A stretch of 49,540 bases of DNA. Origin: a virus. The position numbers and the translations under genes were made by a program. The first letter of the stretch is position 1. The number at the start of each line of letters is the position of its first letter. The DNA lies in the IMG/VR virus record IMGVR_UViG_3300021963_000189, positions 1 to 49,540 of that record; one strand, written 5' to 3'. This document shows positions 1 through 49,540 of the stretch, in pieces. Under the pieces are notes generated by a model. That model was not told the DNA's origin, did not search any database, and saw only the letters and a program-made list of their open reading frames with translations.

Positions 1-745
1 CAGCTGTTACCTCTAATCCAATTTTTGTAATAGTGCTGAAGTCTGGAGAAGTTGCAGTAATATTAGAAAACAAATTATTTAAGGTTGTTGATTGTATTTT
101 GTCCCCAGTACCAGCAGTTGGGGTAAAATCTACCCAGCAATATGCTGTATCTGAGCTATAAAGTTTTACTCTAATTTTAGAAACATTATTGTCTGCTTTT
201 TTATAAGCTATAGAAATTGTGTCATTAACACTGTATCCAGATATATCATAAGATACTAAAGAATTTTTATATTCTAATACTGAGCTAGCAGAAACATTGT
301 ATTGAACCATGTTCTCGCCAATTTTTGCTGTAAAGACAGGGCTAGATGTATTTGGCTTTAAGGCTGGATTAAATGTTCCATTAGACCATAATAAATTGTT
401 TTCAAAATCTGTAAGGAATTTGCTATCAAAGTTATTTAAAGAAGTTCTTGCTCCTGGATATAATCCAACCTCTGAAATAACTCCAGCAATGTCTTGTGGT
501 ATTGTAGCCTTGTATATTGCTGTGTAAGAAAATATTGGCTCGCTATCAACATCTACGCCAGTCTGAGTAATATCAATGCTTCCAAGAGAAGCTGGGAGTC
601 TGTAGAATTCAAACTCCAGCCTTGTGTCCTTGCCTTTAGCATTTACTGCAGTTGTTCCAATTCCTAAAGCTAGGTCTTTTTGCACAAAACCTATGTTGCC
701 AGCTATGTAGTTGGTTAGAAATCTTTTTCCGAATTTAGTTATCAT
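1..745 (-). CDS. Tail-tip or appendage protein, C-terminus cut by window edge
   Basis: The reading frame is open from the ATG at 745 to the left edge (248 codons, no stop), so the C-terminus lies outside the window. The product begins MITKFGKRFLTNYIAGNIGF and continues with beta-rich, Thr/Ser-rich sequence. It follows the minor tail genes on the same strand and overlaps the previous gene by 4 bases (ATGA type), so it is translated with them. By position it should belong to the tail tip or a side appendage. I recognise no enzymatic motif. Its start follows a GAGGG sequence at normal Shine-Dalgarno distance. Gene reality is high; function is inferred from position only. Confidence 0.75.
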   Translation of the reverse strand, partial: MITKFGKRFLTNYIAGNIGFVQKDLALGIGTTAVNAKGKDTRLEFEFYRLPASLGSIDITQTGVDVDSEPIFSYTAIYKATIPQDIAGVISEVGLYPGARTSLNNFDSKFLTDFENNLLWSNGTFNPALKPNTSSPVFTAKIGENMVQYNVSASSVLEYKNSLVSYDISGYSVNDTISIAYKKADNNVSKIRVKLYSSDTAYCWVDFTPTAGTGDKIQSTTLNNLFSNITATSPDFSTITKIGLEVTA

Positions 746-1131
746 AATGATTGTACCCTCACATTTATTCCTTTTAATTTTTGACCGCTAGAATTTTTAA
801 TTTTTAACTTTAGCGTAACGCTTGGAACTCCAGTATCGCTATATACTACAGAGTTTGATATTACTGTTATGTCGCTCATAGATGGCATAGAGGACCCTGG
901 TGATCCGCCATCCGAGGACCCGTCTCCTGGTTCATCAATAACAACAATATCGTCATCTCCGACTTCATCAGTAGATAAATCTGCTGATGCTACATACATT
1001 GGCCCAACAATATTTCCTGGTATTACTACCTTAAAATTTGGAGATATGTCTGTATTTTCTGGAGAATTTGCATACAGGGTTATTGGGGACGTAGTTCCAA
1101 TTCCTGTAGTGGATATTCTTGGTTTTATCAT
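742..1131 (-). CDS. Small tail-region protein of unknown function
   Basis: This 129-residue protein has a central acidic, Gly/Ser/Pro-rich segment (about residues 58-83) and a C-terminal half with beta-strand character (TVISNSVVYSDTGVPSVTLK). It sits between a tail-hub protein and the edge-truncated protein, overlapping the latter by 4 bases. There is no Shine-Dalgarno sequence in front of the ATG. Instead a perfect TATAAT ends 6 bases upstream, so the message may begin at the start codon. I do not recognise the family. The flexible acidic linker followed by a small beta domain would suit a minor tail component, which is inference from position. Confidence 0.65.
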   Translation of the reverse strand: MIKPRISTTGIGTTSPITLYANSPENTDISPNFKVVIPGNIVGPMYVASADLSTDEVGDDDIVVIDEPGDGSSDGGSPGSSMPSMSDITVISNSVVYSDTGVPSVTLKLKIKNSSGQKLKGINVRVQSL

Positions 1132-1137
1132 ATTGTC

Positions 1138-1143
1138 ATTATA
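1138..1143 (-). promoter_or_regulatory. Candidate -10 element of a leaderless promoter
   Basis: On the minus strand TATAAT is followed by GACAAT and then the ATG at 1131. The 6-base gap would put the transcription start at or next to the start codon. No convincing -35 hexamer is seen 17 bases upstream, so confidence rests on the -10 match and on the same arrangement at 27670, 46385, 46866 and 47181. Confidence 0.45.
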
Positions 1144-1149
1144 CCATTA

Positions 1150-2940
1150 TCAACTATATATAGATCTAGCAGTAATACTGGTACTTAGCCCCCCGTCATA
1201 CGAAAGATTTAAATTTGTAATAATAAATTTGCCAGTTCCGTCTAGGTTGTTATCTGGATAATTAATTGTAATTACATCACCTACTGATAATAATGGGTTT
1301 CCAAATACTTCCATGTTAACGATCATTTGCTGCTTAGACCATTGGGTTTTAATCCAATCTGAAAGCTTCTTGGCATCACTCTCATTTTGTATCCACATAG
1401 ATTCAAAAATTGCTGGTTCTGGCGCACTGAATTCATTTACGGATTTATCCATATACTCATGCTGTCCTGTAGGAACAACGTAGTTTCCAATTACTTGAAA
1501 TGAATATAATTGCCCGTCGTCAATCGGCACATAGGTTCCAGCATTATTTAATAAATATATCTCTGCTCCAAATGAGGTCAGCCTTGAACCTAGCACCTGA
1601 ACGTATTTATTAATTCCCAATGTAGCGTAAAGCGGATAGCCTGGTCTTTGCTCGTATTTTAAAGACACCTTCCTGAGCTCTCTTGCAACGGTACCAAACT
1701 CTTCAATCTTTCCGTTTGGCAAACTGAGTTTATCAAAATTGCTAAGTACTTTTTCTCCGTACAAGAAATCTAGTGTTGTAGAGGCAAACTGTCCATTGTA
1801 TACATTTTGCATTACTCCAGTATTATATTGATTTTCATCAATTGGTGTTCCGTAAATATAATCAAATGAGGCAGATCCTACAGATGAAAACATTGCTACC
1901 TTAGAGGTTGGAGGAAGAATAAGTTTTGTTGGGTCAGTTGTACTGGCCGCATTGCTGTCTACTGCAGATATCTTAAAATTATTTATATACACATCAATTA
2001 CGTTTGTTGTTGGCGTAGTTTTTACCTTTACGTCTACTTTATAGTTTTTAGCCCCAACCACTCCGTTAACGCTAGTGCTTGCAGTTTGCTGGCTATCAGA
2101 AAGAACAATTTTTTTACCGTTGACAATTTTAAATATTTGAACTTCATTTTCGGAAACAACCTTAAGGTTTGTTGTTTTTTGCATAAATACGTAATAGCCA
2201 TTCATACCGCTATTGTCTACAAAGAATCCAAATCCTCCGCCCACATCAGTATCTTTTGTTCCACCTGGGAAAAACATTCCAGTTCCAAATGCGTAGTGTG
2301 TGGATGACGTAGTTATTCCAAAGTCTTTCATTGCAATAGAATAGGTATTCTTATTTTTTGAATTATTTGTAACTTTGAATAAAGATCTAGTAACTTGTCT
2401 ATTTCCAACTACTGCATTAAAGGTTCCTCTTGCTACGGGTGTTTCAGTAGATCCATCAGTAGCGTCTGTTGTGTTATTCTGCGCTCCACTATCTGCTTCC
2501 CATGGTAGCCGTGCAGAATAAGATGAGTTGTTTGGTGTTGTTGCTCCAGTAGTAGTGGTTGCTACCCCACCAACAGCTGCCGTTTTAGGCATTGTAAATG
2601 ATTCATAAATATATTCTCCGTATGTACCAGTTGCTGCAGTTCCTGAATACGCTCTTGCCCGCAAATAGTAACTTGCTCCTGGTATTAAATTTTCTCTTAC
2701 ATGAACCCCACTTGTTGTTGTAAAAGTAAAATCTGGATCATTAAAGCTGCCAGTGCTTGCTGCAGATCCTGCATAGCTTCCTGGACTAACTGAAGGTGTT
2801 CCAAATGTTATTACAGCTCTGGTTGGAGAAGTTGTTTGTACTGTAACCCATGGAATTTTGAAATTAGCTGGGGTTGCGGCAGTTGGTGAAGTATATCCTT
2901 CTCCATCAATCATGTACCAATCATAATATCTCATACCCAA
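1150..2940 (-). CDS. Minor tail protein / tail-hub-like protein
   Basis: This is a 596-residue protein. The N-terminal part (about 20-120) looks like a fibronectin-like beta sandwich. The middle (about 140-370) has the look of a jelly-roll carbohydrate-binding or LamG-type domain, with GGGFGFFVDNSGMNGYYVFM and following strands. The C-terminus (about 370-596) ends in a segment with NPLLSVGDVITINYPDNN, which resembles the end of tail-hub proteins that reset a beta barrel. It overlaps the 629-residue gene upstream by 10 bases. By gene order after the tape measure and two further tail proteins, it should be part of the distal tail. The general role is fairly sure; the domain boundaries are approximate. 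Confidence 0.75.
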   Translation of the reverse strand: MGMRYYDWYMIDGEGYTSPTAATPANFKIPWVTVQTTSPTRAVITFGTPSVSPGSYAGSAASTGSFNDPDFTFTTTSGVHVRENLIPGASYYLRARAYSGTAATGTYGEYIYESFTMPKTAAVGGVATTTTGATTPNNSSYSARLPWEADSGAQNNTTDATDGSTETPVARGTFNAVVGNRQVTRSLFKVTNNSKNKNTYSIAMKDFGITTSSTHYAFGTGMFFPGGTKDTDVGGGFGFFVDNSGMNGYYVFMQKTTNLKVVSENEVQIFKIVNGKKIVLSDSQQTASTSVNGVVGAKNYKVDVKVKTTPTTNVIDVYINNFKISAVDSNAASTTDPTKLILPPTSKVAMFSSVGSASFDYIYGTPIDENQYNTGVMQNVYNGQFASTTLDFLYGEKVLSNFDKLSLPNGKIEEFGTVARELRKVSLKYEQRPGYPLYATLGINKYVQVLGSRLTSFGAEIYLLNNAGTYVPIDDGQLYSFQVIGNYVVPTGQHEYMDKSVNEFSAPEPAIFESMWIQNESDAKKLSDWIKTQWSKQQMIVNMEVFGNPLLSVGDVITINYPDNNLDGTGKFIITNLNLSYDGGLSTSITARSIYS

Positions 2941-4820
2941 CTCACCTCAAATCCGCTCCATGAATTAATAATGTCTTCTGCTGCTGCATAATGATTTGCA
3001 GGTGTTGTGCCAAATGCTCCTCTGGTTTTAATTCTAACTCTTCCAGTTCTTCCAGTTTTATCTGAGCCTACTGCGCCTAAGCCAAGAAACTTTAAGACAT
3101 CTGCATTATTTTCAACAATAACATTGACTGTGCTTCCGTCAGAAGTTTTATAAAAATATTCTATTCCGTCATACTCTATAATCTCAGCATCTATAACTAG
3201 GTATCCGCTATATTCATCAATAACTTTTTGCTCATAATCATTAGTTGTTATAGAGCTTAGTTTAATAAATGATCCAGCCACATCTGTTGTATATAAGTTT
3301 TGATCTAAAGATAGCGCCGCCATCCAGCCTCTTCCAGTCTGCCATAGTGGTTGTGCCTGCCCAGCATACTCATTAGTAGTTACGCTATTCCATAATATTT
3401 TAATTTGATTGGCTGAGGCTAAATCTGTTTTACTTAAGGAAAGAATGTTTGATAGGGCTGATCCATTTGCATTTAATCTAAATGACCAGTCCAATGATCG
3501 TGATGTATTAAAAAGATAATCTCTTGTATAAAATTGCAAAACATTATTTTCATCAACAACTGCTGTTATCTGTGCATCTCTGCATAGTTCTTGTATTGCT
3601 TGCCAAACTGTTTTACTGTCATCTGACCACCAAAATTTTGGAGATAGCGGAGAGGACTCTGCTGTTGCTGTATTTATATTATAGTTTGTAAATCCAATTG
3701 AGTCCAATATTCTTCTTAGGATTCCAGGCACTGAGTATTCTTCGCAAAGGAGTGAAGGGCACAGGGTGTCCTGAAGTAGTTTTGCTGAGTCTAATGCAGT
3801 TATATCTATATCACCATATTCTCCAGTTGACCAGCTATCGCAATAAAAAACACCCTGATTAAATTTTTCATACTGCCCATTTGAATCAGTAAGTGCTGCT
3901 CCTGTAAAATAAAGTTTAACATAAGGTTTAATTTGTATTTGTTTATACAGATATATTTTTGATGCATCAAAAGTAAAGGTCTTGTCAAACGACTGGACGG
4001 TTCTGCTATCCTCGTATGAAATAAGTCCTAGTGATAAAGAGTTGGCGGAAACTTTTCCTATTGGCAATATGTCATCTGCCCCAGTAGAAGATTCCTTTGC
4101 AATACTAAATAAAGAAATTCTATCTGAAACATCAACAACCCATCTAGGTGAAAATTCAATTATGCCAATGTATTTATCGGAAACAGCACTTGCTGTTAGT
4201 CTAACGCTTGTAAGGCTAACTGGTGCCGAGGGGATTGCTGGCTCGGTTGTTGTCCAAGATGTGCCGTTGTAGTGTATTGTTACTGTTCCTGCATTATAAT
4301 TTTTTGCTGGAAGTGTTGCAAATGTTTCTGTAATGGATCCTGTTGCTAGCTGGGTTCCATTTCCATATATTGTCCATGTTGATGGAGTTGAATGAGATAG
4401 TTCAAATCTAGCAATAATTTTGTTTGTTAAAATAGCTTTAGGGTATGTTAAAGTTATATCTGCGGCAGTAGATTTTGCAGTTAAATAATACTTATATGTT
4501 GTGTCTACTCCTGGATAGTATGTTCTAAATGTCATTGGATATGTAATAGACTTTGGGTTTCTGTAGCTATTGGTTGCAACATCTCCAGTGATTGCATATT
4601 TTATTCCTGCCCCAAGAGGCCTGTTTGATTTAATAATTGCGTCTGCTGGGAATAGTTTTTTAAAAGGCTTTGATCCATTTGCCGCTACAATATCTGTTCC
4701 TGAAATAGTAATATTGTCTACTAATGTGTTCATGTTATATTCGAAGGTGCAACCAATTTTAGTTGATATATTTGTGCTATTTTCTAATATGGTTTTTGCA
4801 TTTGTTGATGAAGATATCAT
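2931..4820 (-). CDS. Minor tail protein (tail tip/baseplate hub type)
   Basis: This 629-residue protein is second after the tape measure. Its middle carries a recognisable tail-hub feature: a helix-rich stretch with SVPGILRRILDSIGFTNYNI, then DDSKTVWQAIQELCRDAQIT and a segment ending VDENNVLQFYTRDYLF. This is the pattern of proteins that handle a reduced-basis field in phage hubs and of actinophage minor tail proteins. The N-terminal 230 residues are Thr/Ser-rich beta sequence. Its stop and the next start overlap by 10 bases, and its start overlaps the stop of the 156-residue gene by one base. It probably forms the ring below the distal tail protein. Confidence 0.78.
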   Translation of the reverse strand: MISSSTNAKTILENSTNISTKIGCTFEYNMNTLVDNITISGTDIVAANGSKPFKKLFPADAIIKSNRPLGAGIKYAITGDVATNSYRNPKSITYPMTFRTYYPGVDTTYKYYLTAKSTAADITLTYPKAILTNKIIARFELSHSTPSTWTIYGNGTQLATGSITETFATLPAKNYNAGTVTIHYNGTSWTTTEPAIPSAPVSLTSVRLTASAVSDKYIGIIEFSPRWVVDVSDRISLFSIAKESSTGADDILPIGKVSANSLSLGLISYEDSRTVQSFDKTFTFDASKIYLYKQIQIKPYVKLYFTGAALTDSNGQYEKFNQGVFYCDSWSTGEYGDIDITALDSAKLLQDTLCPSLLCEEYSVPGILRRILDSIGFTNYNINTATAESSPLSPKFWWSDDSKTVWQAIQELCRDAQITAVVDENNVLQFYTRDYLFNTSRSLDWSFRLNANGSALSNILSLSKTDLASANQIKILWNSVTTNEYAGQAQPLWQTGRGWMAALSLDQNLYTTDVAGSFIKLSSITTNDYEQKVIDEYSGYLVIDAEIIEYDGIEYFYKTSDGSTVNVIVENNADVLKFLGLGAVGSDKTGRTGRVRIKTRGAFGTTPANHYAAAEDIINSWSGFEVSWV

Positions 4821-5290
4821 TATACCTCATCCATAGATAATGAAACATTCCAAAATGGCTGAAGTCCTCTTTTGACTATCGTAAAACTGCATGAACTAAT
4901 TACAACAGTTGCTGGCTCAAACCCTACCGCTGTCTGGTCTGCTCCTGTTTTTGCTAAATTTATTTTAATATTAAAAGAACCCTGTCCCGCAGATGAAAGA
5001 TAAAATGATCTTAGATCTTCTGCTCCCCATGCTCCATCTACAGTTAAAGTTCTATATGATGGAAGCATTGTCCAAGATGTTGAGAACTTTCTTTTGTCTG
5101 CTATAAAGTTTTTTCTTATAGATCCATTAGATGTTCTGGATACCTTTTCAATTCTTTCTATGTCTACAGTAAACTCGCCTCTGTTGTGCTCGGTAACCTT
5201 ATTCCAAATGTTAGTAGTTCCTGCTGGGGTTGCAAGTAGATCTTTAGCCTCTATGCTTAAGATTGATCCTCTAGGTAATAGTATTGTCAT
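4820..5290 (-). CDS. Distal tail / minor tail protein
   Basis: This 156-residue protein comes directly after the tape measure gene, the usual place for a distal tail protein in siphoviruses. It contains strands typical of a small beta barrel (KRKFSTSWTMLPSYRTLTVD, then VVISSCSFTIVKRGLQPFWN). The wording of the C-terminus, with a final NVSLSMDEV, is common in phage proteins that adapt the tail tube to the tip. The gene overlaps the tape measure by 4 bases and its downstream neighbour by one base. The assignment is from order and general character; no catalytic motif is present. Confidence 0.7.
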   Translation of the reverse strand: MTILLPRGSILSIEAKDLLATPAGTTNIWNKVTEHNRGEFTVDIERIEKVSRTSNGSIRKNFIADKRKFSTSWTMLPSYRTLTVDGAWGAEDLRSFYLSSAGQGSFNIKINLAKTGADQTAVGFEPATVVISSCSFTIVKRGLQPFWNVSLSMDEV

Positions 5291-8200
5291 GCGTTGTAGC
5301 TCCCAACCGTTCTCATTTTGCCTTCTTTGGCACCAATTAATTGCATCTTCTGCTCAAATTTTCTCATTACGTCATCTGCTGTAACGTTAGTTCCATTAAG
5401 TTCTATATTAATATTATACACACAATCTGATGATGTTGTGTTAGATAAGCCACGCATTCCATTAATACCAGAACTTGGAATATTATAGTTTCCAGCTGTG
5501 TTTATATTTGGATAAATTGTACCAGGCATATCAAATTTAATACCTTCTGTTTTCATTCCATCATTAATTGTATATAATTGTCCAGGAGTAAATCTTCCTC
5601 CGCCAGCTCTTCTTACAGCTCTTGGGTCTTTCATCGCAGCATCATAGCCATCTGTTACATTATATGTAACTCCTTCATATTCAAACGAATCGCCTCTTTT
5701 TAATTTTTTAGATCTAATTAATAATTCTCTAGCATCTTCTTTAAGGAATCCATCTTTCATGTATCCAGCCTTTAAATCGGTTGCATCAACATTTTTATTA
5801 AAAGTGCCTTTGTCTAACACAGCTTTAATATCGGCTGAGTCATATGAATTTTTAGTTGATCCTCCTAATGCCTTGTGTATATCTTTAAGTGTTGCTCCGC
5901 CTCCTAAATCTTTTACCATTGCCTTATAATTAGTTTCACCTTGCTTTGTAACTTCTGAAACTAATGAGTCAAATGCTGTATTGGCTCCGCCCATTGGAAC
6001 CATTCCTACTTTAGGAATTCTATAGGTTTTATCAACTGTTCTTTTATCTGTTTCTGGATTCACATATTGTTTAAATGCTTCTTGAACAGCGTTAGATGAT
6101 TTCTCTAATTCTCCAAGGATTAGATCAAAATCTCCCTTTATTGCTTTATCTTCAATACTCTTTTTCTTTAAATCTTTTTGGTCATCATTAGTAGCTTGTC
6201 TTTGAGCTAGGGTTAAAAGTCTTGACATCATGTCATCAATTTTTCCTTGAGTTACTGTTTTAGCTTCTCCAGTTTTACCAGCTTTAACTATCGCATCTTG
6301 CTGTTTTGCTTTTCGTTCAGCATCATCATCGAGTAGTTTTTGTTGTGCTTCTAATGCTTTCTTTTCTAGATCATCAACCTTTGCCATAGATTGCTTGGCT
6401 TGCATTTCTTTAGTAAGCTGAGCAATACTTAACTGAGCTTGTGCATAAGCATCTCTATCTCCACGAGCAAGCGCTGCCTGTGACTCTAATTGCAATTTTT
6501 GTAATTCTAATTCTGTATTTTCTGCATCCAAAGAGTCGGACATTGCTTTTCTTTTTGCATCCGCTTCTTTTTTAATAGCAGCAATCTTGTCATTTATTAA
6601 TTTTATTCCTGCTCTAGTTAGTCCAGCTTCTGAAGCTCCTGCTTTCTTTATAAGATCTGCTCCAGATTTAATTTCTGCCTTTAATTTATTTGAAGCTTTT
6701 GCGGCATCTCCTAATGATTTAGAAGCAACAGTTCCTGATGCAATTTGTTGTCCTGCAAGAGCCATCGCGTCCTGATACATTGCCATTCCAATTGCTGTTT
6801 CTGAATTAACATTTCTTAGATCAACTTGAACTCCTGCTAAAGACAATCTCCATTTTGCATACATTCCGCCAATAGTATCTGTTGCTTTTAATATAGATGC
6901 TAGTTGTGGATTTTCTTTTTTAAGCAGGTCTAGGGACGCTTGGCCCATTTCTTTATCCTTAAGTCCTAGATCTACAAGCTTTTGGTATTGCATTTGTAAT
7001 GCTTTTGTTTGTGTTATTTTTTCACCAGTAGCATCTTTTGTTCCAACTAAGGACTGTACTGCTGCATCTAGTGATGTTACTACGGAATCTATATTTCCTG
7101 AAAAAGCTGCTGAATCTATGCTGCTAGTTCCAGCATTTAATTCATCAATATTCTTAGCTAAATTTTTAATTGTAAATGATGCTGCGGTAGATTTATCTAT
7201 AATTTGCTGGAATCCTTTTTGAGATATAGCATCAAATCCTTGACCAGCTTTGTTTGAAGCTTCAATTAAAGCATAAATTTTATTTGTTGCATCTTGTACA
7301 CTCATGCCACCAGCAACAAATTGAGCTTTTAGATTAGAGGCCAAATCATTTACCTTGGAAGAATCAATATTATTAAATGTTGCCATTAGCTCTGGCATAG
7401 TTTCTTTTGCTGTTTTCTTTAGCTCTTTAAGTTGTGCAATTGTAACAGTTAACCCAGATACTCCAGAGCTAGTGCTTGCTTCGTAAGCTAGTAAACCCTT
7501 TTCTCTTTGTATTTTTAATTCTGCATTAACACGCTTTAGTTTTTCAGTCATGCTTTCATAACTGATACCTGCTTCCGCTGCGCCCTTTTTAGTAATACCA
7601 TTAAGCATTGCATTTTCTCTACGTGTTTCTGCCATTTCTTTGTTGTAAATTTTTATTCCAGCAGTTAAAGCTCCTATCGCAAGTGTAGCCCAGCCAATCG
7701 GACCGCTAAAGAATTTAACTGCCATACCAGCAACTTTAAATACAGTTCCAGCAACCCTTCCAAACATTGTTACCATTCCAGTAATATTTTTTAGCTGCTT
7801 TAACGCAGGAGTTAACATCTGCAACATAGGAAGCATTTGCATTGCTGTTCCAGTTGCCATCATGGCCGTTCCTGCAGGACCACCAGCCATCATTCCGCCC
7901 ATCTGTAGTCCCATTCCAGCTGCAAACAATCCTTGGTTTCCCATTTCTGATCTAGTGCCGTCCTTTGGAGTTTTGCCTGTTTGGAATCCAGTTTGGAATG
8001 CAGACTTTACTCCACCAGCTTTTGCTAGATATTGTGTTCTTGGAACTAGGCCACCATTAGCCATATAAACTTGTCCGCCATTAGAATACCCTCTACGCCA
8101 TTTAGCTGTTAGTGCTGTTGATCTAGCATCTGGTGCTAGTGGTGCAAATCTTGATTTATGTTTTATTGATGCTAGAAGCATATTCCATTTTGAAGGAGCT

Positions 8201-11200
8201 ATCTTTGCCCCCATATGTCCTTTTTCTGCACCAAAGACTTTACTTAAGGTTGTATCTCCTTTACCTAATGGACCAGCATATAAGTTTGCAGGGGGAGTAT
8301 CATATAGCTCTTGCGCTAAAGCAAAGTGTGTTGCATTTTGATTTCCAGAAAATCCACTTGAAGTTCCAGTTAAATGCTTTGGCATTTTTTGTCCATCAAA
8401 ACCAGAAGCTCTTCTAGATCCTTTAAGTTCGCCCTTACCTTGAGCATCTCTTTGATGTCCAATAAACATTAATTCTTCGGCTAGCCTTACTGATCTTTTC
8501 ATGGCAGGGCTGTGCCTAGTTATTGTTTTTAAATGCTTCATACCAATACTATTAGCAACAGTTTCAAAATATCTAGCATTTATTTTTGTAGGACCCTTTG
8601 AAGCAAATGTTGCGGTGAGTTCTGTGTATGCATTTTTTAAAGCTTGTTGTAACTTAAGTTTATCTGCAGGAGTGTTGCCATATCCTAGTCTAAGAGCTTG
8701 ATCATAAAGAAGTGCCATTGGGTGTAGGCCTCTTGAATGTAATTGCTGCAAATCATTAGCAATAAATTCTCCAGTTAAATTAATTGCTGGTCTATTTCCT
8801 GCTAAGGCCTGGTTTGCATCTCTTCCTTGCCACATCATTGTTGCTGGCATAAAATCTTTTCCGCCGCCTGCATCATTTAATGATTTAAGATAAGGAAGTG
8901 TTTCTGGAGTTACTGCATCTGCTTTAACAACAAACTCTCCTGGAGTAAGCATTGCTGGAACAGTGTCTGTTCCCATTGGCTTAAACTCTGGACCATCGCT
9001 TCCTTTTTCTCTATAAACCATTCCGCCAGTTGCAAATCTTTTTGGTATAGTTGTTTCAATATTATATCCTGCGCCTGAAGTTCTTACTCCTAGATTACGA
9101 GCAATCTTATCAATAAAATCTTTTGTCTTACTCTTTTTAAACAATTCACGCATATTTGATTTTCCGCTTGCGCTAACTACTGGTTGATTTAATGTAGGTA
9201 TCATTGTTGGGTTAAGAGTTCTTCCCATTCCTTGTGCCTGAGCCATGGTTGTTTGTGCAATTAATGCTTCTGTTCTAGCATTCAAAGCAATTATCTGAGC
9301 TCTAGCTTGCTGAACATTCATTGCTCCAGCTTCAAGTTGAGCTATGATTGCTCTTGATTCAATTGCAGCATTTCTTGTTATTCCAGATACTGCTGGTAAT
9401 ATGTCATCAAATATTGACATGAATTGTGCTGATGCAACTCCTGTGCTAGCAATAGAAGTTTTTAATGCAGCTATTTCTGCCTTTGACTGCATTCCAAGTG
9501 TTGCCATCATTGCATGCCATTTGCCTGCTTCAGCTGCAACTACACCTGTTGATGCTCCGTTAATTCTTGTTAATCCTGGAATGTTTGGCAAATCTGACTC
9601 TGCATAAATTTGTGGGTTAGCGCCAATTTTTTGATTTACAGGAATTGATCCAGGAACCATTCCAAAGAATGTCTGATTTAGTCTTTCTGTTTCCGACATC
9701 ATTCCTCTAGGGTTCATATGAGAACTTGCTCTAGAATATGATGGTCCAACTAATGGATGATTTTTATCTACTGTTCTTGATCCTGCTCCTGCTTGCTGTA
9801 CTAAATTTCCAGCCATTGTTCTAACTGCTGGTGCTACTGAAATTGATCCTGATGCAGCTTTTGCTTCTAATACTGAAAACTCATCAATAAGATTTCTTAA
9901 TGCTAGTTGTAAAACTCCTGCTGCTTTTGCATCGCTGTAAAGAGTTTGCTCTATTAAGCTTCCAGCTTTTTCTGCTGCTAAAATTTCTGGGGTTAAGTAT
10001 TTCCATCCTTCTCCACCTTTAAATAGGGCCTTCATATGGAATACACCCTTGACTATATAGCCAAAGAAGTTTGCAAGAACACCAGTTAACATAATAAGTG
10101 GTCCAGCTACTGCAGTCAATCCTCCAAATAATGTTAGTACTTGTTTTAATGGTTTTGGAAGGTTGCTAACAAAATCAAGTATCTTAGTTACAACGTTTAT
10201 AAGAGTTGTATTGATATTTAAAAAGGACTCTCCAATACCTGCTAGCTCTGCTTTTAATCCCTCTATTGCACGAGAATACTTACCAGAAGCAGATTCAGTT
10301 ACTGCTGTTAATTCTCGATCAGCTAATGCTCCTAAATCGCTTGTGCTTGCTTTCATTAAATCTAATACTTGAAGAGTCTGGCTTCCTTGTTTTCCAAGGT
10401 TCTCAAATAGCGCATTCATTCTTGCAAACTGGAATTTTCCAAACAAGTTTTCAATTGCCTGTTGCTTCTGTAAAGGATTTAGTTTATCAAGTGCTGCCTG
10501 CATTGCCAACAATGTATCTGTTGTGCTTCCAGCATTGTCATTTACAATTCCTAATAGATCAATTCCAAATGTTTTAAATTGTGCTACTGATGCCTTTGTT
10601 GGGTTAATTAAAGATGCAAGACCTGACTTTAAAGCGTTTGCTCCTTCAGATGCATTAATTCCACCTTCTCTCATAGCAGTTAAATATAATGCTAAATCTT
10701 TTATGTCTCCGCCAAGTCCTTGAATAACTGGCCCAGCTTTTGGAATTGCTTCAACTAAATCTGCAAGGCTTGTGGAAGTCTGGTTTTCAACTGCGTTTAA
10801 AAAGTTAATTGATTCTGTTAATTGTTCTGTGTTTTGTTTAAATGCAGATTGAATTGCTAATGTAGCCTTCATTGCTTCTGCTCTATCTACTTCACCCAAT
10901 ACTGCAAGTCTAGTAGTTTCTTCAATAGATGCAATAAGTTTTTGTCCAGTTTGACCAGTTGCCGCAATGTTTGCGCCTAGTGCTAAAGTTTCTCTATAAG
11001 AAGCACCTAAATTTTTTGCAAGGGACTTTGCTGTGGCTTCTACTTCTGATCTAATCTTTCCTAATTCTTCTGCTGTTGTTCCAGCGGTATCTCCATAAAC
11101 CTTAGTTAATCTTACAAGCTCTTGGTCTGCCGTTTTAAAAGCATCTGCTGCGGCTTTACCAAATGCTGCTATAGGTAATGTAAGTCCTACGCTTAACTGG

Positions 11201-11751
11201 CGTCCAGCCCACTGAGTATTTTTACCCCAGTTAATTAATTGTCCAGCGCCTTGTTGTACAACTTTATTCATAATCTGAAGCTGTTGTCTAGCAATTGCTG
11301 TTTTATTTTTTACTTCATCTAGGCCTCTCGGAACCTGGACATTAAATTGCATTAAGCCCTGAGCGTTTCTTCCCAGAGGCTGAATAATTGCATTTTGTAG
11401 TGCTACTTGTTGTTTAGCAAGATCACGGATAAGCCCACCAGAAGTTTTGGTGTGAGTCTGCATGGCTTGAAAATATTTGCCTAGCTTAAGTTGTCCTGAC
11501 TCTAAGTTTTTACCAAACTTTTCTACGTCAGAATTTAGGCTTACGAAGTGTGTTGAAAATTGTCCTGTACTTCTGAGTGTATCAGAAAAGGACCTATTCA
11601 TTACAGCAATTTGATTTGCAAGCATCTTGTTAGATGATGCAATTTTTTCTTGAAGTTTAGATAGTGAGGCTGTTACTTTATGTACATCTGCAATAAGATT
11701 AGAAAAATCCGCATCAGCGGTAATTCTAGTTCTTACTTGTTCTTCAGCCAT
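5287..11751 (-). CDS. Tail tape measure protein
   Basis: This 2154-residue protein determines tail length. At the usual figure of roughly 0.15 nm per residue it would specify a tail of about 320 nm, which is long. Residues about 185-460 hold the conserved phage tape-measure core (TADQELVRLTKVYGDTAGTT and the EVDRAEAMKATLAIQ stretch). Hydrophobic, membrane-type segments lie near 537-570 and about 1320-1370. Near residue 930 is the common motif GTDTVPAMLTPGEFV. A long charged coiled coil lies at about 1715-1825. A hydrophilic, His/Lys-rich block of about 200 residues (near 1010-1200, with MKHLKTITRHSPAMKRS) looks like an inserted domain. It starts just downstream of the frameshifted chaperones, as expected. 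Confidence 0.95.
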   Translation of the reverse strand: MAEEQVRTRITADADFSNLIADVHKVTASLSKLQEKIASSNKMLANQIAVMNRSFSDTLRSTGQFSTHFVSLNSDVEKFGKNLESGQLKLGKYFQAMQTHTKTSGGLIRDLAKQQVALQNAIIQPLGRNAQGLMQFNVQVPRGLDEVKNKTAIARQQLQIMNKVVQQGAGQLINWGKNTQWAGRQLSVGLTLPIAAFGKAAADAFKTADQELVRLTKVYGDTAGTTAEELGKIRSEVEATAKSLAKNLGASYRETLALGANIAATGQTGQKLIASIEETTRLAVLGEVDRAEAMKATLAIQSAFKQNTEQLTESINFLNAVENQTSTSLADLVEAIPKAGPVIQGLGGDIKDLALYLTAMREGGINASEGANALKSGLASLINPTKASVAQFKTFGIDLLGIVNDNAGSTTDTLLAMQAALDKLNPLQKQQAIENLFGKFQFARMNALFENLGKQGSQTLQVLDLMKASTSDLGALADRELTAVTESASGKYSRAIEGLKAELAGIGESFLNINTTLINVVTKILDFVSNLPKPLKQVLTLFGGLTAVAGPLIMLTGVLANFFGYIVKGVFHMKALFKGGEGWKYLTPEILAAEKAGSLIEQTLYSDAKAAGVLQLALRNLIDEFSVLEAKAASGSISVAPAVRTMAGNLVQQAGAGSRTVDKNHPLVGPSYSRASSHMNPRGMMSETERLNQTFFGMVPGSIPVNQKIGANPQIYAESDLPNIPGLTRINGASTGVVAAEAGKWHAMMATLGMQSKAEIAALKTSIASTGVASAQFMSIFDDILPAVSGITRNAAIESRAIIAQLEAGAMNVQQARAQIIALNARTEALIAQTTMAQAQGMGRTLNPTMIPTLNQPVVSASGKSNMRELFKKSKTKDFIDKIARNLGVRTSGAGYNIETTIPKRFATGGMVYREKGSDGPEFKPMGTDTVPAMLTPGEFVVKADAVTPETLPYLKSLNDAGGGKDFMPATMMWQGRDANQALAGNRPAINLTGEFIANDLQQLHSRGLHPMALLYDQALRLGYGNTPADKLKLQQALKNAYTELTATFASKGPTKINARYFETVANSIGMKHLKTITRHSPAMKRSVRLAEELMFIGHQRDAQGKGELKGSRRASGFDGQKMPKHLTGTSSGFSGNQNATHFALAQELYDTPPANLYAGPLGKGDTTLSKVFGAEKGHMGAKIAPSKWNMLLASIKHKSRFAPLAPDARSTALTAKWRRGYSNGGQVYMANGGLVPRTQYLAKAGGVKSAFQTGFQTGKTPKDGTRSEMGNQGLFAAGMGLQMGGMMAGGPAGTAMMATGTAMQMLPMLQMLTPALKQLKNITGMVTMFGRVAGTVFKVAGMAVKFFSGPIGWATLAIGALTAGIKIYNKEMAETRRENAMLNGITKKGAAEAGISYESMTEKLKRVNAELKIQREKGLLAYEASTSSGVSGLTVTIAQLKELKKTAKETMPELMATFNNIDSSKVNDLASNLKAQFVAGGMSVQDATNKIYALIEASNKAGQGFDAISQKGFQQIIDKSTAASFTIKNLAKNIDELNAGTSSIDSAAFSGNIDSVVTSLDAAVQSLVGTKDATGEKITQTKALQMQYQKLVDLGLKDKEMGQASLDLLKKENPQLASILKATDTIGGMYAKWRLSLAGVQVDLRNVNSETAIGMAMYQDAMALAGQQIASGTVASKSLGDAAKASNKLKAEIKSGADLIKKAGASEAGLTRAGIKLINDKIAAIKKEADAKRKAMSDSLDAENTELELQKLQLESQAALARGDRDAYAQAQLSIAQLTKEMQAKQSMAKVDDLEKKALEAQQKLLDDDAERKAKQQDAIVKAGKTGEAKTVTQGKIDDMMSRLLTLAQRQATNDDQKDLKKKSIEDKAIKGDFDLILGELEKSSNAVQEAFKQYVNPETDKRTVDKTYRIPKVGMVPMGGANTAFDSLVSEVTKQGETNYKAMVKDLGGGATLKDIHKALGGSTKNSYDSADIKAVLDKGTFNKNVDATDLKAGYMKDGFLKEDARELLIRSKKLKRGDSFEYEGVTYNVTDGYDAAMKDPRAVRRAGGGRFTPGQLYTINDGMKTEGIKFDMPGTIYPNINTAGNYNIPSSGINGMRGLSNTTSSDCVYNINIELNGTNVTADDVMRKFEQKMQLIGAKEGKMRTVGSYNA

Positions 11752-11756
11752 TTATA

Positions 11757-12418
11757 TTACTCCTTAGAATATCCTAGCCCTGCTCCAAGTCCAAATCCCG
11801 CTTCTGCGGCAAGTGGGCCTTGTAATGAAACAATGTCCGATTCGTCTGCTTCTATTCCCAAAGCTCTTCTTCTGACATCTTCAAAGGTAGGACCTTCTTT
11901 TTTATCTTCGTCCACATCCAAATCAACTCCTTGCATTGCTGCTAAAAATCTTTTGTTGTCTGTGTCTTTCTTTTGTGCTGATTTCAATGTTTGAATTAAC
12001 TCTGGCATTGAAAGATTTTCTTCTAGTTCTTCGTAGTTCTTCCAGTGACCTAAAAGAAAAACTTCACCCTCTAAAGCGGCTAAATCTAGTTCTGACCAGC
12101 CAGAACCATTGCCGCTAGTTGGTTTGGGTCGTCCAACTTAATACCACCGCAAACTTCAAGAATTCGGTTGATAGTTGGAACGTCTAGAGCATCCTCTAGT
12201 AAATCTCTGTCTGCTACCAAATCGGGTAGCTGCTTTTCTAGTGCGACTGCACATGCATCGATTAGAATATCTAATGTCTCATCTTCTGTTGTAACGTCTG
12301 CGGTTCTCTGAACTGCAATCATAAACTTGCGTAGCTCTTTAATTGATAAAGGCTTCAACTTTACTGTTGCGCCATTTTGTAGAGTAATTTCTTCTACGCT
12401 ATATACTGTAGTTGCCAA
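11757..12418 (-). CDS. Tail assembly chaperone, frameshifted long form (G-T type)
   Basis: This entry is the -1 frameshift product. Reading starts at TTG 12418, slips at 12128-12122, and continues in the -1 frame to the stop at 11757, giving about 220 residues. The -1 frame is open right through the region (WSELDLAALEGEVFLLGHWK, then KNYEELEENLSMPELIQ). The C-terminal extension is acidic and ends in Gly-rich GFGLGAGLGYSKE. The family is known as tail assembly chaperones that hold the tape measure protein during tail polymerisation. The position just before the tape measure and just after the major tail protein is canonical. An isolated ORF starting at 12008 would be only the tail of this fusion. 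Confidence 0.85.
12086..12418 (-). CDS. Tail assembly chaperone, short form (G type)
   Basis: This is the unshifted product, about 110 residues, beginning MATTVYSVEEITLQNGATVK. I chose TTG at 12418 because AGGAGG lies 6 bases upstream. An in-frame ATG at 12445 would place that ribosome binding site inside the gene. It contains a helical segment with LSIKELRKFMIAVQRTADVT and ends LDDPNQLAAMVLAGQN. The family normally makes short and long forms at a fixed ratio to chaperone the tape measure. It is preceded by a terminator and a TATAAT element, so it probably begins its own transcript. Confidence 0.85.
   Translation of the reverse strand: MATTVYSVEEITLQNGATVKLKPLSIKELRKFMIAVQRTADVTTEDETLDILIDACAVALEKQLPDLVADRDLLEDALDVPTINRILEVCGGIKLDDPNQLAAMVLAGQN
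12122..12128 (-). other. -1 ribosomal frameshift slippery site CCCAAAC
   Basis: On the minus strand the zero-frame codons are GAC CCA AAC, so the heptamer reads C CCA AAC. This is an X XXY YYZ site with X=C and Y=A. Slipping back one base gives CCC AAA and opens the -1 frame, which runs without a stop to 11757. The short-form stop (TAG) lies only 12 codons downstream. The site, its frame and its place upstream of the tape measure match known tail chaperone frameshifts. Confidence 0.88.
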
Positions 12419-12447
12419 TTTAATCCTCCTAGGATCTAGTCTCAATT

Positions 12448-12453
12448 ATTATA
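12448..12453 (-). promoter_or_regulatory. -10 element of promoter for tail chaperone and tape measure transcript
   Basis: TATAAT on the minus strand lies about 30 bases upstream of the TTG start and directly after the terminator of the major tail gene. The -35 region is weak (TTGTAG 17 bases upstream). It would restart transcription for chaperones, tape measure and tail tip. Confidence 0.45.
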
Positions 12454-12477
12454 ACATATAGGCATTATCACTACAAA

Positions 12478-12506
12478 CAGAAAGCCCCCCATTTCTGGGG
12501 GGCTCT
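12478..12506 (-). terminator. Rho-independent terminator after major tail protein gene
   Basis: AGCCCCCC and GGGGGGCT pair around a 6-base loop (ATTTCT on the plus strand). On the minus strand the stem is followed by a T-rich tail TTTCTGTTTG. It lies just below the stop codon of the major tail gene and separates it from the chaperones. Confidence 0.85.
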
Positions 12507-12523
12507 GCTAATTAATAAATTAA

Positions 12524-13246
12524 TTACGCTAGAACTCGGTCAATAATCTTACCGTACTCTGAACCTGCATAATTTGCGTCTGGAAGCAGACGGAATGTTA
12601 CTGGGAAAGTAGTTGGTGTATTACGAGCAAGTGAGAATTGTGACTGTTGTACTGACAAAACGCGACGTGCATAATATACACGCTCTGTTGTTGCATTAAC
12701 CTCAGTTGATGTTGACTTTGCAAGTGTAGGTGCTTGACCTACTGCAAATAGCTGGCGCTCTGTTGGTTGAATACCAAGAGCTCCTGCCTCTAGACCTAGT
12801 GTTAGTGGCTTATCGTCAGCAGATGTTGCACCCTTTGTTGGGTACTGATCTGTTGTTGTGGATCCATCCTTTGTAAGGGTATTTCCACCTTGTCCAAATA
12901 CAGCTAGAACGTTTGCAAGTGTTCCTTCTGCTAATTCTGTTGCAATCATAACTTCCATTGCAGACTTAAATAGCTTTGCTGTATCAAGAAGCTGATCTAC
13001 TGTTACTGAATCGTATGTTGGATTGTAAGTAATTTGAAGACCATTATTTGTGTAACCTACGTTACGTACTTTTGTTGATGCTGCATCAAGTGTTGTTGCT
13101 GCTGCTACTCTTGCAGCAAGTGCAATTCCTGTGATTCCAGCGGTGTCCAGCATATTTTCTACATATGATGGGTCTGTTGAATCCTTTACTGATACATATA
13201 GTGGTGATGCACCAACAAGAATGTTCTTTGCATTATTAAATGCCAT
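12524..13246 (-). CDS. Major tail protein (tail tube)
   Basis: This 240-residue protein polymerises into the tail tube. It lies between the tail terminator and the tail chaperones, and its flanks mark it as highly expressed: a strong AGGAGGT ribosome binding site, its own predicted promoter in the 111-base gap upstream, and a strong hairpin terminator just downstream. The sequence has the alternating strands and Ala/Thr-rich loops of tube proteins, and an internal LFKSAMEVMIATELAEGT helix. The C-terminal portion has ARRVLSVQQSQFSLARNTPT followed by TFPVTFRLLP. I cannot name a specific tube subfamily, but order and expression context make the role likely. Confidence 0.85.
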   Translation of the reverse strand: MAFNNAKNILVGASPLYVSVKDSTDPSYVENMLDTAGITGIALAARVAAATTLDAASTKVRNVGYTNNGLQITYNPTYDSVTVDQLLDTAKLFKSAMEVMIATELAEGTLANVLAVFGQGGNTLTKDGSTTTDQYPTKGATSADDKPLTLGLEAGALGIQPTERQLFAVGQAPTLAKSTSTEVNATTERVYYARRVLSVQQSQFSLARNTPTTFPVTFRLLPDANYAGSEYGKIIDRVLA

Positions 13247-13325
13247 TGTTGTACCTCCTGTTTTTTAAAATAATATTAAATTGTAAATATAAAACTTTGG
13301 CTGGCTAGGCCGTTCCTCTTACCTA

Positions 13326-13354
13326 ATTTTAGTGTATAATGCCCCCAAAGGCAA
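13326..13354 (-). promoter_or_regulatory. Promoter for major tail protein gene
   Basis: On the minus strand TTGCCT is followed by 17 bases and then TAAAAT, in the gap between the tail terminator gene and the major tail gene. The match is 4/6 and 5/6 to the sigma-70 consensus with ideal spacing. The leader then carries AGGAGGT before the ATG at 13246. Confidence 0.55.
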
Positions 13355-13357
13355 ACC

Positions 13358-13870
13358 CTAAATAAACCGCCCATTGGTATCAGATATACGTGAGTATTTA
13401 ATCTCAAGGACTACGTCGGCTGACAAAAAGCCTTGAAGTTCTTCTGAAGGTGCAGTTGGAGATATTTCAGATATAAATATGCTGTAGAACTTAAACTTGT
13501 CTGAAACCCCAGACCATAAATTTAGGTCTTTTGCTGACCCGTCCATTCTTCTAAATAGGTCTGTCATGAAATTTCTGATTTGATTGATCTCAGAAACATC
13601 TGTAGAGTAGATAGTAAACAAAACTTGCTCACAGCAAATGGCCCAGTTGTCCTCGTATGACATTCCGATCTTATCATATACAATATGGCTTTTGCCGCTT
13701 AAAAATTGATTAAGTTCTGGAGACTGCTGAACTGGAATGATAGGGACAATTGCCTCACCTACATTGTCGGAATAATAATCATTTTCCTCAAGTATGCCTA
13801 TGGTCAATATTTGATCCCAAAGATACTTTCTAATTTCTAGTGTTGCATCTAATTTATAATCGGTTGTCAT
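13358..13870 (-). CDS. Tail terminator-like protein
   Basis: This 170-residue protein lies directly upstream of the major tail protein, where the tail terminator that caps the finished tube is normally encoded. It has an N-terminal amphipathic helix (LEIRKYLWDQILTIG) and a central beta region around NWAICCEQVLFTIYSTDVSE. A helix with RNFMTDLFRRMDG follows, and then strands to VVLEIKYSRI. That alpha-beta layout suits the minor tail/terminator fold. The start overlaps the previous gene's stop by 4 bases. Assignment rests on order and layout rather than a diagnostic motif. Confidence 0.65.
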   Translation of the reverse strand: MTTDYKLDATLEIRKYLWDQILTIGILEENDYYSDNVGEAIVPIIPVQQSPELNQFLSGKSHIVYDKIGMSYEDNWAICCEQVLFTIYSTDVSEINQIRNFMTDLFRRMDGSAKDLNLWSGVSDKFKFYSIFISEISPTAPSEELQGFLSADVVLEIKYSRISDTNGRFI

Positions 13871-14652
13871 AGTGCTCCTCCAAATGCTTGCGTTAATGCG
13901 GTATCTGCCTGAGACCGTATTGCATTGCTAGAAAAAGAATATTGAACTCTTTTAATATTGTTGGGCACAGATAGTGCTTTTGACATTGATGTATTAAATA
14001 GCTTTTGAAATCCCGATTTTTTAATTGTTTCGTTAATTAATTGACCGCTAAAATATCTAGAATAAAGTAAGTCAAAGGAGTTCTTTACAGATACCCCTCC
14101 TGGGCGTTTAACGGTCACTGAAGCCCCTTTTGGCATGAACACGGTCATTCCATCTATCTCGAATACTAAGCGCTCTGCTGACCTAGGAGCTATTTGTATG
14201 GCCTCTCCACGTTCCATCACGGAAGCTTTATTTGCAAATACGTGTTTGCGCCCTCTTAGCTTTGTTGGCACGGCATTTTTAGAAGGAAGAAATTCATAAT
14301 CAAATGCAAATGAAAGTCCATCTTGTGATACTTTATTTAATTTAAAAAGTCTTGATGTTGCCTGTCCAGTTTTTTTCCACTCGTAAACGTGGTGTAAAGA
14401 TTTTGGTTTTGTTCTAGCCTGTGCATCTATATATGCTGGGAAATCCTTTTGAATTTGATCAAATATTGTCTTTGTAAATCTTTGCTGGAAAGCTTTATTT
14501 TTTGTCAGCTTAGCTATTACACTTGCTTCGTAATAAACATATGCGGATATTTGTGCAACTGTACTATCTTTAAATACGGCTTTATCACGGTTGCCTACTA
14601 CAAGTCTTTCTAGGCCACTCGCTGCTTGAACTAACATTGCACTAGAGTCCAA
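13867..14652 (-). CDS. Neck / HK97 gp10-like head-tail protein
   Basis: This 261-residue protein lies between the head-closure protein and the tail terminator, the place of HK97 gp10-like or similar neck proteins. It is basic and helix-rich at the N-terminus (KAVFKDSTVAQISAYVYYEA). A beta segment with LVFEIDGMTVFMPKGASVTV follows, and then a helical C-terminus. It is longer than the usual gp10-like proteins (about 110-150 residues), so it may have an extra domain. It overlaps both neighbours (11 bases upstream, 4 downstream), consistent with coordinated translation. The neck role is inferred from order. Confidence 0.6.
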   Translation of the reverse strand: MDSSAMLVQAASGLERLVVGNRDKAVFKDSTVAQISAYVYYEASVIAKLTKNKAFQQRFTKTIFDQIQKDFPAYIDAQARTKPKSLHHVYEWKKTGQATSRLFKLNKVSQDGLSFAFDYEFLPSKNAVPTKLRGRKHVFANKASVMERGEAIQIAPRSAERLVFEIDGMTVFMPKGASVTVKRPGGVSVKNSFDLLYSRYFSGQLINETIKKSGFQKLFNTSMSKALSVPNNIKRVQYSFSSNAIRSQADTALTQAFGGAL

Positions 14653-15070
14653 TTTGCTGATTCTCCGATCTCATTACAGATGAATTAAATCCCATTGTTT
14701 TGCCAAATGGGTCTGTTATTGGTGTTGTTCCAATTACTTCAAAAACTGTTGGGCTGTCTGAAGGGAAATTTAATTCTTTCCAAATAACGTTGTTTTCTGA
14801 ATCACGGATGTTGGTAATTTTTTCTCTCGTTGTAAGTCTATCCCATGTTCTAATCTGGACAATTTGTTCGTTCTTATATTTATTGCTAAAGGTTTGACTA
14901 TCGCTGCCCCTGGCTGTTGCTGAATTGCTGATAACCCCCTTTGCATGGCAATTGACTGTTTTAAAAAAAATCCATTCTTTTTTAATTGCTCCAGTGTTTG
15001 GGTCTTGTTTGTCTATTTGTCTATAGACGTCTACTTTCATTGATAGCAATGATCCAATTAAATCGTTCAT
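14642..15070 (-). CDS. Head closure / head-tail stopper protein
   Basis: This 142-residue protein begins MNDLIGSLLSMKVDVYRQID, an N-terminus typical of head-closure proteins (SPP1 gp16-like), in which the first strand forms part of a small barrel. Further features are KKEWIFFKTVNCHAKGVI and a long loop, then a strand ITNIRDSENNVIWKELNF. It follows the connector adaptor gene with a one-base overlap and precedes the neck protein. The family plugs the portal channel after DNA packaging. Confidence 0.68.
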   Translation of the reverse strand: MNDLIGSLLSMKVDVYRQIDKQDPNTGAIKKEWIFFKTVNCHAKGVISNSATARGSDSQTFSNKYKNEQIVQIRTWDRLTTREKITNIRDSENNVIWKELNFPSDSPTVFEVIGTTPITDPFGKTMGFNSSVMRSENQQIGL

Positions 15071-16050
15071 TAAATTATTACCGATTTGGTTATGATATAT
15101 TCAGACAATAGTTGATCTGCATATGAGTTGCCAGTACCAGTAAAAGCAGTACCATTATAGTCAAATTTCCAATCAAATGTCTGAATTGATTTTATATATT
15201 TATTTCTCCATTCTTTATCATTAGAGAAAAAGTCTTTCATTAATTCTATGCATGCTAGCTCTACTTCATCTGGGACTTTATTCCAGCCAAATCTTCCAGC
15301 AACTTTGTATTTAACTCCGTCGCCAAATCCGCCGTTACCGTAATCATTAATTGATGGTGGCACCATGCCGTTAGCAGTGTAAACAGTATTATCAATCATG
15401 CCTGCACGATTAATTCTAATACCGTATCCAGTTTCTGAAATCTGGACGTCATATCCCCAATTATTTATATTATTAATTCCATCATACAAGAGAATATCAT
15501 TTATATAAAGCTCATGAAGTTCGTTTATCTTTGTTGGAAGAGGAAGGACGTCTGATCCCGATCCATAAACAGTATGTATGTCATCATAAAGAAAAAAGTT
15601 TTGCAGCGTATAATTCTCTATTTTTTTACGTGCATATCTTTCTGCCATTTTTAAATCTTTAAACGATTTATACATAGGGTCTGATGGGTCAGTGCTTGTT
15701 CCTAAATATAGCGAAGCCTGGCTAAAATTAGCATAAGGCGTAACAACAAATACGTCGTGTGTTGATGAAACTGCAGATCCGCTTATATTATATTCCCAAA
15801 CAAGTTTAAGAGTCTTATTGCGGTTTGTAATGCTTAGTGGAAGATATACATTGTATAGCCCAATATTTGTTTCATCTTTTTCTGACGTCAAAGTTGTAAT
15901 TAGGGTAGAGGGGTTAATAGCTGGAGAAATTGCTGGGTCTTCTGTTGTGTCATAAATCTTTACAGAAGGAATAGCATCGGAGTCTATAACTTCACCCTTC
16001 CAAAATACTTGATGTGAAATTGGTGAGTTGGTTCCTACTAAGATCTCCAT
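15070..16050 (-). CDS. Head-tail connector (adaptor) with N-terminal Ig-like domain
   Basis: This 326-residue protein appears to join two parts. Residues 1-110 are a beta sandwich of Ig or BppU-like type (GTNSPISHQVFWKGEVIDSD and NVYLPLSITNRNKTLKLVWE). The C-terminal 200 residues have adaptor character. A helix with LKMAERYARKKIENYTLQNF is followed by strands, and a final helix with VPDEVELACIELMKDFF matches the alpha-helical ends of HK97 gp6-like adaptors that dock under the portal. It lies immediately after the capsid-region genes. A good AGGAG site precedes the start. Confidence 0.65.
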   Translation of the reverse strand: MEILVGTNSPISHQVFWKGEVIDSDAIPSVKIYDTTEDPAISPAINPSTLITTLTSEKDETNIGLYNVYLPLSITNRNKTLKLVWEYNISGSAVSSTHDVFVVTPYANFSQASLYLGTSTDPSDPMYKSFKDLKMAERYARKKIENYTLQNFFLYDDIHTVYGSGSDVLPLPTKINELHELYINDILLYDGINNINNWGYDVQISETGYGIRINRAGMIDNTVYTANGMVPPSINDYGNGGFGDGVKYKVAGRFGWNKVPDEVELACIELMKDFFSNDKEWRNKYIKSIQTFDWKFDYNGTAFTGTGNSYADQLLSEYIITKSVII

Positions 16051-16070
16051 TTATATCTCCTCGTATTACT

Positions 16071-16478
16071 TTAGTTGTAGAAGTCTTGAGCTTCCTTTGG
16101 CGTTGCTACTCTAAATCCTTCATCGTCTTCTACGTCAAAGATACTTTGAGCTTGGCTTGATGTCATAGCAACAAACGGGTGCTCTTTTGTAAATGTGTGA
16201 CCTTGAATATCATATCTAAAGTTTGCTCTTGTCATTCTAACAAGAACCGTGTCTGGGCTTTGAACCTTGTTTGGGTCAAACTTTGGAATGACTTCAATCT
16301 TGTCTTCGTCTTTTACATCTTCAATACTTTTTAGTGTTTTTTGATATACAGACCAAGTTACGCCTTCTTCAGTTAATGCTGCTATTACGTCTGTCTTGTT
16401 CTTTAGTCCTTGTGTTTCAACGCCGAAATCCTCAGCGACCTTTTTTAATTCGGATACTTTTAATGTATCAAATGACAT
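16071..16478 (-). CDS. SAP/HeH-domain capsid-adjacent protein
   Basis: This is a 135-residue protein. Residues 1-37 form a helix-extension-helix unit (LKVSELKKVAEDFGVETQGL, then KNKTDVIAALTEEG) of the SAP/HeH/LEM type, which usually binds DNA. The remainder, from residue 70, is a small beta domain with VLVRMTRANFRYDIQGHTFT. Small HeH proteins between capsid and connector genes are common in actinophages; their exact function is not settled. The gene has AAAAGGAG before its ATG. It follows a terminator and promoter pair, so it probably begins a new transcript below the capsid gene. Confidence 0.7.
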   Translation of the reverse strand: MSFDTLKVSELKKVAEDFGVETQGLKNKTDVIAALTEEGVTWSVYQKTLKSIEDVKDEDKIEVIPKFDPNKVQSPDTVLVRMTRANFRYDIQGHTFTKEHPFVAMTSSQAQSIFDVEDDEGFRVATPKEAQDFYN

Positions 16479-16506
16479 GGATATACTCCTTTTTCTAGGT
16501 AAAGCA

Positions 16507-16535
16507 ATTATAGCATTATTAAATTAAAATGAAAA
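16507..16535 (-). promoter_or_regulatory. Promoter restarting transcription below the capsid gene
   Basis: On the minus strand TTTTCA is followed by 17 bases and a perfect TATAAT. It begins within the base of the capsid terminator and lies about 30 bases upstream of the HeH gene start. It would drive the connector and neck genes independently of the capsid transcript. Confidence 0.6.
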
Positions 16536-16560
16536 GCCCCCAAAATTAATTGGGGGCCTT
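16533..16560 (-). terminator. Rho-independent terminator after major capsid gene
   Basis: On the minus strand GGCCCCCA and TGGGGGCT pair around an AT-rich loop, followed by CTTTTCATTTT. It lies about 20 bases beyond the capsid stop codon. Confidence 0.85.
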
Positions 16561-16581
16561 TCTTGCAAGCCTATTTCCTAA

Positions 16582-17631
16582 TTAGGAAGCGACCTTAACG
16601 TTCTTAACGACTACCCATGCGTCAGCTTGTTCAATTTGAACGCCAACACGAGTAAACATTGTGTATTCGATTGAGTCCTTCTTTGGCCAGAAGAAACGAT
16701 ATACAGTTACATCACGCTTAACACCAATAACAACGTTATTTGGGAATGTCAAGTGGATATCTCCGTGGTCTCCTGATGGTGATGCGTAATCACCAGTCTG
16801 TGTCTCCTTTAGAAGTGGAACTTCAACAATTGGAATACCGAATGCGTATGGAGCAACATAACCTGCTGGTCCACCGACTACTGGAACATCTCCACGGATA
16901 ATGCCTGAGGCAATATCTTGTGGGTTAACGTTCTGGATATTCTGTGAGTTTGAGTATAAGTAATCCTGGATCAAGTTTGAGCCTGATAGGAAGCGAAGGT
17001 CTGTACGACGTTGCTTATACTTACGTGGAAGTGCCTTAAGTGCTGAGTTAAATACAGCACGGGAAATTCCCGCACCTGCTGCATCGACTACGCGACCATT
17101 GGTCTTAGCCTTCTTAACTGCACCATCAAATGACTTGTAAAGATTGTCTGAAGATAGTGCTGTATTTCCGTTAAGAATTACATCTTCAATATCATTACCT
17201 GCCTGTGTTGCCATCAAACGTGCAATGTGATCTTCAAGATCTGCACCCTCGATGTTATCTTCTAGAGATTCTGTTGAAAGCTCCCAATCTAAACGAAGCT
17301 TCTTTGTTGTTAGAGAGATCTTTGAGAAAGTTACTGCTGAATTTGCAGAAGTATCTTCTCCTTCTGATGCAAGCTTCATAAGCTTTTCGCCTACTGACAT
17401 GCGGTCAATCTCTGTTGTATCTGATTTCATTCGGACTGTACGGGCGACCTTACCAATTACGGTAGCATCGAACATATAATCTAGAAATCTAGCTGATTGT
17501 TCTGGGTTAAGCAGACCACCGTTACCATTTTCTGATGCACGATGTGTTCCTGTACCACCAGTTACGGACGCGAATGTTCCAGTAGCGGTAGTACCAGCTG
17601 CTGCTGCCTTTTCTAATAATTCATTACTCAT
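16582..17631 (-). CDS. Major capsid protein (HK97 fold)
   Basis: This 349-residue protein builds the head shell. The order portal, protease-scaffold, capsid is diagnostic. The sequence has the features of HK97-like capsids: an N-arm rich in Gly/Thr, a long E-loop-like segment after LLNPEQSARFLDYMFDATVI, and the spine helix with DLEDHIARLMATQAGNDIED. The P-domain contains RGDVPVVGGPAGYVAPYAFG followed by IPIVEVPLL. The C-terminal strand pair includes NNVVIGVKRDVTVYRFFWPK. A GGTGAAAT site precedes the ATG. A strong terminator follows. Regular codon use and strong flanking signals agree with high expression. Confidence 0.93.
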   Translation of the reverse strand: MSNELLEKAAAAGTTATGTFASVTGGTGTHRASENGNGGLLNPEQSARFLDYMFDATVIGKVARTVRMKSDTTEIDRMSVGEKLMKLASEGEDTSANSAVTFSKISLTTKKLRLDWELSTESLEDNIEGADLEDHIARLMATQAGNDIEDVILNGNTALSSDNLYKSFDGAVKKAKTNGRVVDAAGAGISRAVFNSALKALPRKYKQRRTDLRFLSGSNLIQDYLYSNSQNIQNVNPQDIASGIIRGDVPVVGGPAGYVAPYAFGIPIVEVPLLKETQTGDYASPSGDHGDIHLTFPNNVVIGVKRDVTVYRFFWPKKDSIEYTMFTRVGVQIEQADAWVVVKNVKVAS

Positions 17632-17645
17632 TTATTTCACCTACC

Positions 17646-18971
17646 TTATTTGATTAATTCGTGTACGGAACCGAGGAAAGAACCGTTCCAAGTTGATTTT
17701 GATTTCTGTAAAACTTCCTGAGACCCGCCAAGGTCACTGGACTTCTTAATTGCGGTATCGCCTTCTACGGCATCCACACGCTTCTCAACATTGTTGAGTA
17801 TGTTATTGATGTCTGCAACTGACTTTGAAAGTGTTGCATTTTGTTCTGCCAATTCTGTAATTTTTGCTTCAACGCTCTTTGTTAAAGATTCAACTGAATC
17901 TTTGATTGTTGAAACCTGAGCTGCATTTAGCTCTGATGACTTGTTTACAGTTTCTGAGAAAAAGTTTTTAATGTCGCCTAGCATCTTTGCAAAATCAGGT
18001 TCATCAACCTCAACTTCTGATACGTCGGCTGCTTTTTCCAGAGTTTCGGCAGGAGCGTCTGCTACTGCATCTTCTGCAGGAGCTTCAGCTGGTGCTTCTT
18101 CGGCAACAACTGATGTTTCTTCTACGGCTGCTTCTGGTGCTACTGCATCTTCTGCAACTACGTTTTCTGTGTTTTCTGACACTTCATTACCTCCTTCTGC
18201 GTTGGCCTGCTTTGCAATTTTTTGTGTATCAGGCAACGACAATCTTGATTGCTTGTGCAAATCAAGAATCTTATCAATCTCTTTTGATTTATTAACATCA
18301 TTACTTTCAACCCATCCGATTAACTCGGTTTCTTTACCAGTAACTGGTGATGTATAAGTTTTTTCTGTTGAGATAAAAACAGAATCGCTTTCTTCGCAAT
18401 AAAAAATATTCTCTGTAACTACGTCTGCTGCAATTCCTTTAAAAACAAGTTGTCCGTTTACTTTTGAAATTGACAAAATGTTGCAAAGTTCGTTTGCTGG
18501 TGAATCTACAATTGAAAGCTCTAGTAAATCGTAGTCCTTGATAAATCTAACGGACTTACCAGTTGATTTATTTACTTCATTATCTGATTCGTTAATCTTT
18601 CCGCCGATTGAAAAACCTGATAGTGTTCCGTCAAGAACTTTCTCCCAAGTATCTTGAGCTCCCTTTGAAATGTATGCATCTACATAAACTCCATGGTAAA
18701 ACTCTTTTGATGATGGATCATAGAATGTTTCTGGTTTAAAAGAAACAACCTTACCAACTGCAAGTGGGGTGTGCATCTCACGAAGATTTCCACGGAAACC
18801 CTCAAATGCTTTTAAGCTTGCTTCTGAAGTAACTACGTCACCAGTTTGATCTACATTGTCTAAAGTTGCAAAACCTGAGACGGTTCTTTTCTCTCTATTG
18901 ACCTTAGTAAAAGGAACGGAAAGATGAATGTTTTCGCCACTGGATGACCAGTAAGATTTTTCAATATTCAT
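17646..18971 (-). CDS. Prohead protease fused to scaffolding domain
   Basis: This is a 441-residue fusion. Residues 15-170 form a prohead protease of the HK97 (U35) type. Likely catalytic residues are His67 in REMHTPLAVGKV, Ser121 in LSGFSIGGKI and Glu151 in DLLELSIVDSPAN. Residues about 262-325 are an acidic Ala/Glu/Pro-rich linker. Residues about 345-405 form a coiled coil (SVESLTKSVEAKITELAEQN) that would act as the scaffold and be removed by the protease during maturation. There is no Shine-Dalgarno sequence; a TATAAA 9 bases upstream suggests a very short leader. Confidence in the protease is high, in the scaffold part good. Confidence 0.9.
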   Translation of the reverse strand: MNIEKSYWSSSGENIHLSVPFTKVNREKRTVSGFATLDNVDQTGDVVTSEASLKAFEGFRGNLREMHTPLAVGKVVSFKPETFYDPSSKEFYHGVYVDAYISKGAQDTWEKVLDGTLSGFSIGGKINESDNEVNKSTGKSVRFIKDYDLLELSIVDSPANELCNILSISKVNGQLVFKGIAADVVTENIFYCEESDSVFISTEKTYTSPVTGKETELIGWVESNDVNKSKEIDKILDLHKQSRLSLPDTQKIAKQANAEGGNEVSENTENVVAEDAVAPEAAVEETSVVAEEAPAEAPAEDAVADAPAETLEKAADVSEVEVDEPDFAKMLGDIKNFFSETVNKSSELNAAQVSTIKDSVESLTKSVEAKITELAEQNATLSKSVADINNILNNVEKRVDAVEGDTAIKKSSDLGGSQEVLQKSKSTWNGSFLGSVHELIK

Positions 18972-18980
18972 ATGCTTTAT

Positions 18981-18986
18981 TTTATA
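18981..18986 (-). promoter_or_regulatory. Candidate -10 element close to protease start
   Basis: TATAAA on the minus strand lies 9 bases before the ATG at 18971, and no ribosome binding site is visible. A TTGCGT lies 15 bases upstream, which is short for a -35. It may give a nearly leaderless message for protease and capsid. Confidence 0.35.
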
Positions 18987-19025
18987 CTGTTATGTGATAT
19001 AACGCAAATAGTGGTCGAGTAGAGT

Positions 19026-20612
19026 TTATCCTACTTGACGGCCATCTCCTTTTGAATTTCTGCCTTCTCCAGATTTATCTGGGGCATTTGCAGACCTCTC
19101 GGAATCTCTAGATCTGGTTTTTCCAGCTTGGGCGGTTTGCTCTGCGGCATCCTGTGCCTTTAAGTCTACGACCTCATCTCCGCCTTCAATTGGAATCATG
19201 CCTTTTCTAATTCTAACTTCATTAGGAGTAATTACCTGCATACGTAAATATCTTTCATCAATTTTAGACTGAGTGTCTTCGTCTGTCAGGGTTAGCTCAT
19301 TAAATTTAATTAAAAGGGCGTCTGTTTTTTCTTCAATAATTTTATTTATTTTCTTTGCTAAATTGTTTTGGGCTGGTCCGCAGACTTGCTCTCTAAATGT
19401 TTTATCAGCATCTCTGGCAACGGCTAAATTAACTCCCGCTGGTGTTCCAACTTTATTAATAGGAACTCTATGGGCAAGCAATATTTCGTCTCTATTTGAA
19501 AGTCTGTATGTATTAAATGAACCTTCTTGAGTGCCAGCCTCGATAGGCTCCATTTTAAATTCTACCTTTGAGTCTGGTGAATCTGGTGGAAGAGGAATAT
19601 ATAGAGATCTGTGATTCTTTCCCTTTAATCCGACCTGGAAAAATTCAAGCAATTTTCTTTCTGATTCAGTTGAAAGCTTTGCTCCCTTTACCGTAATAAT
19701 ATAACGTGGAACTGCTTTATTTTCAAAGTAGTCTAGGTTATACTTTCCCGCAAATTCGTTCCCAGCCATAGCATTCTGAGCAGCAATAATATCTGGAATT
19801 CCATAATAATTATTTGTTGGCGTGTACTTCTTTAAATGAATAACTTCATTTGGGCGATCTTCTTGTCCAGCAATTGGATTCTCTGTTTCCATATCCCCAA
19901 AGTTTTTAAAGTAAACAGCCTTGCCGTAAAGTAATTGAATAAATCCGTCTCTTAATCTACGGACTCTCATTGTCTTTGCTGGAATGTGTCCAATGTATCC
20001 TATATTACCTGCTACGGTTCTACCAATTTCAATGTATCCGTTTCCAGTTGCCTCTAAGTCTACATAAGCTTTTATTAAAGTTTCTGTAAATGTCTCTTCT
20101 TCGTTTACTGACTCTAGCCAAGACTCTAGGTCCTGCTTAATTCTATTTAGCTTTTTTCTAGCTCTCTCTAATTGTTTTTCATCTGTAATTGTATCTAGTG
20201 CATCATTAGTTCTATTTGTTTCAACAAAGGAGTATCCGAGGCCAACTATATTTGATACCTTGGCATTTATTGCAGAATAGTTGTATGGAGATATTTCATA
20301 AATTTTAGAAAGATAGTCTAAGTTATACGGTGGCTCAATTAAATCAAACATAGCATAGCCAGTAATAGCTTGTGCTAGAAGATTTTGCTGTGTTCCAGTT
20401 CCATCTTGACCAGTAAATCTTTTTTGAATATCTCTTCCCATTTTGCGTCTAAAGGTAGAGCCTAGTCCATTAAGTTTTTTTAATTCTTCTCCCTCTAAAT
20501 TAAAAGGGTCAGTGTCTTCAACAATTGATTTAGAACTAAATTTTAGCCAGTCTGCTGCATTTGAAATACTAATAGATTCTTGATTTTCGTTTTCATCTTC
20601 AATAAATTGCAT
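19026..20612 (-). CDS. Portal protein
   Basis: This 528-residue protein forms the dodecameric ring through which DNA is packaged. It shows the usual layout of lambda/HK97-type portals. An N-terminal clip precursor is followed by DLIEPPYNLDYLSKIYEISP, and a wing beta region has GNGYIEIGRTVAGNIGYIGH. The conserved NNYYGIPDIIAAQNAMAGNE then leads into a long helix with FENKAVPRYIITVKGAKL. The crown-end C-terminus is polar and low-complexity (SRDSERSANAPDKSGEG). The gene begins at the stop of the 113-residue gene with a one-base overlap, and it precedes the protease as expected. Confidence 0.92.
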   Translation of the reverse strand: MQFIEDENENQESISISNAADWLKFSSKSIVEDTDPFNLEGEELKKLNGLGSTFRRKMGRDIQKRFTGQDGTGTQQNLLAQAITGYAMFDLIEPPYNLDYLSKIYEISPYNYSAINAKVSNIVGLGYSFVETNRTNDALDTITDEKQLERARKKLNRIKQDLESWLESVNEEETFTETLIKAYVDLEATGNGYIEIGRTVAGNIGYIGHIPAKTMRVRRLRDGFIQLLYGKAVYFKNFGDMETENPIAGQEDRPNEVIHLKKYTPTNNYYGIPDIIAAQNAMAGNEFAGKYNLDYFENKAVPRYIITVKGAKLSTESERKLLEFFQVGLKGKNHRSLYIPLPPDSPDSKVEFKMEPIEAGTQEGSFNTYRLSNRDEILLAHRVPINKVGTPAGVNLAVARDADKTFREQVCGPAQNNLAKKINKIIEEKTDALLIKFNELTLTDEDTQSKIDERYLRMQVITPNEVRIRKGMIPIEGGDEVVDLKAQDAAEQTAQAGKTRSRDSERSANAPDKSGEGRNSKGDGRQVG

Positions 20613-20953
20613 TATCTTCCACCTCTTAGTTGTTTCATTTCATCTTTATAGTTTCCAATATCTAATGGATCTGGAACTAGTCCCCATTCAAGTCTTTGTT
20701 TTTGGTGTTCGAAGTCTTCGTCGCTAATTTTCCGCCTAGAGGAAAGAAATTTAGGCCCGCCTTCGTATATACCGTATGAGCGAACTTCTCTAGCCAAAGC
20801 ATCCATTCTTGATCTGTTGTTCTTTTTTGACGTGACTGAAAGGAAGTTGCCATCATCGTCTCCAATCCATCTGCCGTCTGGCATTTCCCAGACATATATT
20901 CCTAGAGTAGATTCTTCGTCTAGAACTTTATGATTAAGCTTTTTGATATCCAT
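20612..20953 (-). CDS. Small conserved-looking protein upstream of portal, unknown function
   Basis: This 113-residue, strongly charged protein begins MDIKKLNHKVLDEESTLGIY and contains VWEMPDGRWIGDDDGNFLSV. A helical, basic and acidic C-terminus follows, with KISDEDFEHQKQRLEWGLVP. It is translated with the portal (one-base overlap). The Trp-rich DGRWIGDDDGNFL part looks like a small beta hairpin module. In this position one would normally find the large terminase subunit, but this protein is far too short and has no ATPase motif. I do not recognise the family. A TAGAAT 8 bases before the ATG suggests a short-leader message. Confidence 0.7.
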   Translation of the reverse strand: MDIKKLNHKVLDEESTLGIYVWEMPDGRWIGDDDGNFLSVTSKKNNRSRMDALAREVRSYGIYEGGPKFLSSRRKISDEDFEHQKQRLEWGLVPDPLDIGNYKDEMKQLRGGR

Positions 20954-20961
20954 AGATTAAT

Positions 20962-20967
20962 ATTCTA
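20962..20967 (-). promoter_or_regulatory. Candidate -10 element before the portal operon
   Basis: TAGAAT on the minus strand ends 8 bases before the ATG at 20953. A second -10-like TATAAT lies at 21014-21019, across the stop of the LamG gene. Neither has a good -35 hexamer. One of them could start the portal transcript. Confidence 0.3.
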
Positions 20968-21014
20968 CCATTCTTTCTAAAATAAGTCCAGACTTTGTCA
21001 GGCCAATGTTCAAA

Positions 21015-22763
21015 TTATACTGTTTGGATGACTATCCATTCATTATTATAATATCTTGTCTCTGCTTCTGTCAGGGTAACCGTCTGATCGTTTATTATTG
21101 AAGAAGGCTTTCCAGCATAGGCGTTATAGTGGTTAAGGCAGATTGCTGAGGTTATCTCTTTTTCATATATGGCTATTACGTTGTATAAGTTTGAGGGGGA
21201 TCCTGAAACATTATAATTCATTCTAATTGTTGTAGAAATTGGATTAGTAAATACTATTGTAATAAAGGCTGGCTCATTATTGGCCAAAACGGATGATATT
21301 GAGGTTGTTGCCGTTTTGTCTACCCCGTTAACATACCAAGCCTGAATGTTAGTTTTTGATATTGTCCCATTGGCAGCCCATTTAAACTCTGAAGAAGAGG
21401 ATCCACTAGCTGGTGCATACAGAAGTATGTTTGCTTGAGATATGTCTGCTGGAGTTAAGAAAAACTCTATTGATTTAATTTGTGATGATGTAGATATATC
21501 AAAGCCGCTGCCAGATTTTGCCCTTATTCCATTCATTTCATTTCTAGATAAAATTGGATAATTTAATGAGCCGAGGTAGTAGTCTGAGGTTGAAGATATT
21601 TTATCCCCGTAATTGTCTGCATATAAATCGTTGTTGTTGTAAAAGCTAATTGAAAAAAATGATAGTCTTGGGAAATGCTTAGAAGAATCTGGGGTTGACA
21701 TTGTGATTCTAAAGTATACCTGATTTGCTGTGCTAAAAGATGCCTTAGAGTATTGCGGAAGTGGTCTTCCGTTAATGCATGGCAAATAGTTTATACCATC
21801 TATACTGGACTCAACAGATATTCCTAAATTATTTCTCCATTCAATTTTAGATGTAATTAGTCCAATTTGTGATGGTAGTAAAAATGAGTCTTCAATAACA
21901 AATGTCTTTGCACCTGTAGATGGGTAAAATAATATTCCTCTTTTTACATTGTCATAATAAGTATTGTCGTCTACAAAGTCTTGCCATTGTTTGTTTATCG
22001 GATAAGAGTATTGAAATTGAGTTTTAATTTGTGCATCTGTTCCAGAAAATAAAACCCCTTCATCTGGGAAAACAACTTGAATTGCTGATGAAGAATTGTT
22101 TCCTTGTAAATAATGGCTTCTTACAGTATCTTCTTTTAACGCATATCTATATATAGCTGGGGAGTCTATTGTAAATGTATCTAAAGAAGATTGTGTTGGC
22201 CCAATGATAAATGATACGGCTGTGTTAGTAAATTTAAAATAGCTTAGTTCTGTTGATCCTACAAGAACTCCATCGACATACAGAGAAATTGATTTTGGAG
22301 AATAAATGCCGACAATGTGTAATGCTTTTTTTGAATATGTTACTGCATGCCTTACTTCATTAAGTTCTGCTTTAAATACAATGTCACCGTTTTCCCAATA
22401 CAAACCTGTTCCGCTATTGCTGTCTGCAAAAAGCCTGTTGCTGGAAATACTATTTAAAATGTCTATGCTTACCCAGGCTTCCATGCTAAAATCATTATCT
22501 GAAGAATATTTTGTTGCCATTCCAGGAGTTGTGGCTGCCCCATAATAATTGTTTGTTATTGGAAACGTTATGCTGGACGTACTAGTTATTTTTGTTCCAC
22601 ATCCTCCGCCTGGAATTAAAGGAAGAATGTTTCGTATTGGAGATCCAGAATATGTTCCATTGTTTCCACAACCAGAAGAATCGGCTGCAATAGTACCTGA
22701 AGATTCGTCAAGCTTCCAAAATCCTATTGGAGAATCTTTAATAACATTCAGGTAATAGGACAT
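21015..22763 (-). CDS. LamG/concanavalin-like lectin domain protein, probable appendage
   Basis: This is a 582-residue protein. Residues 1-220 match a LamG or pentraxin-type jelly roll: DSPIGFWKLDESSGTIAADS and CGNNGTYSGSP at the N-terminus, then DNDFSMEAWVSID and later KSISLYVDGVLVGS. Such domains bind sugars or other proteins. The remaining 360 residues are beta-rich, Ser/Thr-rich and have no obvious enzymatic motif. It lies between the oxygenase operon and the portal on the same strand, so it is probably a virion surface or fibre protein. Cell-surface glycans as ligand are inference. Confidence 0.78.
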   Translation of the reverse strand: MSYYLNVIKDSPIGFWKLDESSGTIAADSSGCGNNGTYSGSPIRNILPLIPGGGCGTKITSTSSITFPITNNYYGAATTPGMATKYSSDNDFSMEAWVSIDILNSISSNRLFADSNSGTGLYWENGDIVFKAELNEVRHAVTYSKKALHIVGIYSPKSISLYVDGVLVGSTELSYFKFTNTAVSFIIGPTQSSLDTFTIDSPAIYRYALKEDTVRSHYLQGNNSSSAIQVVFPDEGVLFSGTDAQIKTQFQYSYPINKQWQDFVDDNTYYDNVKRGILFYPSTGAKTFVIEDSFLLPSQIGLITSKIEWRNNLGISVESSIDGINYLPCINGRPLPQYSKASFSTANQVYFRITMSTPDSSKHFPRLSFFSISFYNNNDLYADNYGDKISSTSDYYLGSLNYPILSRNEMNGIRAKSGSGFDISTSSQIKSIEFFLTPADISQANILLYAPASGSSSSEFKWAANGTISKTNIQAWYVNGVDKTATTSISSVLANNEPAFITIVFTNPISTTIRMNYNVSGSPSNLYNVIAIYEKEITSAICLNHYNAYAGKPSSIINDQTVTLTEAETRYYNNEWIVIQTV

Positions 22764-22768
22764 GGGTT

Positions 22769-23443
22769 TTATGCCTCAGGTCGTTCAAAAAAGAATAGGG
22801 GGATGCATTCTTTTTGTCCACTTATAACTTCTAAAGAAGCATGTGTAAAATCTTCTGTTGAAGGAAAGAAAATAACACAACCAGCTTCTGGTTTAATTTT
22901 AATATCTTGTTGATCAAAGTATAGCTCTCCGCCTTCGTAATCATCGTTTAGATAAATGACTGCAGAAAGAATTGTTTTGTTATCGTTTGGGTGAAGATCA
23001 AAATGTCTTCCCATTGAAGCTTGCGGTCCGTATATTTTTATGTCAAAAACGTTGGGAAGATGTGGAGTGTCTCTTATATACAAATGCTTAAAATATTCTG
23101 CTGCTAAATTATCGGCACATTGCTTTACTTGTGAAATTAAACTTACTGCTTGTTTATGACCTCTAGAATCATTTTTATTTTCTTCATTGAAATTAAATAT
23201 TCCAGTCTTTTGTTTACCATAAATAAGATCTGCGCCATCATTAGAAGGCCAATCAACCCATTCGGATATTGGGTAATTTACTCCTGGATTTAAGTCTGCA
23301 GGGATATCTTCTAAATAGTTTAAGTCTATAGTGTTTAATTCTTCAATAAATTTTTCTGTATTAGACATAACTTTTTTAAATATAAATATTTTTTCTGACA
23401 GAATTGTAAGGTCTTCTGTTAAATCTTTTACGTTAATTATCAT
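22769..23443 (-). CDS. 2-oxoglutarate/Fe(II) oxygenase, prolyl hydroxylase-like (fifth of five)
   Basis: This 224-residue enzyme of the 2OG-Fe(II) family couples oxidation of a substrate C-H to decarboxylation of 2-oxoglutarate. The iron ligands are complete: His147 and Asp149 in GRHFDLHPND, and His201 in EDFTHASLEV. Lys211, ten residues after the distal His, would hold the 2-oxoglutarate carboxylate. The core also has the typical YLNDDYEGGELYF strand pair. The gene starts with an ATGA overlap on the previous oxygenase and is the last of the operon. Prolyl residues are the favourite substrate of close relatives; the actual substrate is unknown. Confidence 0.88.
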   Translation of the reverse strand: MIINVKDLTEDLTILSEKIFIFKKVMSNTEKFIEELNTIDLNYLEDIPADLNPGVNYPISEWVDWPSNDGADLIYGKQKTGIFNFNEENKNDSRGHKQAVSLISQVKQCADNLAAEYFKHLYIRDTPHLPNVFDIKIYGPQASMGRHFDLHPNDNKTILSAVIYLNDDYEGGELYFDQQDIKIKPEAGCVIFFPSTEDFTHASLEVISGQKECIPLFFFERPEA

Positions 23444-24189
23444 AGCTCGCCCTTTCCTTTATAAACTGGAGTATTACCAGATGATTTATCTTCTGCCCAT
23501 TGATCATACTGAACATCTTGTTCTTGTCTTGTTTGAGCCAATTCATCTGCCCAACGTTGTCTTTGCTCGTCGGTATACTCAATTCTTGCATCATCCCAAA
23601 AAGATCCTATGGTGTATCTTTCTCTCTTAACATTTTTAACCTGAGTAACTTCGTGCTCATTCCCGTGCCCACCTTTAAATATTGCTATGAGGCCAACCTT
23701 AGGCTTTATTGCTATATCATAGTGTTGGAAATTTAATATTCCGCCATCGAAGTCGTCATTTAAATATAGGAATCCAGCGTATCTACTTCTTTCAAATGCC
23801 GTTGGCTTACCGTCTTTTGAGTTGTCTGAATGAAAATCTGCAAAAGCTCCTTCGATCCACTTTTGAGCATGATAACTAATCTCAGCAAATTTGTGGCCAA
23901 AGATGTCTTCTCCTGCTTTTTTAAATCTAAACTTTAAACGATTAAAATAATCTTCTGGCAAACCGAACTCTGGCAATGTCGGATCTGAGTCCCAGAATCC
24001 CATAGCAAAAGAATCATAAAATGATATTTGATTCCATTTTAATCTGCCAGACGTAACTAGTGATTCTAAATATTTAATCATAGCTTCGGCCTCTTGTTCA
24101 GTAATAAAATTTTCAATTGTATAAACGTCGTCCTTCCATTCTTTAATGGTTGGGTATTTATCTAAAACTTCTTTACTAAGCGTTGTCAT
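23440..24189 (-). CDS. 2-oxoglutarate/Fe(II) oxygenase (fourth of five)
   Basis: This 249-residue member of the same superfamily carries iron ligands His120 and Asp122 in FADFHSDNSKDG and the distal His179 in GGHGNEHEVTQV. Arg191 is a likely 2-oxoglutarate ligand, in RERYTIGSFW. The strand pair reads FLYLNDDFDGGILNF. It differs from its neighbours by a longer loop after the HxD motif and by a 12- rather than 10-residue gap between His and the basic residue. It overlaps the third oxygenase by 14 bases and the fifth by 4. Divergence among the five enzymes argues for different substrates or sites, not recent duplication. Confidence 0.88.
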   Translation of the reverse strand: MTTLSKEVLDKYPTIKEWKDDVYTIENFITEQEAEAMIKYLESLVTSGRLKWNQISFYDSFAMGFWDSDPTLPEFGLPEDYFNRLKFRFKKAGEDIFGHKFAEISYHAQKWIEGAFADFHSDNSKDGKPTAFERSRYAGFLYLNDDFDGGILNFQHYDIAIKPKVGLIAIFKGGHGNEHEVTQVKNVKRERYTIGSFWDDARIEYTDEQRQRWADELAQTRQEQDVQYDQWAEDKSSGNTPVYKGKGEL

Positions 24190-24901
24190 TTTCTTTTAAC
24201 TTTCTAATTGTCCAAAACCATGGGGATGTATATCTAGTTCCAGCTGTAACTTTATCTACTCCGTGAATATAATTTTTGTCTCCTGGGAAGAAATAAACTG
24301 CACGTCTTTTAGGTTTAAATGCAATTTTTTGTCTTGGGAAATGTAGCTCTCCTCCTTCAAAATCTTCATTTAAATAGAATATAGTTCCTAGGTCATACCA
24401 AGGAAAATCATTTTCTGTTCCTGCGTCTGGGCCTTCATGCAGTTCTTTATCTGCATGTGGAAACTGGAATGTTCCAACTGGCCATCTTACTATAGCTGGA
24501 TTTGTTGGCTCAGCTTCTAATACGTTAAAAAACTTTTCAATCTCTGGCTTAAGTCTTCCAATGATATTTCTTAGCATATCGACTGCGACTGGGCTTGCTT
24601 TCATTAAAGTATTTAATGTGGCAACCCTATTTTCCCATGGTCGATGATCATAAATAATTGTTCCGTTTTCATTAAAATGAGACTCTGTAACATCCCAAAT
24701 TTTATTGTTACGTGCAAAGTCTTCTAGAAAATCGCATTCCTCTTCAGTAAGAAAGTTTTCTATTTCGCCAATCATTTCTGGGCCTTCTCCAAAATAGCCT
24801 GACGGAGTGATTGACTGTCTGGCAGTACGAACATTCTTACCGTCTGCTAATGCATCATAATTTTGAATATTATCTTCGCTAATTGTACTTTCAAATGCCA
24901 T
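24176..24901 (-). CDS. 2-oxoglutarate/Fe(II) oxygenase (third of five)
   Basis: This 241-residue enzyme has iron ligands His149 and Asp151 in TFQFPHADKELHEG, distal His213 in NYIHGVDKVT and Arg223 for 2-oxoglutarate in AGTRYTSPWFW. The double-strand motif is FYLNEDFEGGELHFPR. The first 50 residues are an extension ending in a helix with FLTEEECDFLEDFARN, common in prolyl 4-hydroxylase-like proteins. It lies 9 bases after the DUF6065-like gene, so it is in the same operon. The presence of Arg rather than Lys at the carboxylate site separates it from the first two enzymes. Confidence 0.88.
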   Translation of the reverse strand: MAFESTISEDNIQNYDALADGKNVRTARQSITPSGYFGEGPEMIGEIENFLTEEECDFLEDFARNNKIWDVTESHFNENGTIIYDHRPWENRVATLNTLMKASPVAVDMLRNIIGRLKPEIEKFFNVLEAEPTNPAIVRWPVGTFQFPHADKELHEGPDAGTENDFPWYDLGTIFYLNEDFEGGELHFPRQKIAFKPKRRAVYFFPGDKNYIHGVDKVTAGTRYTSPWFWTIRKLKENDNA

Positions 24902-24909
24902 TTTTCCCC

Positions 24910-25650
24910 CTATTCATAATTCTTTTTTTCCCAAGTTTTTTGTTTATAGATTCCACCATAAGCAACCCTATATTTATCTGTTGTCGCAACGTGCCTGTCA
25001 TACATTTCTTGATTTGTATAATAAATATGTTCTGATGTCCAGTCTTCCCTTTTTATTGGAATAATCTGTGCATAAGGAGTTCCTTTTGGTATTAAGCCAG
25101 AAAAGCCTTCTTTTAGAAAGAATGGCATAAGTCCTGGCATAGTATACTTATCGCTATCTATTATACCAGCTACAGTTAAAAATGGTAAATCAAATCTATT
25201 TAATGGACTTGTTACTAGTGCGCTATATCCTTTAGGTAATTCAATTCCCCAATTTGGCCACCAATGAAAATGCTTAGCGTGGTAACCGTGTGGATTTTCA
25301 AATTGAGGCATTGAGTGTCTTGCGTCACAAAAATCTTTAAACTCTTCATCAATTTTTACAAATGGCTCTCCGTTGTATTGGACAAACATTATGTCTGTAG
25401 GGGTTCTAAGTGTATATCCTACACTAAAGATATCTAATAGGGCGGGGCAAGACTTAAATCCTAAAGATCTTTCTTCTGGCTCTTGATGGGGATATTGAGC
25501 TGGGATGTATTCTCCATCTTCAGCAAGCCAATACTTGGTTGCCTTACTCCACCATTCTGGCATAAACTTTTTAATAGCATCTGGGATGACTTCTTTATAT
25601 TGCGCTTCGTTATTATAAGGCCTAGCAGAACCAAATTTAATTTTTGGCAT
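24910..25650 (-). CDS. DUF6065-like protein (second copy), in oxygenase operon
   Basis: Starting at the ATG in MPKIKFGSARPYNN (AAGGGG upstream), the product has about 246 residues; an earlier in-frame start is less likely. It has the DUF6065-type pattern: a segment ending TPTDIMFVQYNGEPFVK, then WPNWGIELPKGYSALVTSPL, then a late GLIPKGTPYAQIIPIKREDW. These look like a jelly-roll or cupin-like fold without an HxD iron motif. It overlaps its upstream partner by 14 bases. The function of the family is unknown to me. Its place among five oxygenases suggests a linked role, perhaps substrate recognition or another modification. Confidence 0.7.
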   Translation of the reverse strand: MPKIKFGSARPYNNEAQYKEVIPDAIKKFMPEWWSKATKYWLAEDGEYIPAQYPHQEPEERSLGFKSCPALLDIFSVGYTLRTPTDIMFVQYNGEPFVKIDEEFKDFCDARHSMPQFENPHGYHAKHFHWWPNWGIELPKGYSALVTSPLNRFDLPFLTVAGIIDSDKYTMPGLMPFFLKEGFSGLIPKGTPYAQIIPIKREDWTSEHIYYTNQEMYDRHVATTDKYRVAYGGIYKQKTWEKKNYE

Positions 25651-26365
25651 TTTTCCCCTTTTCAACAACCTTTAACTTTAAATTTTTTACTTCATGTTTA
25701 CCTAAATTATTTCCTAAATAATCGGTTGTGTCTCTATAAAAATTAGTCCACTTCTTTTCTTTTGCTAAATTAGAAACAAATTTTATATGATCAGTTTCAT
25801 TATACTTGTTTGCAAATTCTGATAATGGCATGTCTTGAATTGGCTTTATTTCAATTTCTGAATTTTGTAGTTCTCCTAATGATATAGGAAGAATAGATAT
25901 TATTGGGTATCCCGCTGGGATAGTCATTGGTGTATATGGCTTTGTAATTCTCCAAGCGACTGGAAATTCTGCTGTATACCATGAAGTGCTAATTGCTGTT
26001 GTAAATGGCTGAGCTCCATCAAAAAAATGATTAGGTGCTGGCATTCCAACCAAGCTTACATTTTCTTCAGTTTTAAAAGTTATACCAGTTTTAAAGCTAA
26101 TGGTTGCATTTGCTCTTTCTGTATAGCAATACTTTTCACCCTTTAATATCTTAACATGATCTGGAGAAGAGTCAGACTTCCCATCCCATACAAAAACTAT
26201 ATCCTCTGGAAAAGATAAGCTCCACCCCATAGAGTTTGTAAGGGTAACTGGAAAACATGTATAGGCATGTCTTTCTGCTGTTTGCTCCATCCAATCCCTT
26301 TTAACGCTTAGCGGCTCAAGGATAGCTGAGTCATCATGCTTTTTATATGCAGTTATCTTATGCAT
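25637..26365 (-). CDS. DUF6065-like protein (first copy), in oxygenase operon
   Basis: I take the ATG at 26365 (MHKITAYKKHDDSAILEP), which overlaps the previous stop by 8 bases, rather than the longer frame that runs far into the upstream gene. This gives about 242 residues. Recognisable parts are CFPVTLTNSMGWSLSFPEDI with VFVWDGK, ENVSLVGMPAPNHFFDGAQP, and TIPAGYPIISILPISLGEL. This matches my memory of DUF6065. It is distantly similar to the next gene in its C-terminal jelly-roll part, so the two look like old paralogues. No metal motif is visible. Confidence 0.7.
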   Translation of the reverse strand: MHKITAYKKHDDSAILEPLSVKRDWMEQTAERHAYTCFPVTLTNSMGWSLSFPEDIVFVWDGKSDSSPDHVKILKGEKYCYTERANATISFKTGITFKTEENVSLVGMPAPNHFFDGAQPFTTAISTSWYTAEFPVAWRITKPYTPMTIPAGYPIISILPISLGELQNSEIEIKPIQDMPLSEFANKYNETDHIKFVSNLAKEKKWTNFYRDTTDYLGNNLGKHEVKNLKLKVVEKGKNAKN

Positions 26366-27056
26366 AGCCTTCTGTATATCTCTTTTCAATCTCTCTGTAG
26401 TCTGGCGTGTGTGGTGCTTCCAAATAATCAAGCATGGTAACGATTGAATATTTTGTTCCACTTGTTACTGGCATTGCTGAATGAGAGTAGATATAAGAAG
26501 ATGGGAATAAATAAAGGTCTCCCGCCTTAGGCTTAATCTTTAAATTAAACTTGTCAAAAAATAGCTCTCCGCCCTCATAATCATCATTTATGTATCCTAC
26601 TGATGAAAGAACGCAGATATAAGAATATCCGTGATCTGAATGAACTTGGAAGTGTTGTTGTGGGCCATACTTAACAAAGTTAAAGGACTCCCAATAATTA
26701 AGTGGGGCTAGTCCAAAAGCATTTCTATACTCTTCTACTGGCTTTAGCTGAGCAGTGTATGAGTCTTCCCAAATTTTTTCTAGCTCAATTTCAGCTTCTT
26801 GTCTATCCTCTTTGCTTACATACTCCATTGATAGCATTAAGCTGTCATCGCTATTTCTTTTAATTTTAAAATCATGAGCATCTCTATATTTAAGGTCTGT
26901 ATGTGCATAGCCAGTTTGAGACTGATTCCACTTATACTTGCCTTCGCTTTTGCTTAAAGAATTTTCTAATCTATTTACTAGATCCATCTCTTTAGTAAAT
27001 ACATCTCGATAAACAACAATTCCATAATGTAAATATTCAGCATTTGCAGAAAACAT
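26358..27056 (-). CDS. 2-oxoglutarate/Fe(II) oxygenase (second of five)
   Basis: This 232-residue protein is closely related to the first oxygenase of the operon: both share the KYRDAHDF/EYRDCYDF segment, KYGP(Q/G)Q before the iron motif, and TKYS(I/F)VTMLDY at the end. Iron ligands are His139 and Asp141 in FQVHSDHGYSY and His192 in IYSHSAMPV. Lys202 is the likely 2-oxoglutarate ligand. The strand pair reads GYINDDYEGGELFFDK. Start and previous stop overlap by one base. The two enzymes probably arose by duplication and then diverged. Confidence 0.9.
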   Translation of the reverse strand: MFSANAEYLHYGIVVYRDVFTKEMDLVNRLENSLSKSEGKYKWNQSQTGYAHTDLKYRDAHDFKIKRNSDDSLMLSMEYVSKEDRQEAEIELEKIWEDSYTAQLKPVEEYRNAFGLAPLNYWESFNFVKYGPQQHFQVHSDHGYSYICVLSSVGYINDDYEGGELFFDKFNLKIKPKAGDLYLFPSSYIYSHSAMPVTSGTKYSIVTMLDYLEAPHTPDYREIEKRYTEGYA

Positions 27057-27670
27057 TACTTAATACCATACTTTCTATCTATATACTCTTCATACTCTGT
27101 AGTATGAGTATCATCATTATAATCTAGCATTGTTACAAATGAATACTTGGTCCCCGACCTAACTGGCATTGCTACATGGGAAAACAAATACGTGGACGGA
27201 AATATATATAAATCTCCAGCCTTTGGTTTTTCAAAAATCTTTAATTTTGGAAAAGCTAATTCTCCCCCAAGATAGTCGTCGTTTGGATAAGATACCAGTG
27301 AGACTGTAGATACATAAGACCACCCATGATCTGCATGCTCTTTAAAATATTGTCCTGGCCCATATTTAACAACATTAGTCCATTCCCAAAAGCCCATTTT
27401 TATTTGATAGTAATCACAATATGCGTCTACGTATGGTTTTTGAGATTCGTATACATGCTTATAGATTTTATGCTCTTTGCCTAAATCGCTTAGCTTAAAA
27501 TCATAACAGTCTCTATATTCTGTGTCTGTTTCTTCTAAGCCTACCTGGGCTTTGGTCCAAGAGCACTCGCCTTTTGATACAGATTTTTCAATTTTATTTA
27601 CTATATCAAATGACTTGTCAAAAACATTCTCAAATTTCCATATTCCTGGGAATATTTCTATTTTATTCAT
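27056..27670 (-). CDS. 2-oxoglutarate/Fe(II) oxygenase (first of five)
   Basis: This 204-residue enzyme opens the operon. Iron ligands are His112 and Asp114 in YFKEHADHGWSY and His165 in YLFSHVAMPV. Lys175 is the expected 2-oxoglutarate ligand, and the core strand pair is YPNDDYLGGELAF. There is no Shine-Dalgarno sequence. A promoter TTGACT-17-TAAAGT ends 6 bases before the ATG, so the mRNA should begin at or next to the start codon. The gene begins only 24 bases after the stop of the FFxPPx/Hint gene. Prolines of that neighbour are the obvious candidate substrate, as inference. Confidence 0.9.
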   Translation of the reverse strand: MNKIEIFPGIWKFENVFDKSFDIVNKIEKSVSKGECSWTKAQVGLEETDTEYRDCYDFKLSDLGKEHKIYKHVYESQKPYVDAYCDYYQIKMGFWEWTNVVKYGPGQYFKEHADHGWSYVSTVSLVSYPNDDYLGGELAFPKLKIFEKPKAGDLYIFPSTYLFSHVAMPVRSGTKYSFVTMLDYNDDTHTTEYEEYIDRKYGIK

Positions 27671-27676
27671 GTTACT

Positions 27677-27705
27677 ACTTTAGCATTTAATAATTAGTTA
27701 GTCAA
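27677..27705 (-). promoter_or_regulatory. Promoter of the oxygenase operon, leaderless type
   Basis: On the minus strand TTGACT, 17 bases, TAAAGT, 6 bases, then ATG 27670. The -35 hexamer coincides with the Leu-Thr codons at the very end of the FFxPPx/Hint gene. The same spacing (TTGACT-17-TAAACT-6-ATG) occurs at 46866, which strengthens both. Confidence 0.6.
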
Positions 27706-29376
27706 CATATGGATTGGGCATCCATTATATGCAAGCATGCCTCCAGCAATAATCATACCGTATGGCTCTCTATAGAAAAGAATTGTGTTTGTTTCTTCTT
27801 CTATGTTTGTTAGGCTAGTTATTGGTACTATTTGAGTAGAGTCGTTTGAATAAATAACTAATGAGTCTCCAACTAATAGGTCTTCAACAGTAACAATAAC
27901 ATATTTATTGTCTCTATAAATTAAAACATCTTCTTTTACTGAAAATCTTTTATCTTGATCATTATTTATTATAGTAGTTTTTTTATGAACTTCGCTTAAA
28001 ATGTTAGTAACTTTTGACTCTAATAGTTTATAATTTTTTAATTCGTCAACAGACCATGAGTTTACTATTTCTGAGCATTCGGCTGTAACTACTCCAAAGT
28101 TGCAGTTGTCTGCTCCGTATGTTATTTCATCAAATGTTAGTGTAGATAGTATATCTCCAACTAAAATATCTTTTGCTTTTTTATACCCGTCTTTTGTAAG
28201 TACTGGAGTATCTTCTTGAATGCAAAATCTAGGTGGAGAGAAGAATCTAGGTGGACTAAAGAACCCTGGAGGGCCGAAGAATCTTGGCGGAGAGAAAAAG
28301 CCTGGAGGGCCGAAGAATCCTGGAGGGCCGAAGAATCTAGGTGGTGAGAAGAAGTTTGGTGGTCCGAAGAAGCTTGGTGGGCCAAAGAAGAACGGAGGAC
28401 CAAAGAATACTGGCGGTCCGAAGAATGTTGGTGGTCCAAAGAAGAACGGAGGACCAAAGAATGCTGGAGGCGAGAAAAATCCTGGTGGTGAAAAGAATCT
28501 AGGTGGTGAGAAAAAGCTTGGTGGGCCAAAGAATGTTGGTGGGCCAAAGAAGAACGGAGGGCCAAAGAATGCTGGTGGGCTAAAGAACTGTGGTGGTGAA
28601 AAGAATCGAGGTGGTGAGAAAAAGCTTGGTGGTGAAAAGAATGATGGTGGGCTAAAGAACTGTGGTGGGCTAAAGAACTGTGGTGGTGCAAAGAATCCTG
28701 GTGGGGCAAAGAAGGCTGGTGGGCCAAAGAATCTTGGAGGGCTAAAAAAAGTAGTAACTGTAGCTGTAGAGGCAGGAACTGAAGTTCCGTTAGCATTAAT
28801 AGCATATATGTTATAAGCCTGAGAAGTTCCTCCAACTTCTGAAATTGATAAAGGGGACACGGCATTTAAATAAACTGGTCCTGGTGATCCATCTCCTGCT
28901 GGCGGTTGAGCTGAAGGATCGTTAGAAATTACAGTATAACTTGAAATTTCTTTACCGCCGTCATTTGCTGGTGCTGTCCATGAGACAACGTCCGTATCTG
29001 CAACTGTTGAAGTAGCACTTGGAGTTCTTGGAATTCCTGGAACTGTTGTAATTAATTTAGATACTGAAGCAGCAGAAGGAATTGATGTTCCATTATTATT
29101 AATAGCAACTGCTGTAAATGTATAGGACACATTAGTTTGAAGTCCTTGTACTAAAATTGGGGAAGATGACCCTTCTCCTGTAAAACTTCCTGGGCTTGAA
29201 GTAACAATAAAACTTGTTGGGGTCGTTCCTACTGGGTTTACTGTAAAAGCAACTGATGCGGCGCCATTGTTGAATAGTCTATCTTGTCCAACATCTGTTG
29301 CTACGAGATTTAGGGGTGGCAATGGCTTTTCAAAATCTCCAGCCGCTGCCGATCTTCTACCAGTTTTTTTACCCAT
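27694..29376 (-). CDS. Fibronectin-III / FFxPPx-repeat / Hint-domain protein
   Basis: This 560-residue protein has three regions. Residues about 18-208 are two fibronectin-III-like domains (SYTFTAVAINNNGTSIPSA and AYNIYAINANGTSVPAST mark their last strands). Residues 210-383 are 29 uninterrupted hexapeptides FFxPPx, where the third residue is Ser, Gly or Ala. Residues 385-560 are a Hint (hedgehog/intein) domain starting with Cys385: CIQEDTPVLTKDGYKKAKDI, a second LLVGDSLVIY strand, and an end with AGGMLAYNGCP. It is encoded with fibre genes and has a TAGGAG site. A virion appendage role is likely; the repeat may be a stiff stalk. Self-cleavage is possible but unproven. Confidence 0.85.
   Translation of the reverse strand: MGKKTGRRSAAAGDFEKPLPPLNLVATDVGQDRLFNNGAASVAFTVNPVGTTPTSFIVTSSPGSFTGEGSSSPILVQGLQTNVSYTFTAVAINNNGTSIPSAASVSKLITTVPGIPRTPSATSTVADTDVVSWTAPANDGGKEISSYTVISNDPSAQPPAGDGSPGPVYLNAVSPLSISEVGGTSQAYNIYAINANGTSVPASTATVTTFFSPPRFFGPPAFFAPPGFFAPPQFFSPPQFFSPPSFFSPPSFFSPPRFFSPPQFFSPPAFFGPPFFFGPPTFFGPPSFFSPPRFFSPPGFFSPPAFFGPPFFFGPPTFFGPPVFFGPPFFFGPPSFFGPPNFFSPPRFFGPPGFFGPPGFFSPPRFFGPPGFFSPPRFFSPPRFCIQEDTPVLTKDGYKKAKDILVGDILSTLTFDEITYGADNCNFGVVTAECSEIVNSWSVDELKNYKLLESKVTNILSEVHKKTTIINNDQDKRFSVKEDVLIYRDNKYVIVTVEDLLVGDSLVIYSNDSTQIVPITSLTNIEEETNTILFYREPYGMIIAGGMLAYNGCPIHMLTN
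28228..28749 (-). repeat. 29 tandem 18-base units encoding FFxPPx
   Basis: The array has an exact 18-base period with no indels over 522 bases. The invariant positions are Phe-Phe and Pro-Pro; variable third positions are Ser (15), Gly (12) and Ala (2), and the sixth varies widely. A larger block (FFSPPA FFGPPF FFGPPT) occurs twice, showing block duplication. Synonymous differences between units show it is not a very recent expansion. On the plus strand it gives a GGxKNxGG frame, which I regard as a shadow. Confidence 0.95.
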
Positions 29377-29385
29377 TTAATTCTC

Positions 29386-29889
29386 CTACGTAGTCAAGTC
29401 CCCAAATACTAACCAAGTATTTGAATCACGCTTTATAATAGTTGCAATAGACCACTGTGATCTAATTTTTAATCCTGGGGTGTAATTTATAATAACACCA
29501 AATGCTGGAACTATAGTTGTCTGGCCGCTTCCAGCTTGCAAAATATCTATAGTTGTTCCAATTGGAAAAGTTAATGCAGTTGTGTCTGGCGGAATTGTTA
29601 AGGTGTTTGCTGTGTTTAAATGCATTTCAATCATGGTATCTCTTTCGTCACCATTTGAAAGAGTATAGTTAAGAAATTTTCTATTAATTTTTGTTAATGA
29701 AGGAACGCCCTGCTTGGATTGAATTCCATCTATAAAACTTACCGAGCCGCTAGAAGTATCTAGTGACCCAGTAAGCTTTACATCTCCACCTAATGTTACT
29801 TTACCATTAAAACCAACTTCATCTGAGACAGATAATGTCTTAACGGCTAATTCAGCATTATAAGGTATTTTAACTTTTTGTATAGACAT
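29386..29889 (-). CDS. Small fibre-type virion protein
   Basis: This 167-residue protein has an N-terminal beta-repeat region (VGFNGKVTLGGDVKLTGSLD) of the sort found in fibre shafts. The C-terminal domain has TTALTFPIGTTIDILQAGSG and ends TPGLKIRSQWSIATIIKR plus LVFGDLTT, a module I associate with tips or anchors of phage fibres. It lies 21 bases after the 1007-residue gene and 9 bases before the FFxPPx gene, all on one strand. It probably forms part of the same appendage complex, which is inference from context. Confidence 0.72.
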   Translation of the reverse strand: MSIQKVKIPYNAELAVKTLSVSDEVGFNGKVTLGGDVKLTGSLDTSSGSVSFIDGIQSKQGVPSLTKINRKFLNYTLSNGDERDTMIEMHLNTANTLTIPPDTTALTFPIGTTIDILQAGSGQTTIVPAFGVIINYTPGLKIRSQWSIATIIKRDSNTWLVFGDLTT

Positions 29890-29910
29890 ATTATGCCTCC
29901 CTTATTTTTA

Positions 29911-32900
29911 TTACGCTGATGCTTCTGTCCATGATAGACGGGAGAACACGTTTGCAGTTGATGTACCAAGATTTGTTACAGAAATTGTAACTACGTCTGG
30001 TCCGTCTGGATAAATTCCAGCGCTTGTAACGGTTCCTCCTCCACCAAGAATTGAGTTACCTAGGTCACGCAATCCTGAAAGGTCAACCGCGGTTGTTCCT
30101 GATGTAAAGAATCCACCAGTAACTTCTCCACCGCTTATAGTTGTGGATCCACCTGAGTAATCCGCAATTTGTGCAAGTGATGAGTTAACAAGTGTTGTTA
30201 CGTTACCAATTGCATTTGTCCATGTTGTTGCACTTGAAGGCAATCCGTTAAGTGTTGCTGTTACAAGTAGTGTTGGGGTTCCTGTAGCTGTTGTTGCAGT
30301 AACATCTAGCGCTTTTAGGGCCAGCTGCATTCTGTTAACAACTTCACGGGCACCAAAGGATGCTGCTACACCGTTATCTGCTGATGGGGCTGAACGAATT
30401 GACATAAGTGCTCTTGTTTGGCCTGATGCAACTGAAGTTGAGTTTCTCTGTCCATAAGTAAAGATAAGAGATTTTTCTTCATCATATCTACCATCCATAA
30501 TTACAGAGGTTCCCCAGTGTGAAATTGTTGGTGCAAATGTTGGGAATGCTAGTTCTACACCGACTGGCGAGAAGGCATCTAATGTAAATTGTAAAGGAAC
30601 ATCTGAACCCATAGGTGGGAAGCTAACGGTTGGATTTCCTGTTACTGTTGGCTGACTTAGAACAAAAGCTCCAGTTGCAGTATTAATTGATACCAAGAAG
30701 GTCTCGTCTGGTAGTTCTGAGCTTATACATCTCATTCCAGGCTGTAGCAATGCGCTAATTTGTCCGTCTGAAATTGTTCCAGTATTTTGGCCAGCACCCA
30801 AACTGAGTGTAACTCCGCTGTATCCAGCTTTTGCTCTAGTTAGTCCAGTAAAAGATGTTGCTGTTTTACCAGAATAGTTTACAAATTCATAGTTAGTAGT
30901 ATTTTTAATACATAGGGTTCCGCTAGGTGGGAATCCAGTTGTACTTAGAACTGGAATTGATGTAGAGCTTGTTAAAATGTTATCTGTTGTTGTTGTAAAT
31001 GGAGGAGTTGTAGTTGCAGAATATCTTCCTGGAAGGTTACCTGATCTCATGTAAGCTTCAGTATTTACGTTGTTATTTTGCATCTTGTGTAAGTAAATAA
31101 TATTACCCTTAGGGCCTCTTACTCCCCAACGGATAAATCCTGCTCCATACCAGGTGTAGTCAATATAAAACATCTGCATCTTTGAAAGGTCCATTGTATA
31201 TTGTGAAGGTCCTGTTCCGTCTGCCTTGTCCATATTAAATTGTGATTGAGGAATTTTTGTATCAACTGTCTTTGAATAAATACAAAGTGAAGCTGTTGCT
31301 CCTCTATACGCTGGAGAAATTTTAAGTGATGTATCACTAATGATGTTAGAGACCTTATAGGACTGTCCTCTAATTACAATTGAATCTCCTGGAATAAGTT
31401 GCTTGTTAAAGTATGTTGGAAACTCTGCAGCAGACTGTGTTACTGTGTCTGAGCCAAAGGTTACGTTTACTTTACCAGACAATTGTGTTGTTGAGTTTCT
31501 TCTTACTGCATATATAGTTGTTCCGTCATACTCAAAGAACAATCCGTTTTGATTATCAAACATTCCTAGTCTATTTTGTGCTCCGTACCAGGCTTCAATT
31601 GAAGCAAATACGTTTCCTGTTGCAATAGTGCTAGTTGGTACTGATAGTGCTGTGTATGCGAATTTGTTATATCCTAATATGTTAGTGATAGTAAATGTTC
31701 CGTTATATGCTGATTGATCGCAACCACCAATTTTTACAACTGTTCCTGGTTGAATGCAATGCTTTTCTTTTGTAACAACTGTTACTGTTGTTCCTGAAGA
31801 TGTAATTGAGTCAATACCTGCGTATGGCTTTAGGATTGTTCCTGAAGACATTTGAAGTCCCTTACCTGATTGGTAGCGGAAATAACGACGTGTTTGACGA
31901 TAAGCTTCTCCGTAGTTTGATCCAGCTTGTGTACCAAAAATAACTCCACCATCTGCTGGTCTGTGTAGGAAGAATCCTTGTGGTCTAACATAAATTTCTG
32001 TTGGTCCACCTAATGTTCCAGTAGGAATAAGGTTTGCAAAGTATGCAAATCTTGTAGGAGAAATAATCTGTGCCACAACAAAGTTACCGTTTGGAGCATT
32101 TGTAGTTGCTGTCATGCCCTTAACAACAATTTCATTACCAAGTGCTAGTCCGTGATCTACTGTTGTTGTAACATCAATTCTATATTGAGAGTATGAAACT
32201 GTTGGAATAAATCCAATTCTTGCTCCAGTAAATGGAGTAGCTATATAAATAGATGTTTTATTTGGGTCTAAAATGTTTGTGATATTTGGGCTAAAGTTTT
32301 TGGAAGATGCGCTGTATGTAAAGGATGAAGTTCCTCCTCCAGTTTCAACAACGAAGTTTCCATTTGCTGATGAAAGATATGTATCTTGAACAGTAATTGG
32401 AGTTCCATTTGCTGGACCAACTCCAGATGTTAGAGCTATTGTTACTGTTGCGCTACCAGCTGGATATGTAATAGAGCCAATATTTATAATTGGGTTTGCG
32501 GCAGGATAAGCAAAAGGCTTGTTGTTGTAAAGGGATAAGTTTTCCCACTTAGTAACCTGTGTACCATATTCAAAATCTGTATCAATAAGTGCTTGTGGTT
32601 GTGTTACTCTAAATTTATTTGTTGGATCCAGCATTGATTCTGTTGGAGTAAATGTCTCTTCATAATCATCAATTGTTATTGAGATTTTATCTGTTGAAAG
32701 CATTGATGCTGTATTATAATTAAATACGATGGTTGTAGTTTCTACACCATTTTGCTCCAGTGAAACATAACTTGTTGCATTTAAGCTTGGATCTGAGAAG
32801 TTATAGATAACCTGATTTTGTGTTGTGTTGGTAATAAGAAGCAATCTCTCTCTTGGAATTGCCTTTGGAATTACTAATGTCTTTGCTGTTGGAGTAAATG

Positions 32901-32934
32901 TATAGTGTGTCTCCAGAATTACTTTTCTTGCCAT
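29911..32934 (-). CDS. Large modular appendage/fibre protein (1007 residues)
   Basis: This protein begins MARKVILETHYTFTPTAKTL, with VIPKAIPRERLLLITNTTQN, a beginning I know from virion structural proteins of aquatic phages. Residues about 145-450 contain three related beta modules, each ending in a G(N/T)Fx(V/I)...FxY pattern (ANGNFVVETGGG, PNGNFVVAQIIS, YNGTFTITNILG). The middle is Trp/Tyr-rich (QMFYIDYTWYGAGFIRWGVR). The C-terminus is Gly/Thr-rich and ends RLSWTEASA. A TTAGGAG site precedes the ATG. No enzyme motif is visible. Its role is probably a large structural appendage. Confidence 0.8.
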   Translation of the reverse strand: MARKVILETHYTFTPTAKTLVIPKAIPRERLLLITNTTQNQVIYNFSDPSLNATSYVSLEQNGVETTTIVFNYNTASMLSTDKISITIDDYEETFTPTESMLDPTNKFRVTQPQALIDTDFEYGTQVTKWENLSLYNNKPFAYPAANPIINIGSITYPAGSATVTIALTSGVGPANGTPITVQDTYLSSANGNFVVETGGGTSSFTYSASSKNFSPNITNILDPNKTSIYIATPFTGARIGFIPTVSYSQYRIDVTTTVDHGLALGNEIVVKGMTATTNAPNGNFVVAQIISPTRFAYFANLIPTGTLGGPTEIYVRPQGFFLHRPADGGVIFGTQAGSNYGEAYRQTRRYFRYQSGKGLQMSSGTILKPYAGIDSITSSGTTVTVVTKEKHCIQPGTVVKIGGCDQSAYNGTFTITNILGYNKFAYTALSVPTSTIATGNVFASIEAWYGAQNRLGMFDNQNGLFFEYDGTTIYAVRRNSTTQLSGKVNVTFGSDTVTQSAAEFPTYFNKQLIPGDSIVIRGQSYKVSNIISDTSLKISPAYRGATASLCIYSKTVDTKIPQSQFNMDKADGTGPSQYTMDLSKMQMFYIDYTWYGAGFIRWGVRGPKGNIIYLHKMQNNNVNTEAYMRSGNLPGRYSATTTPPFTTTTDNILTSSTSIPVLSTTGFPPSGTLCIKNTTNYEFVNYSGKTATSFTGLTRAKAGYSGVTLSLGAGQNTGTISDGQISALLQPGMRCISSELPDETFLVSINTATGAFVLSQPTVTGNPTVSFPPMGSDVPLQFTLDAFSPVGVELAFPTFAPTISHWGTSVIMDGRYDEEKSLIFTYGQRNSTSVASGQTRALMSIRSAPSADNGVAASFGAREVVNRMQLALKALDVTATTATGTPTLLVTATLNGLPSSATTWTNAIGNVTTLVNSSLAQIADYSGGSTTISGGEVTGGFFTSGTTAVDLSGLRDLGNSILGGGGTVTSAGIYPDGPDVVTISVTNLGTSTANVFSRLSWTEASA

Positions 32935-32938
32935 GTTC

Positions 32939-35900
32939 TTACGCTCCTAATAATATGTCTATTGGTCTAAATGGATACTTCGATTTTGGAACAGAGTTAT
33001 AAGTTGGTCCTGGCATAACCCTGCCGTCAAATGTAGATCCTTTTGGTACTGGTTCGCCAAAGTTCAAGTATCCATCGGAATCTATAAAGAACCCATCCTG
33101 AGCAATCGGGGATAACATGTGGTTATCTTGATTTCCTAGTATTTGAATTATACCATTAATGGATATCAAAAGTCGAAGTGGGTTTGTTATATTTACCTTT
33201 GTATTATTGAATTTAGGCAGGAACCGAGAATCGGCTCCATTAAATTGGCTAGTTAAATTGTCTAAAGGAATAATATCTTGTGCCCCTGCATCAACATATG
33301 CTTTTGTTACTGCATCTGTTGAATTTACTGGAGTTGGTACTGTGACCGTTCCCGTAAATGTTGGGGAGGCAAGATTTGCCTTTAGTCCCAGGGAAGTAGC
33401 CAACCCTGAAATCTTTGATTGAGCGATAGCGGCTGATGCGCTTATTTGAGTATCTGTAATTGTTGCATTAGCTATTTTACCTGCCGTCACAGATAAATCT
33501 GCAAGCATTGCGTTGGTAATTGTGCTGTTTGGAAGAATTACTGTTCCTGTAAATGTTGGGGAAGCCAGTGGGGCTTTTAATCCAATTGCAGTTGTTACTG
33601 TTGTTGAGAAGTTAACGTCATTGCCTAAGGCTGTTGCTAGTTCATTTAATGTATCTAATGCCGTTGGTGCTGAGTTAATAAGTGCTGTAACTTCTCCACG
33701 AACATAGGCAGTTGTTGCAATTTGTGTTGTATTAGTTCCAACAGTTGCTGTTGGTGCTAATGGAGTTCCAGTCAATGTAGGGCTTGCTAAAGGTGCATAT
33801 GTACTTGATGCTGTTGCAGTTGTTAGATATCCAGATATTAATGCTCCAGATGGAATTGTTACCGTTCCAGTAAATGTTGGAGAAGCTAAATTAGATTTTA
33901 AATTTAATGCTGTTTGAGTATCAGCAGAAACTGGTTTATTAGCATCTGATGTATTGTCTACGTTAGACAAACCAACCATAGTCTTGGTAATTCCAGAAAC
34001 TGTGCCAGTAAAAGTAGGTGAAGCAAGGTTTGCCTTTAAATCAAATGCTGTCTGTTGAGCGGACGACACTGGTTTATCTGTATCGGCTGTATTGTCTACT
34101 TCTTCAAGGCCAACCATTACCTTATCAATTCCGCTTACAGTGCCTGTAAATGTTGGTGAGGCAAGTGGGGCCTTAAGATCAATTTGTCCCTGAATTGCTG
34201 AAGTTACTCCATCAACATATCCTAATTCTGTTGAAGTTATTGTTCCAATTGATGTTGTAGCAGGAAGAACAACTGTTCCAGTAAATGTTGGGCTTGCTAG
34301 GGGAGACTTAAGCGCAAGAGCTGTGTTGACTGTAGACGTTAAGGCTAAGGCTGAAGTGTCTGCAATTCCGTGAACTGATGTAGTTGCAGAATTGTGATTT
34401 GATGTAGATGTGGCAATTGCTTGATTTCTAGCAATTACTTCTTGTGCGACTATATAATCTGCGTGTCCTTCGGCTGCTGTTTCTGCAGCTGCTGCTGCTC
34501 CATAGACGTCATATGTATTGGCAGTAACAGAAATTGCTCCTGTTGAGTCTGTATAGGTTAATCCTGCACCTAATGACAATCCTATTGCATCTTGAGCTCT
34601 TTCATCTGTAAAATATTTGTTTGAAGTTCCTTCAACTAAATTATCTGTTGTAGAATCTGCAACTCCGTTTTCTGCGCTAATAACAAGTCCATTTTTATCG
34701 CCAGTAATTGTAATATTAGTTTTAGTAGCACCAGTTAAAAGGCTAGCTGCGAATGCTTTAGTGGCAAGTTCTGCGGTATCTGCAATTCCATGAACTGATG
34801 TGGTGTCTGTTTCATGTGTACTAATTTGTGTAGTTACAGCAGTTTGTAAATCTGTAATTTCTCCATCAATATAGTTTGTTAAGGCGGTTGTTGCAGATCC
34901 TAAATTAGATAGTGTTGCTAGTAAGCTTGTATCTGCAATACCGTGTACAGATGTTGAGTCAGAGCTGTGTGTTGAAACTGCTGCATCAGCATATTGCTGC
35001 GTTGTTGTATTCAAAACTCCTAGAGCTGAAGCCAAATCAGTTGTGTAAACTAAATTAGCGGTATTTGTAATTCCATGAACGCTTGTTGTAGCGTTATTGT
35101 GTGCAATTAAAGACTGTGTGACATATGGGGTAGAAGCAATTTCGCTAGATGTGGCTCCGTTGTCTTCTGAGAAAACCCACTTGTTTAATGTTTCATTCCA
35201 TAAAATTGAAGCGTCTAAGGATGTTCCTCTTTTAACTGTAATTCCAGTATAGGTTCCTTCTGTTGGTGCGCCAGTTGCTTCAGAGTTTAATGTCAATCCC
35301 TTAAGAGATAAAACGTTACCATAAACATCAAATTTAACTGGTCCGCTTAGTTCTCCTAGATCTGCTAATAATATATACTCGCCTAAATTGTTTTCAAGCT
35401 GTGTCTGTGTTACTGTTATGTAAGGAAGAGCGGACCAAGTTGTTATTCCATCGCCCATTTTCATTTGAAGAGTATCTACTTCAAATCCTATTTCTCCGTC
35501 TCTGAGTACCTGATTTGCAGTAAATAACGCAGCTGTTTGTCTTGTTACTTTACCTATATTAGTTTTGTTTATTCCAAAAAGAGAGTCGCTAGATAAAACT
35601 GGGGTCTGATTAATCATATATGATTTTGCAGAGTTTATATCAAAGTTTTCTGATGAGGTCCATGCATTTGTTGTATCTGACCACTGTAATGTTTTATCAG
35701 TTGTGCCCTTTAATGTAAATCCTCCGCCATTGGCAGTTGCATTTGTAGGGGTTGCTGTATCTCCAATAATAACATTTTTGTCTTCTATAACTAAATTTGT
35801 AGCGTTAAGATTTGTTGTAGTTCCATTAACTGTTAAATCACCAGATACTATTAAATTAACTGCTGTGGCTGTTCCAGTAAGCGCTGGTGAGGCAAGTGGT

Positions 35901-37531
35901 GCTTTTAGATTCAGAGCTGATTGTGCTGCTGTTGATATTGGCTTATTGACATCTGTTGTATTATCTACGTTGGCAAGACCGACATCTGATTTTGTAATGC
36001 CAGTTGGAGTATTGATAACTGGAGATGTAAGAGTTTTGTTTGTAAGAGTTTGTGTTCCAGAGTTAGTTGTAACAGTAGAATCAATATCAATAGTAATTGT
36101 ATTTGCAACATCATCGTATGTTTTATCTAGTCCAACTCCTGCAACAATTGCTGTATTTACAGCATCTTGTGCAAGCTCTGTAATTTCAGAAGAATTTGCC
36201 TTTAAATCAAGAGCTGTCTGGGTAGCAGTAGATATTGGTTTAAGTGCATCTGTTGTATTATCAACATTAGAGAGACCAACATCAGATTTAGTAATTCCAG
36301 TAGGGGTATTAATTACTGGTGAGGTTAAGGTTTTATTTGTAAGAGTCTGAGATCCTGTTAATGTTGCTACAGTTGAATCAATATCTAGTGTAACTGTATT
36401 ATTTGTTACCGCAGAAGTAATTCCTGTTCCGCCAACAACGGTTACAGTGTCAGTTAATAAATTAACTGTATCTGTGCCAGTGTCTCCAGCTATTGAAAGA
36501 TTTGTAGCTACGTTTGCTTCTCCTGCTGCAGTTAAACGACCTTGTTGGTCTACTGTAAATGTTGGAATCTTTGTTGTTGAGCCATATGAACCAGCGGTTA
36601 CTGCGGTATTGTCAAGATCTACTGTGAGTGTGTTTAGGGAATCGCTGTATGTTTTTGTAAGTGCAACACCTGCAACAAATGCATCGTTAACGGCGTCTTG
36701 AGCTGCTTCTGCAATTACTGAATCTGTTACGGACAATGTTATTGTATTTGCAGTGTCGTCATATACCTTAGTAATTCCATTACCAGCAACCAAGGCTGTG
36801 TTTACGGCATCTTGGGCTGCTTCTTCTATAACTGAGTTTGTTATAGATAATGTTATTGTATTTGCTGCATCATCATAAACTTTTGTAATACCATTGCCAG
36901 CAACTAATGCGTCGTTAGCAGCATCTTGTGCTCTTTCTGCTGTAAAATAAAGATTTGATCCTTCTTCAATGTCTGATGTTGTAAGAGCATTAATTGCAAC
37001 AAGTATGGCGGCATTTCTAGCAATTACTTCAGCTGCTTCTCTTGTGTCTGTGTATGAATTTGAAGTTGAAATTGCTTGGCTTTTTGCTGTAGCAATATTA
37101 CTTGTTATTGTAGTAACAAAATTAGCGTCGTCTCCAATTGCAGCAGCAAGTTCATTTAATGTGTCTAATAATGCTGGGGCAGCATCAATTAAATTAGAAA
37201 CTGCTGTATCTACATATGTCTTATTAGCAATTACTGAGGTGTCTACTGATATGGTAAGGGTATTTGCATTATCGTCATAGACTTTTGTAATGCCGTTTCC
37301 AGCAGTTAAAGCCTGGTTTACGGCGTCTTGAGATAACTCTGTAAGTTCTGATGGCAATACGTTAATATAGGGTCTTGTAGACCAAGCTGCTGATCCGTCA
37401 CCAATTTTAATTCTTTGGGTATCTGTTTCAACGCCGATTTCTCCTGCACGAAGAATTGGATTTGCTGATGTCCAGTTTGCTGCTATATCTCTACGTAATT
37501 GAATTCTAATTGCCACTTGCATTACCCCCAT
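32939..37531 (-). CDS. Giant modular tail fibre (1530 residues)
   Basis: The N-terminus (IQLRRDIAANWTSANPILRA, then GEIGVETDTQRIKIGDG) is the typical fibre-head module; a second copy occurs near residue 685. The body is built from short shaft repeats: several DAVN(x)ALVAGNGITKVYDD units with NTITLSI, about nine LASP(T/A)(F/L)TGT units, two GITKSDVGLSNVDNTTD units plus related GLEEVDNTADTDKP forms, and five T(S/T)SVHGIADT units. Such repeats usually form triple beta helices. The C-terminus (about 1420-1530) is non-repetitive and would carry the tip. The start is uncertain: GTG at 37516 or ATG at 37522 are also possible, inside the overlap with the 101-residue gene. Confidence 0.88.
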   Translation of the reverse strand: MGVMQVAIRIQLRRDIAANWTSANPILRAGEIGVETDTQRIKIGDGSAAWSTRPYINVLPSELTELSQDAVNQALTAGNGITKVYDDNANTLTISVDTSVIANKTYVDTAVSNLIDAAPALLDTLNELAAAIGDDANFVTTITSNIATAKSQAISTSNSYTDTREAAEVIARNAAILVAINALTTSDIEEGSNLYFTAERAQDAANDALVAGNGITKVYDDAANTITLSITNSVIEEAAQDAVNTALVAGNGITKVYDDTANTITLSVTDSVIAEAAQDAVNDAFVAGVALTKTYSDSLNTLTVDLDNTAVTAGSYGSTTKIPTFTVDQQGRLTAAGEANVATNLSIAGDTGTDTVNLLTDTVTVVGGTGITSAVTNNTVTLDIDSTVATLTGSQTLTNKTLTSPVINTPTGITKSDVGLSNVDNTTDALKPISTATQTALDLKANSSEITELAQDAVNTAIVAGVGLDKTYDDVANTITIDIDSTVTTNSGTQTLTNKTLTSPVINTPTGITKSDVGLANVDNTTDVNKPISTAAQSALNLKAPLASPALTGTATAVNLIVSGDLTVNGTTTNLNATNLVIEDKNVIIGDTATPTNATANGGGFTLKGTTDKTLQWSDTTNAWTSSENFDINSAKSYMINQTPVLSSDSLFGINKTNIGKVTRQTAALFTANQVLRDGEIGFEVDTLQMKMGDGITTWSALPYITVTQTQLENNLGEYILLADLGELSGPVKFDVYGNVLSLKGLTLNSEATGAPTEGTYTGITVKRGTSLDASILWNETLNKWVFSEDNGATSSEIASTPYVTQSLIAHNNATTSVHGITNTANLVYTTDLASALGVLNTTTQQYADAAVSTHSSDSTSVHGIADTSLLATLSNLGSATTALTNYIDGEITDLQTAVTTQISTHETDTTSVHGIADTAELATKAFAASLLTGATKTNITITGDKNGLVISAENGVADSTTDNLVEGTSNKYFTDERAQDAIGLSLGAGLTYTDSTGAISVTANTYDVYGAAAAAETAAEGHADYIVAQEVIARNQAIATSTSNHNSATTSVHGIADTSALALTSTVNTALALKSPLASPTFTGTVVLPATTSIGTITSTELGYVDGVTSAIQGQIDLKAPLASPTFTGTVSGIDKVMVGLEEVDNTADTDKPVSSAQQTAFDLKANLASPTFTGTVSGITKTMVGLSNVDNTSDANKPVSADTQTALNLKSNLASPTFTGTVTIPSGALISGYLTTATASSTYAPLASPTLTGTPLAPTATVGTNTTQIATTAYVRGEVTALINSAPTALDTLNELATALGNDVNFSTTVTTAIGLKAPLASPTFTGTVILPNSTITNAMLADLSVTAGKIANATITDTQISASAAIAQSKISGLATSLGLKANLASPTFTGTVTVPTPVNSTDAVTKAYVDAGAQDIIPLDNLTSQFNGADSRFLPKFNNTKVNITNPLRLLISINGIIQILGNQDNHMLSPIAQDGFFIDSDGYLNFGEPVPKGSTFDGRVMPGPTYNSVPKSKYPFRPIDILLGA

Positions 37532-37811
37532 CTATATAATCATTTATAAAACTTGAGCTTATGTTTCCAGAGTTTGCAAAGACTCTGTCTTCGTCAACAT
37601 AGTCTGCAAACAATACTTCATCTACCGCTCCGTCTTGCCCGTGACTATGCTCTAGAATTTCTTTAGGTCCAGCTACATCGTACCAAACAATTCCGTTATA
37701 GGCTTTTATTGTTTGCTCAGTCGTATTATAGTAAATCTGACCAGCAACTGGTGCCGACGGATTTTCTGATAATAGAGCTAATGTAATTGGTGTTAGAAAT
37801 TTTCTAGACAC
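37506..37811 (-). CDS. Small fibre-associated protein (101 residues)
   Basis: This protein begins MSRKFLTPITLALLSENPSA and contains APVAGQIYYNTTEQTIKAYN, the same (A/P)SPVAGQIYFN module as in the 487-residue neighbour, so the two share a fibre-head domain. The remainder is acidic with KEILEHSHGQDG. It overlaps the giant fibre start by 26 bases. It probably joins the fibre complex; the exact role is not known. Confidence 0.7.
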   Translation of the reverse strand: MSRKFLTPITLALLSENPSAPVAGQIYYNTTEQTIKAYNGIVWYDVAGPKEILEHSHGQDGAVDEVLFADYVDEDRVFANSGNISSSFINDYIDGGNASGN

Positions 37812-37813
37812 AG

Positions 37814-39277
37814 TTACCCTACTACTACTACCTTGTATGACCCTGCTGAAGGGGCTACCGCAAATGATATGGTAACAACATTTTCTGAGGTTCTTACAAT
37901 GTCTGTTTCAATGGTTGCGTAATTTGAAACATCATATACTTCGACTGTTACGTCTCTAGTGTTTAAATTGTGTGTTACTGGATAAGATGTTAATGTTCCA
38001 TCTCCAATTAATGCAGAATGCTTTCTTGCAATTGGATGATAGTTTGTGCCATCATTTGTTAATGTCCAGTTGTCGTTTGATTCATTCCATAATACTTCTA
38101 CGTCGGCAGCATCTCCGCGTTCTACACGAACTCCAGCATCTGCTATTGGAGTTCCAGTAAAGTCGGTATTAAGATTAATCTTATTATCGACTATATTTAC
38201 CTGTGTAGTATTTACTGAGTTAATTGTTCCAGTTACATTTAAGTTACCGCCAACTGTTAAGTTATTAGTAATACTTACATCATTTGGAAGACCAATTGTT
38301 ACGCTTGAGCCTTCTCCACCTGAGTTTGTAACTTCAATTTCATTAGCTGTTCCATTAATTCCAGCAACATAGTCACCAGTTGTATCTGTACCCAAAGCTA
38401 CTGAGTTTGGTTGGATTGTGGCTGCAAAGCTTACGTTTCCAAGATTAGTTACTGTTCCAGAACCTGTTACGTCTCCTGTAAGAGTAATGCTAAAATCATT
38501 TGTATCAAAATCAAGCTTGCCGTTTGTATCATCGTATGTAACAGAAATTCCAGATTCAGTGTTTGGTGCTGTGACCATTCCACCAACAATATCTTGAACT
38601 CTTTCTGCGTTTAATACTACGTTTCCTGATGTTACTGTAAAGTCAGTGGAGTCAAAACTTGCAACTCCTCTATTTACATCAGATGCAATTTCTGCATCAA
38701 CTGTAAAGGATCCTAATGTATCGTCATAAGTTACATCAATACCTTCTCCAGCAACAACAAGGTTTCCGACCTTGTCTTCAATAAATTCTTGAAGTCCGTT
38801 TACTTGAGATGTTGCAATACTAATTGCTGATTCAGATAAAGCTGTAATTCTACCTTTTGAATCAACTGATGCTGTTAATGTTTTGTCTGAAGCTCCGTAT
38901 GTGCCAGCAGTAACGGCTGTATCAATAAGGGAAATTGTTGCGTTACCTGTGACTGCAGCTTTTGCTACATTTACTTGACCAGATGTTCCCAGAACGTCTG
39001 GGATTGAGTGTGTATGGTCTGCATGTGCGACTGAGGTTGATGTGCCGTCTGACTTGGTGTTACCAAATGTTAGTGCTGTTGTTTCTCCGCCTGCACCAAA
39101 GTCTCCTGAGGCTCTCAGCCATTGTGTGCCAGTGTAAAAGTATAAGAACTTATCTCCACTGTTAAAATATATTTGGCCAGCAACTGGTGATGATGGTGCT
39201 GATCCTAAATTTTGAATCCTGGCGTTTTGTAACTCATTTTTGTTGAGGTCAACGCTTACTAAATATTTTCTTGCCAT
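37814..39277 (-). CDS. Tail fibre protein (487 residues)
   Basis: This protein begins MARKYLVSVDLNKNELQNAR followed by SSPVAGQIYFNSGDKFLYFY, a fibre-head module. The body has shaft repeats (SGISVTYDDTNGKLDFDTND, SVTIGLPNDVSITNNLTVGG, NLNVTGTINSVNTTQVNIVD) similar to parts of the giant fibre. The C-terminal domain around TLTSYPVTHNLNTRDVTVEV and VTISFAVAPSAGSYKVVVVG is the PVTHNLN-type strand module found in many fibre tips. Adjacent to the giant fibre, it is likely a second fibre or a segment of the same fibre. Confidence 0.85.
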   Translation of the reverse strand: MARKYLVSVDLNKNELQNARIQNLGSAPSSPVAGQIYFNSGDKFLYFYTGTQWLRASGDFGAGGETTALTFGNTKSDGTSTSVAHADHTHSIPDVLGTSGQVNVAKAAVTGNATISLIDTAVTAGTYGASDKTLTASVDSKGRITALSESAISIATSQVNGLQEFIEDKVGNLVVAGEGIDVTYDDTLGSFTVDAEIASDVNRGVASFDSTDFTVTSGNVVLNAERVQDIVGGMVTAPNTESGISVTYDDTNGKLDFDTNDFSITLTGDVTGSGTVTNLGNVSFAATIQPNSVALGTDTTGDYVAGINGTANEIEVTNSGGEGSSVTIGLPNDVSITNNLTVGGNLNVTGTINSVNTTQVNIVDNKINLNTDFTGTPIADAGVRVERGDAADVEVLWNESNDNWTLTNDGTNYHPIARKHSALIGDGTLTSYPVTHNLNTRDVTVEVYDVSNYATIETDIVRTSENVVTISFAVAPSAGSYKVVVVG

Positions 39278-39289
39278 TTTATATCTCCC

Positions 39290-39757
39290 TTATGACAAAT
39301 AGGCTATACCTGAGAAAGGTTGTGCCATTGTCAATGTTATTCTATTTACACTATTATAGTCTATTCCTGTTTCTAATATATCTCCAGCTGACGACTTGAT
39401 GGTAACGTTTGGGTTGTATCCCATATTGTGTGTTATTACAACAGAATATATCCCAGCTACTGGTCCAGTAACTTGAGCCATTTCCCAAGAATAGGTCAAT
39501 GTGTTTGTGCTTAGTAAGTAGCTTGCGGCATTTGCCCATGAAAGATCTGAGATCTTTGGACCATAGAATCTTGTTGTGTTTTTATCGTAATAAAAATCAC
39601 CTTCAAGGCCTAGGTTGTCTGCTGGGGATCCAGTTCCATTTAGGATAGTCTTTCCTCTTGGACCTTGAGGTCCAGGGGATGCAACATTTATCTGGTTTAT
39701 TGTTTCTTTTACAACTACTGAAGTTACTTCTTCGTTTACTACTACTCTCTCGGCCAT
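39290..39757 (-). CDS. Fibre-type protein with short collagen-like stretch (155 residues)
   Basis: Residues about 27-35 read SPGPQGPRG, a two-triplet collagen-like Gly-Pro-X stretch. It is followed by GSPADNLGLEGDFYYDKNTT and RFYGPKI, a fibre module common next to collagen-like shafts. The C-terminus has VVITHNMGYNPNVTIKSSAG, the same ITHN(M/L) strand module as in the 487-residue fibre. It overlaps the next gene by one base. Collagen-like prolines are classical substrates of prolyl hydroxylases, which the phage also encodes in number. Confidence 0.8.
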   Translation of the reverse strand: MAERVVVNEEVTSVVVKETINQINVASPGPQGPRGKTILNGTGSPADNLGLEGDFYYDKNTTRFYGPKISDLSWANAASYLLSTNTLTYSWEMAQVTGPVAGIYSVVITHNMGYNPNVTIKSSAGDILETGIDYNSVNRITLTMAQPFSGIAYLS

Positions 39758-40104
39758 TAAATAGTTACACTCCTACTCAGTGTCATATATCCCTCTAACA
39801 ATTTAATTTTGTTAGCATTTGAATCCGTCAACATAATGTCATATTCAGATTTTGGATAGAATAACTTGTTTGTTTGAGTAGGAGTTATTTTAATGGTTAG
39901 TTTGCCTAACACTGGGTCTATTGTAATACCACCACTTGGGGATGTTAAAGAAAACGCTAGCTTTTGTCCGCCTTTACTATCACGGACTTGCATTTTAGCG
40001 CTTGCACCTGTTAAGTTAATTGGTGCGTCGAGATTATCTTTGTATTCGACAACAAAGGTAAATGTGGCATTTTGATCCACTTCGAAATTCTTTTGTCCTG
40101 CCAT
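39757..40104 (-). CDS. Small beta-sandwich appendage protein (BppU-like N-domain)
   Basis: This 115-residue protein begins MAGQKNFEVDQNATFTFVVE, with NLTGASAKMQVRDSKGGQKL, an immunoglobulin-like beta sandwich of the kind at the N-terminus of baseplate upper proteins. Strands continue in GKLTIKITPTQTNKLFYPKS and YDIMLTDSNANKIKLLEGYM. It opens the fibre cassette just below a terminator; a TTTAGGAG element is upstream of its ATG. It probably anchors fibres to the virion, by analogy only. Confidence 0.68.
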   Translation of the reverse strand: MAGQKNFEVDQNATFTFVVEYKDNLDAPINLTGASAKMQVRDSKGGQKLAFSLTSPSGGITIDPVLGKLTIKITPTQTNKLFYPKSEYDIMLTDSNANKIKLLEGYMTLSRSVTI

Positions 40105-40125
40105 TTGCTAGTACTCCTAAATAGG

Positions 40126-40155
40126 AAAACTCCTATGCTTATTTTAGCACAGGAG
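40126..40155 (-). terminator. Terminator below the holin-like gene
   Basis: On the minus strand CTCCTGTGC and GCATAGGAG pair with one mismatch around an AT-rich loop, and the stem is followed by TTTTCC. It separates the holin-like gene from the fibre cassette. Confidence 0.6.
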
Positions 40156-40174
40156 CGTTCCTAATCTAAGTTAA

Positions 40175-40402
40175 TTACTTGTCTGACTTAAAGCCAAACT
40201 CTTTGTTGCTAGGGCTTAATGCCTTTAGGATTACTGGTGCGATTGCTGCAACGCCACCCATTAACAAATCTCTTGGATTTGTATTACCAGTCATATAAAG
40301 AGCAATTGCTGCTGAAAGAAATGCACGAGCATAAGTTCCAAGCGCTGCTAAAATTTCTTCTGTCATTGTAACTTTTCCGTCCTTGTTAAGATCTTTTTTC
40401 AT
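40175..40402 (-). CDS. Holin-like membrane protein with N-terminal EF-hand loop
   Basis: This 75-residue protein has residues 4-15 reading DLNKDGKVTMTE, an almost ideal 12-residue EF-hand loop (Asp, Asn, Asp, Gly, hydrophobic, Glu in the expected places). Two hydrophobic segments follow (about 20-38 and 46-62), split by TGNTNPRDL, and a charged C-terminus. Small proteins with two membrane spans in phage late regions are typically holins. It sits between NrdJ and the fibre cassette, near the lysozyme on the other strand. A GGAG site precedes the ATG. Holin is the best guess, not proven. Confidence 0.6.
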   Translation of the reverse strand: MKKDLNKDGKVTMTEEILAALGTYARAFLSAAIALYMTGNTNPRDLLMGGVAAIAPVILKALSPSNKEFGFKSDK

Positions 40403-40470
40403 CTTAGTCTCCTTCTTTGGGCGGGGTGCCCTAGAATTTTGGTTTTTACGCCAATACTATAATTCTACCA

Positions 40471-42405
40471 CTAAGCCGAAATATCCACAAGCTCGCAGTT
40501 TCCGTCTGAACTGCAGGCAAGGGTGGCATTGGTAGATGTACCATCTTCTGTTTCATAGAAAGATAAATCTTCCCAACGAATATCTTTTGGCATCTTAGAA
40601 ACAAGGGCATCATATTCTGCCTTGTCTACTTCTTGATAAGGAGCTTGCTTATATGAGTGATCTGAATGCGGCAGGAATGAAATTCCAGAAACCTCATCGA
40701 AATTCTTATATACCCAAGCACCGACTTCCATCCATTCATCTTCTTTTACAGAAACTGTAATTGAAGGCTTGTGCTCACACCATGCACGTTGGTAAACTAA
40801 CCAAATATTTAGGTGCTCAATAGCAGTAAGATCATTTCTAACAATTGCACCCTCTGGTGCTTTAATTGGGAATGAAAATACGTATGTATCGTTTGGCTTC
40901 ATAACATCATCTTCTACTGGAATTCCGACTTCCTTTAAAAATGTAGAGATAGGATCTCCCTTTGCCCCACGAACTGTACGAATGTAATATGGAGAATGCC
41001 AAGCATGCATTCCTGAAGATACCCCGACCAATTGAGATACTGTTCCTGATGGCTTTACACATGTAATAGCGGCAGACTCAGAAATCCCAATTTTTCCAGC
41101 CTCATCTTTATTCTTTGCTCTTGCTGATTCTCTAAGAGTCATCAAGAAAGCTTCTAGTGAAACAAGGTCCTCTTTACCTGACATAAACTTGTGTCCGAAT
41201 TGTCCAGTTAGAGAAACACCTAGTAGGCGCTCTTCTTCTGTATTGTCTTTCCAGATCTTGCGAAGATATTTAAAGTCTGTAAGAGTTGACTGCCACGTTC
41301 CAAGTATAGTTGCAAGTTCAACTTTACGTTCAATTTCTTTCTTTGTATCATTCTCACGTAGTACGACTTCTGAAAGGTTACAAAACTGATAAGGACGTAA
41401 GATAATCTCTGAGCACGGGTTAGTTCCATAGTGTATATCTGGATCTCTTCTTCCATACTTGGCTGCTTGGGCTTGAGCTGCGGCCACATTATATATACCT
41501 CGTTCTCCTGACTTTGAATCATATAGAGATTTCCATTCTGCAATAAATTGCTCCATTTCTGGCTTGCGTGAGTACGCAACAGAGTTGTTAGACAAAGCAC
41601 GTTGTGTATTAGCTTCCCACCAGTTTCCTGACTTAGCCTGTGCCATCTCGATATCGTTAATGTTAGAAAGAGAAATCATTGCTGAGCGACGAACCCCGCC
41701 TACAACAACTACTTCACCAATCTTGCACATAATATCGTGGCATTCAATTGGCTTAAGGTTTCTTCCTGTAGCACTCTTAAACTTTGCAATTGTAAAATCA
41801 AATAGATTAATAAGAGGTTGTGGACCTGATGATCTTCCACCCATTGTCTTAAGTCTTGCACCTGCTGGTCTTACTTTAGAAACATCAATTGCTGGAATCT
41901 GTCCAGACCAAAGTAGTGCTAGCAACTCACGATATGCTTTTGCCCAACCTTGCTTTGAATCTTCTACTGTAATTACTGTAGTTGATTTTTCTAAAGATTC
42001 TGGGACGGCAGGAAGTTTATTAATATACTTATACTCAACAGAAAACCCTACGCCAGTGCCACACATAAGAATATACATTGTTTCATCAAATGAACGTGGT
42101 GAATCAACTGGAACAAATGAACAATTATATCCAGCAACATGATCTCTTTCTAATGCTGGACCAGAAGTCATTACTGCTCTCATTGATGGCATAACGTTTC
42201 TCTCAAATACACCGTTTTTTAATTCCGCAACAAGCTTCTCATTTGGAATGTAATTATAATTTTCTTTAAGGTGGTTCAGCATAAAATCAAAGTATCTATC
42301 TACTGTCTCACCCCACGTTTCACGACGGTTCTCTTCCGAGATCCATCTGGCATAGCGTGATAATGCAATAAAATTTTCGTACGGGTTAGCAATTGTCTTT
42401 GACAT
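40471..42405 (-). CDS. nrdJ: Adenosylcobalamin-dependent ribonucleotide reductase, class II monomeric
   Basis: This 644-residue enzyme reduces ribonucleotides to deoxyribonucleotides for phage DNA synthesis. It matches the monomeric class II (Lactobacillus leichmannii) type. Cys95 (GYNCSFVPVD) and Cys342 (YQFCNLSEV) would be the active-site redox pair. Cys331 is the thiyl residue and Glu333 the acid in NPCSEIIL. The 11-residue gap Cys331-Cys342 equals the gap Cys408-Cys419 in L. leichmannii. The C-terminal pair Cys631/Cys637 would pass electrons from thioredoxin. It is shorter than the roughly 739-residue reference. Upstream there is a GGAG site and a palindrome CCGCCTGGCGG in the leader. Confidence 0.93.
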   Translation of the reverse strand: MSKTIANPYENFIALSRYARWISEENRRETWGETVDRYFDFMLNHLKENYNYIPNEKLVAELKNGVFERNVMPSMRAVMTSGPALERDHVAGYNCSFVPVDSPRSFDETMYILMCGTGVGFSVEYKYINKLPAVPESLEKSTTVITVEDSKQGWAKAYRELLALLWSGQIPAIDVSKVRPAGARLKTMGGRSSGPQPLINLFDFTIAKFKSATGRNLKPIECHDIMCKIGEVVVVGGVRRSAMISLSNINDIEMAQAKSGNWWEANTQRALSNNSVAYSRKPEMEQFIAEWKSLYDSKSGERGIYNVAAAQAQAAKYGRRDPDIHYGTNPCSEIILRPYQFCNLSEVVLRENDTKKEIERKVELATILGTWQSTLTDFKYLRKIWKDNTEEERLLGVSLTGQFGHKFMSGKEDLVSLEAFLMTLRESARAKNKDEAGKIGISESAAITCVKPSGTVSQLVGVSSGMHAWHSPYYIRTVRGAKGDPISTFLKEVGIPVEDDVMKPNDTYVFSFPIKAPEGAIVRNDLTAIEHLNIWLVYQRAWCEHKPSITVSVKEDEWMEVGAWVYKNFDEVSGISFLPHSDHSYKQAPYQEVDKAEYDALVSKMPKDIRWEDLSFYETEDGTSTNATLACSSDGNCELVDISA

Positions 42406-42421
42406 GTATAATACCTTTTCT

Positions 42422-42432
42422 CCGCCTGGCGG
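42422..42432. promoter_or_regulatory. Perfect palindrome in nrdJ leader
   Basis: CCGCC-T-GGCGG lies 16 bases before the nrdJ start on the minus strand. The minus-strand hairpin would sit next to the ribosome binding site (GGAGAAAAGG), which overlaps one arm. It could modulate nrdJ translation, or be an operator. Confidence 0.35.
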
Positions 42433-42459
42433 TTAACTTTGATTTAGTGTGAAGATCCT

Positions 42460-42487
42460 ATTCTACCAAATAACTGTTCATATGCAA
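42460..42487 (-). promoter_or_regulatory. Candidate nrdJ promoter
   Basis: On the minus strand TTGCAT is followed by 16 bases and TAGAAT, about 55 bases upstream of the nrdJ start. The -10 match is good, the -35 moderate. Confidence 0.35.
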
Positions 42488-42574
42488 GAGGATAAAAATA
42501 TATTTACGCATTTATTTTAAAAGATTATTAGTCAACTATATACATTTACTTTATGTTTATTGCAGTCGACTGGC

Positions 42575-42604
42575 TTGACAGGGCTACTAAATTAATGTTA
42601 TGCT
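42575..42604 (+). promoter_or_regulatory. Strong sigma-70-like promoter for rightward operon
   Basis: A perfect TTGACA (42575-42580) is followed by 18 bases and TATGCT. It lies about 34 bases upstream of the lysozyme-like gene and has an AGGAGG site in the leader. It is divergent from nrdJ. Confidence 0.7.
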
Positions 42605-42637
42605 TAGAGTTCGTTATCTCTAGAGGAGGAAATGCCA

Positions 42638-43189
42638 ATGGAGAAAATAAAACAACAGGTAAGTGATTTGGCTCATAACATGGTTACAATTGTAATGATA
42701 ACATTATTTTTGTTTCCTGTACAGCCTGCAAATGCCTTAGTAGTAAAACCTTTAGTGAAAACTGAAGCCCAACTAAAGCAAGAAGTCTTAGATAAGTTCA
42801 GTAAAGAAATTTACAAGCCATCTGAGATGCTTACAGACGAAGAGCTAGTATTACTTCTCAAGACTGTAGGATTCGAAGGAACAGGCCTTAAAAAAGCTTG
42901 GTCCATAGCAAAGCGTGAATCTAATGGAAGACCGCTTGCATATAACGGGGATAAGACAACTGGAGATAGTTCTTACGGAGTATTCCAGATAAACATGATT
43001 GGAAATCTTGGTCCAGAAAGACTAGAGAAATTCAACCTAAAGAGTAACAAAGAGTTATTCGACCCAGTAACAAACGCAGAGATAACGTACTACATGACTG
43101 ATGGCGGCTCAGATTGGTCAAGCTGGAAGGGTATGACCCCTAAAGCTAAGGAATGGCTATTGCGATTCCCAACTGATGCAAAGAAGTAG
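42638..43189 (+). CDS. Secreted lysozyme/transglycosylase-like protein
   Basis: I prefer the ATG at 42638 because AGGAGG ends 8 bases before it; the ATG at 42632 lies almost on the ribosome binding site. The product has about 183 residues. Residues 1-33 are a signal-peptide or membrane segment (MVTIVMITLFLFPVQPANA). The C-terminal part has the lysozyme-like SLT features: AWSIAKRESNGRP with Glu94 as probable catalytic residue, SSYGVFQINM, and YMTDGGSDWSSW. It would cleave peptidoglycan outside the membrane. With an export signal it may work without a holin, or it may act on infection or superinfection. A late lysis role is also possible. Confidence 0.85.
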   Translation: MEKIKQQVSDLAHNMVTIVMITLFLFPVQPANALVVKPLVKTEAQLKQEVLDKFSKEIYKPSEMLTDEELVLLLKTVGFEGTGLKKAWSIAKRESNGRPLAYNGDKTTGDSSYGVFQINMIGNLGPERLEKFNLKSNKELFDPVTNAEITYYMTDGGSDWSSWKGMTPKAKEWLLRFPTDAKK

Positions 43190-43192
43190 GAA

Positions 43193-43399
43193 ATGATGAA
43201 GATACAAGTCGTATCTAAATACATAGCCTTATCAGAAGAAGGCCTTGTTCCAGTGCTTGAATGCCCCATGGACCAAGGTCTTCTTTTCTGTAATCTTGCA
43301 GAAGACGACAGCATATATTTATATTGCTTGTCTTGTGAATACAAAAATATTTTAGGTCTTGAAGTTTATAATGTCTTATTAAATAAGATAAAGGTATAA
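43193..43399 (+). CDS. Small Cys-rich (zinc-ribbon-like) protein
   Basis: This 68-residue protein has four cysteines, Cys24, Cys33, Cys45 and Cys48, in VLECPMDQGLLFCNLAEDD and YLYCLSCEYKN, a pattern that can hold one zinc ion. The rest is a small alpha-beta layout. It starts 3 bases after the lysozyme stop, in the same operon, and is followed by the glycosyltransferase one base later. It may be a small adaptor or a nucleic-acid-binding protein. The family is not known to me. Confidence 0.65.
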   Translation: MMKIQVVSKYIALSEEGLVPVLECPMDQGLLFCNLAEDDSIYLYCLSCEYKNILGLEVYNVLLNKIKV

Positions 43400-43400
43400 A

Positions 43401-44567
43401 ATGGTGCTTGGAGAATTAAAAGGAATGTCTCTGGCTTTTCCAGATGAAAAAAATAATTTTTATAATGATTTGCTAAAAAAAGAATTTGTAGAAGAAGTTT
43501 TTGATTATGGCAATATTGGGTTTTGCCTAAAAGTTAAAAATCCAGTGTATTCATATTGCTGGATATACGGTGGACTTATTCATCCTATTATTTCTAGGTT
43601 TTGTTCACCAAAAGACAATGACAAAGAATCAAGGCATATTGATGGTGCGGTTTTTGTTGTTCCAATAGTAAGAAAATATTTTCATGATGTGCTAGAAACA
43701 ATGCCACTAATACTTACTTTAAAAGAAAAACACAAAGACTTTAAAGTTATTTTAAATTCTCATGAAAGAGCGCAAGACCAAGTATTTAATAGCTTTAATT
43801 TAAGCCCTGCAAAAGCCTCTCCTCAAAATGGAGAAAGCCTTAAGTACTGGATAGACTTTTTAACAACATTTGATATTGATTTTGAGTGCATCCAGGTTCA
43901 AGGAATTGATGAGGAGATAAAGTTTTCAGCCGATTATGGATATATTTTTTATTACTCTGATTATGGACTAGGTATGGACCAAAGCGACTACTCACATAAT
44001 ACTACTGGATTAAAAGGAAACGTTAGAATCTTTAATGGTAAAGACGAGTCTTTGTTTATGCCAAATACATACCAGATATCCCCTTTACTTTATTTTACAA
44101 ACCTTATATTTGCAGATTCTTACGAAATACTAAAAAGAAATTTTAAGCCTTTTATTAAAAAAACAATTCCTGGAAAAAAGGTTTTTATAACTCGTGACTC
44201 TGCTAGGTTTCCAGATAGAAGCATATTAAATTCTGAAAATTTAACTGAATACATGAGAAACAAAGGGTTTGAAATAATTAATCAGGAGGAGATGTCTTTT
44301 ACGGATCAGATATCTTATATTACCGAAGCAGAGTGTGTTGTGTCTTTAGTTGGAAGCTCTTTTATAAATGTAATGTTTTGTAATAAAGAATGCAGTATCT
44401 TTACAATCCATACCGACAAAAGCCAGGACTTTAATCTTTATTTAAACCAAGCAGCCAGGTATGACATAGACACTAAGGTGATATACTGTGATCCTGATGG
44501 ATTAGATATAATTGATTATTTTGAATCATCAATTAGTAAGTCAGTATTAAGGTGGATACATGGATAA
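43401..44567 (+). CDS. Glycosyltransferase family 61-like protein
   Basis: This 388-residue protein contains the GT61 (DUF563) markers: VPIVRKYFHDVLETMPLILT in the N-terminal half, GKKVFITRDSARFPDRSILN near the start of the nucleotide-sugar-binding domain, and CVVSLVGSSFINVMFCNKEC at the end. The family transfers sugars such as xylose or GlcNAc to proteins or glycans. It is in an operon with the lysozyme-like and Cys-rich genes. Possible targets are host surface glycans or virion proteins. No membrane segment is visible, so it is likely cytosolic. Family assignment is good, target unknown. Confidence 0.85.
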   Translation: MVLGELKGMSLAFPDEKNNFYNDLLKKEFVEEVFDYGNIGFCLKVKNPVYSYCWIYGGLIHPIISRFCSPKDNDKESRHIDGAVFVVPIVRKYFHDVLETMPLILTLKEKHKDFKVILNSHERAQDQVFNSFNLSPAKASPQNGESLKYWIDFLTTFDIDFECIQVQGIDEEIKFSADYGYIFYYSDYGLGMDQSDYSHNTTGLKGNVRIFNGKDESLFMPNTYQISPLLYFTNLIFADSYEILKRNFKPFIKKTIPGKKVFITRDSARFPDRSILNSENLTEYMRNKGFEIINQEEMSFTDQISYITEAECVVSLVGSSFINVMFCNKECSIFTIHTDKSQDFNLYLNQAARYDIDTKVIYCDPDGLDIIDYFESSISKSVLRWIHG

Positions 44568-44664
44568 TAAATATGAAAATTTTGAATTTGAGTCTAAGCC
44601 GATTCAAATAACTGATGCTATGGGCAGAGAGGAATTTTGGCTAGATGCAGGAAGACCAGAATAA
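44560..44664 (+). CDS. Tiny protein overlapping glycosyltransferase end
   Basis: An ATG within the last codons of the glycosyltransferase opens a 34-residue frame (MDNKYENFEFESKPIQITDA followed by MGREEFWLDAGRPE). Its stop overlaps the next gene's start by 20 bases. Both overlaps are in the style of translational coupling, and the sequence is an acidic peptide without low complexity. It could be real, but no independent ribosome binding site supports it. It has no recognisable family. Confidence 0.4.
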   Translation: MDNKYENFEFESKPIQITDAMGREEFWLDAGRPE

Positions 44665-44863
44665 AGAAAGCAGTGACCTTGAAGATAACCTTCCATTAGT
44701 CACGTACATAATGCTACACAGAATATACGATTTGCTAACATTAATATCCAATAAATTAGTGGGTAGCGAAGATACGGCGAAAATGGTAGAATATCATGAG
44801 AAGGGTTACTTATTGGGACCAGTCCCTTCTTTCGTCCCTAACAATGAAGAGGAAATAAAATGA
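44645..44863 (+). CDS. Small helical protein of unknown function
   Basis: This 72-residue protein has an acidic N-terminus (MQEDQNKESSDLEDNLP), a central helix LVTYIMLHRIYDLLTLISNK and an acidic end. The helix could form a coiled coil or pack with a partner. It overlaps the next start by 4 bases (ATGA). No family is recognised. It belongs to the rightward operon by order and overlap. Confidence 0.6.
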   Translation: MQEDQNKESSDLEDNLPLVTYIMLHRIYDLLTLISNKLVGSEDTAKMVEYHEKGYLLGPVPSFVPNNEEEIK

Positions 44864-45057
44864 CAAAAGAACAGGTAGTCATGATGATGGTCGAAAAGAT
44901 CAATAATGACAATCGCTTGGCGGCAGTAAATCAAGAAGGCGTAAAGCTTGCAGATCTTGAGAAGTATATCTTAGAAATGGAACCACAACTAGTACATATG
45001 TGTGGCGGGCTCTACGATACAATGGCATCAAAGGGTGTAATTAACTTCGACGCATAG
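44860..45057 (+). CDS. Small helical protein of unknown function
   Basis: This 65-residue protein begins MTKEQVVMMMVEKINNDNRL and carries a helix around LADLEKYILEMEPQLVHMCG. GAGGAAATAAA precedes the ATG. It closes the operon that started at the TTGACA-TATGCT promoter; the next feature is a small RNA candidate and a terminator. No family is recognised. Confidence 0.62.
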   Translation: MTKEQVVMMMVEKINNDNRLAAVNQEGVKLADLEKYILEMEPQLVHMCGGLYDTMASKGVINFDA

Positions 45058-45059
45058 TC

Positions 45060-45088
45060 TTGACTTTATGTGTTAATTATTCTACACT
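45060..45088 (+). promoter_or_regulatory. Promoter of a probable small RNA
   Basis: TTGACT, 17 bases, TACACT, just after the stop codon of the preceding gene. No open frame follows before the terminator at 45147-45187. Confidence 0.6.
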
Positions 45089-45094
45089 TAAGAA

Positions 45095-45187
45095 GTGCTG
45101 GTAGAGCATTAATGTTCCCAGTATAACGTATAGCAATATACTACATAAACCCAATCGGATCCGCCTCTGATTGGGTTTTGTGTTTTA
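45095..45187 (+). ncRNA. Candidate small non-coding RNA
   Basis: The predicted transcript of about 90 nucleotides starts near 45095 and ends at an intrinsic terminator. It contains a hairpin (AGTATA 45120-45125 pairing with TATACT 45137-45142) and the terminator stem. The stretch GCTGGTAGAGCA resembles a tRNA D-arm, but no tRNA can be folded from the rest. It could act as a base-pairing RNA or be only a leader or attenuator. Evidence is the promoter-terminator pair without a reading frame. Confidence 0.45.
45147..45187 (+). terminator. Rho-independent terminator
   Basis: AAACCCAATC and GATTGGGTTT form a 10-base-pair stem around a 12-base loop, followed by TTTTGTGTTTT. It ends the small RNA and probably the rightward operon. 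Confidence 0.85.
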
Positions 45188-45193
45188 TGGGTG

Positions 45194-45199
45194 TATAAT
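45194..45199 (+). promoter_or_regulatory. -10 element for the 88-residue and glycine-rich genes
   Basis: TATAAT within GTGTATAATA lies 32 bases before the ATG at 45232, directly after the terminator. The -35 (TTGGGT, 17 bases up) is weak and lies inside the terminator stem. The GTGTATAAT string also precedes 46385 and 49222. Confidence 0.55.
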
Positions 45200-45231
45200 A
45201 AGATATAGATTTATATCCCTCAGGAGGAAAC

Positions 45232-45498
45232 ATGATACGTAGCAAATCCCTAACAATGTCGGCAACAGCTCAGGAAGTAACAATTGCAGACGCTATTGAT
45301 ACACCAAATACTATTTCGATTCAAAATACGCATGCTAGCTTAAATGCATATATTGGAACTGACGCAGTAACAACTTCTTCATATGGAGTAAGATTAAAAG
45401 CTGGCGAAGCAGTCGGCTTTGATTTAAATTCAAGTGACCGTTTATATGCGGTTGGAGACGTGGGCGCAACTTTAGCAATTCTAATTATTGAGGCTTAA
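45232..45498 (+). CDS. Small beta-rich virion-type protein (88 residues)
   Basis: The sequence begins MIRSKSLTMSATAQEVTIAD and is made of beta strands, ending in GVRLKAGEAVGFDLNSSDRL and ATLAILIIEA. This suits a single small jelly roll or beta sandwich, as in decoration or fibre-base proteins. It has a very strong ribosome binding site (CAGGAGGAAAC). Its stop is 5 bases before the glycine-rich gene, so the two are expressed together. A structural role is inferred. Confidence 0.65.
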   Translation: MIRSKSLTMSATAQEVTIADAIDTPNTISIQNTHASLNAYIGTDAVTTSSYGVRLKAGEAVGFDLNSSDRLYAVGDVGATLAILIIEA

Positions 45499-45503
45499 TT
45501 TAA

Positions 45504-46310
45504 ATGCCAAAAATAAGATACAGTGCTTCTTCAACAAAAAGCAAATTTCGTGGTGGAATTTTTAATAAAAAGGCTTCGTCTTTTCCTGTAGTATCTGGTG
45601 GAGTTTTGCATTCAGATGGCACATATTATTATAGGAAATTTTTAACAACAGACAATCTGGTTGTGACTGGAAGCTTAGTTGCAGATATACTAGTAATTGG
45701 TGGCGGTGGTGCAGGCGGAACACATGGAGATGCTGGCGGAGGTGGGGCAGGAACTGTTTTGTATTTCCCAACACAAAATTTATCTAGCCAGACATACCTT
45801 TGTACTGTTGCAGAAGCTTCTGGAAATACAGCCCAGTACGTTTGGACTAAAGATGGAAATCCATCTCAATTTGGATCATTAACTTCTGCATCTGGAGGAG
45901 GTACTGGTTACGCTAATTCGTATCCTTCTGGCGCACATAACCAAACATTAAACGGTGGGGCATATCAAGCAGGAGGTGGAGGTGCTGGTGCTTCGGCTGT
46001 AGGCAAAACTGGTGGTTCTGGAACAAATGCATATTCTACATGGGCAACTGCAACTTCAACAGGCGTTAACGGATACTATGCTGGCGGCGGATCTTCTTCA
46101 AGATCTCCAAGTGCATCTTCTCCAGGAGGTTTAGGTGGTGGAGGTGTAGGTGCTCCTCCAACTTATTTTAATAATAATAACGGTGGAGATGCTGTTGCCA
46201 ATACTGGTTCTGGTGGCGGTGGTGGTGGAAACTATTATTACAACACAGGTGGATCTGGTGCTTCGGGATTAATTATAGTTAGATACACTCGTGAACAACT
46301 TGGTGGATAA
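45504..46310 (+). CDS. Glycine-rich adhesin-like protein (268 residues)
   Basis: The N-terminal part has LVADILVIGGGGAGGTHGDA, followed by many Gly-rich clusters (GGGGAGASAVGKTGGSG, GLGGGGVGAPP, TGSGGGGGGNYYYNTGG). It ends with the characteristic SGLIIVRYTREQL strand. Phage proteins of this type act in fibre tips; polyglycine helices exposed there make receptor contacts. It is on the opposite strand from the other fibre genes and has its own promoter, so its timing can differ. Binding target unknown. Confidence 0.75.
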   Translation: MPKIRYSASSTKSKFRGGIFNKKASSFPVVSGGVLHSDGTYYYRKFLTTDNLVVTGSLVADILVIGGGGAGGTHGDAGGGGAGTVLYFPTQNLSSQTYLCTVAEASGNTAQYVWTKDGNPSQFGSLTSASGGGTGYANSYPSGAHNQTLNGGAYQAGGGGAGASAVGKTGGSGTNAYSTWATATSTGVNGYYAGGGSSSRSPSASSPGGLGGGGVGAPPTYFNNNNGGDAVANTGSGGGGGGNYYYNTGGSGASGLIIVRYTREQLGG

Positions 46311-46319
46311 AAGCATATA

Positions 46320-46348
46320 GTGCGAAATTGAAGTGCGAAAAAAGTGCG
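46320..46348 (+). repeat. Three short GTGCG direct repeats
   Basis: GTGCG occurs at 46320, 46333 and 46344, the first two in the setting GTGCGAAA. They lie 25-53 bases upstream of the TATAAT before the 46385 gene. They may be an activator or repressor site. Confidence 0.3.
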
Positions 46349-46372
46349 CCGAAATTAGAGAGCATTTGGGTG

Positions 46373-46378
46373 TATAAT
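46373..46378 (+). promoter_or_regulatory. -10 element of leaderless promoter
   Basis: TATAAT (in GTGTATAATTATAAT) ends 6 bases before ATG 46385. No Shine-Dalgarno sequence and no good -35 hexamer; the GTGCG repeats lie in the upstream zone. Confidence 0.5.
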
Positions 46379-46384
46379 TATAAT

Positions 46385-46558
46385 ATGAGCCCACATCATT
46401 TTTCTAAGCAGATGAATAACCCATATTTTAGAACTAAACATTATATGGAAGAATCTCCTGCTGGAATAGCTGAGGCTAAAGCTGAAGCTTTAATTGTAAA
46501 TGTAATAAATAAACTAAATCCGCTATATTGGATCAGAAAAGTGCGGCGGGCGAAATAG
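46385..46558 (+). CDS. Small basic protein (57 residues), leaderless start
   Basis: I choose the ATG at 46385, which lies 6 bases after a TATAAT, over an in-frame ATG at 46328 that would lie before the promoter. The product begins MSPHHFSKQMNNPYFRTKHY, has an amphipathic helix around AEAKAEALIVNVINKLNPLY and ends very basic (WIRKVRRAK). The C-terminus suggests membrane surface or nucleic-acid contact. No family is recognised. It faces the next gene convergently. Confidence 0.55.
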   Translation: MSPHHFSKQMNNPYFRTKHYMEESPAGIAEAKAEALIVNVINKLNPLYWIRKVRRAK

Positions 46559-46566
46559 AGACAATA

Positions 46567-46866
46567 TTAGTCATAAGGGTTTGATGATATATAACCAAAC
46601 TCAGCCTTATATTTAATATCTCCAGTAAGCTCAAATAACATCTTCATCAATTTATCACAATCCTCATGCTTCCACCAAGTGGAGCATTTGAAGTATTCCA
46701 CATTTGGACACTCTACCAAGATATCCTGGATATAGCCTATAAATACTCCAAGGGCCTTTTGAGCCATTATCTCATCTCCAAGGTAGAAGTTCTTGTTTTC
46801 ATGCCTAGAGGTCTCATAGGCCAAGATAAGGCTGTTTTTTAAGTATTCCCCGTTTTTTATATTCAT
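46567..46866 (-). CDS. Unknown protein (99 residues), leaderless start
   Basis: A mixed helical protein with EYLKNSLILAYETSRHENKN, DEIMAQKALGVFIGYIQDIL and a Cys/Trp-rich YFKCSTWWKHEDCDKLMKML. Not recognised. It has no ribosome binding site; the promoter TTGACT-17-TAAACT ends 6 bases before the ATG. The -35 hexamer overlaps the stop of the HNH gene. The arrangement equals that of the oxygenase operon. It may be an accessory or host-takeover gene. Confidence 0.6.
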   Translation of the reverse strand: MNIKNGEYLKNSLILAYETSRHENKNFYLGDEIMAQKALGVFIGYIQDILVECPNVEYFKCSTWWKHEDCDKLMKMLFELTGDIKYKAEFGYISSNPYD

Positions 46867-46872
46867 ATTGAT

Positions 46873-46901
46873 AGTTTACTATTCATATTAATCCTAGTCA
46901 A
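46873..46901 (-). promoter_or_regulatory. Leaderless-type promoter TTGACT-17-TAAACT
   Basis: The -35 hexamer is at 46896-46901 and the -10 at 46873-46878 on the minus strand, with 6 bases to the ATG at 46866. It shares exact spacing with the promoter at 27677-27705. Confidence 0.6.
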
Positions 46902-47181
46902 CTGCTTTCTTTTTCATTAATCTATTATGTGTGCGTATACGATGACAATTAGAACAAACAATCTCACACTTTGCTATTTCTTCATCTATTTTCTTCTTTG
47001 ATAGAGTATCGATGAGTTCTGCAACATTTTTATGCTTCCGCCCTCTTACATGATCAAAATCCATTACATAGTATGGATACCAGATCTTACAATCCATGCA
47101 AGGATTCTTCTCTTTTAATTCTTTTAGGTAACGTGCTAAGTATTCTTTTGTTTTTCTTACAGAAGATTTACTTTGCTCCAT
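46894..47181 (-). CDS. HNH endonuclease
   Basis: This 95-residue protein has the HNH/zinc layout: CMDC (Cys28, Cys31) then MDFDHVRGRKH with the catalytic Asp43-His44, and CEIVCSNCHRIRTHNR with Cys76, Cys79 and His80. Such small proteins nick or cut DNA; many are stand-alone homing or packaging-associated nucleases. No terminase lies beside it in this window. It starts with a TATAAT 6 bases before the ATG and no ribosome binding site, so it may be leaderless. The basic N-terminus (KTKEYLARYLKELKEK) would contact DNA. Confidence 0.85.
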   Translation of the reverse strand: MEQSKSSVRKTKEYLARYLKELKEKNPCMDCKIWYPYYVMDFDHVRGRKHKNVAELIDTLSKKKIDEEIAKCEIVCSNCHRIRTHNRLMKKKAVD

Positions 47182-47187
47182 GCGTTA

Positions 47188-47193
47188 ATTATA
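47188..47193 (-). promoter_or_regulatory. -10 element of HNH gene, leaderless type
   Basis: TATAAT on the minus strand ends 6 bases before ATG 47181. The -35 region (TTCAGT 17 bases upstream) is weak. Confidence 0.45.
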
Positions 47194-47568
47194 TAACACG
47201 TTTGTTTACAACTGAATGATATAAATAATCCAAGCTATCATCCAAAACCACGCAAAGTAGTTTACATACCGTTTTAATTTCTTCATAATATCCTAGTTGA
47301 CTACAATATTAACATACTGTAAAATGTTAATATAATTTTTTTTGGTTGTATCACTTGATCTTAGGTCTTAGGTCTTATATATATAATATATTTAATATTT
47401 ATTATTTATTGATTTACTGACCCCCCGACCCCCCTATGGAAGTATAACATTATAAATTTTTCTATGTCAAGCTTTTCATATTTTATAAAATGTTAATATA
47501 TTTTTATCTTGTATGATACAGAGTAAAAAAGATGTCCGTTTTGTCCGATAGTGCGCCCATAACCTTAT

Positions 47569-47670
47569 CGGCTTGAGCGTGAGTGTGTCCTAACTCACAA
47601 AAATAGTTTAGAATTACTAGCCAGTAACCCCCCTAAATGTCAGTCCCCCGTGTTAGGCTTATAGTATAAA
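47569..47670 (+). promoter_or_regulatory. Promoter module A with palindromic operator
   Basis: In order: CGGCTTGAGCGT (47569-47580), an inverted repeat GTGAGT-8-ACTCAC (47579-47598), the near-palindrome TTACTAGCCAGTAA (47614-47627), AATGTCAGT and then a TATAGT -10 near 47660. The same elements in the same order occur in module C before 49222. It would drive the 47710 gene group. Confidence 0.55.
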
Positions 47671-47709
47671 GAAAGTAAGAAACACTTACTAAGAAAGGTT
47701 AGGTCTAAA

Positions 47710-47883
47710 ATGACTAACAGAATTTGGGAAAGTCTAAATGACTACCAAAATGAAAGTGACGCTAAGCGTCTTGGCTATGTAACTTGCTCAGCAGGTTGCG
47801 GTAGAGTAACCGCTTGGTCACTCTGCGTAATGTGTGGCGGTAACTACGCTACTCATAACCTACTAGGAAAGGGGTCTAACTAA
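47710..47883 (+). CDS. Tiny zinc-finger-like protein (57 residues)
   Basis: The frame begins MTNRIWESLNDYQNESDAKR and has CSAGC (Cys26, Cys30) and CVMC (Cys39, Cys42), consistent with one zinc site. An AAGAAAGGTTAGG stretch precedes the ATG. Its TAA overlaps the ATG of the next frame (TAATG). It is typical of early phage accessory genes. Function unknown. Confidence 0.6.
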   Translation: MTNRIWESLNDYQNESDAKRLGYVTCSAGCGRVTAWSLCVMCGGNYATHNLLGKGSN

Positions 47884-47987
47884 TGAACGATTATCTAGAC
47901 TATATGGACGAAATCTACGAGGAACTCGTAGAGGAATTCGGACACGATATAGAGGCTGTGTGTGAGCATAATCACACCAACGCCTAA
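47883..47987 (+). CDS. Tiny acidic protein (34 residues)
   Basis: Begins MNDYLDYMDEIYEELVEEFG and ends HDIEAVCEHNHTNA. It is strongly acidic, probably one helix. The start overlaps the previous stop as TAATG, supporting translation by coupling. An acidic peptide could mimic DNA, but nothing proves this. Confidence 0.5.
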   Translation: MNDYLDYMDEIYEELVEEFGHDIEAVCEHNHTNA

Positions 47988-48002
47988 CGGCGTGTCGCTT
48001 GT

Positions 48003-48026
48003 AAATGTCAGCCCTATCGGCTACAA
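48003..48026 (+). promoter_or_regulatory. Promoter module B
   Basis: AAATGTCAG, 10 bases, TACAAT, then TCCACTATAACAAC. Module C has the same spacing and nearly the same downstream sequence (TATAATTCCATACATAACAAC). It follows one copy of GGCGTGTCG and would drive the gene run from 48147. Confidence 0.5.
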
Positions 48027-48058
48027 TTCCACTATAACAACTAAATAAGAATTAGAGC

Positions 48059-48100
48059 GTGAGCCTAGCAAATAATCCGAAAGGTGAGCCTAGCAAATAA
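48059..48100 (+). repeat. 17-base direct repeat in leader of small-gene operon
   Basis: GTGAGCCTAGCAAATAA occurs exactly twice (48059-48075 and 48084-48100), 25 bases apart start to start, in the leader between promoter B and the ATG at 48147. It may be an RNA or DNA regulatory site. Confidence 0.7.
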
Positions 48101-48146
48101 CCGCTCAACAACTAACTAACTACTAACGAAAAGGATAGAAAATAAA

Positions 48147-48296
48147 ATGACAATAACATACTCACTATGGGACGGCGCTCAACTACTAGGCGCAGGTTTT
48201 ACCGCTAAGAGCGCAGACGAAATGAATAAGGTTGTAGCAGACCTACAAAAAGTTTCTAAAAATGTTGTAGCACATATGCGAAAGGTGGAAATGTAA
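48147..48296 (+). CDS. Small protein (49 residues)
   Basis: The frame begins MTITYSLWDGAQLLGAGFTA and continues as a helix KSADEMNKVVADLQKVSKNV. It opens a run of TAATG-coupled genes; an AAAAGGATAG sequence lies upstream. Unknown function. Confidence 0.55.
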   Translation: MTITYSLWDGAQLLGAGFTAKSADEMNKVVADLQKVSKNVVAHMRKVEM

Positions 48297-48469
48297 TGAT
48301 GACTAAATGGGATACTATTCAGGCAGATGTAGCAGACGCTTACATATACATAGATGAAGAAGAAGCCTATAACAAGGCACTAGAAGAAGGCAACATAAGC
48401 CTTCTAGATGTAAATGACTTTGATGAAGATGAACTATCTAAATCACTAACACTAGATTGGGAGGACTAA
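48296..48469 (+). CDS. Small acidic protein (57 residues)
   Basis: Begins MMTKWDTIQADVADAYIYID and ends in an acidic DFDEDELSKSLTLDWED. Its start and stop both overlap neighbours as TAATG. No family recognised; acidic and helical. Confidence 0.55.
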   Translation: MMTKWDTIQADVADAYIYIDEEEAYNKALEEGNISLLDVNDFDEDELSKSLTLDWED

Positions 48470-48624
48470 TGATACCTAGCGGATTTGAGTTAGTTATATC
48501 TAACGAATACGGATTAGAGTTAGATAGTTTCTTAGGGGCTATCTACCTACCTTGGCACACTATTATTATCACCGCCCTAGCACTAATCGCTTATAAGATT
48601 TATAAGAGAAAGAAGAATAAGTAA
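48469..48624 (+). CDS. Small single-span membrane protein (51 residues)
   Basis: Begins MIPSGFELVISNEYGLELDS; a hydrophobic segment WHTIIITALALIAYKIY is followed by KRKKNK, giving an N-out/C-in single membrane span by the positive-inside rule. TAATG overlaps on both sides. Could be a small membrane effector; unproven. Confidence 0.55.
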   Translation: MIPSGFELVISNEYGLELDSFLGAIYLPWHTIIITALALIAYKIYKRKKNK

Positions 48625-48737
48625 TGACTACTAATCGCCTACTAACTACCGCCGTCCAATTACTACTAGCGGGGGTAACTATCCCGCTACTAATCGCCGT
48701 AATCAAGGACATAAAAAATGGGGGACTAAATGAGTAA
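48624..48737 (+). CDS. Tiny membrane-type protein (37 residues)
   Basis: Begins MTTNRLLTTAVQLLLAGVTI with PLLIAVIKDIKNGG. Mostly hydrophobic. It is coupled to the previous gene by TAATG and overlaps the next start by 8 bases. Its Thr/Leu-rich hydrophobic sequence suggests one membrane segment. Confidence 0.45.
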   Translation: MTTNRLLTTAVQLLLAGVTIPLLIAVIKDIKNGGLNE

Positions 48738-48930
48738 ATCACAATTAGAAAAAGATTTAGAAATCAAAGAAAGCTTTATAGATTTGCTAAATGATGTTTA
48801 TCCAACTGTAAAAATTGGTTACTCAACTTTTACACCCGCCGAAATCTTAGAGTGTTGCGATCCCGTTGCGTTTGCGATTGGATTAGTAGAGCACGAAGAT
48901 TATTTAGCAGAATTAGAAGATGAGACATAA
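48730..48930 (+). CDS. Small acidic protein (66 residues)
   Basis: Begins MSKSQLEKDLEIKESFIDLL and carries YSTFTPAEILECCDPVAFAI. Mixed helical; ends acidic (EDYLAELEDET). It ends the coupled run; a non-coding stretch with origin-like elements follows. Not recognised. Confidence 0.6.
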   Translation: MSKSQLEKDLEIKESFIDLLNDVYPTVKIGYSTFTPAEILECCDPVAFAIGLVEHEDYLAELEDET

Positions 48931-49100
48931 CTCACAATAAATAAACGGCGTGTCGGCTTGACAAAATCGAGCTGGCCCGCCCACAGTGGTGCGGCGTCGG
49001 GCGTGTCGTTATGAAGTCGTTATAAAATCCCCCGAATTTTGCGGCGTGTCGATTTGACAGGGTTATCCACAGATCTTGGGCGTGTCGTCCACAGGCCAAA
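48931..49100. other. Candidate replication origin: iterons and DnaA boxes
   Basis: The GC-rich nonamer GGCGTGTCG occurs at 48947, 49000, 49043 and 49079 (another copy at 47989). Among them lie a perfect DnaA-type box TTATCCACA (49063-49071) and a near match TCGTCCACA (49085-49093), plus a third CCACAG near 48981. TTGACA follows two copies. The region has no gene. Iterons plus DnaA boxes beside the small genes is an origin-like layout; a dense regulator-binding region is the alternative. Confidence 0.5.
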
Positions 49101-49116
49101 TGTGATTACTATCACA
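49101..49116. promoter_or_regulatory. Perfect TGTGA-N6-TCACA operator
   Basis: TGTGATTACTATCACA is a perfect dyad with six-base arms and a four-base centre. It equals the CRP/FNR-type consensus TGTGA-N6-TCACA. It lies upstream of the 49222 gene within promoter module C, about 65 bases before its -10. Confidence 0.55.
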
Positions 49117-49186
49117 CGGCTTGAGCGTCTCAATATTTGGAATTACTGGCTAGTAATGTGAAAATGTCAGTGGGTTCGTGTATAAT
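49117..49186 (+). promoter_or_regulatory. Promoter module C with palindromic operator
   Basis: CGGCTTGAGCGT (49117-49128), TTACTGGCTAGTAA (49143-49156), AATGTCAG (49164-49170), 10 bases, TATAAT (49181-49186). The 14-base operator is the exact reverse complement of that in module A. It should drive the 49222 gene. Confidence 0.65.
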
Positions 49187-49221
49187 TCCATACATAACAA
49201 CAAACGAAAGAAGGTCTGCCA

Positions 49222-49428
49222 ATGGCTACCAAACTATACACAATCGAAAGCCTACTTGTAGGAAAAAACTATCGCTCAAACTCTCGCCACTTTTCAGGCG
49301 AAATTGTTTCTGCTGAACATCGCCCAGAAATTTACTATGGCGAAAAAACTGAAGCCTATCTAATCGAGGTTCGTGCTGGCGGTCTGCGAAATAAATTCGC
49401 AACAATCGCAGTAAAGGTTGGTGAATAA
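49222..49428 (+). CDS. Small basic protein (68 residues)
   Basis: Begins MATKLYTIESLLVGKNYRSN, then beta-type RHFSGEIVSAEHRPEIYYGE and EAYLIEVRAGGLRNKFATIA. A GAAAGAAGG precedes the ATG at normal distance, behind a TATAAT promoter. It resembles a small all-beta early protein, perhaps DNA-binding. No family recognised. The opposite-strand frame here is a shadow. Confidence 0.62.
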   Translation: MATKLYTIESLLVGKNYRSNSRHFSGEIVSAEHRPEIYYGEKTEAYLIEVRAGGLRNKFATIAVKVGE

Positions 49429-49430
49429 TA

Positions 49431-49540
49431 ATGGGATACATCGAAATTTTCCGAATGGACAACGAGGGTGCTGGCTGGGTAGATTTATCCGAAGCAACAC
49501 CCGATGAATTATTCAACATCGAATTAGGATTATTAGAGGA
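49431..49540 (+). CDS. Unknown protein, truncated by window edge
   Basis: An ATG two bases after the previous stop opens a frame running to the window end (MGYIEIFRMDNEGAGWVDLS, then EATPDELFNIELGLLE). It is coupled to the 49222 gene; no stop is seen. Product and length unknown. Confidence 0.5.
   Translation, partial: MGYIEIFRMDNEGAGWVDLSEATPDELFNIELGLLE

Follow-up and report, generated by a model that had tools for sequence, protein, structure and literature searches.

Organization of the locus

The window, i.e. the whole 49,540-nucleotide stretch of viral DNA analyzed here, carries on its minus strand a fibre operon in which a gene for a protein with FFxPPx repeats is followed by an array of 2OG-Fe(II) oxygenase genes. 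From the highest coordinates downward the features are:

32939..37531, minus strand: 1530-aa fibre protein with Mtd_N domains (PF18454, E 5.9e-21)
29911..32934, minus strand: 1007-aa protein, upstream in the fibre operon, no Pfam match
29386..29889, minus strand: short fibre-type protein ending in a TPGLK(L/I)R...W...GDL domain, with PHROG tail/virion matches
27694..29376, minus strand: 560-aa protein with an fn3-like part at its N-terminus, the 29 FFxPPx repeats and a Hint-like domain at its C-terminus; it is the presumed substrate
28228..28749, minus strand: the 29 FFxPPx units (aa 210-383), compared for codon versus residue variation
27694..28227, minus strand: C-terminal domain of the Hint or bacterial-intein-like kind, which in this copy keeps Cys1 but has neither the block-B His nor the final His-Asn intact
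27056..27670, minus strand: 2OG-Fe(II) oxygenase, group 3, adjoining the repeat gene (HxD...H...K)
26358..27056, minus strand: 2OG-Fe(II) oxygenase with HxD...H...K, group 9, a second enzyme specific to the lineage
25637..26365, minus strand: DUF6065 protein (PF19541) with a dUTPase-like fold by prediction; listed as ORF 25637-26461, with a probable internal start at ~26365
24910..25668, minus strand: second DUF6065-type protein (phrog_7084)
24176..24901, minus strand: 2OG-Fe(II) oxygenase, group 0 (HxD...H...R), predicted fold nearest to viral and algal prolyl 4-hydroxylases
23440..24189, minus strand: 2OG-Fe(II) oxygenase, group 1 (HxD...H...R), profile nearest to prolyl 3-hydroxylase 1
22769..23443, minus strand: 2OG-Fe(II) oxygenase with HxD...H...K, group 2, which closes the array
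21015..22763, minus strand: LamG/concanavalin-like protein at the portal-side border of the variable slot, kept in module-free sisters

A preliminary description of the locus had reported five separate oxygenases with complete catalytic residues behind a gene for 29 FFxPPx units, which contain 58 prolines. The repeat count proved exact (58 Pro within 174 aa), all five enzymes match PF13640 above the curated cut-off (each >27 bits), and each (5/5) retains His-x-Asp, the distal His and, at the 2OG site, a basic residue (Lys or Arg). That description did not contain the 177-aa Hint-like domain of the repeat protein or the two DUF6065-type genes, which sit between the second and third oxygenase. 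An ORF on the plus strand (28220-28816) and a 234-aa ORF (28161-28865) were discarded as mere reading-frame shadows of the repeat.

The module is seen in many freshwater phages, beside a tail-fibre gene, and in nearly every module sampled the gene ahead of the FFxPPx gene ends in the TPGLK(L/I)R...W...GDL domain. The phage backbone hints at a host among the Actinomycetota. In module-free sister phages the same slot holds Gly-rich fibre proteins, and other blocks found there among the sisters encode halogenases, a carbamoyltransferase and a glycosyltransferase. Two features, the position immediately behind a fibre gene whose C-terminal domain is conserved and the Gly-rich proteins in the slot of the sisters, agree with a role at the fibre tip or as an adhesin no less well than with the stalk role suggested previously.

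The repeat protein

The N-terminus of the repeat protein is an fn3 domain (Pfam match), and homologues were found in 32 viral contigs. Across 1547 units from 112 distinct proteins, F-F and P-P are constant while their codons differ (TTC/TTT; CCA/CCT/CCG), which indicates that FFxPPx is not a chance DNA repeat. Position 3 of the unit is A, S or G in 94%, G is the commonest residue at position 6, and PP-G occurs in ~40% of the units. An analogy to collagen was rejected, since the window protein has a hexameric FFxPPx repeat in place of the Gly-X-Y triple-helix repeat and gives no Pfam collagen match, and since oxygenases are rarely near collagen-like phage genes.

The C-terminal domain is related by sequence to the Hint fold (bacterial intein-like domain 2lwy, E 2.5e-7; inteins were also matched), and 16 of 27 members match Intein_splicing, while the window copy taken alone gives a weak Hint_2 match below the cut-off (E 0.016). 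The Cys1 nucleophile is kept in the window copy, in an alignment of sequences picked for Cys, and is missing from some other modules. Several relatives retain TKEHP and VHN or THN, whereas in the window SVKED and AYNGC replace the block-B TxxH and the C-terminal His-Asn, so that self-processing of this copy is doubtful.

The oxygenases and the associated genes

The HxD...H iron triad is complete in 178/180 related enzymes, and K or R occupies the 2OG site in 178/178. Four orthologous groups of oxygenases occur in the constant gene order 3-0-1-2, with group 0 found in 34 of the 37 sampled modules. By sequence profile the nearest solved structures of the array enzymes are prolyl hydroxylases, the named profile and fold matches being B. 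anthracis P4H, PBCV-1 vCPH, algal P4H, P3H1 and PHD2; the predicted fold of the group-0 enzyme has PBCV-1 vCPH (5c5t/5c5u) as its top Foldseek match (E 5e-12). Enzymes of the PF13640 family also have other residues and small molecules among their substrates.

The predicted structure of the DUF6065 protein (pLDDT 94.9) has dUTPases for all of its top fold matches (E ~1e-4; TM ~0.6-0.7, normalised by target). Its invariant or near-invariant columns (W25, C37, G47, P53, D55, N112, P154, P160) look unlike the dUTPase motifs as judged from alignment columns, and DUF6065 is present also in oxygenase-free sister phages. Ten alphaproteobacterial DUF6065 loci had no oxygenase or halogenase within ~6 kb and their neighbourhoods gave no functional clue; no paper on DUF6065 was found in a literature search that covered few subscription journals. 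The DUF6065 proteins are probably a non-catalytic partner, e.g. a scaffold or recruiting subunit. Among the fetched loci there was no fusion of an FFxPPx protein with an oxygenase or with DUF6065.

Some modules contain further enzymes. In one sub-lineage the next gene after the repeat gene is a Sulfotransfer_2 gene (PF03567), and in another module, L050, a gene for a GlcNAc-transferase of the Skp1-hydroxyproline family (PF11397) lies 29 bp behind the repeat gene; the window itself has no PF11397 gene. Toxoplasma Skp1 is a described example of a glycan built on hydroxyproline (PMC11570480). The sulfotransferase and the GlcNAc-transferase are enzymes that use hydroxyls, and their place beside the repeat gene lends support to the view that the oxygenases serve FFxPPx.

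Linkage of the repeat to the array

Viral contigs were searched by the FFxPPx motif alone, homology being unused, and dereplicated FFxPPx genes with >=2.2 kb downstream (n=60) were compared with collagen-like control genes (n=69). Co-occurrence of the two parts in relatives, proposed as a check in the preliminary description, came out strongly positive: an oxygenase lies <=2 kb downstream of 53/60 FFxPPx genes versus 5/69 controls (Fisher p ~ 2e-22), and DUF6065 is present as well within 2.7 kb for 51/60 versus 1/69, counts that are not all independent, since most modules lie within one phage clade and the window's portal is common to 25 of the 38 module records. Six of the seven exceptions to the oxygenase linkage have oxygenases elsewhere in the same record. 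When whole records were examined for 27 apparent or truncated exceptions, PF13640 genes were present in 24, and the three records without them are 8.5, 9.3 and 13.5 kb long.

Among portal-matched sisters, two or more oxygenases are present at 10/10 loci that have FFxPPx and fewer than two at 16 of the 18 loci that lack it; the remaining two (L288 and L349) start at the array or within it. Close sister phages gain or lose the repeat and the array as one unit. FFxPPx, oxygenases and DUF6065 also recur beside short FFxPPx proteins in two large records without the window's portal (L061, 105.6 kb; L067, 98.2 kb), and group-0 orthologues are retained in modules of the non-window-portal type too, inverted in L065. 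Second FFxPPx proteins on other carriers lie in records that have oxygenases elsewhere, which matches the expectation if the enzymes act on the repeat in trans. Common descent as the sole cause of the linkage was rejected because, although most modules belong to one clade, the linkage is also seen on other backbones and with second carriers.

A tblastn search of a phage collection found no isolated phage with the module; its queries were the repeat protein and two further repeat proteins, the two DUF6065 genes and two of the oxygenases, and a short repeat could escape the BLAST low-complexity filter. Among phage isolates, the DUF6065 relative phrog_7084 turned up in HF1/HF2-type haloviruses alone. 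Of cellular genomes, 11 contigs match the FFxPPx motif, and 0/11 have an oxygenase in the stored stretch.

Proposed function and alternatives

That the oxygenases serve the FFxPPx protein was the core proposal of the preliminary description, and it has gained strong genetic support from linkage, co-inheritance, orthologous groups and likeness to prolyl hydroxylases; that a modification happens, and on which residues and atoms, we infer. It is likely that the fibre slot houses a cassette of several enzymes dedicated to hydroxylating, in trans, the FFxPPx repeats of a fibre-associated protein. The FFxPPx protein would be located probably at or near the fibre tip, and during or after its synthesis the four core prolyl-hydroxylase-like oxygenases (groups 3, 0, 1 and 2), together with at least one extra paralogue, would hydroxylate the repeat, each enzyme at its own atom or position. 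Both prolines of each FF[S/A/G]PPx unit are the most likely targets, and some of the enzymes may act elsewhere, since four to eight enzymes exceed the apparent need of two prolines. The C-terminal Hint domain, or the S74 domain found in another module, may be a removable or folding-related tail. Host contact would then be made by a surface that is rich in hydroxyls, rigid, sticky or changed in some other way, and in some relatives the hydroxyls might serve as an anchor for sulfate or GlcNAc.

The same excess of enzymes over proline positions would also make sense if FFxPPx were modified mainly by something other than proline hydroxylation, with some or all of the enzymes acting at Phe, at the small residue of position 3 or at position 6, or forming oxidative cross-links, in a more RiPP-like manner. 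F-F is as invariant as P-P, the K or R at the 2OG site differs among the orthologous groups, and AurF-like and luciferase-like oxidases are added in some modules. However, the closest relatives in sequence and fold are overwhelmingly prolyl hydroxylases, and one repeat gene is followed by a glycosyltransferase of a family described for hydroxyproline, so that we regard this alternative as unlikely.

It is similarly improbable that the oxygenases act on a host surface molecule, a metabolite or another fibre protein and that FFxPPx serves as a structural repeat without modification. Aquatic phages that lack such repeats commonly carry 2OG-Fe(II) oxygenases, several are present in 14/16 T4-like cyanophages (PMC3037559), and collagen-like controls occasionally have them nearby; by contrast, the linkage to the motif itself persists across carrier proteins and backbones, the records of second FFxPPx proteins also have oxygenases, and both parts are missing from module-free sisters. 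Hitchhiking, in which the fibre slot as a hot spot of recombination carries accessory blocks that travel together without joint function, agrees with the varied blocks in the slot of the sisters and with the concentration of modules in one clade, but is very improbable given the recurrence of the three parts in L061 and L067, the retention of group-0 orthologues and the coincidence of oxygenases with FFxPPx on other carriers.

Relation to known systems and significance

Hydroxylation of the FFxPPx protein by its own array would have a viral precedent in PBCV-1, whose vCPH is a virus-encoded P4H and the top fold match of the group-0 enzyme, but acts as a single enzyme in a eukaryotic algal (chlorella) virus. 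The PBCV-1 prolyl 4-hydroxylase was reportedly found by Eriksson in 1999 to be active on proline-containing viral peptides, and we know of no FFxPPx, multi-enzyme array, DUF6065 or Hint partner in PBCV-1. The multi-enzyme phage form appears new; no description of hydroxylated phage repeat proteins was found in the literature search, which covered few subscription journals. Collagen and extensin hydroxylation (C-P4H, P3H1, algal P4H) shares the related enzyme fold and profile and a proline-rich repeat substrate, whereas the phage module lacks the Gly-X-Y triple-helix repeat, belongs to phages of a bacterial host and has at least four separate single-domain enzymes in one operon. In the glycosylation of Skp1 hydroxyproline (prolyl hydroxylase and Gnt1) a hydroxyl likewise serves as the GlcNAc anchor, as the PF11397 gene adjoining the FFxPPx gene of L050 recalls, but this concerns a single site on a eukaryotic ubiquitin-ligase subunit, and the window has no such transferase. 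The oxygenases of T4-like cyanophages (phrog_61) belong to the same superfamily and PHROG, often with several per genome, but among the matches listed they lie beside genes such as primase-helicase and not in a repeat-linked array; their proposed roles are in DNA repair or 2OG metabolism (PMC3037559). RiPP tailoring clusters resemble the module in that tailoring enzymes come after the repetitive substrate gene which they serve, but the phage substrate is a large fibre-operon protein rather than a small peptide natural product, and no leader peptide was recognised.

Aquatic phage genomes often carry several 2OG-Fe(II) oxygenases for which there is no explanation, and according to a survey the viral use of prolyl 4-hydroxylase "remains cryptic" (PMC9301287). 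The FFxPPx module ties a repetitive, easily synthesised candidate substrate to a defined enzyme set, so that the question is directly testable with short peptides. More generally, and tentatively, phages could mature their host-contact proteins via exchangeable tailoring cassettes in one fibre slot, with the oxygenase array for FFxPPx and halogenases, carbamoyltransferase or glycosyltransferases in the sisters, several of them sharing the DUF6065 partner with its dUTPase fold. On this broader view the FFxPPx module would count as the first assembly line of its kind in phages, with at least four dedicated oxygenases laying down a dense hydroxyl pattern on a repeat adhesin. No natural substrate of VirX1 of cyanophage Syn10 is named in a review that covers this enzyme (PMC8407142), and the DUF6065 partner common to both kinds of cassette may hint at the substrates of phage halogenases. 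If hydroxylation of the FFxPPx repeats holds true, phages would possess a route for hydroxylating host-contact proteins, and FFxPPx would act as a portable tag, modified in trans by its enzymes.

Linkage of the FFxPPx repeat to an oxygenase array

The presumed oxygenase substrate and the oxygenases of the window are arranged as follows:

27694-29376 (-), FFxPPx (Phe-Phe-x-Pro-Pro-x) repeat protein, 560 aa, with 29 units at aa 210-383 and an fn3 domain
27056-27670 (-), 2OG-Fe(II) oxygenase, group 3
26358-27056 (-), oxygenase, group 9
24176-24901 (-), oxygenase, group 0
23440-24189 (-), oxygenase, group 1
22769-23443 (-), oxygenase, group 2

The preliminary description had the repeat right, including its 58 prolines, and its five oxygenases are borne out: all score above the PF13640 cut-off, lie downstream of the repeat gene on the same strand and retain the iron triad and the basic 2OG residue. 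It had missed two features, namely a Hint-like C-terminus on the repeat protein and two DUF6065-type genes within the array, the transcription order being repeat gene, two oxygenases, DUF6065, DUF6065-like gene and three further oxygenases. In the window copy, the block-B His and the terminal His-Asn of the Hint domain are missing, which makes its self-cleavage doubtful. The stretch 28228-28749 encodes 29 Pro-Pro pairs, some followed by Gly, and its translation is therefore expected to require elongation factor P.

A homology search placed relatives of the repeat protein in 32 viral contigs, and immediately downstream in every one of them lies one oxygenase or more. A second scan of viral contigs avoided the homology bias by using a DNA pattern that matches three FFxPPx units in a row; it yielded at least 120 stretches. 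The co-occurrence predicted from the window holds: among the matches listed, of the 60 dereplicated repeat genes followed by 2.2 kb or more of sequence, 53 have an oxygenase within 2 kb downstream (51 of the 60 also have DUF6065), versus 5 of 69 collagen-like controls found by the same method (one also with DUF6065). Where loci lacked an array or barely reached one, whole records contained PF13640 genes in 24 of 27 cases; none was found in the other three (8.5, 9.3 and 13.5 kb). Six of the seven dereplicated exceptions among the matches listed lie in records with oxygenase genes elsewhere, which suggests that the oxygenases act on FFxPPx in trans.

A cassette in the fibre operon

Among 80 sister loci (portal 78-97% identical to that of the window), counting only those with enough upstream sequence, an array accompanies FFxPPx in 10/10, and 16 of 18 loci without FFxPPx have no array (fewer than two oxygenases); the remaining two start inside or at one. 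Module-free sisters fill the slot with Gly-rich fibre-type proteins, halogenases, a carbamoyltransferase or glycosyltransferases. A window-type portal is present in 25 of 38 FFxPPx records tested and missing from several of at least 70 kb, so that the module is found on other backbones too; the modules sampled come mostly from one phage clade. The portal (19026-20612) is 57% identical to those of Stanwilliamsviridae Streptomyces phages, and the host is therefore probably an actinomycete. Across the fibre slot from the portal lies a ribonucleotide reductase (40471-42405), as in phage Starbow. No cultured phage carrying the module was found in the phage collection.

In nearly all of 20 sampled modules a conserved TPGLKLR...W...GDL domain closes the product of the gene that precedes the FFxPPx gene. 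In the window this preceding gene stands on its own (167 aa) and matches tail and virion PHROGs, and a gene farther upstream contains Mtd_N domains. These neighbours make a virion location of the FFxPPx protein likely.

DUF6065 and additional candidate tailoring enzymes

The predicted DUF6065 fold is dUTPase-like with high confidence (pLDDT 94.9). As its invariant residues appear unlike dUTPase motifs, a non-catalytic role may be guessed. For the second DUF6065-type gene of the window (24910-25668), a phrog_7084 relative also occurs in 49 HF1/HF2-type haloarchaeal virus records. In this same fibre slot of other viral contigs, DUF6065 relatives are flanked by two Trp_halogenase genes (sisters L302:3427-7265 and L306:2516-6352; PF04820 for L306, homologues in L302), possibly a protein-halogenation module, adjoin a carbamoyltransferase (L309:91-2254), or stand beside a glycosyltransferase gene that has a collagen-like gene after it (L358:1365-4468).

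In one sub-lineage a Sulfotransfer_2 gene immediately follows the repeat gene; with an uncharacterised gene of ~200 aa it forms a conserved pair between FFxPPx gene and oxygenases in eight loci (L052:818-2087, L098:1021-2293 and six more). At L050:6319-9602, the FFxPPx protein has an S74 chaperone tail, and its gene is immediately followed by genes for a PF11397 GlcNAc-transferase and a luciferase-like monooxygenase. Sulfotransferases and GlcNAc-transferases can both use hydroxyl acceptors, and PF11397 is linked to Skp1. In Toxoplasma, Skp1 carries a glycan anchored on hydroxyproline (PMC11570480). A different FFxPPx backbone has a longer tailoring set (L065:3109-11906): besides several oxygenases it includes an AurF-like diiron oxygenase and, judged by eye, a methyltransferase.

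Conservation of repeat and oxygenases

A comparison of 1547 units from 112 distinct proteins shows F-F and P-P to be invariant while their codons vary, so the repeat is selected at the protein level. One of A, S and G occupies position 3 in 94% of units; at position 6, G leads with about 42%, ahead of S, R, A and L. The carriers differ:

fn3 protein bearing a Hint tail
fn3 protein terminating 2-20 residues past the repeat
S74-chaperone protein (L050)
long tail-type protein

By profile, the closest solved relatives of the oxygenases are prolyl 4-hydroxylases, P3H1 and PHD2, and the predicted group-0 structure (pLDDT 88) is nearest to the viral collagen prolyl hydroxylase of PBCV-1 and an algal prolyl 4-hydroxylase. 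A tree of 180 sequences from 37 modules resolves four groups in the constant order 3-0-1-2, with group 3 adjoining the repeat gene, group 0 present in 34 of the 37 modules, and extra lineage-specific paralogues interspersed. What is conserved here is a set of distinct orthologues and not copy-number noise, an indication that every one of them has a job of its own; we infer that these jobs concern different atoms or positions.
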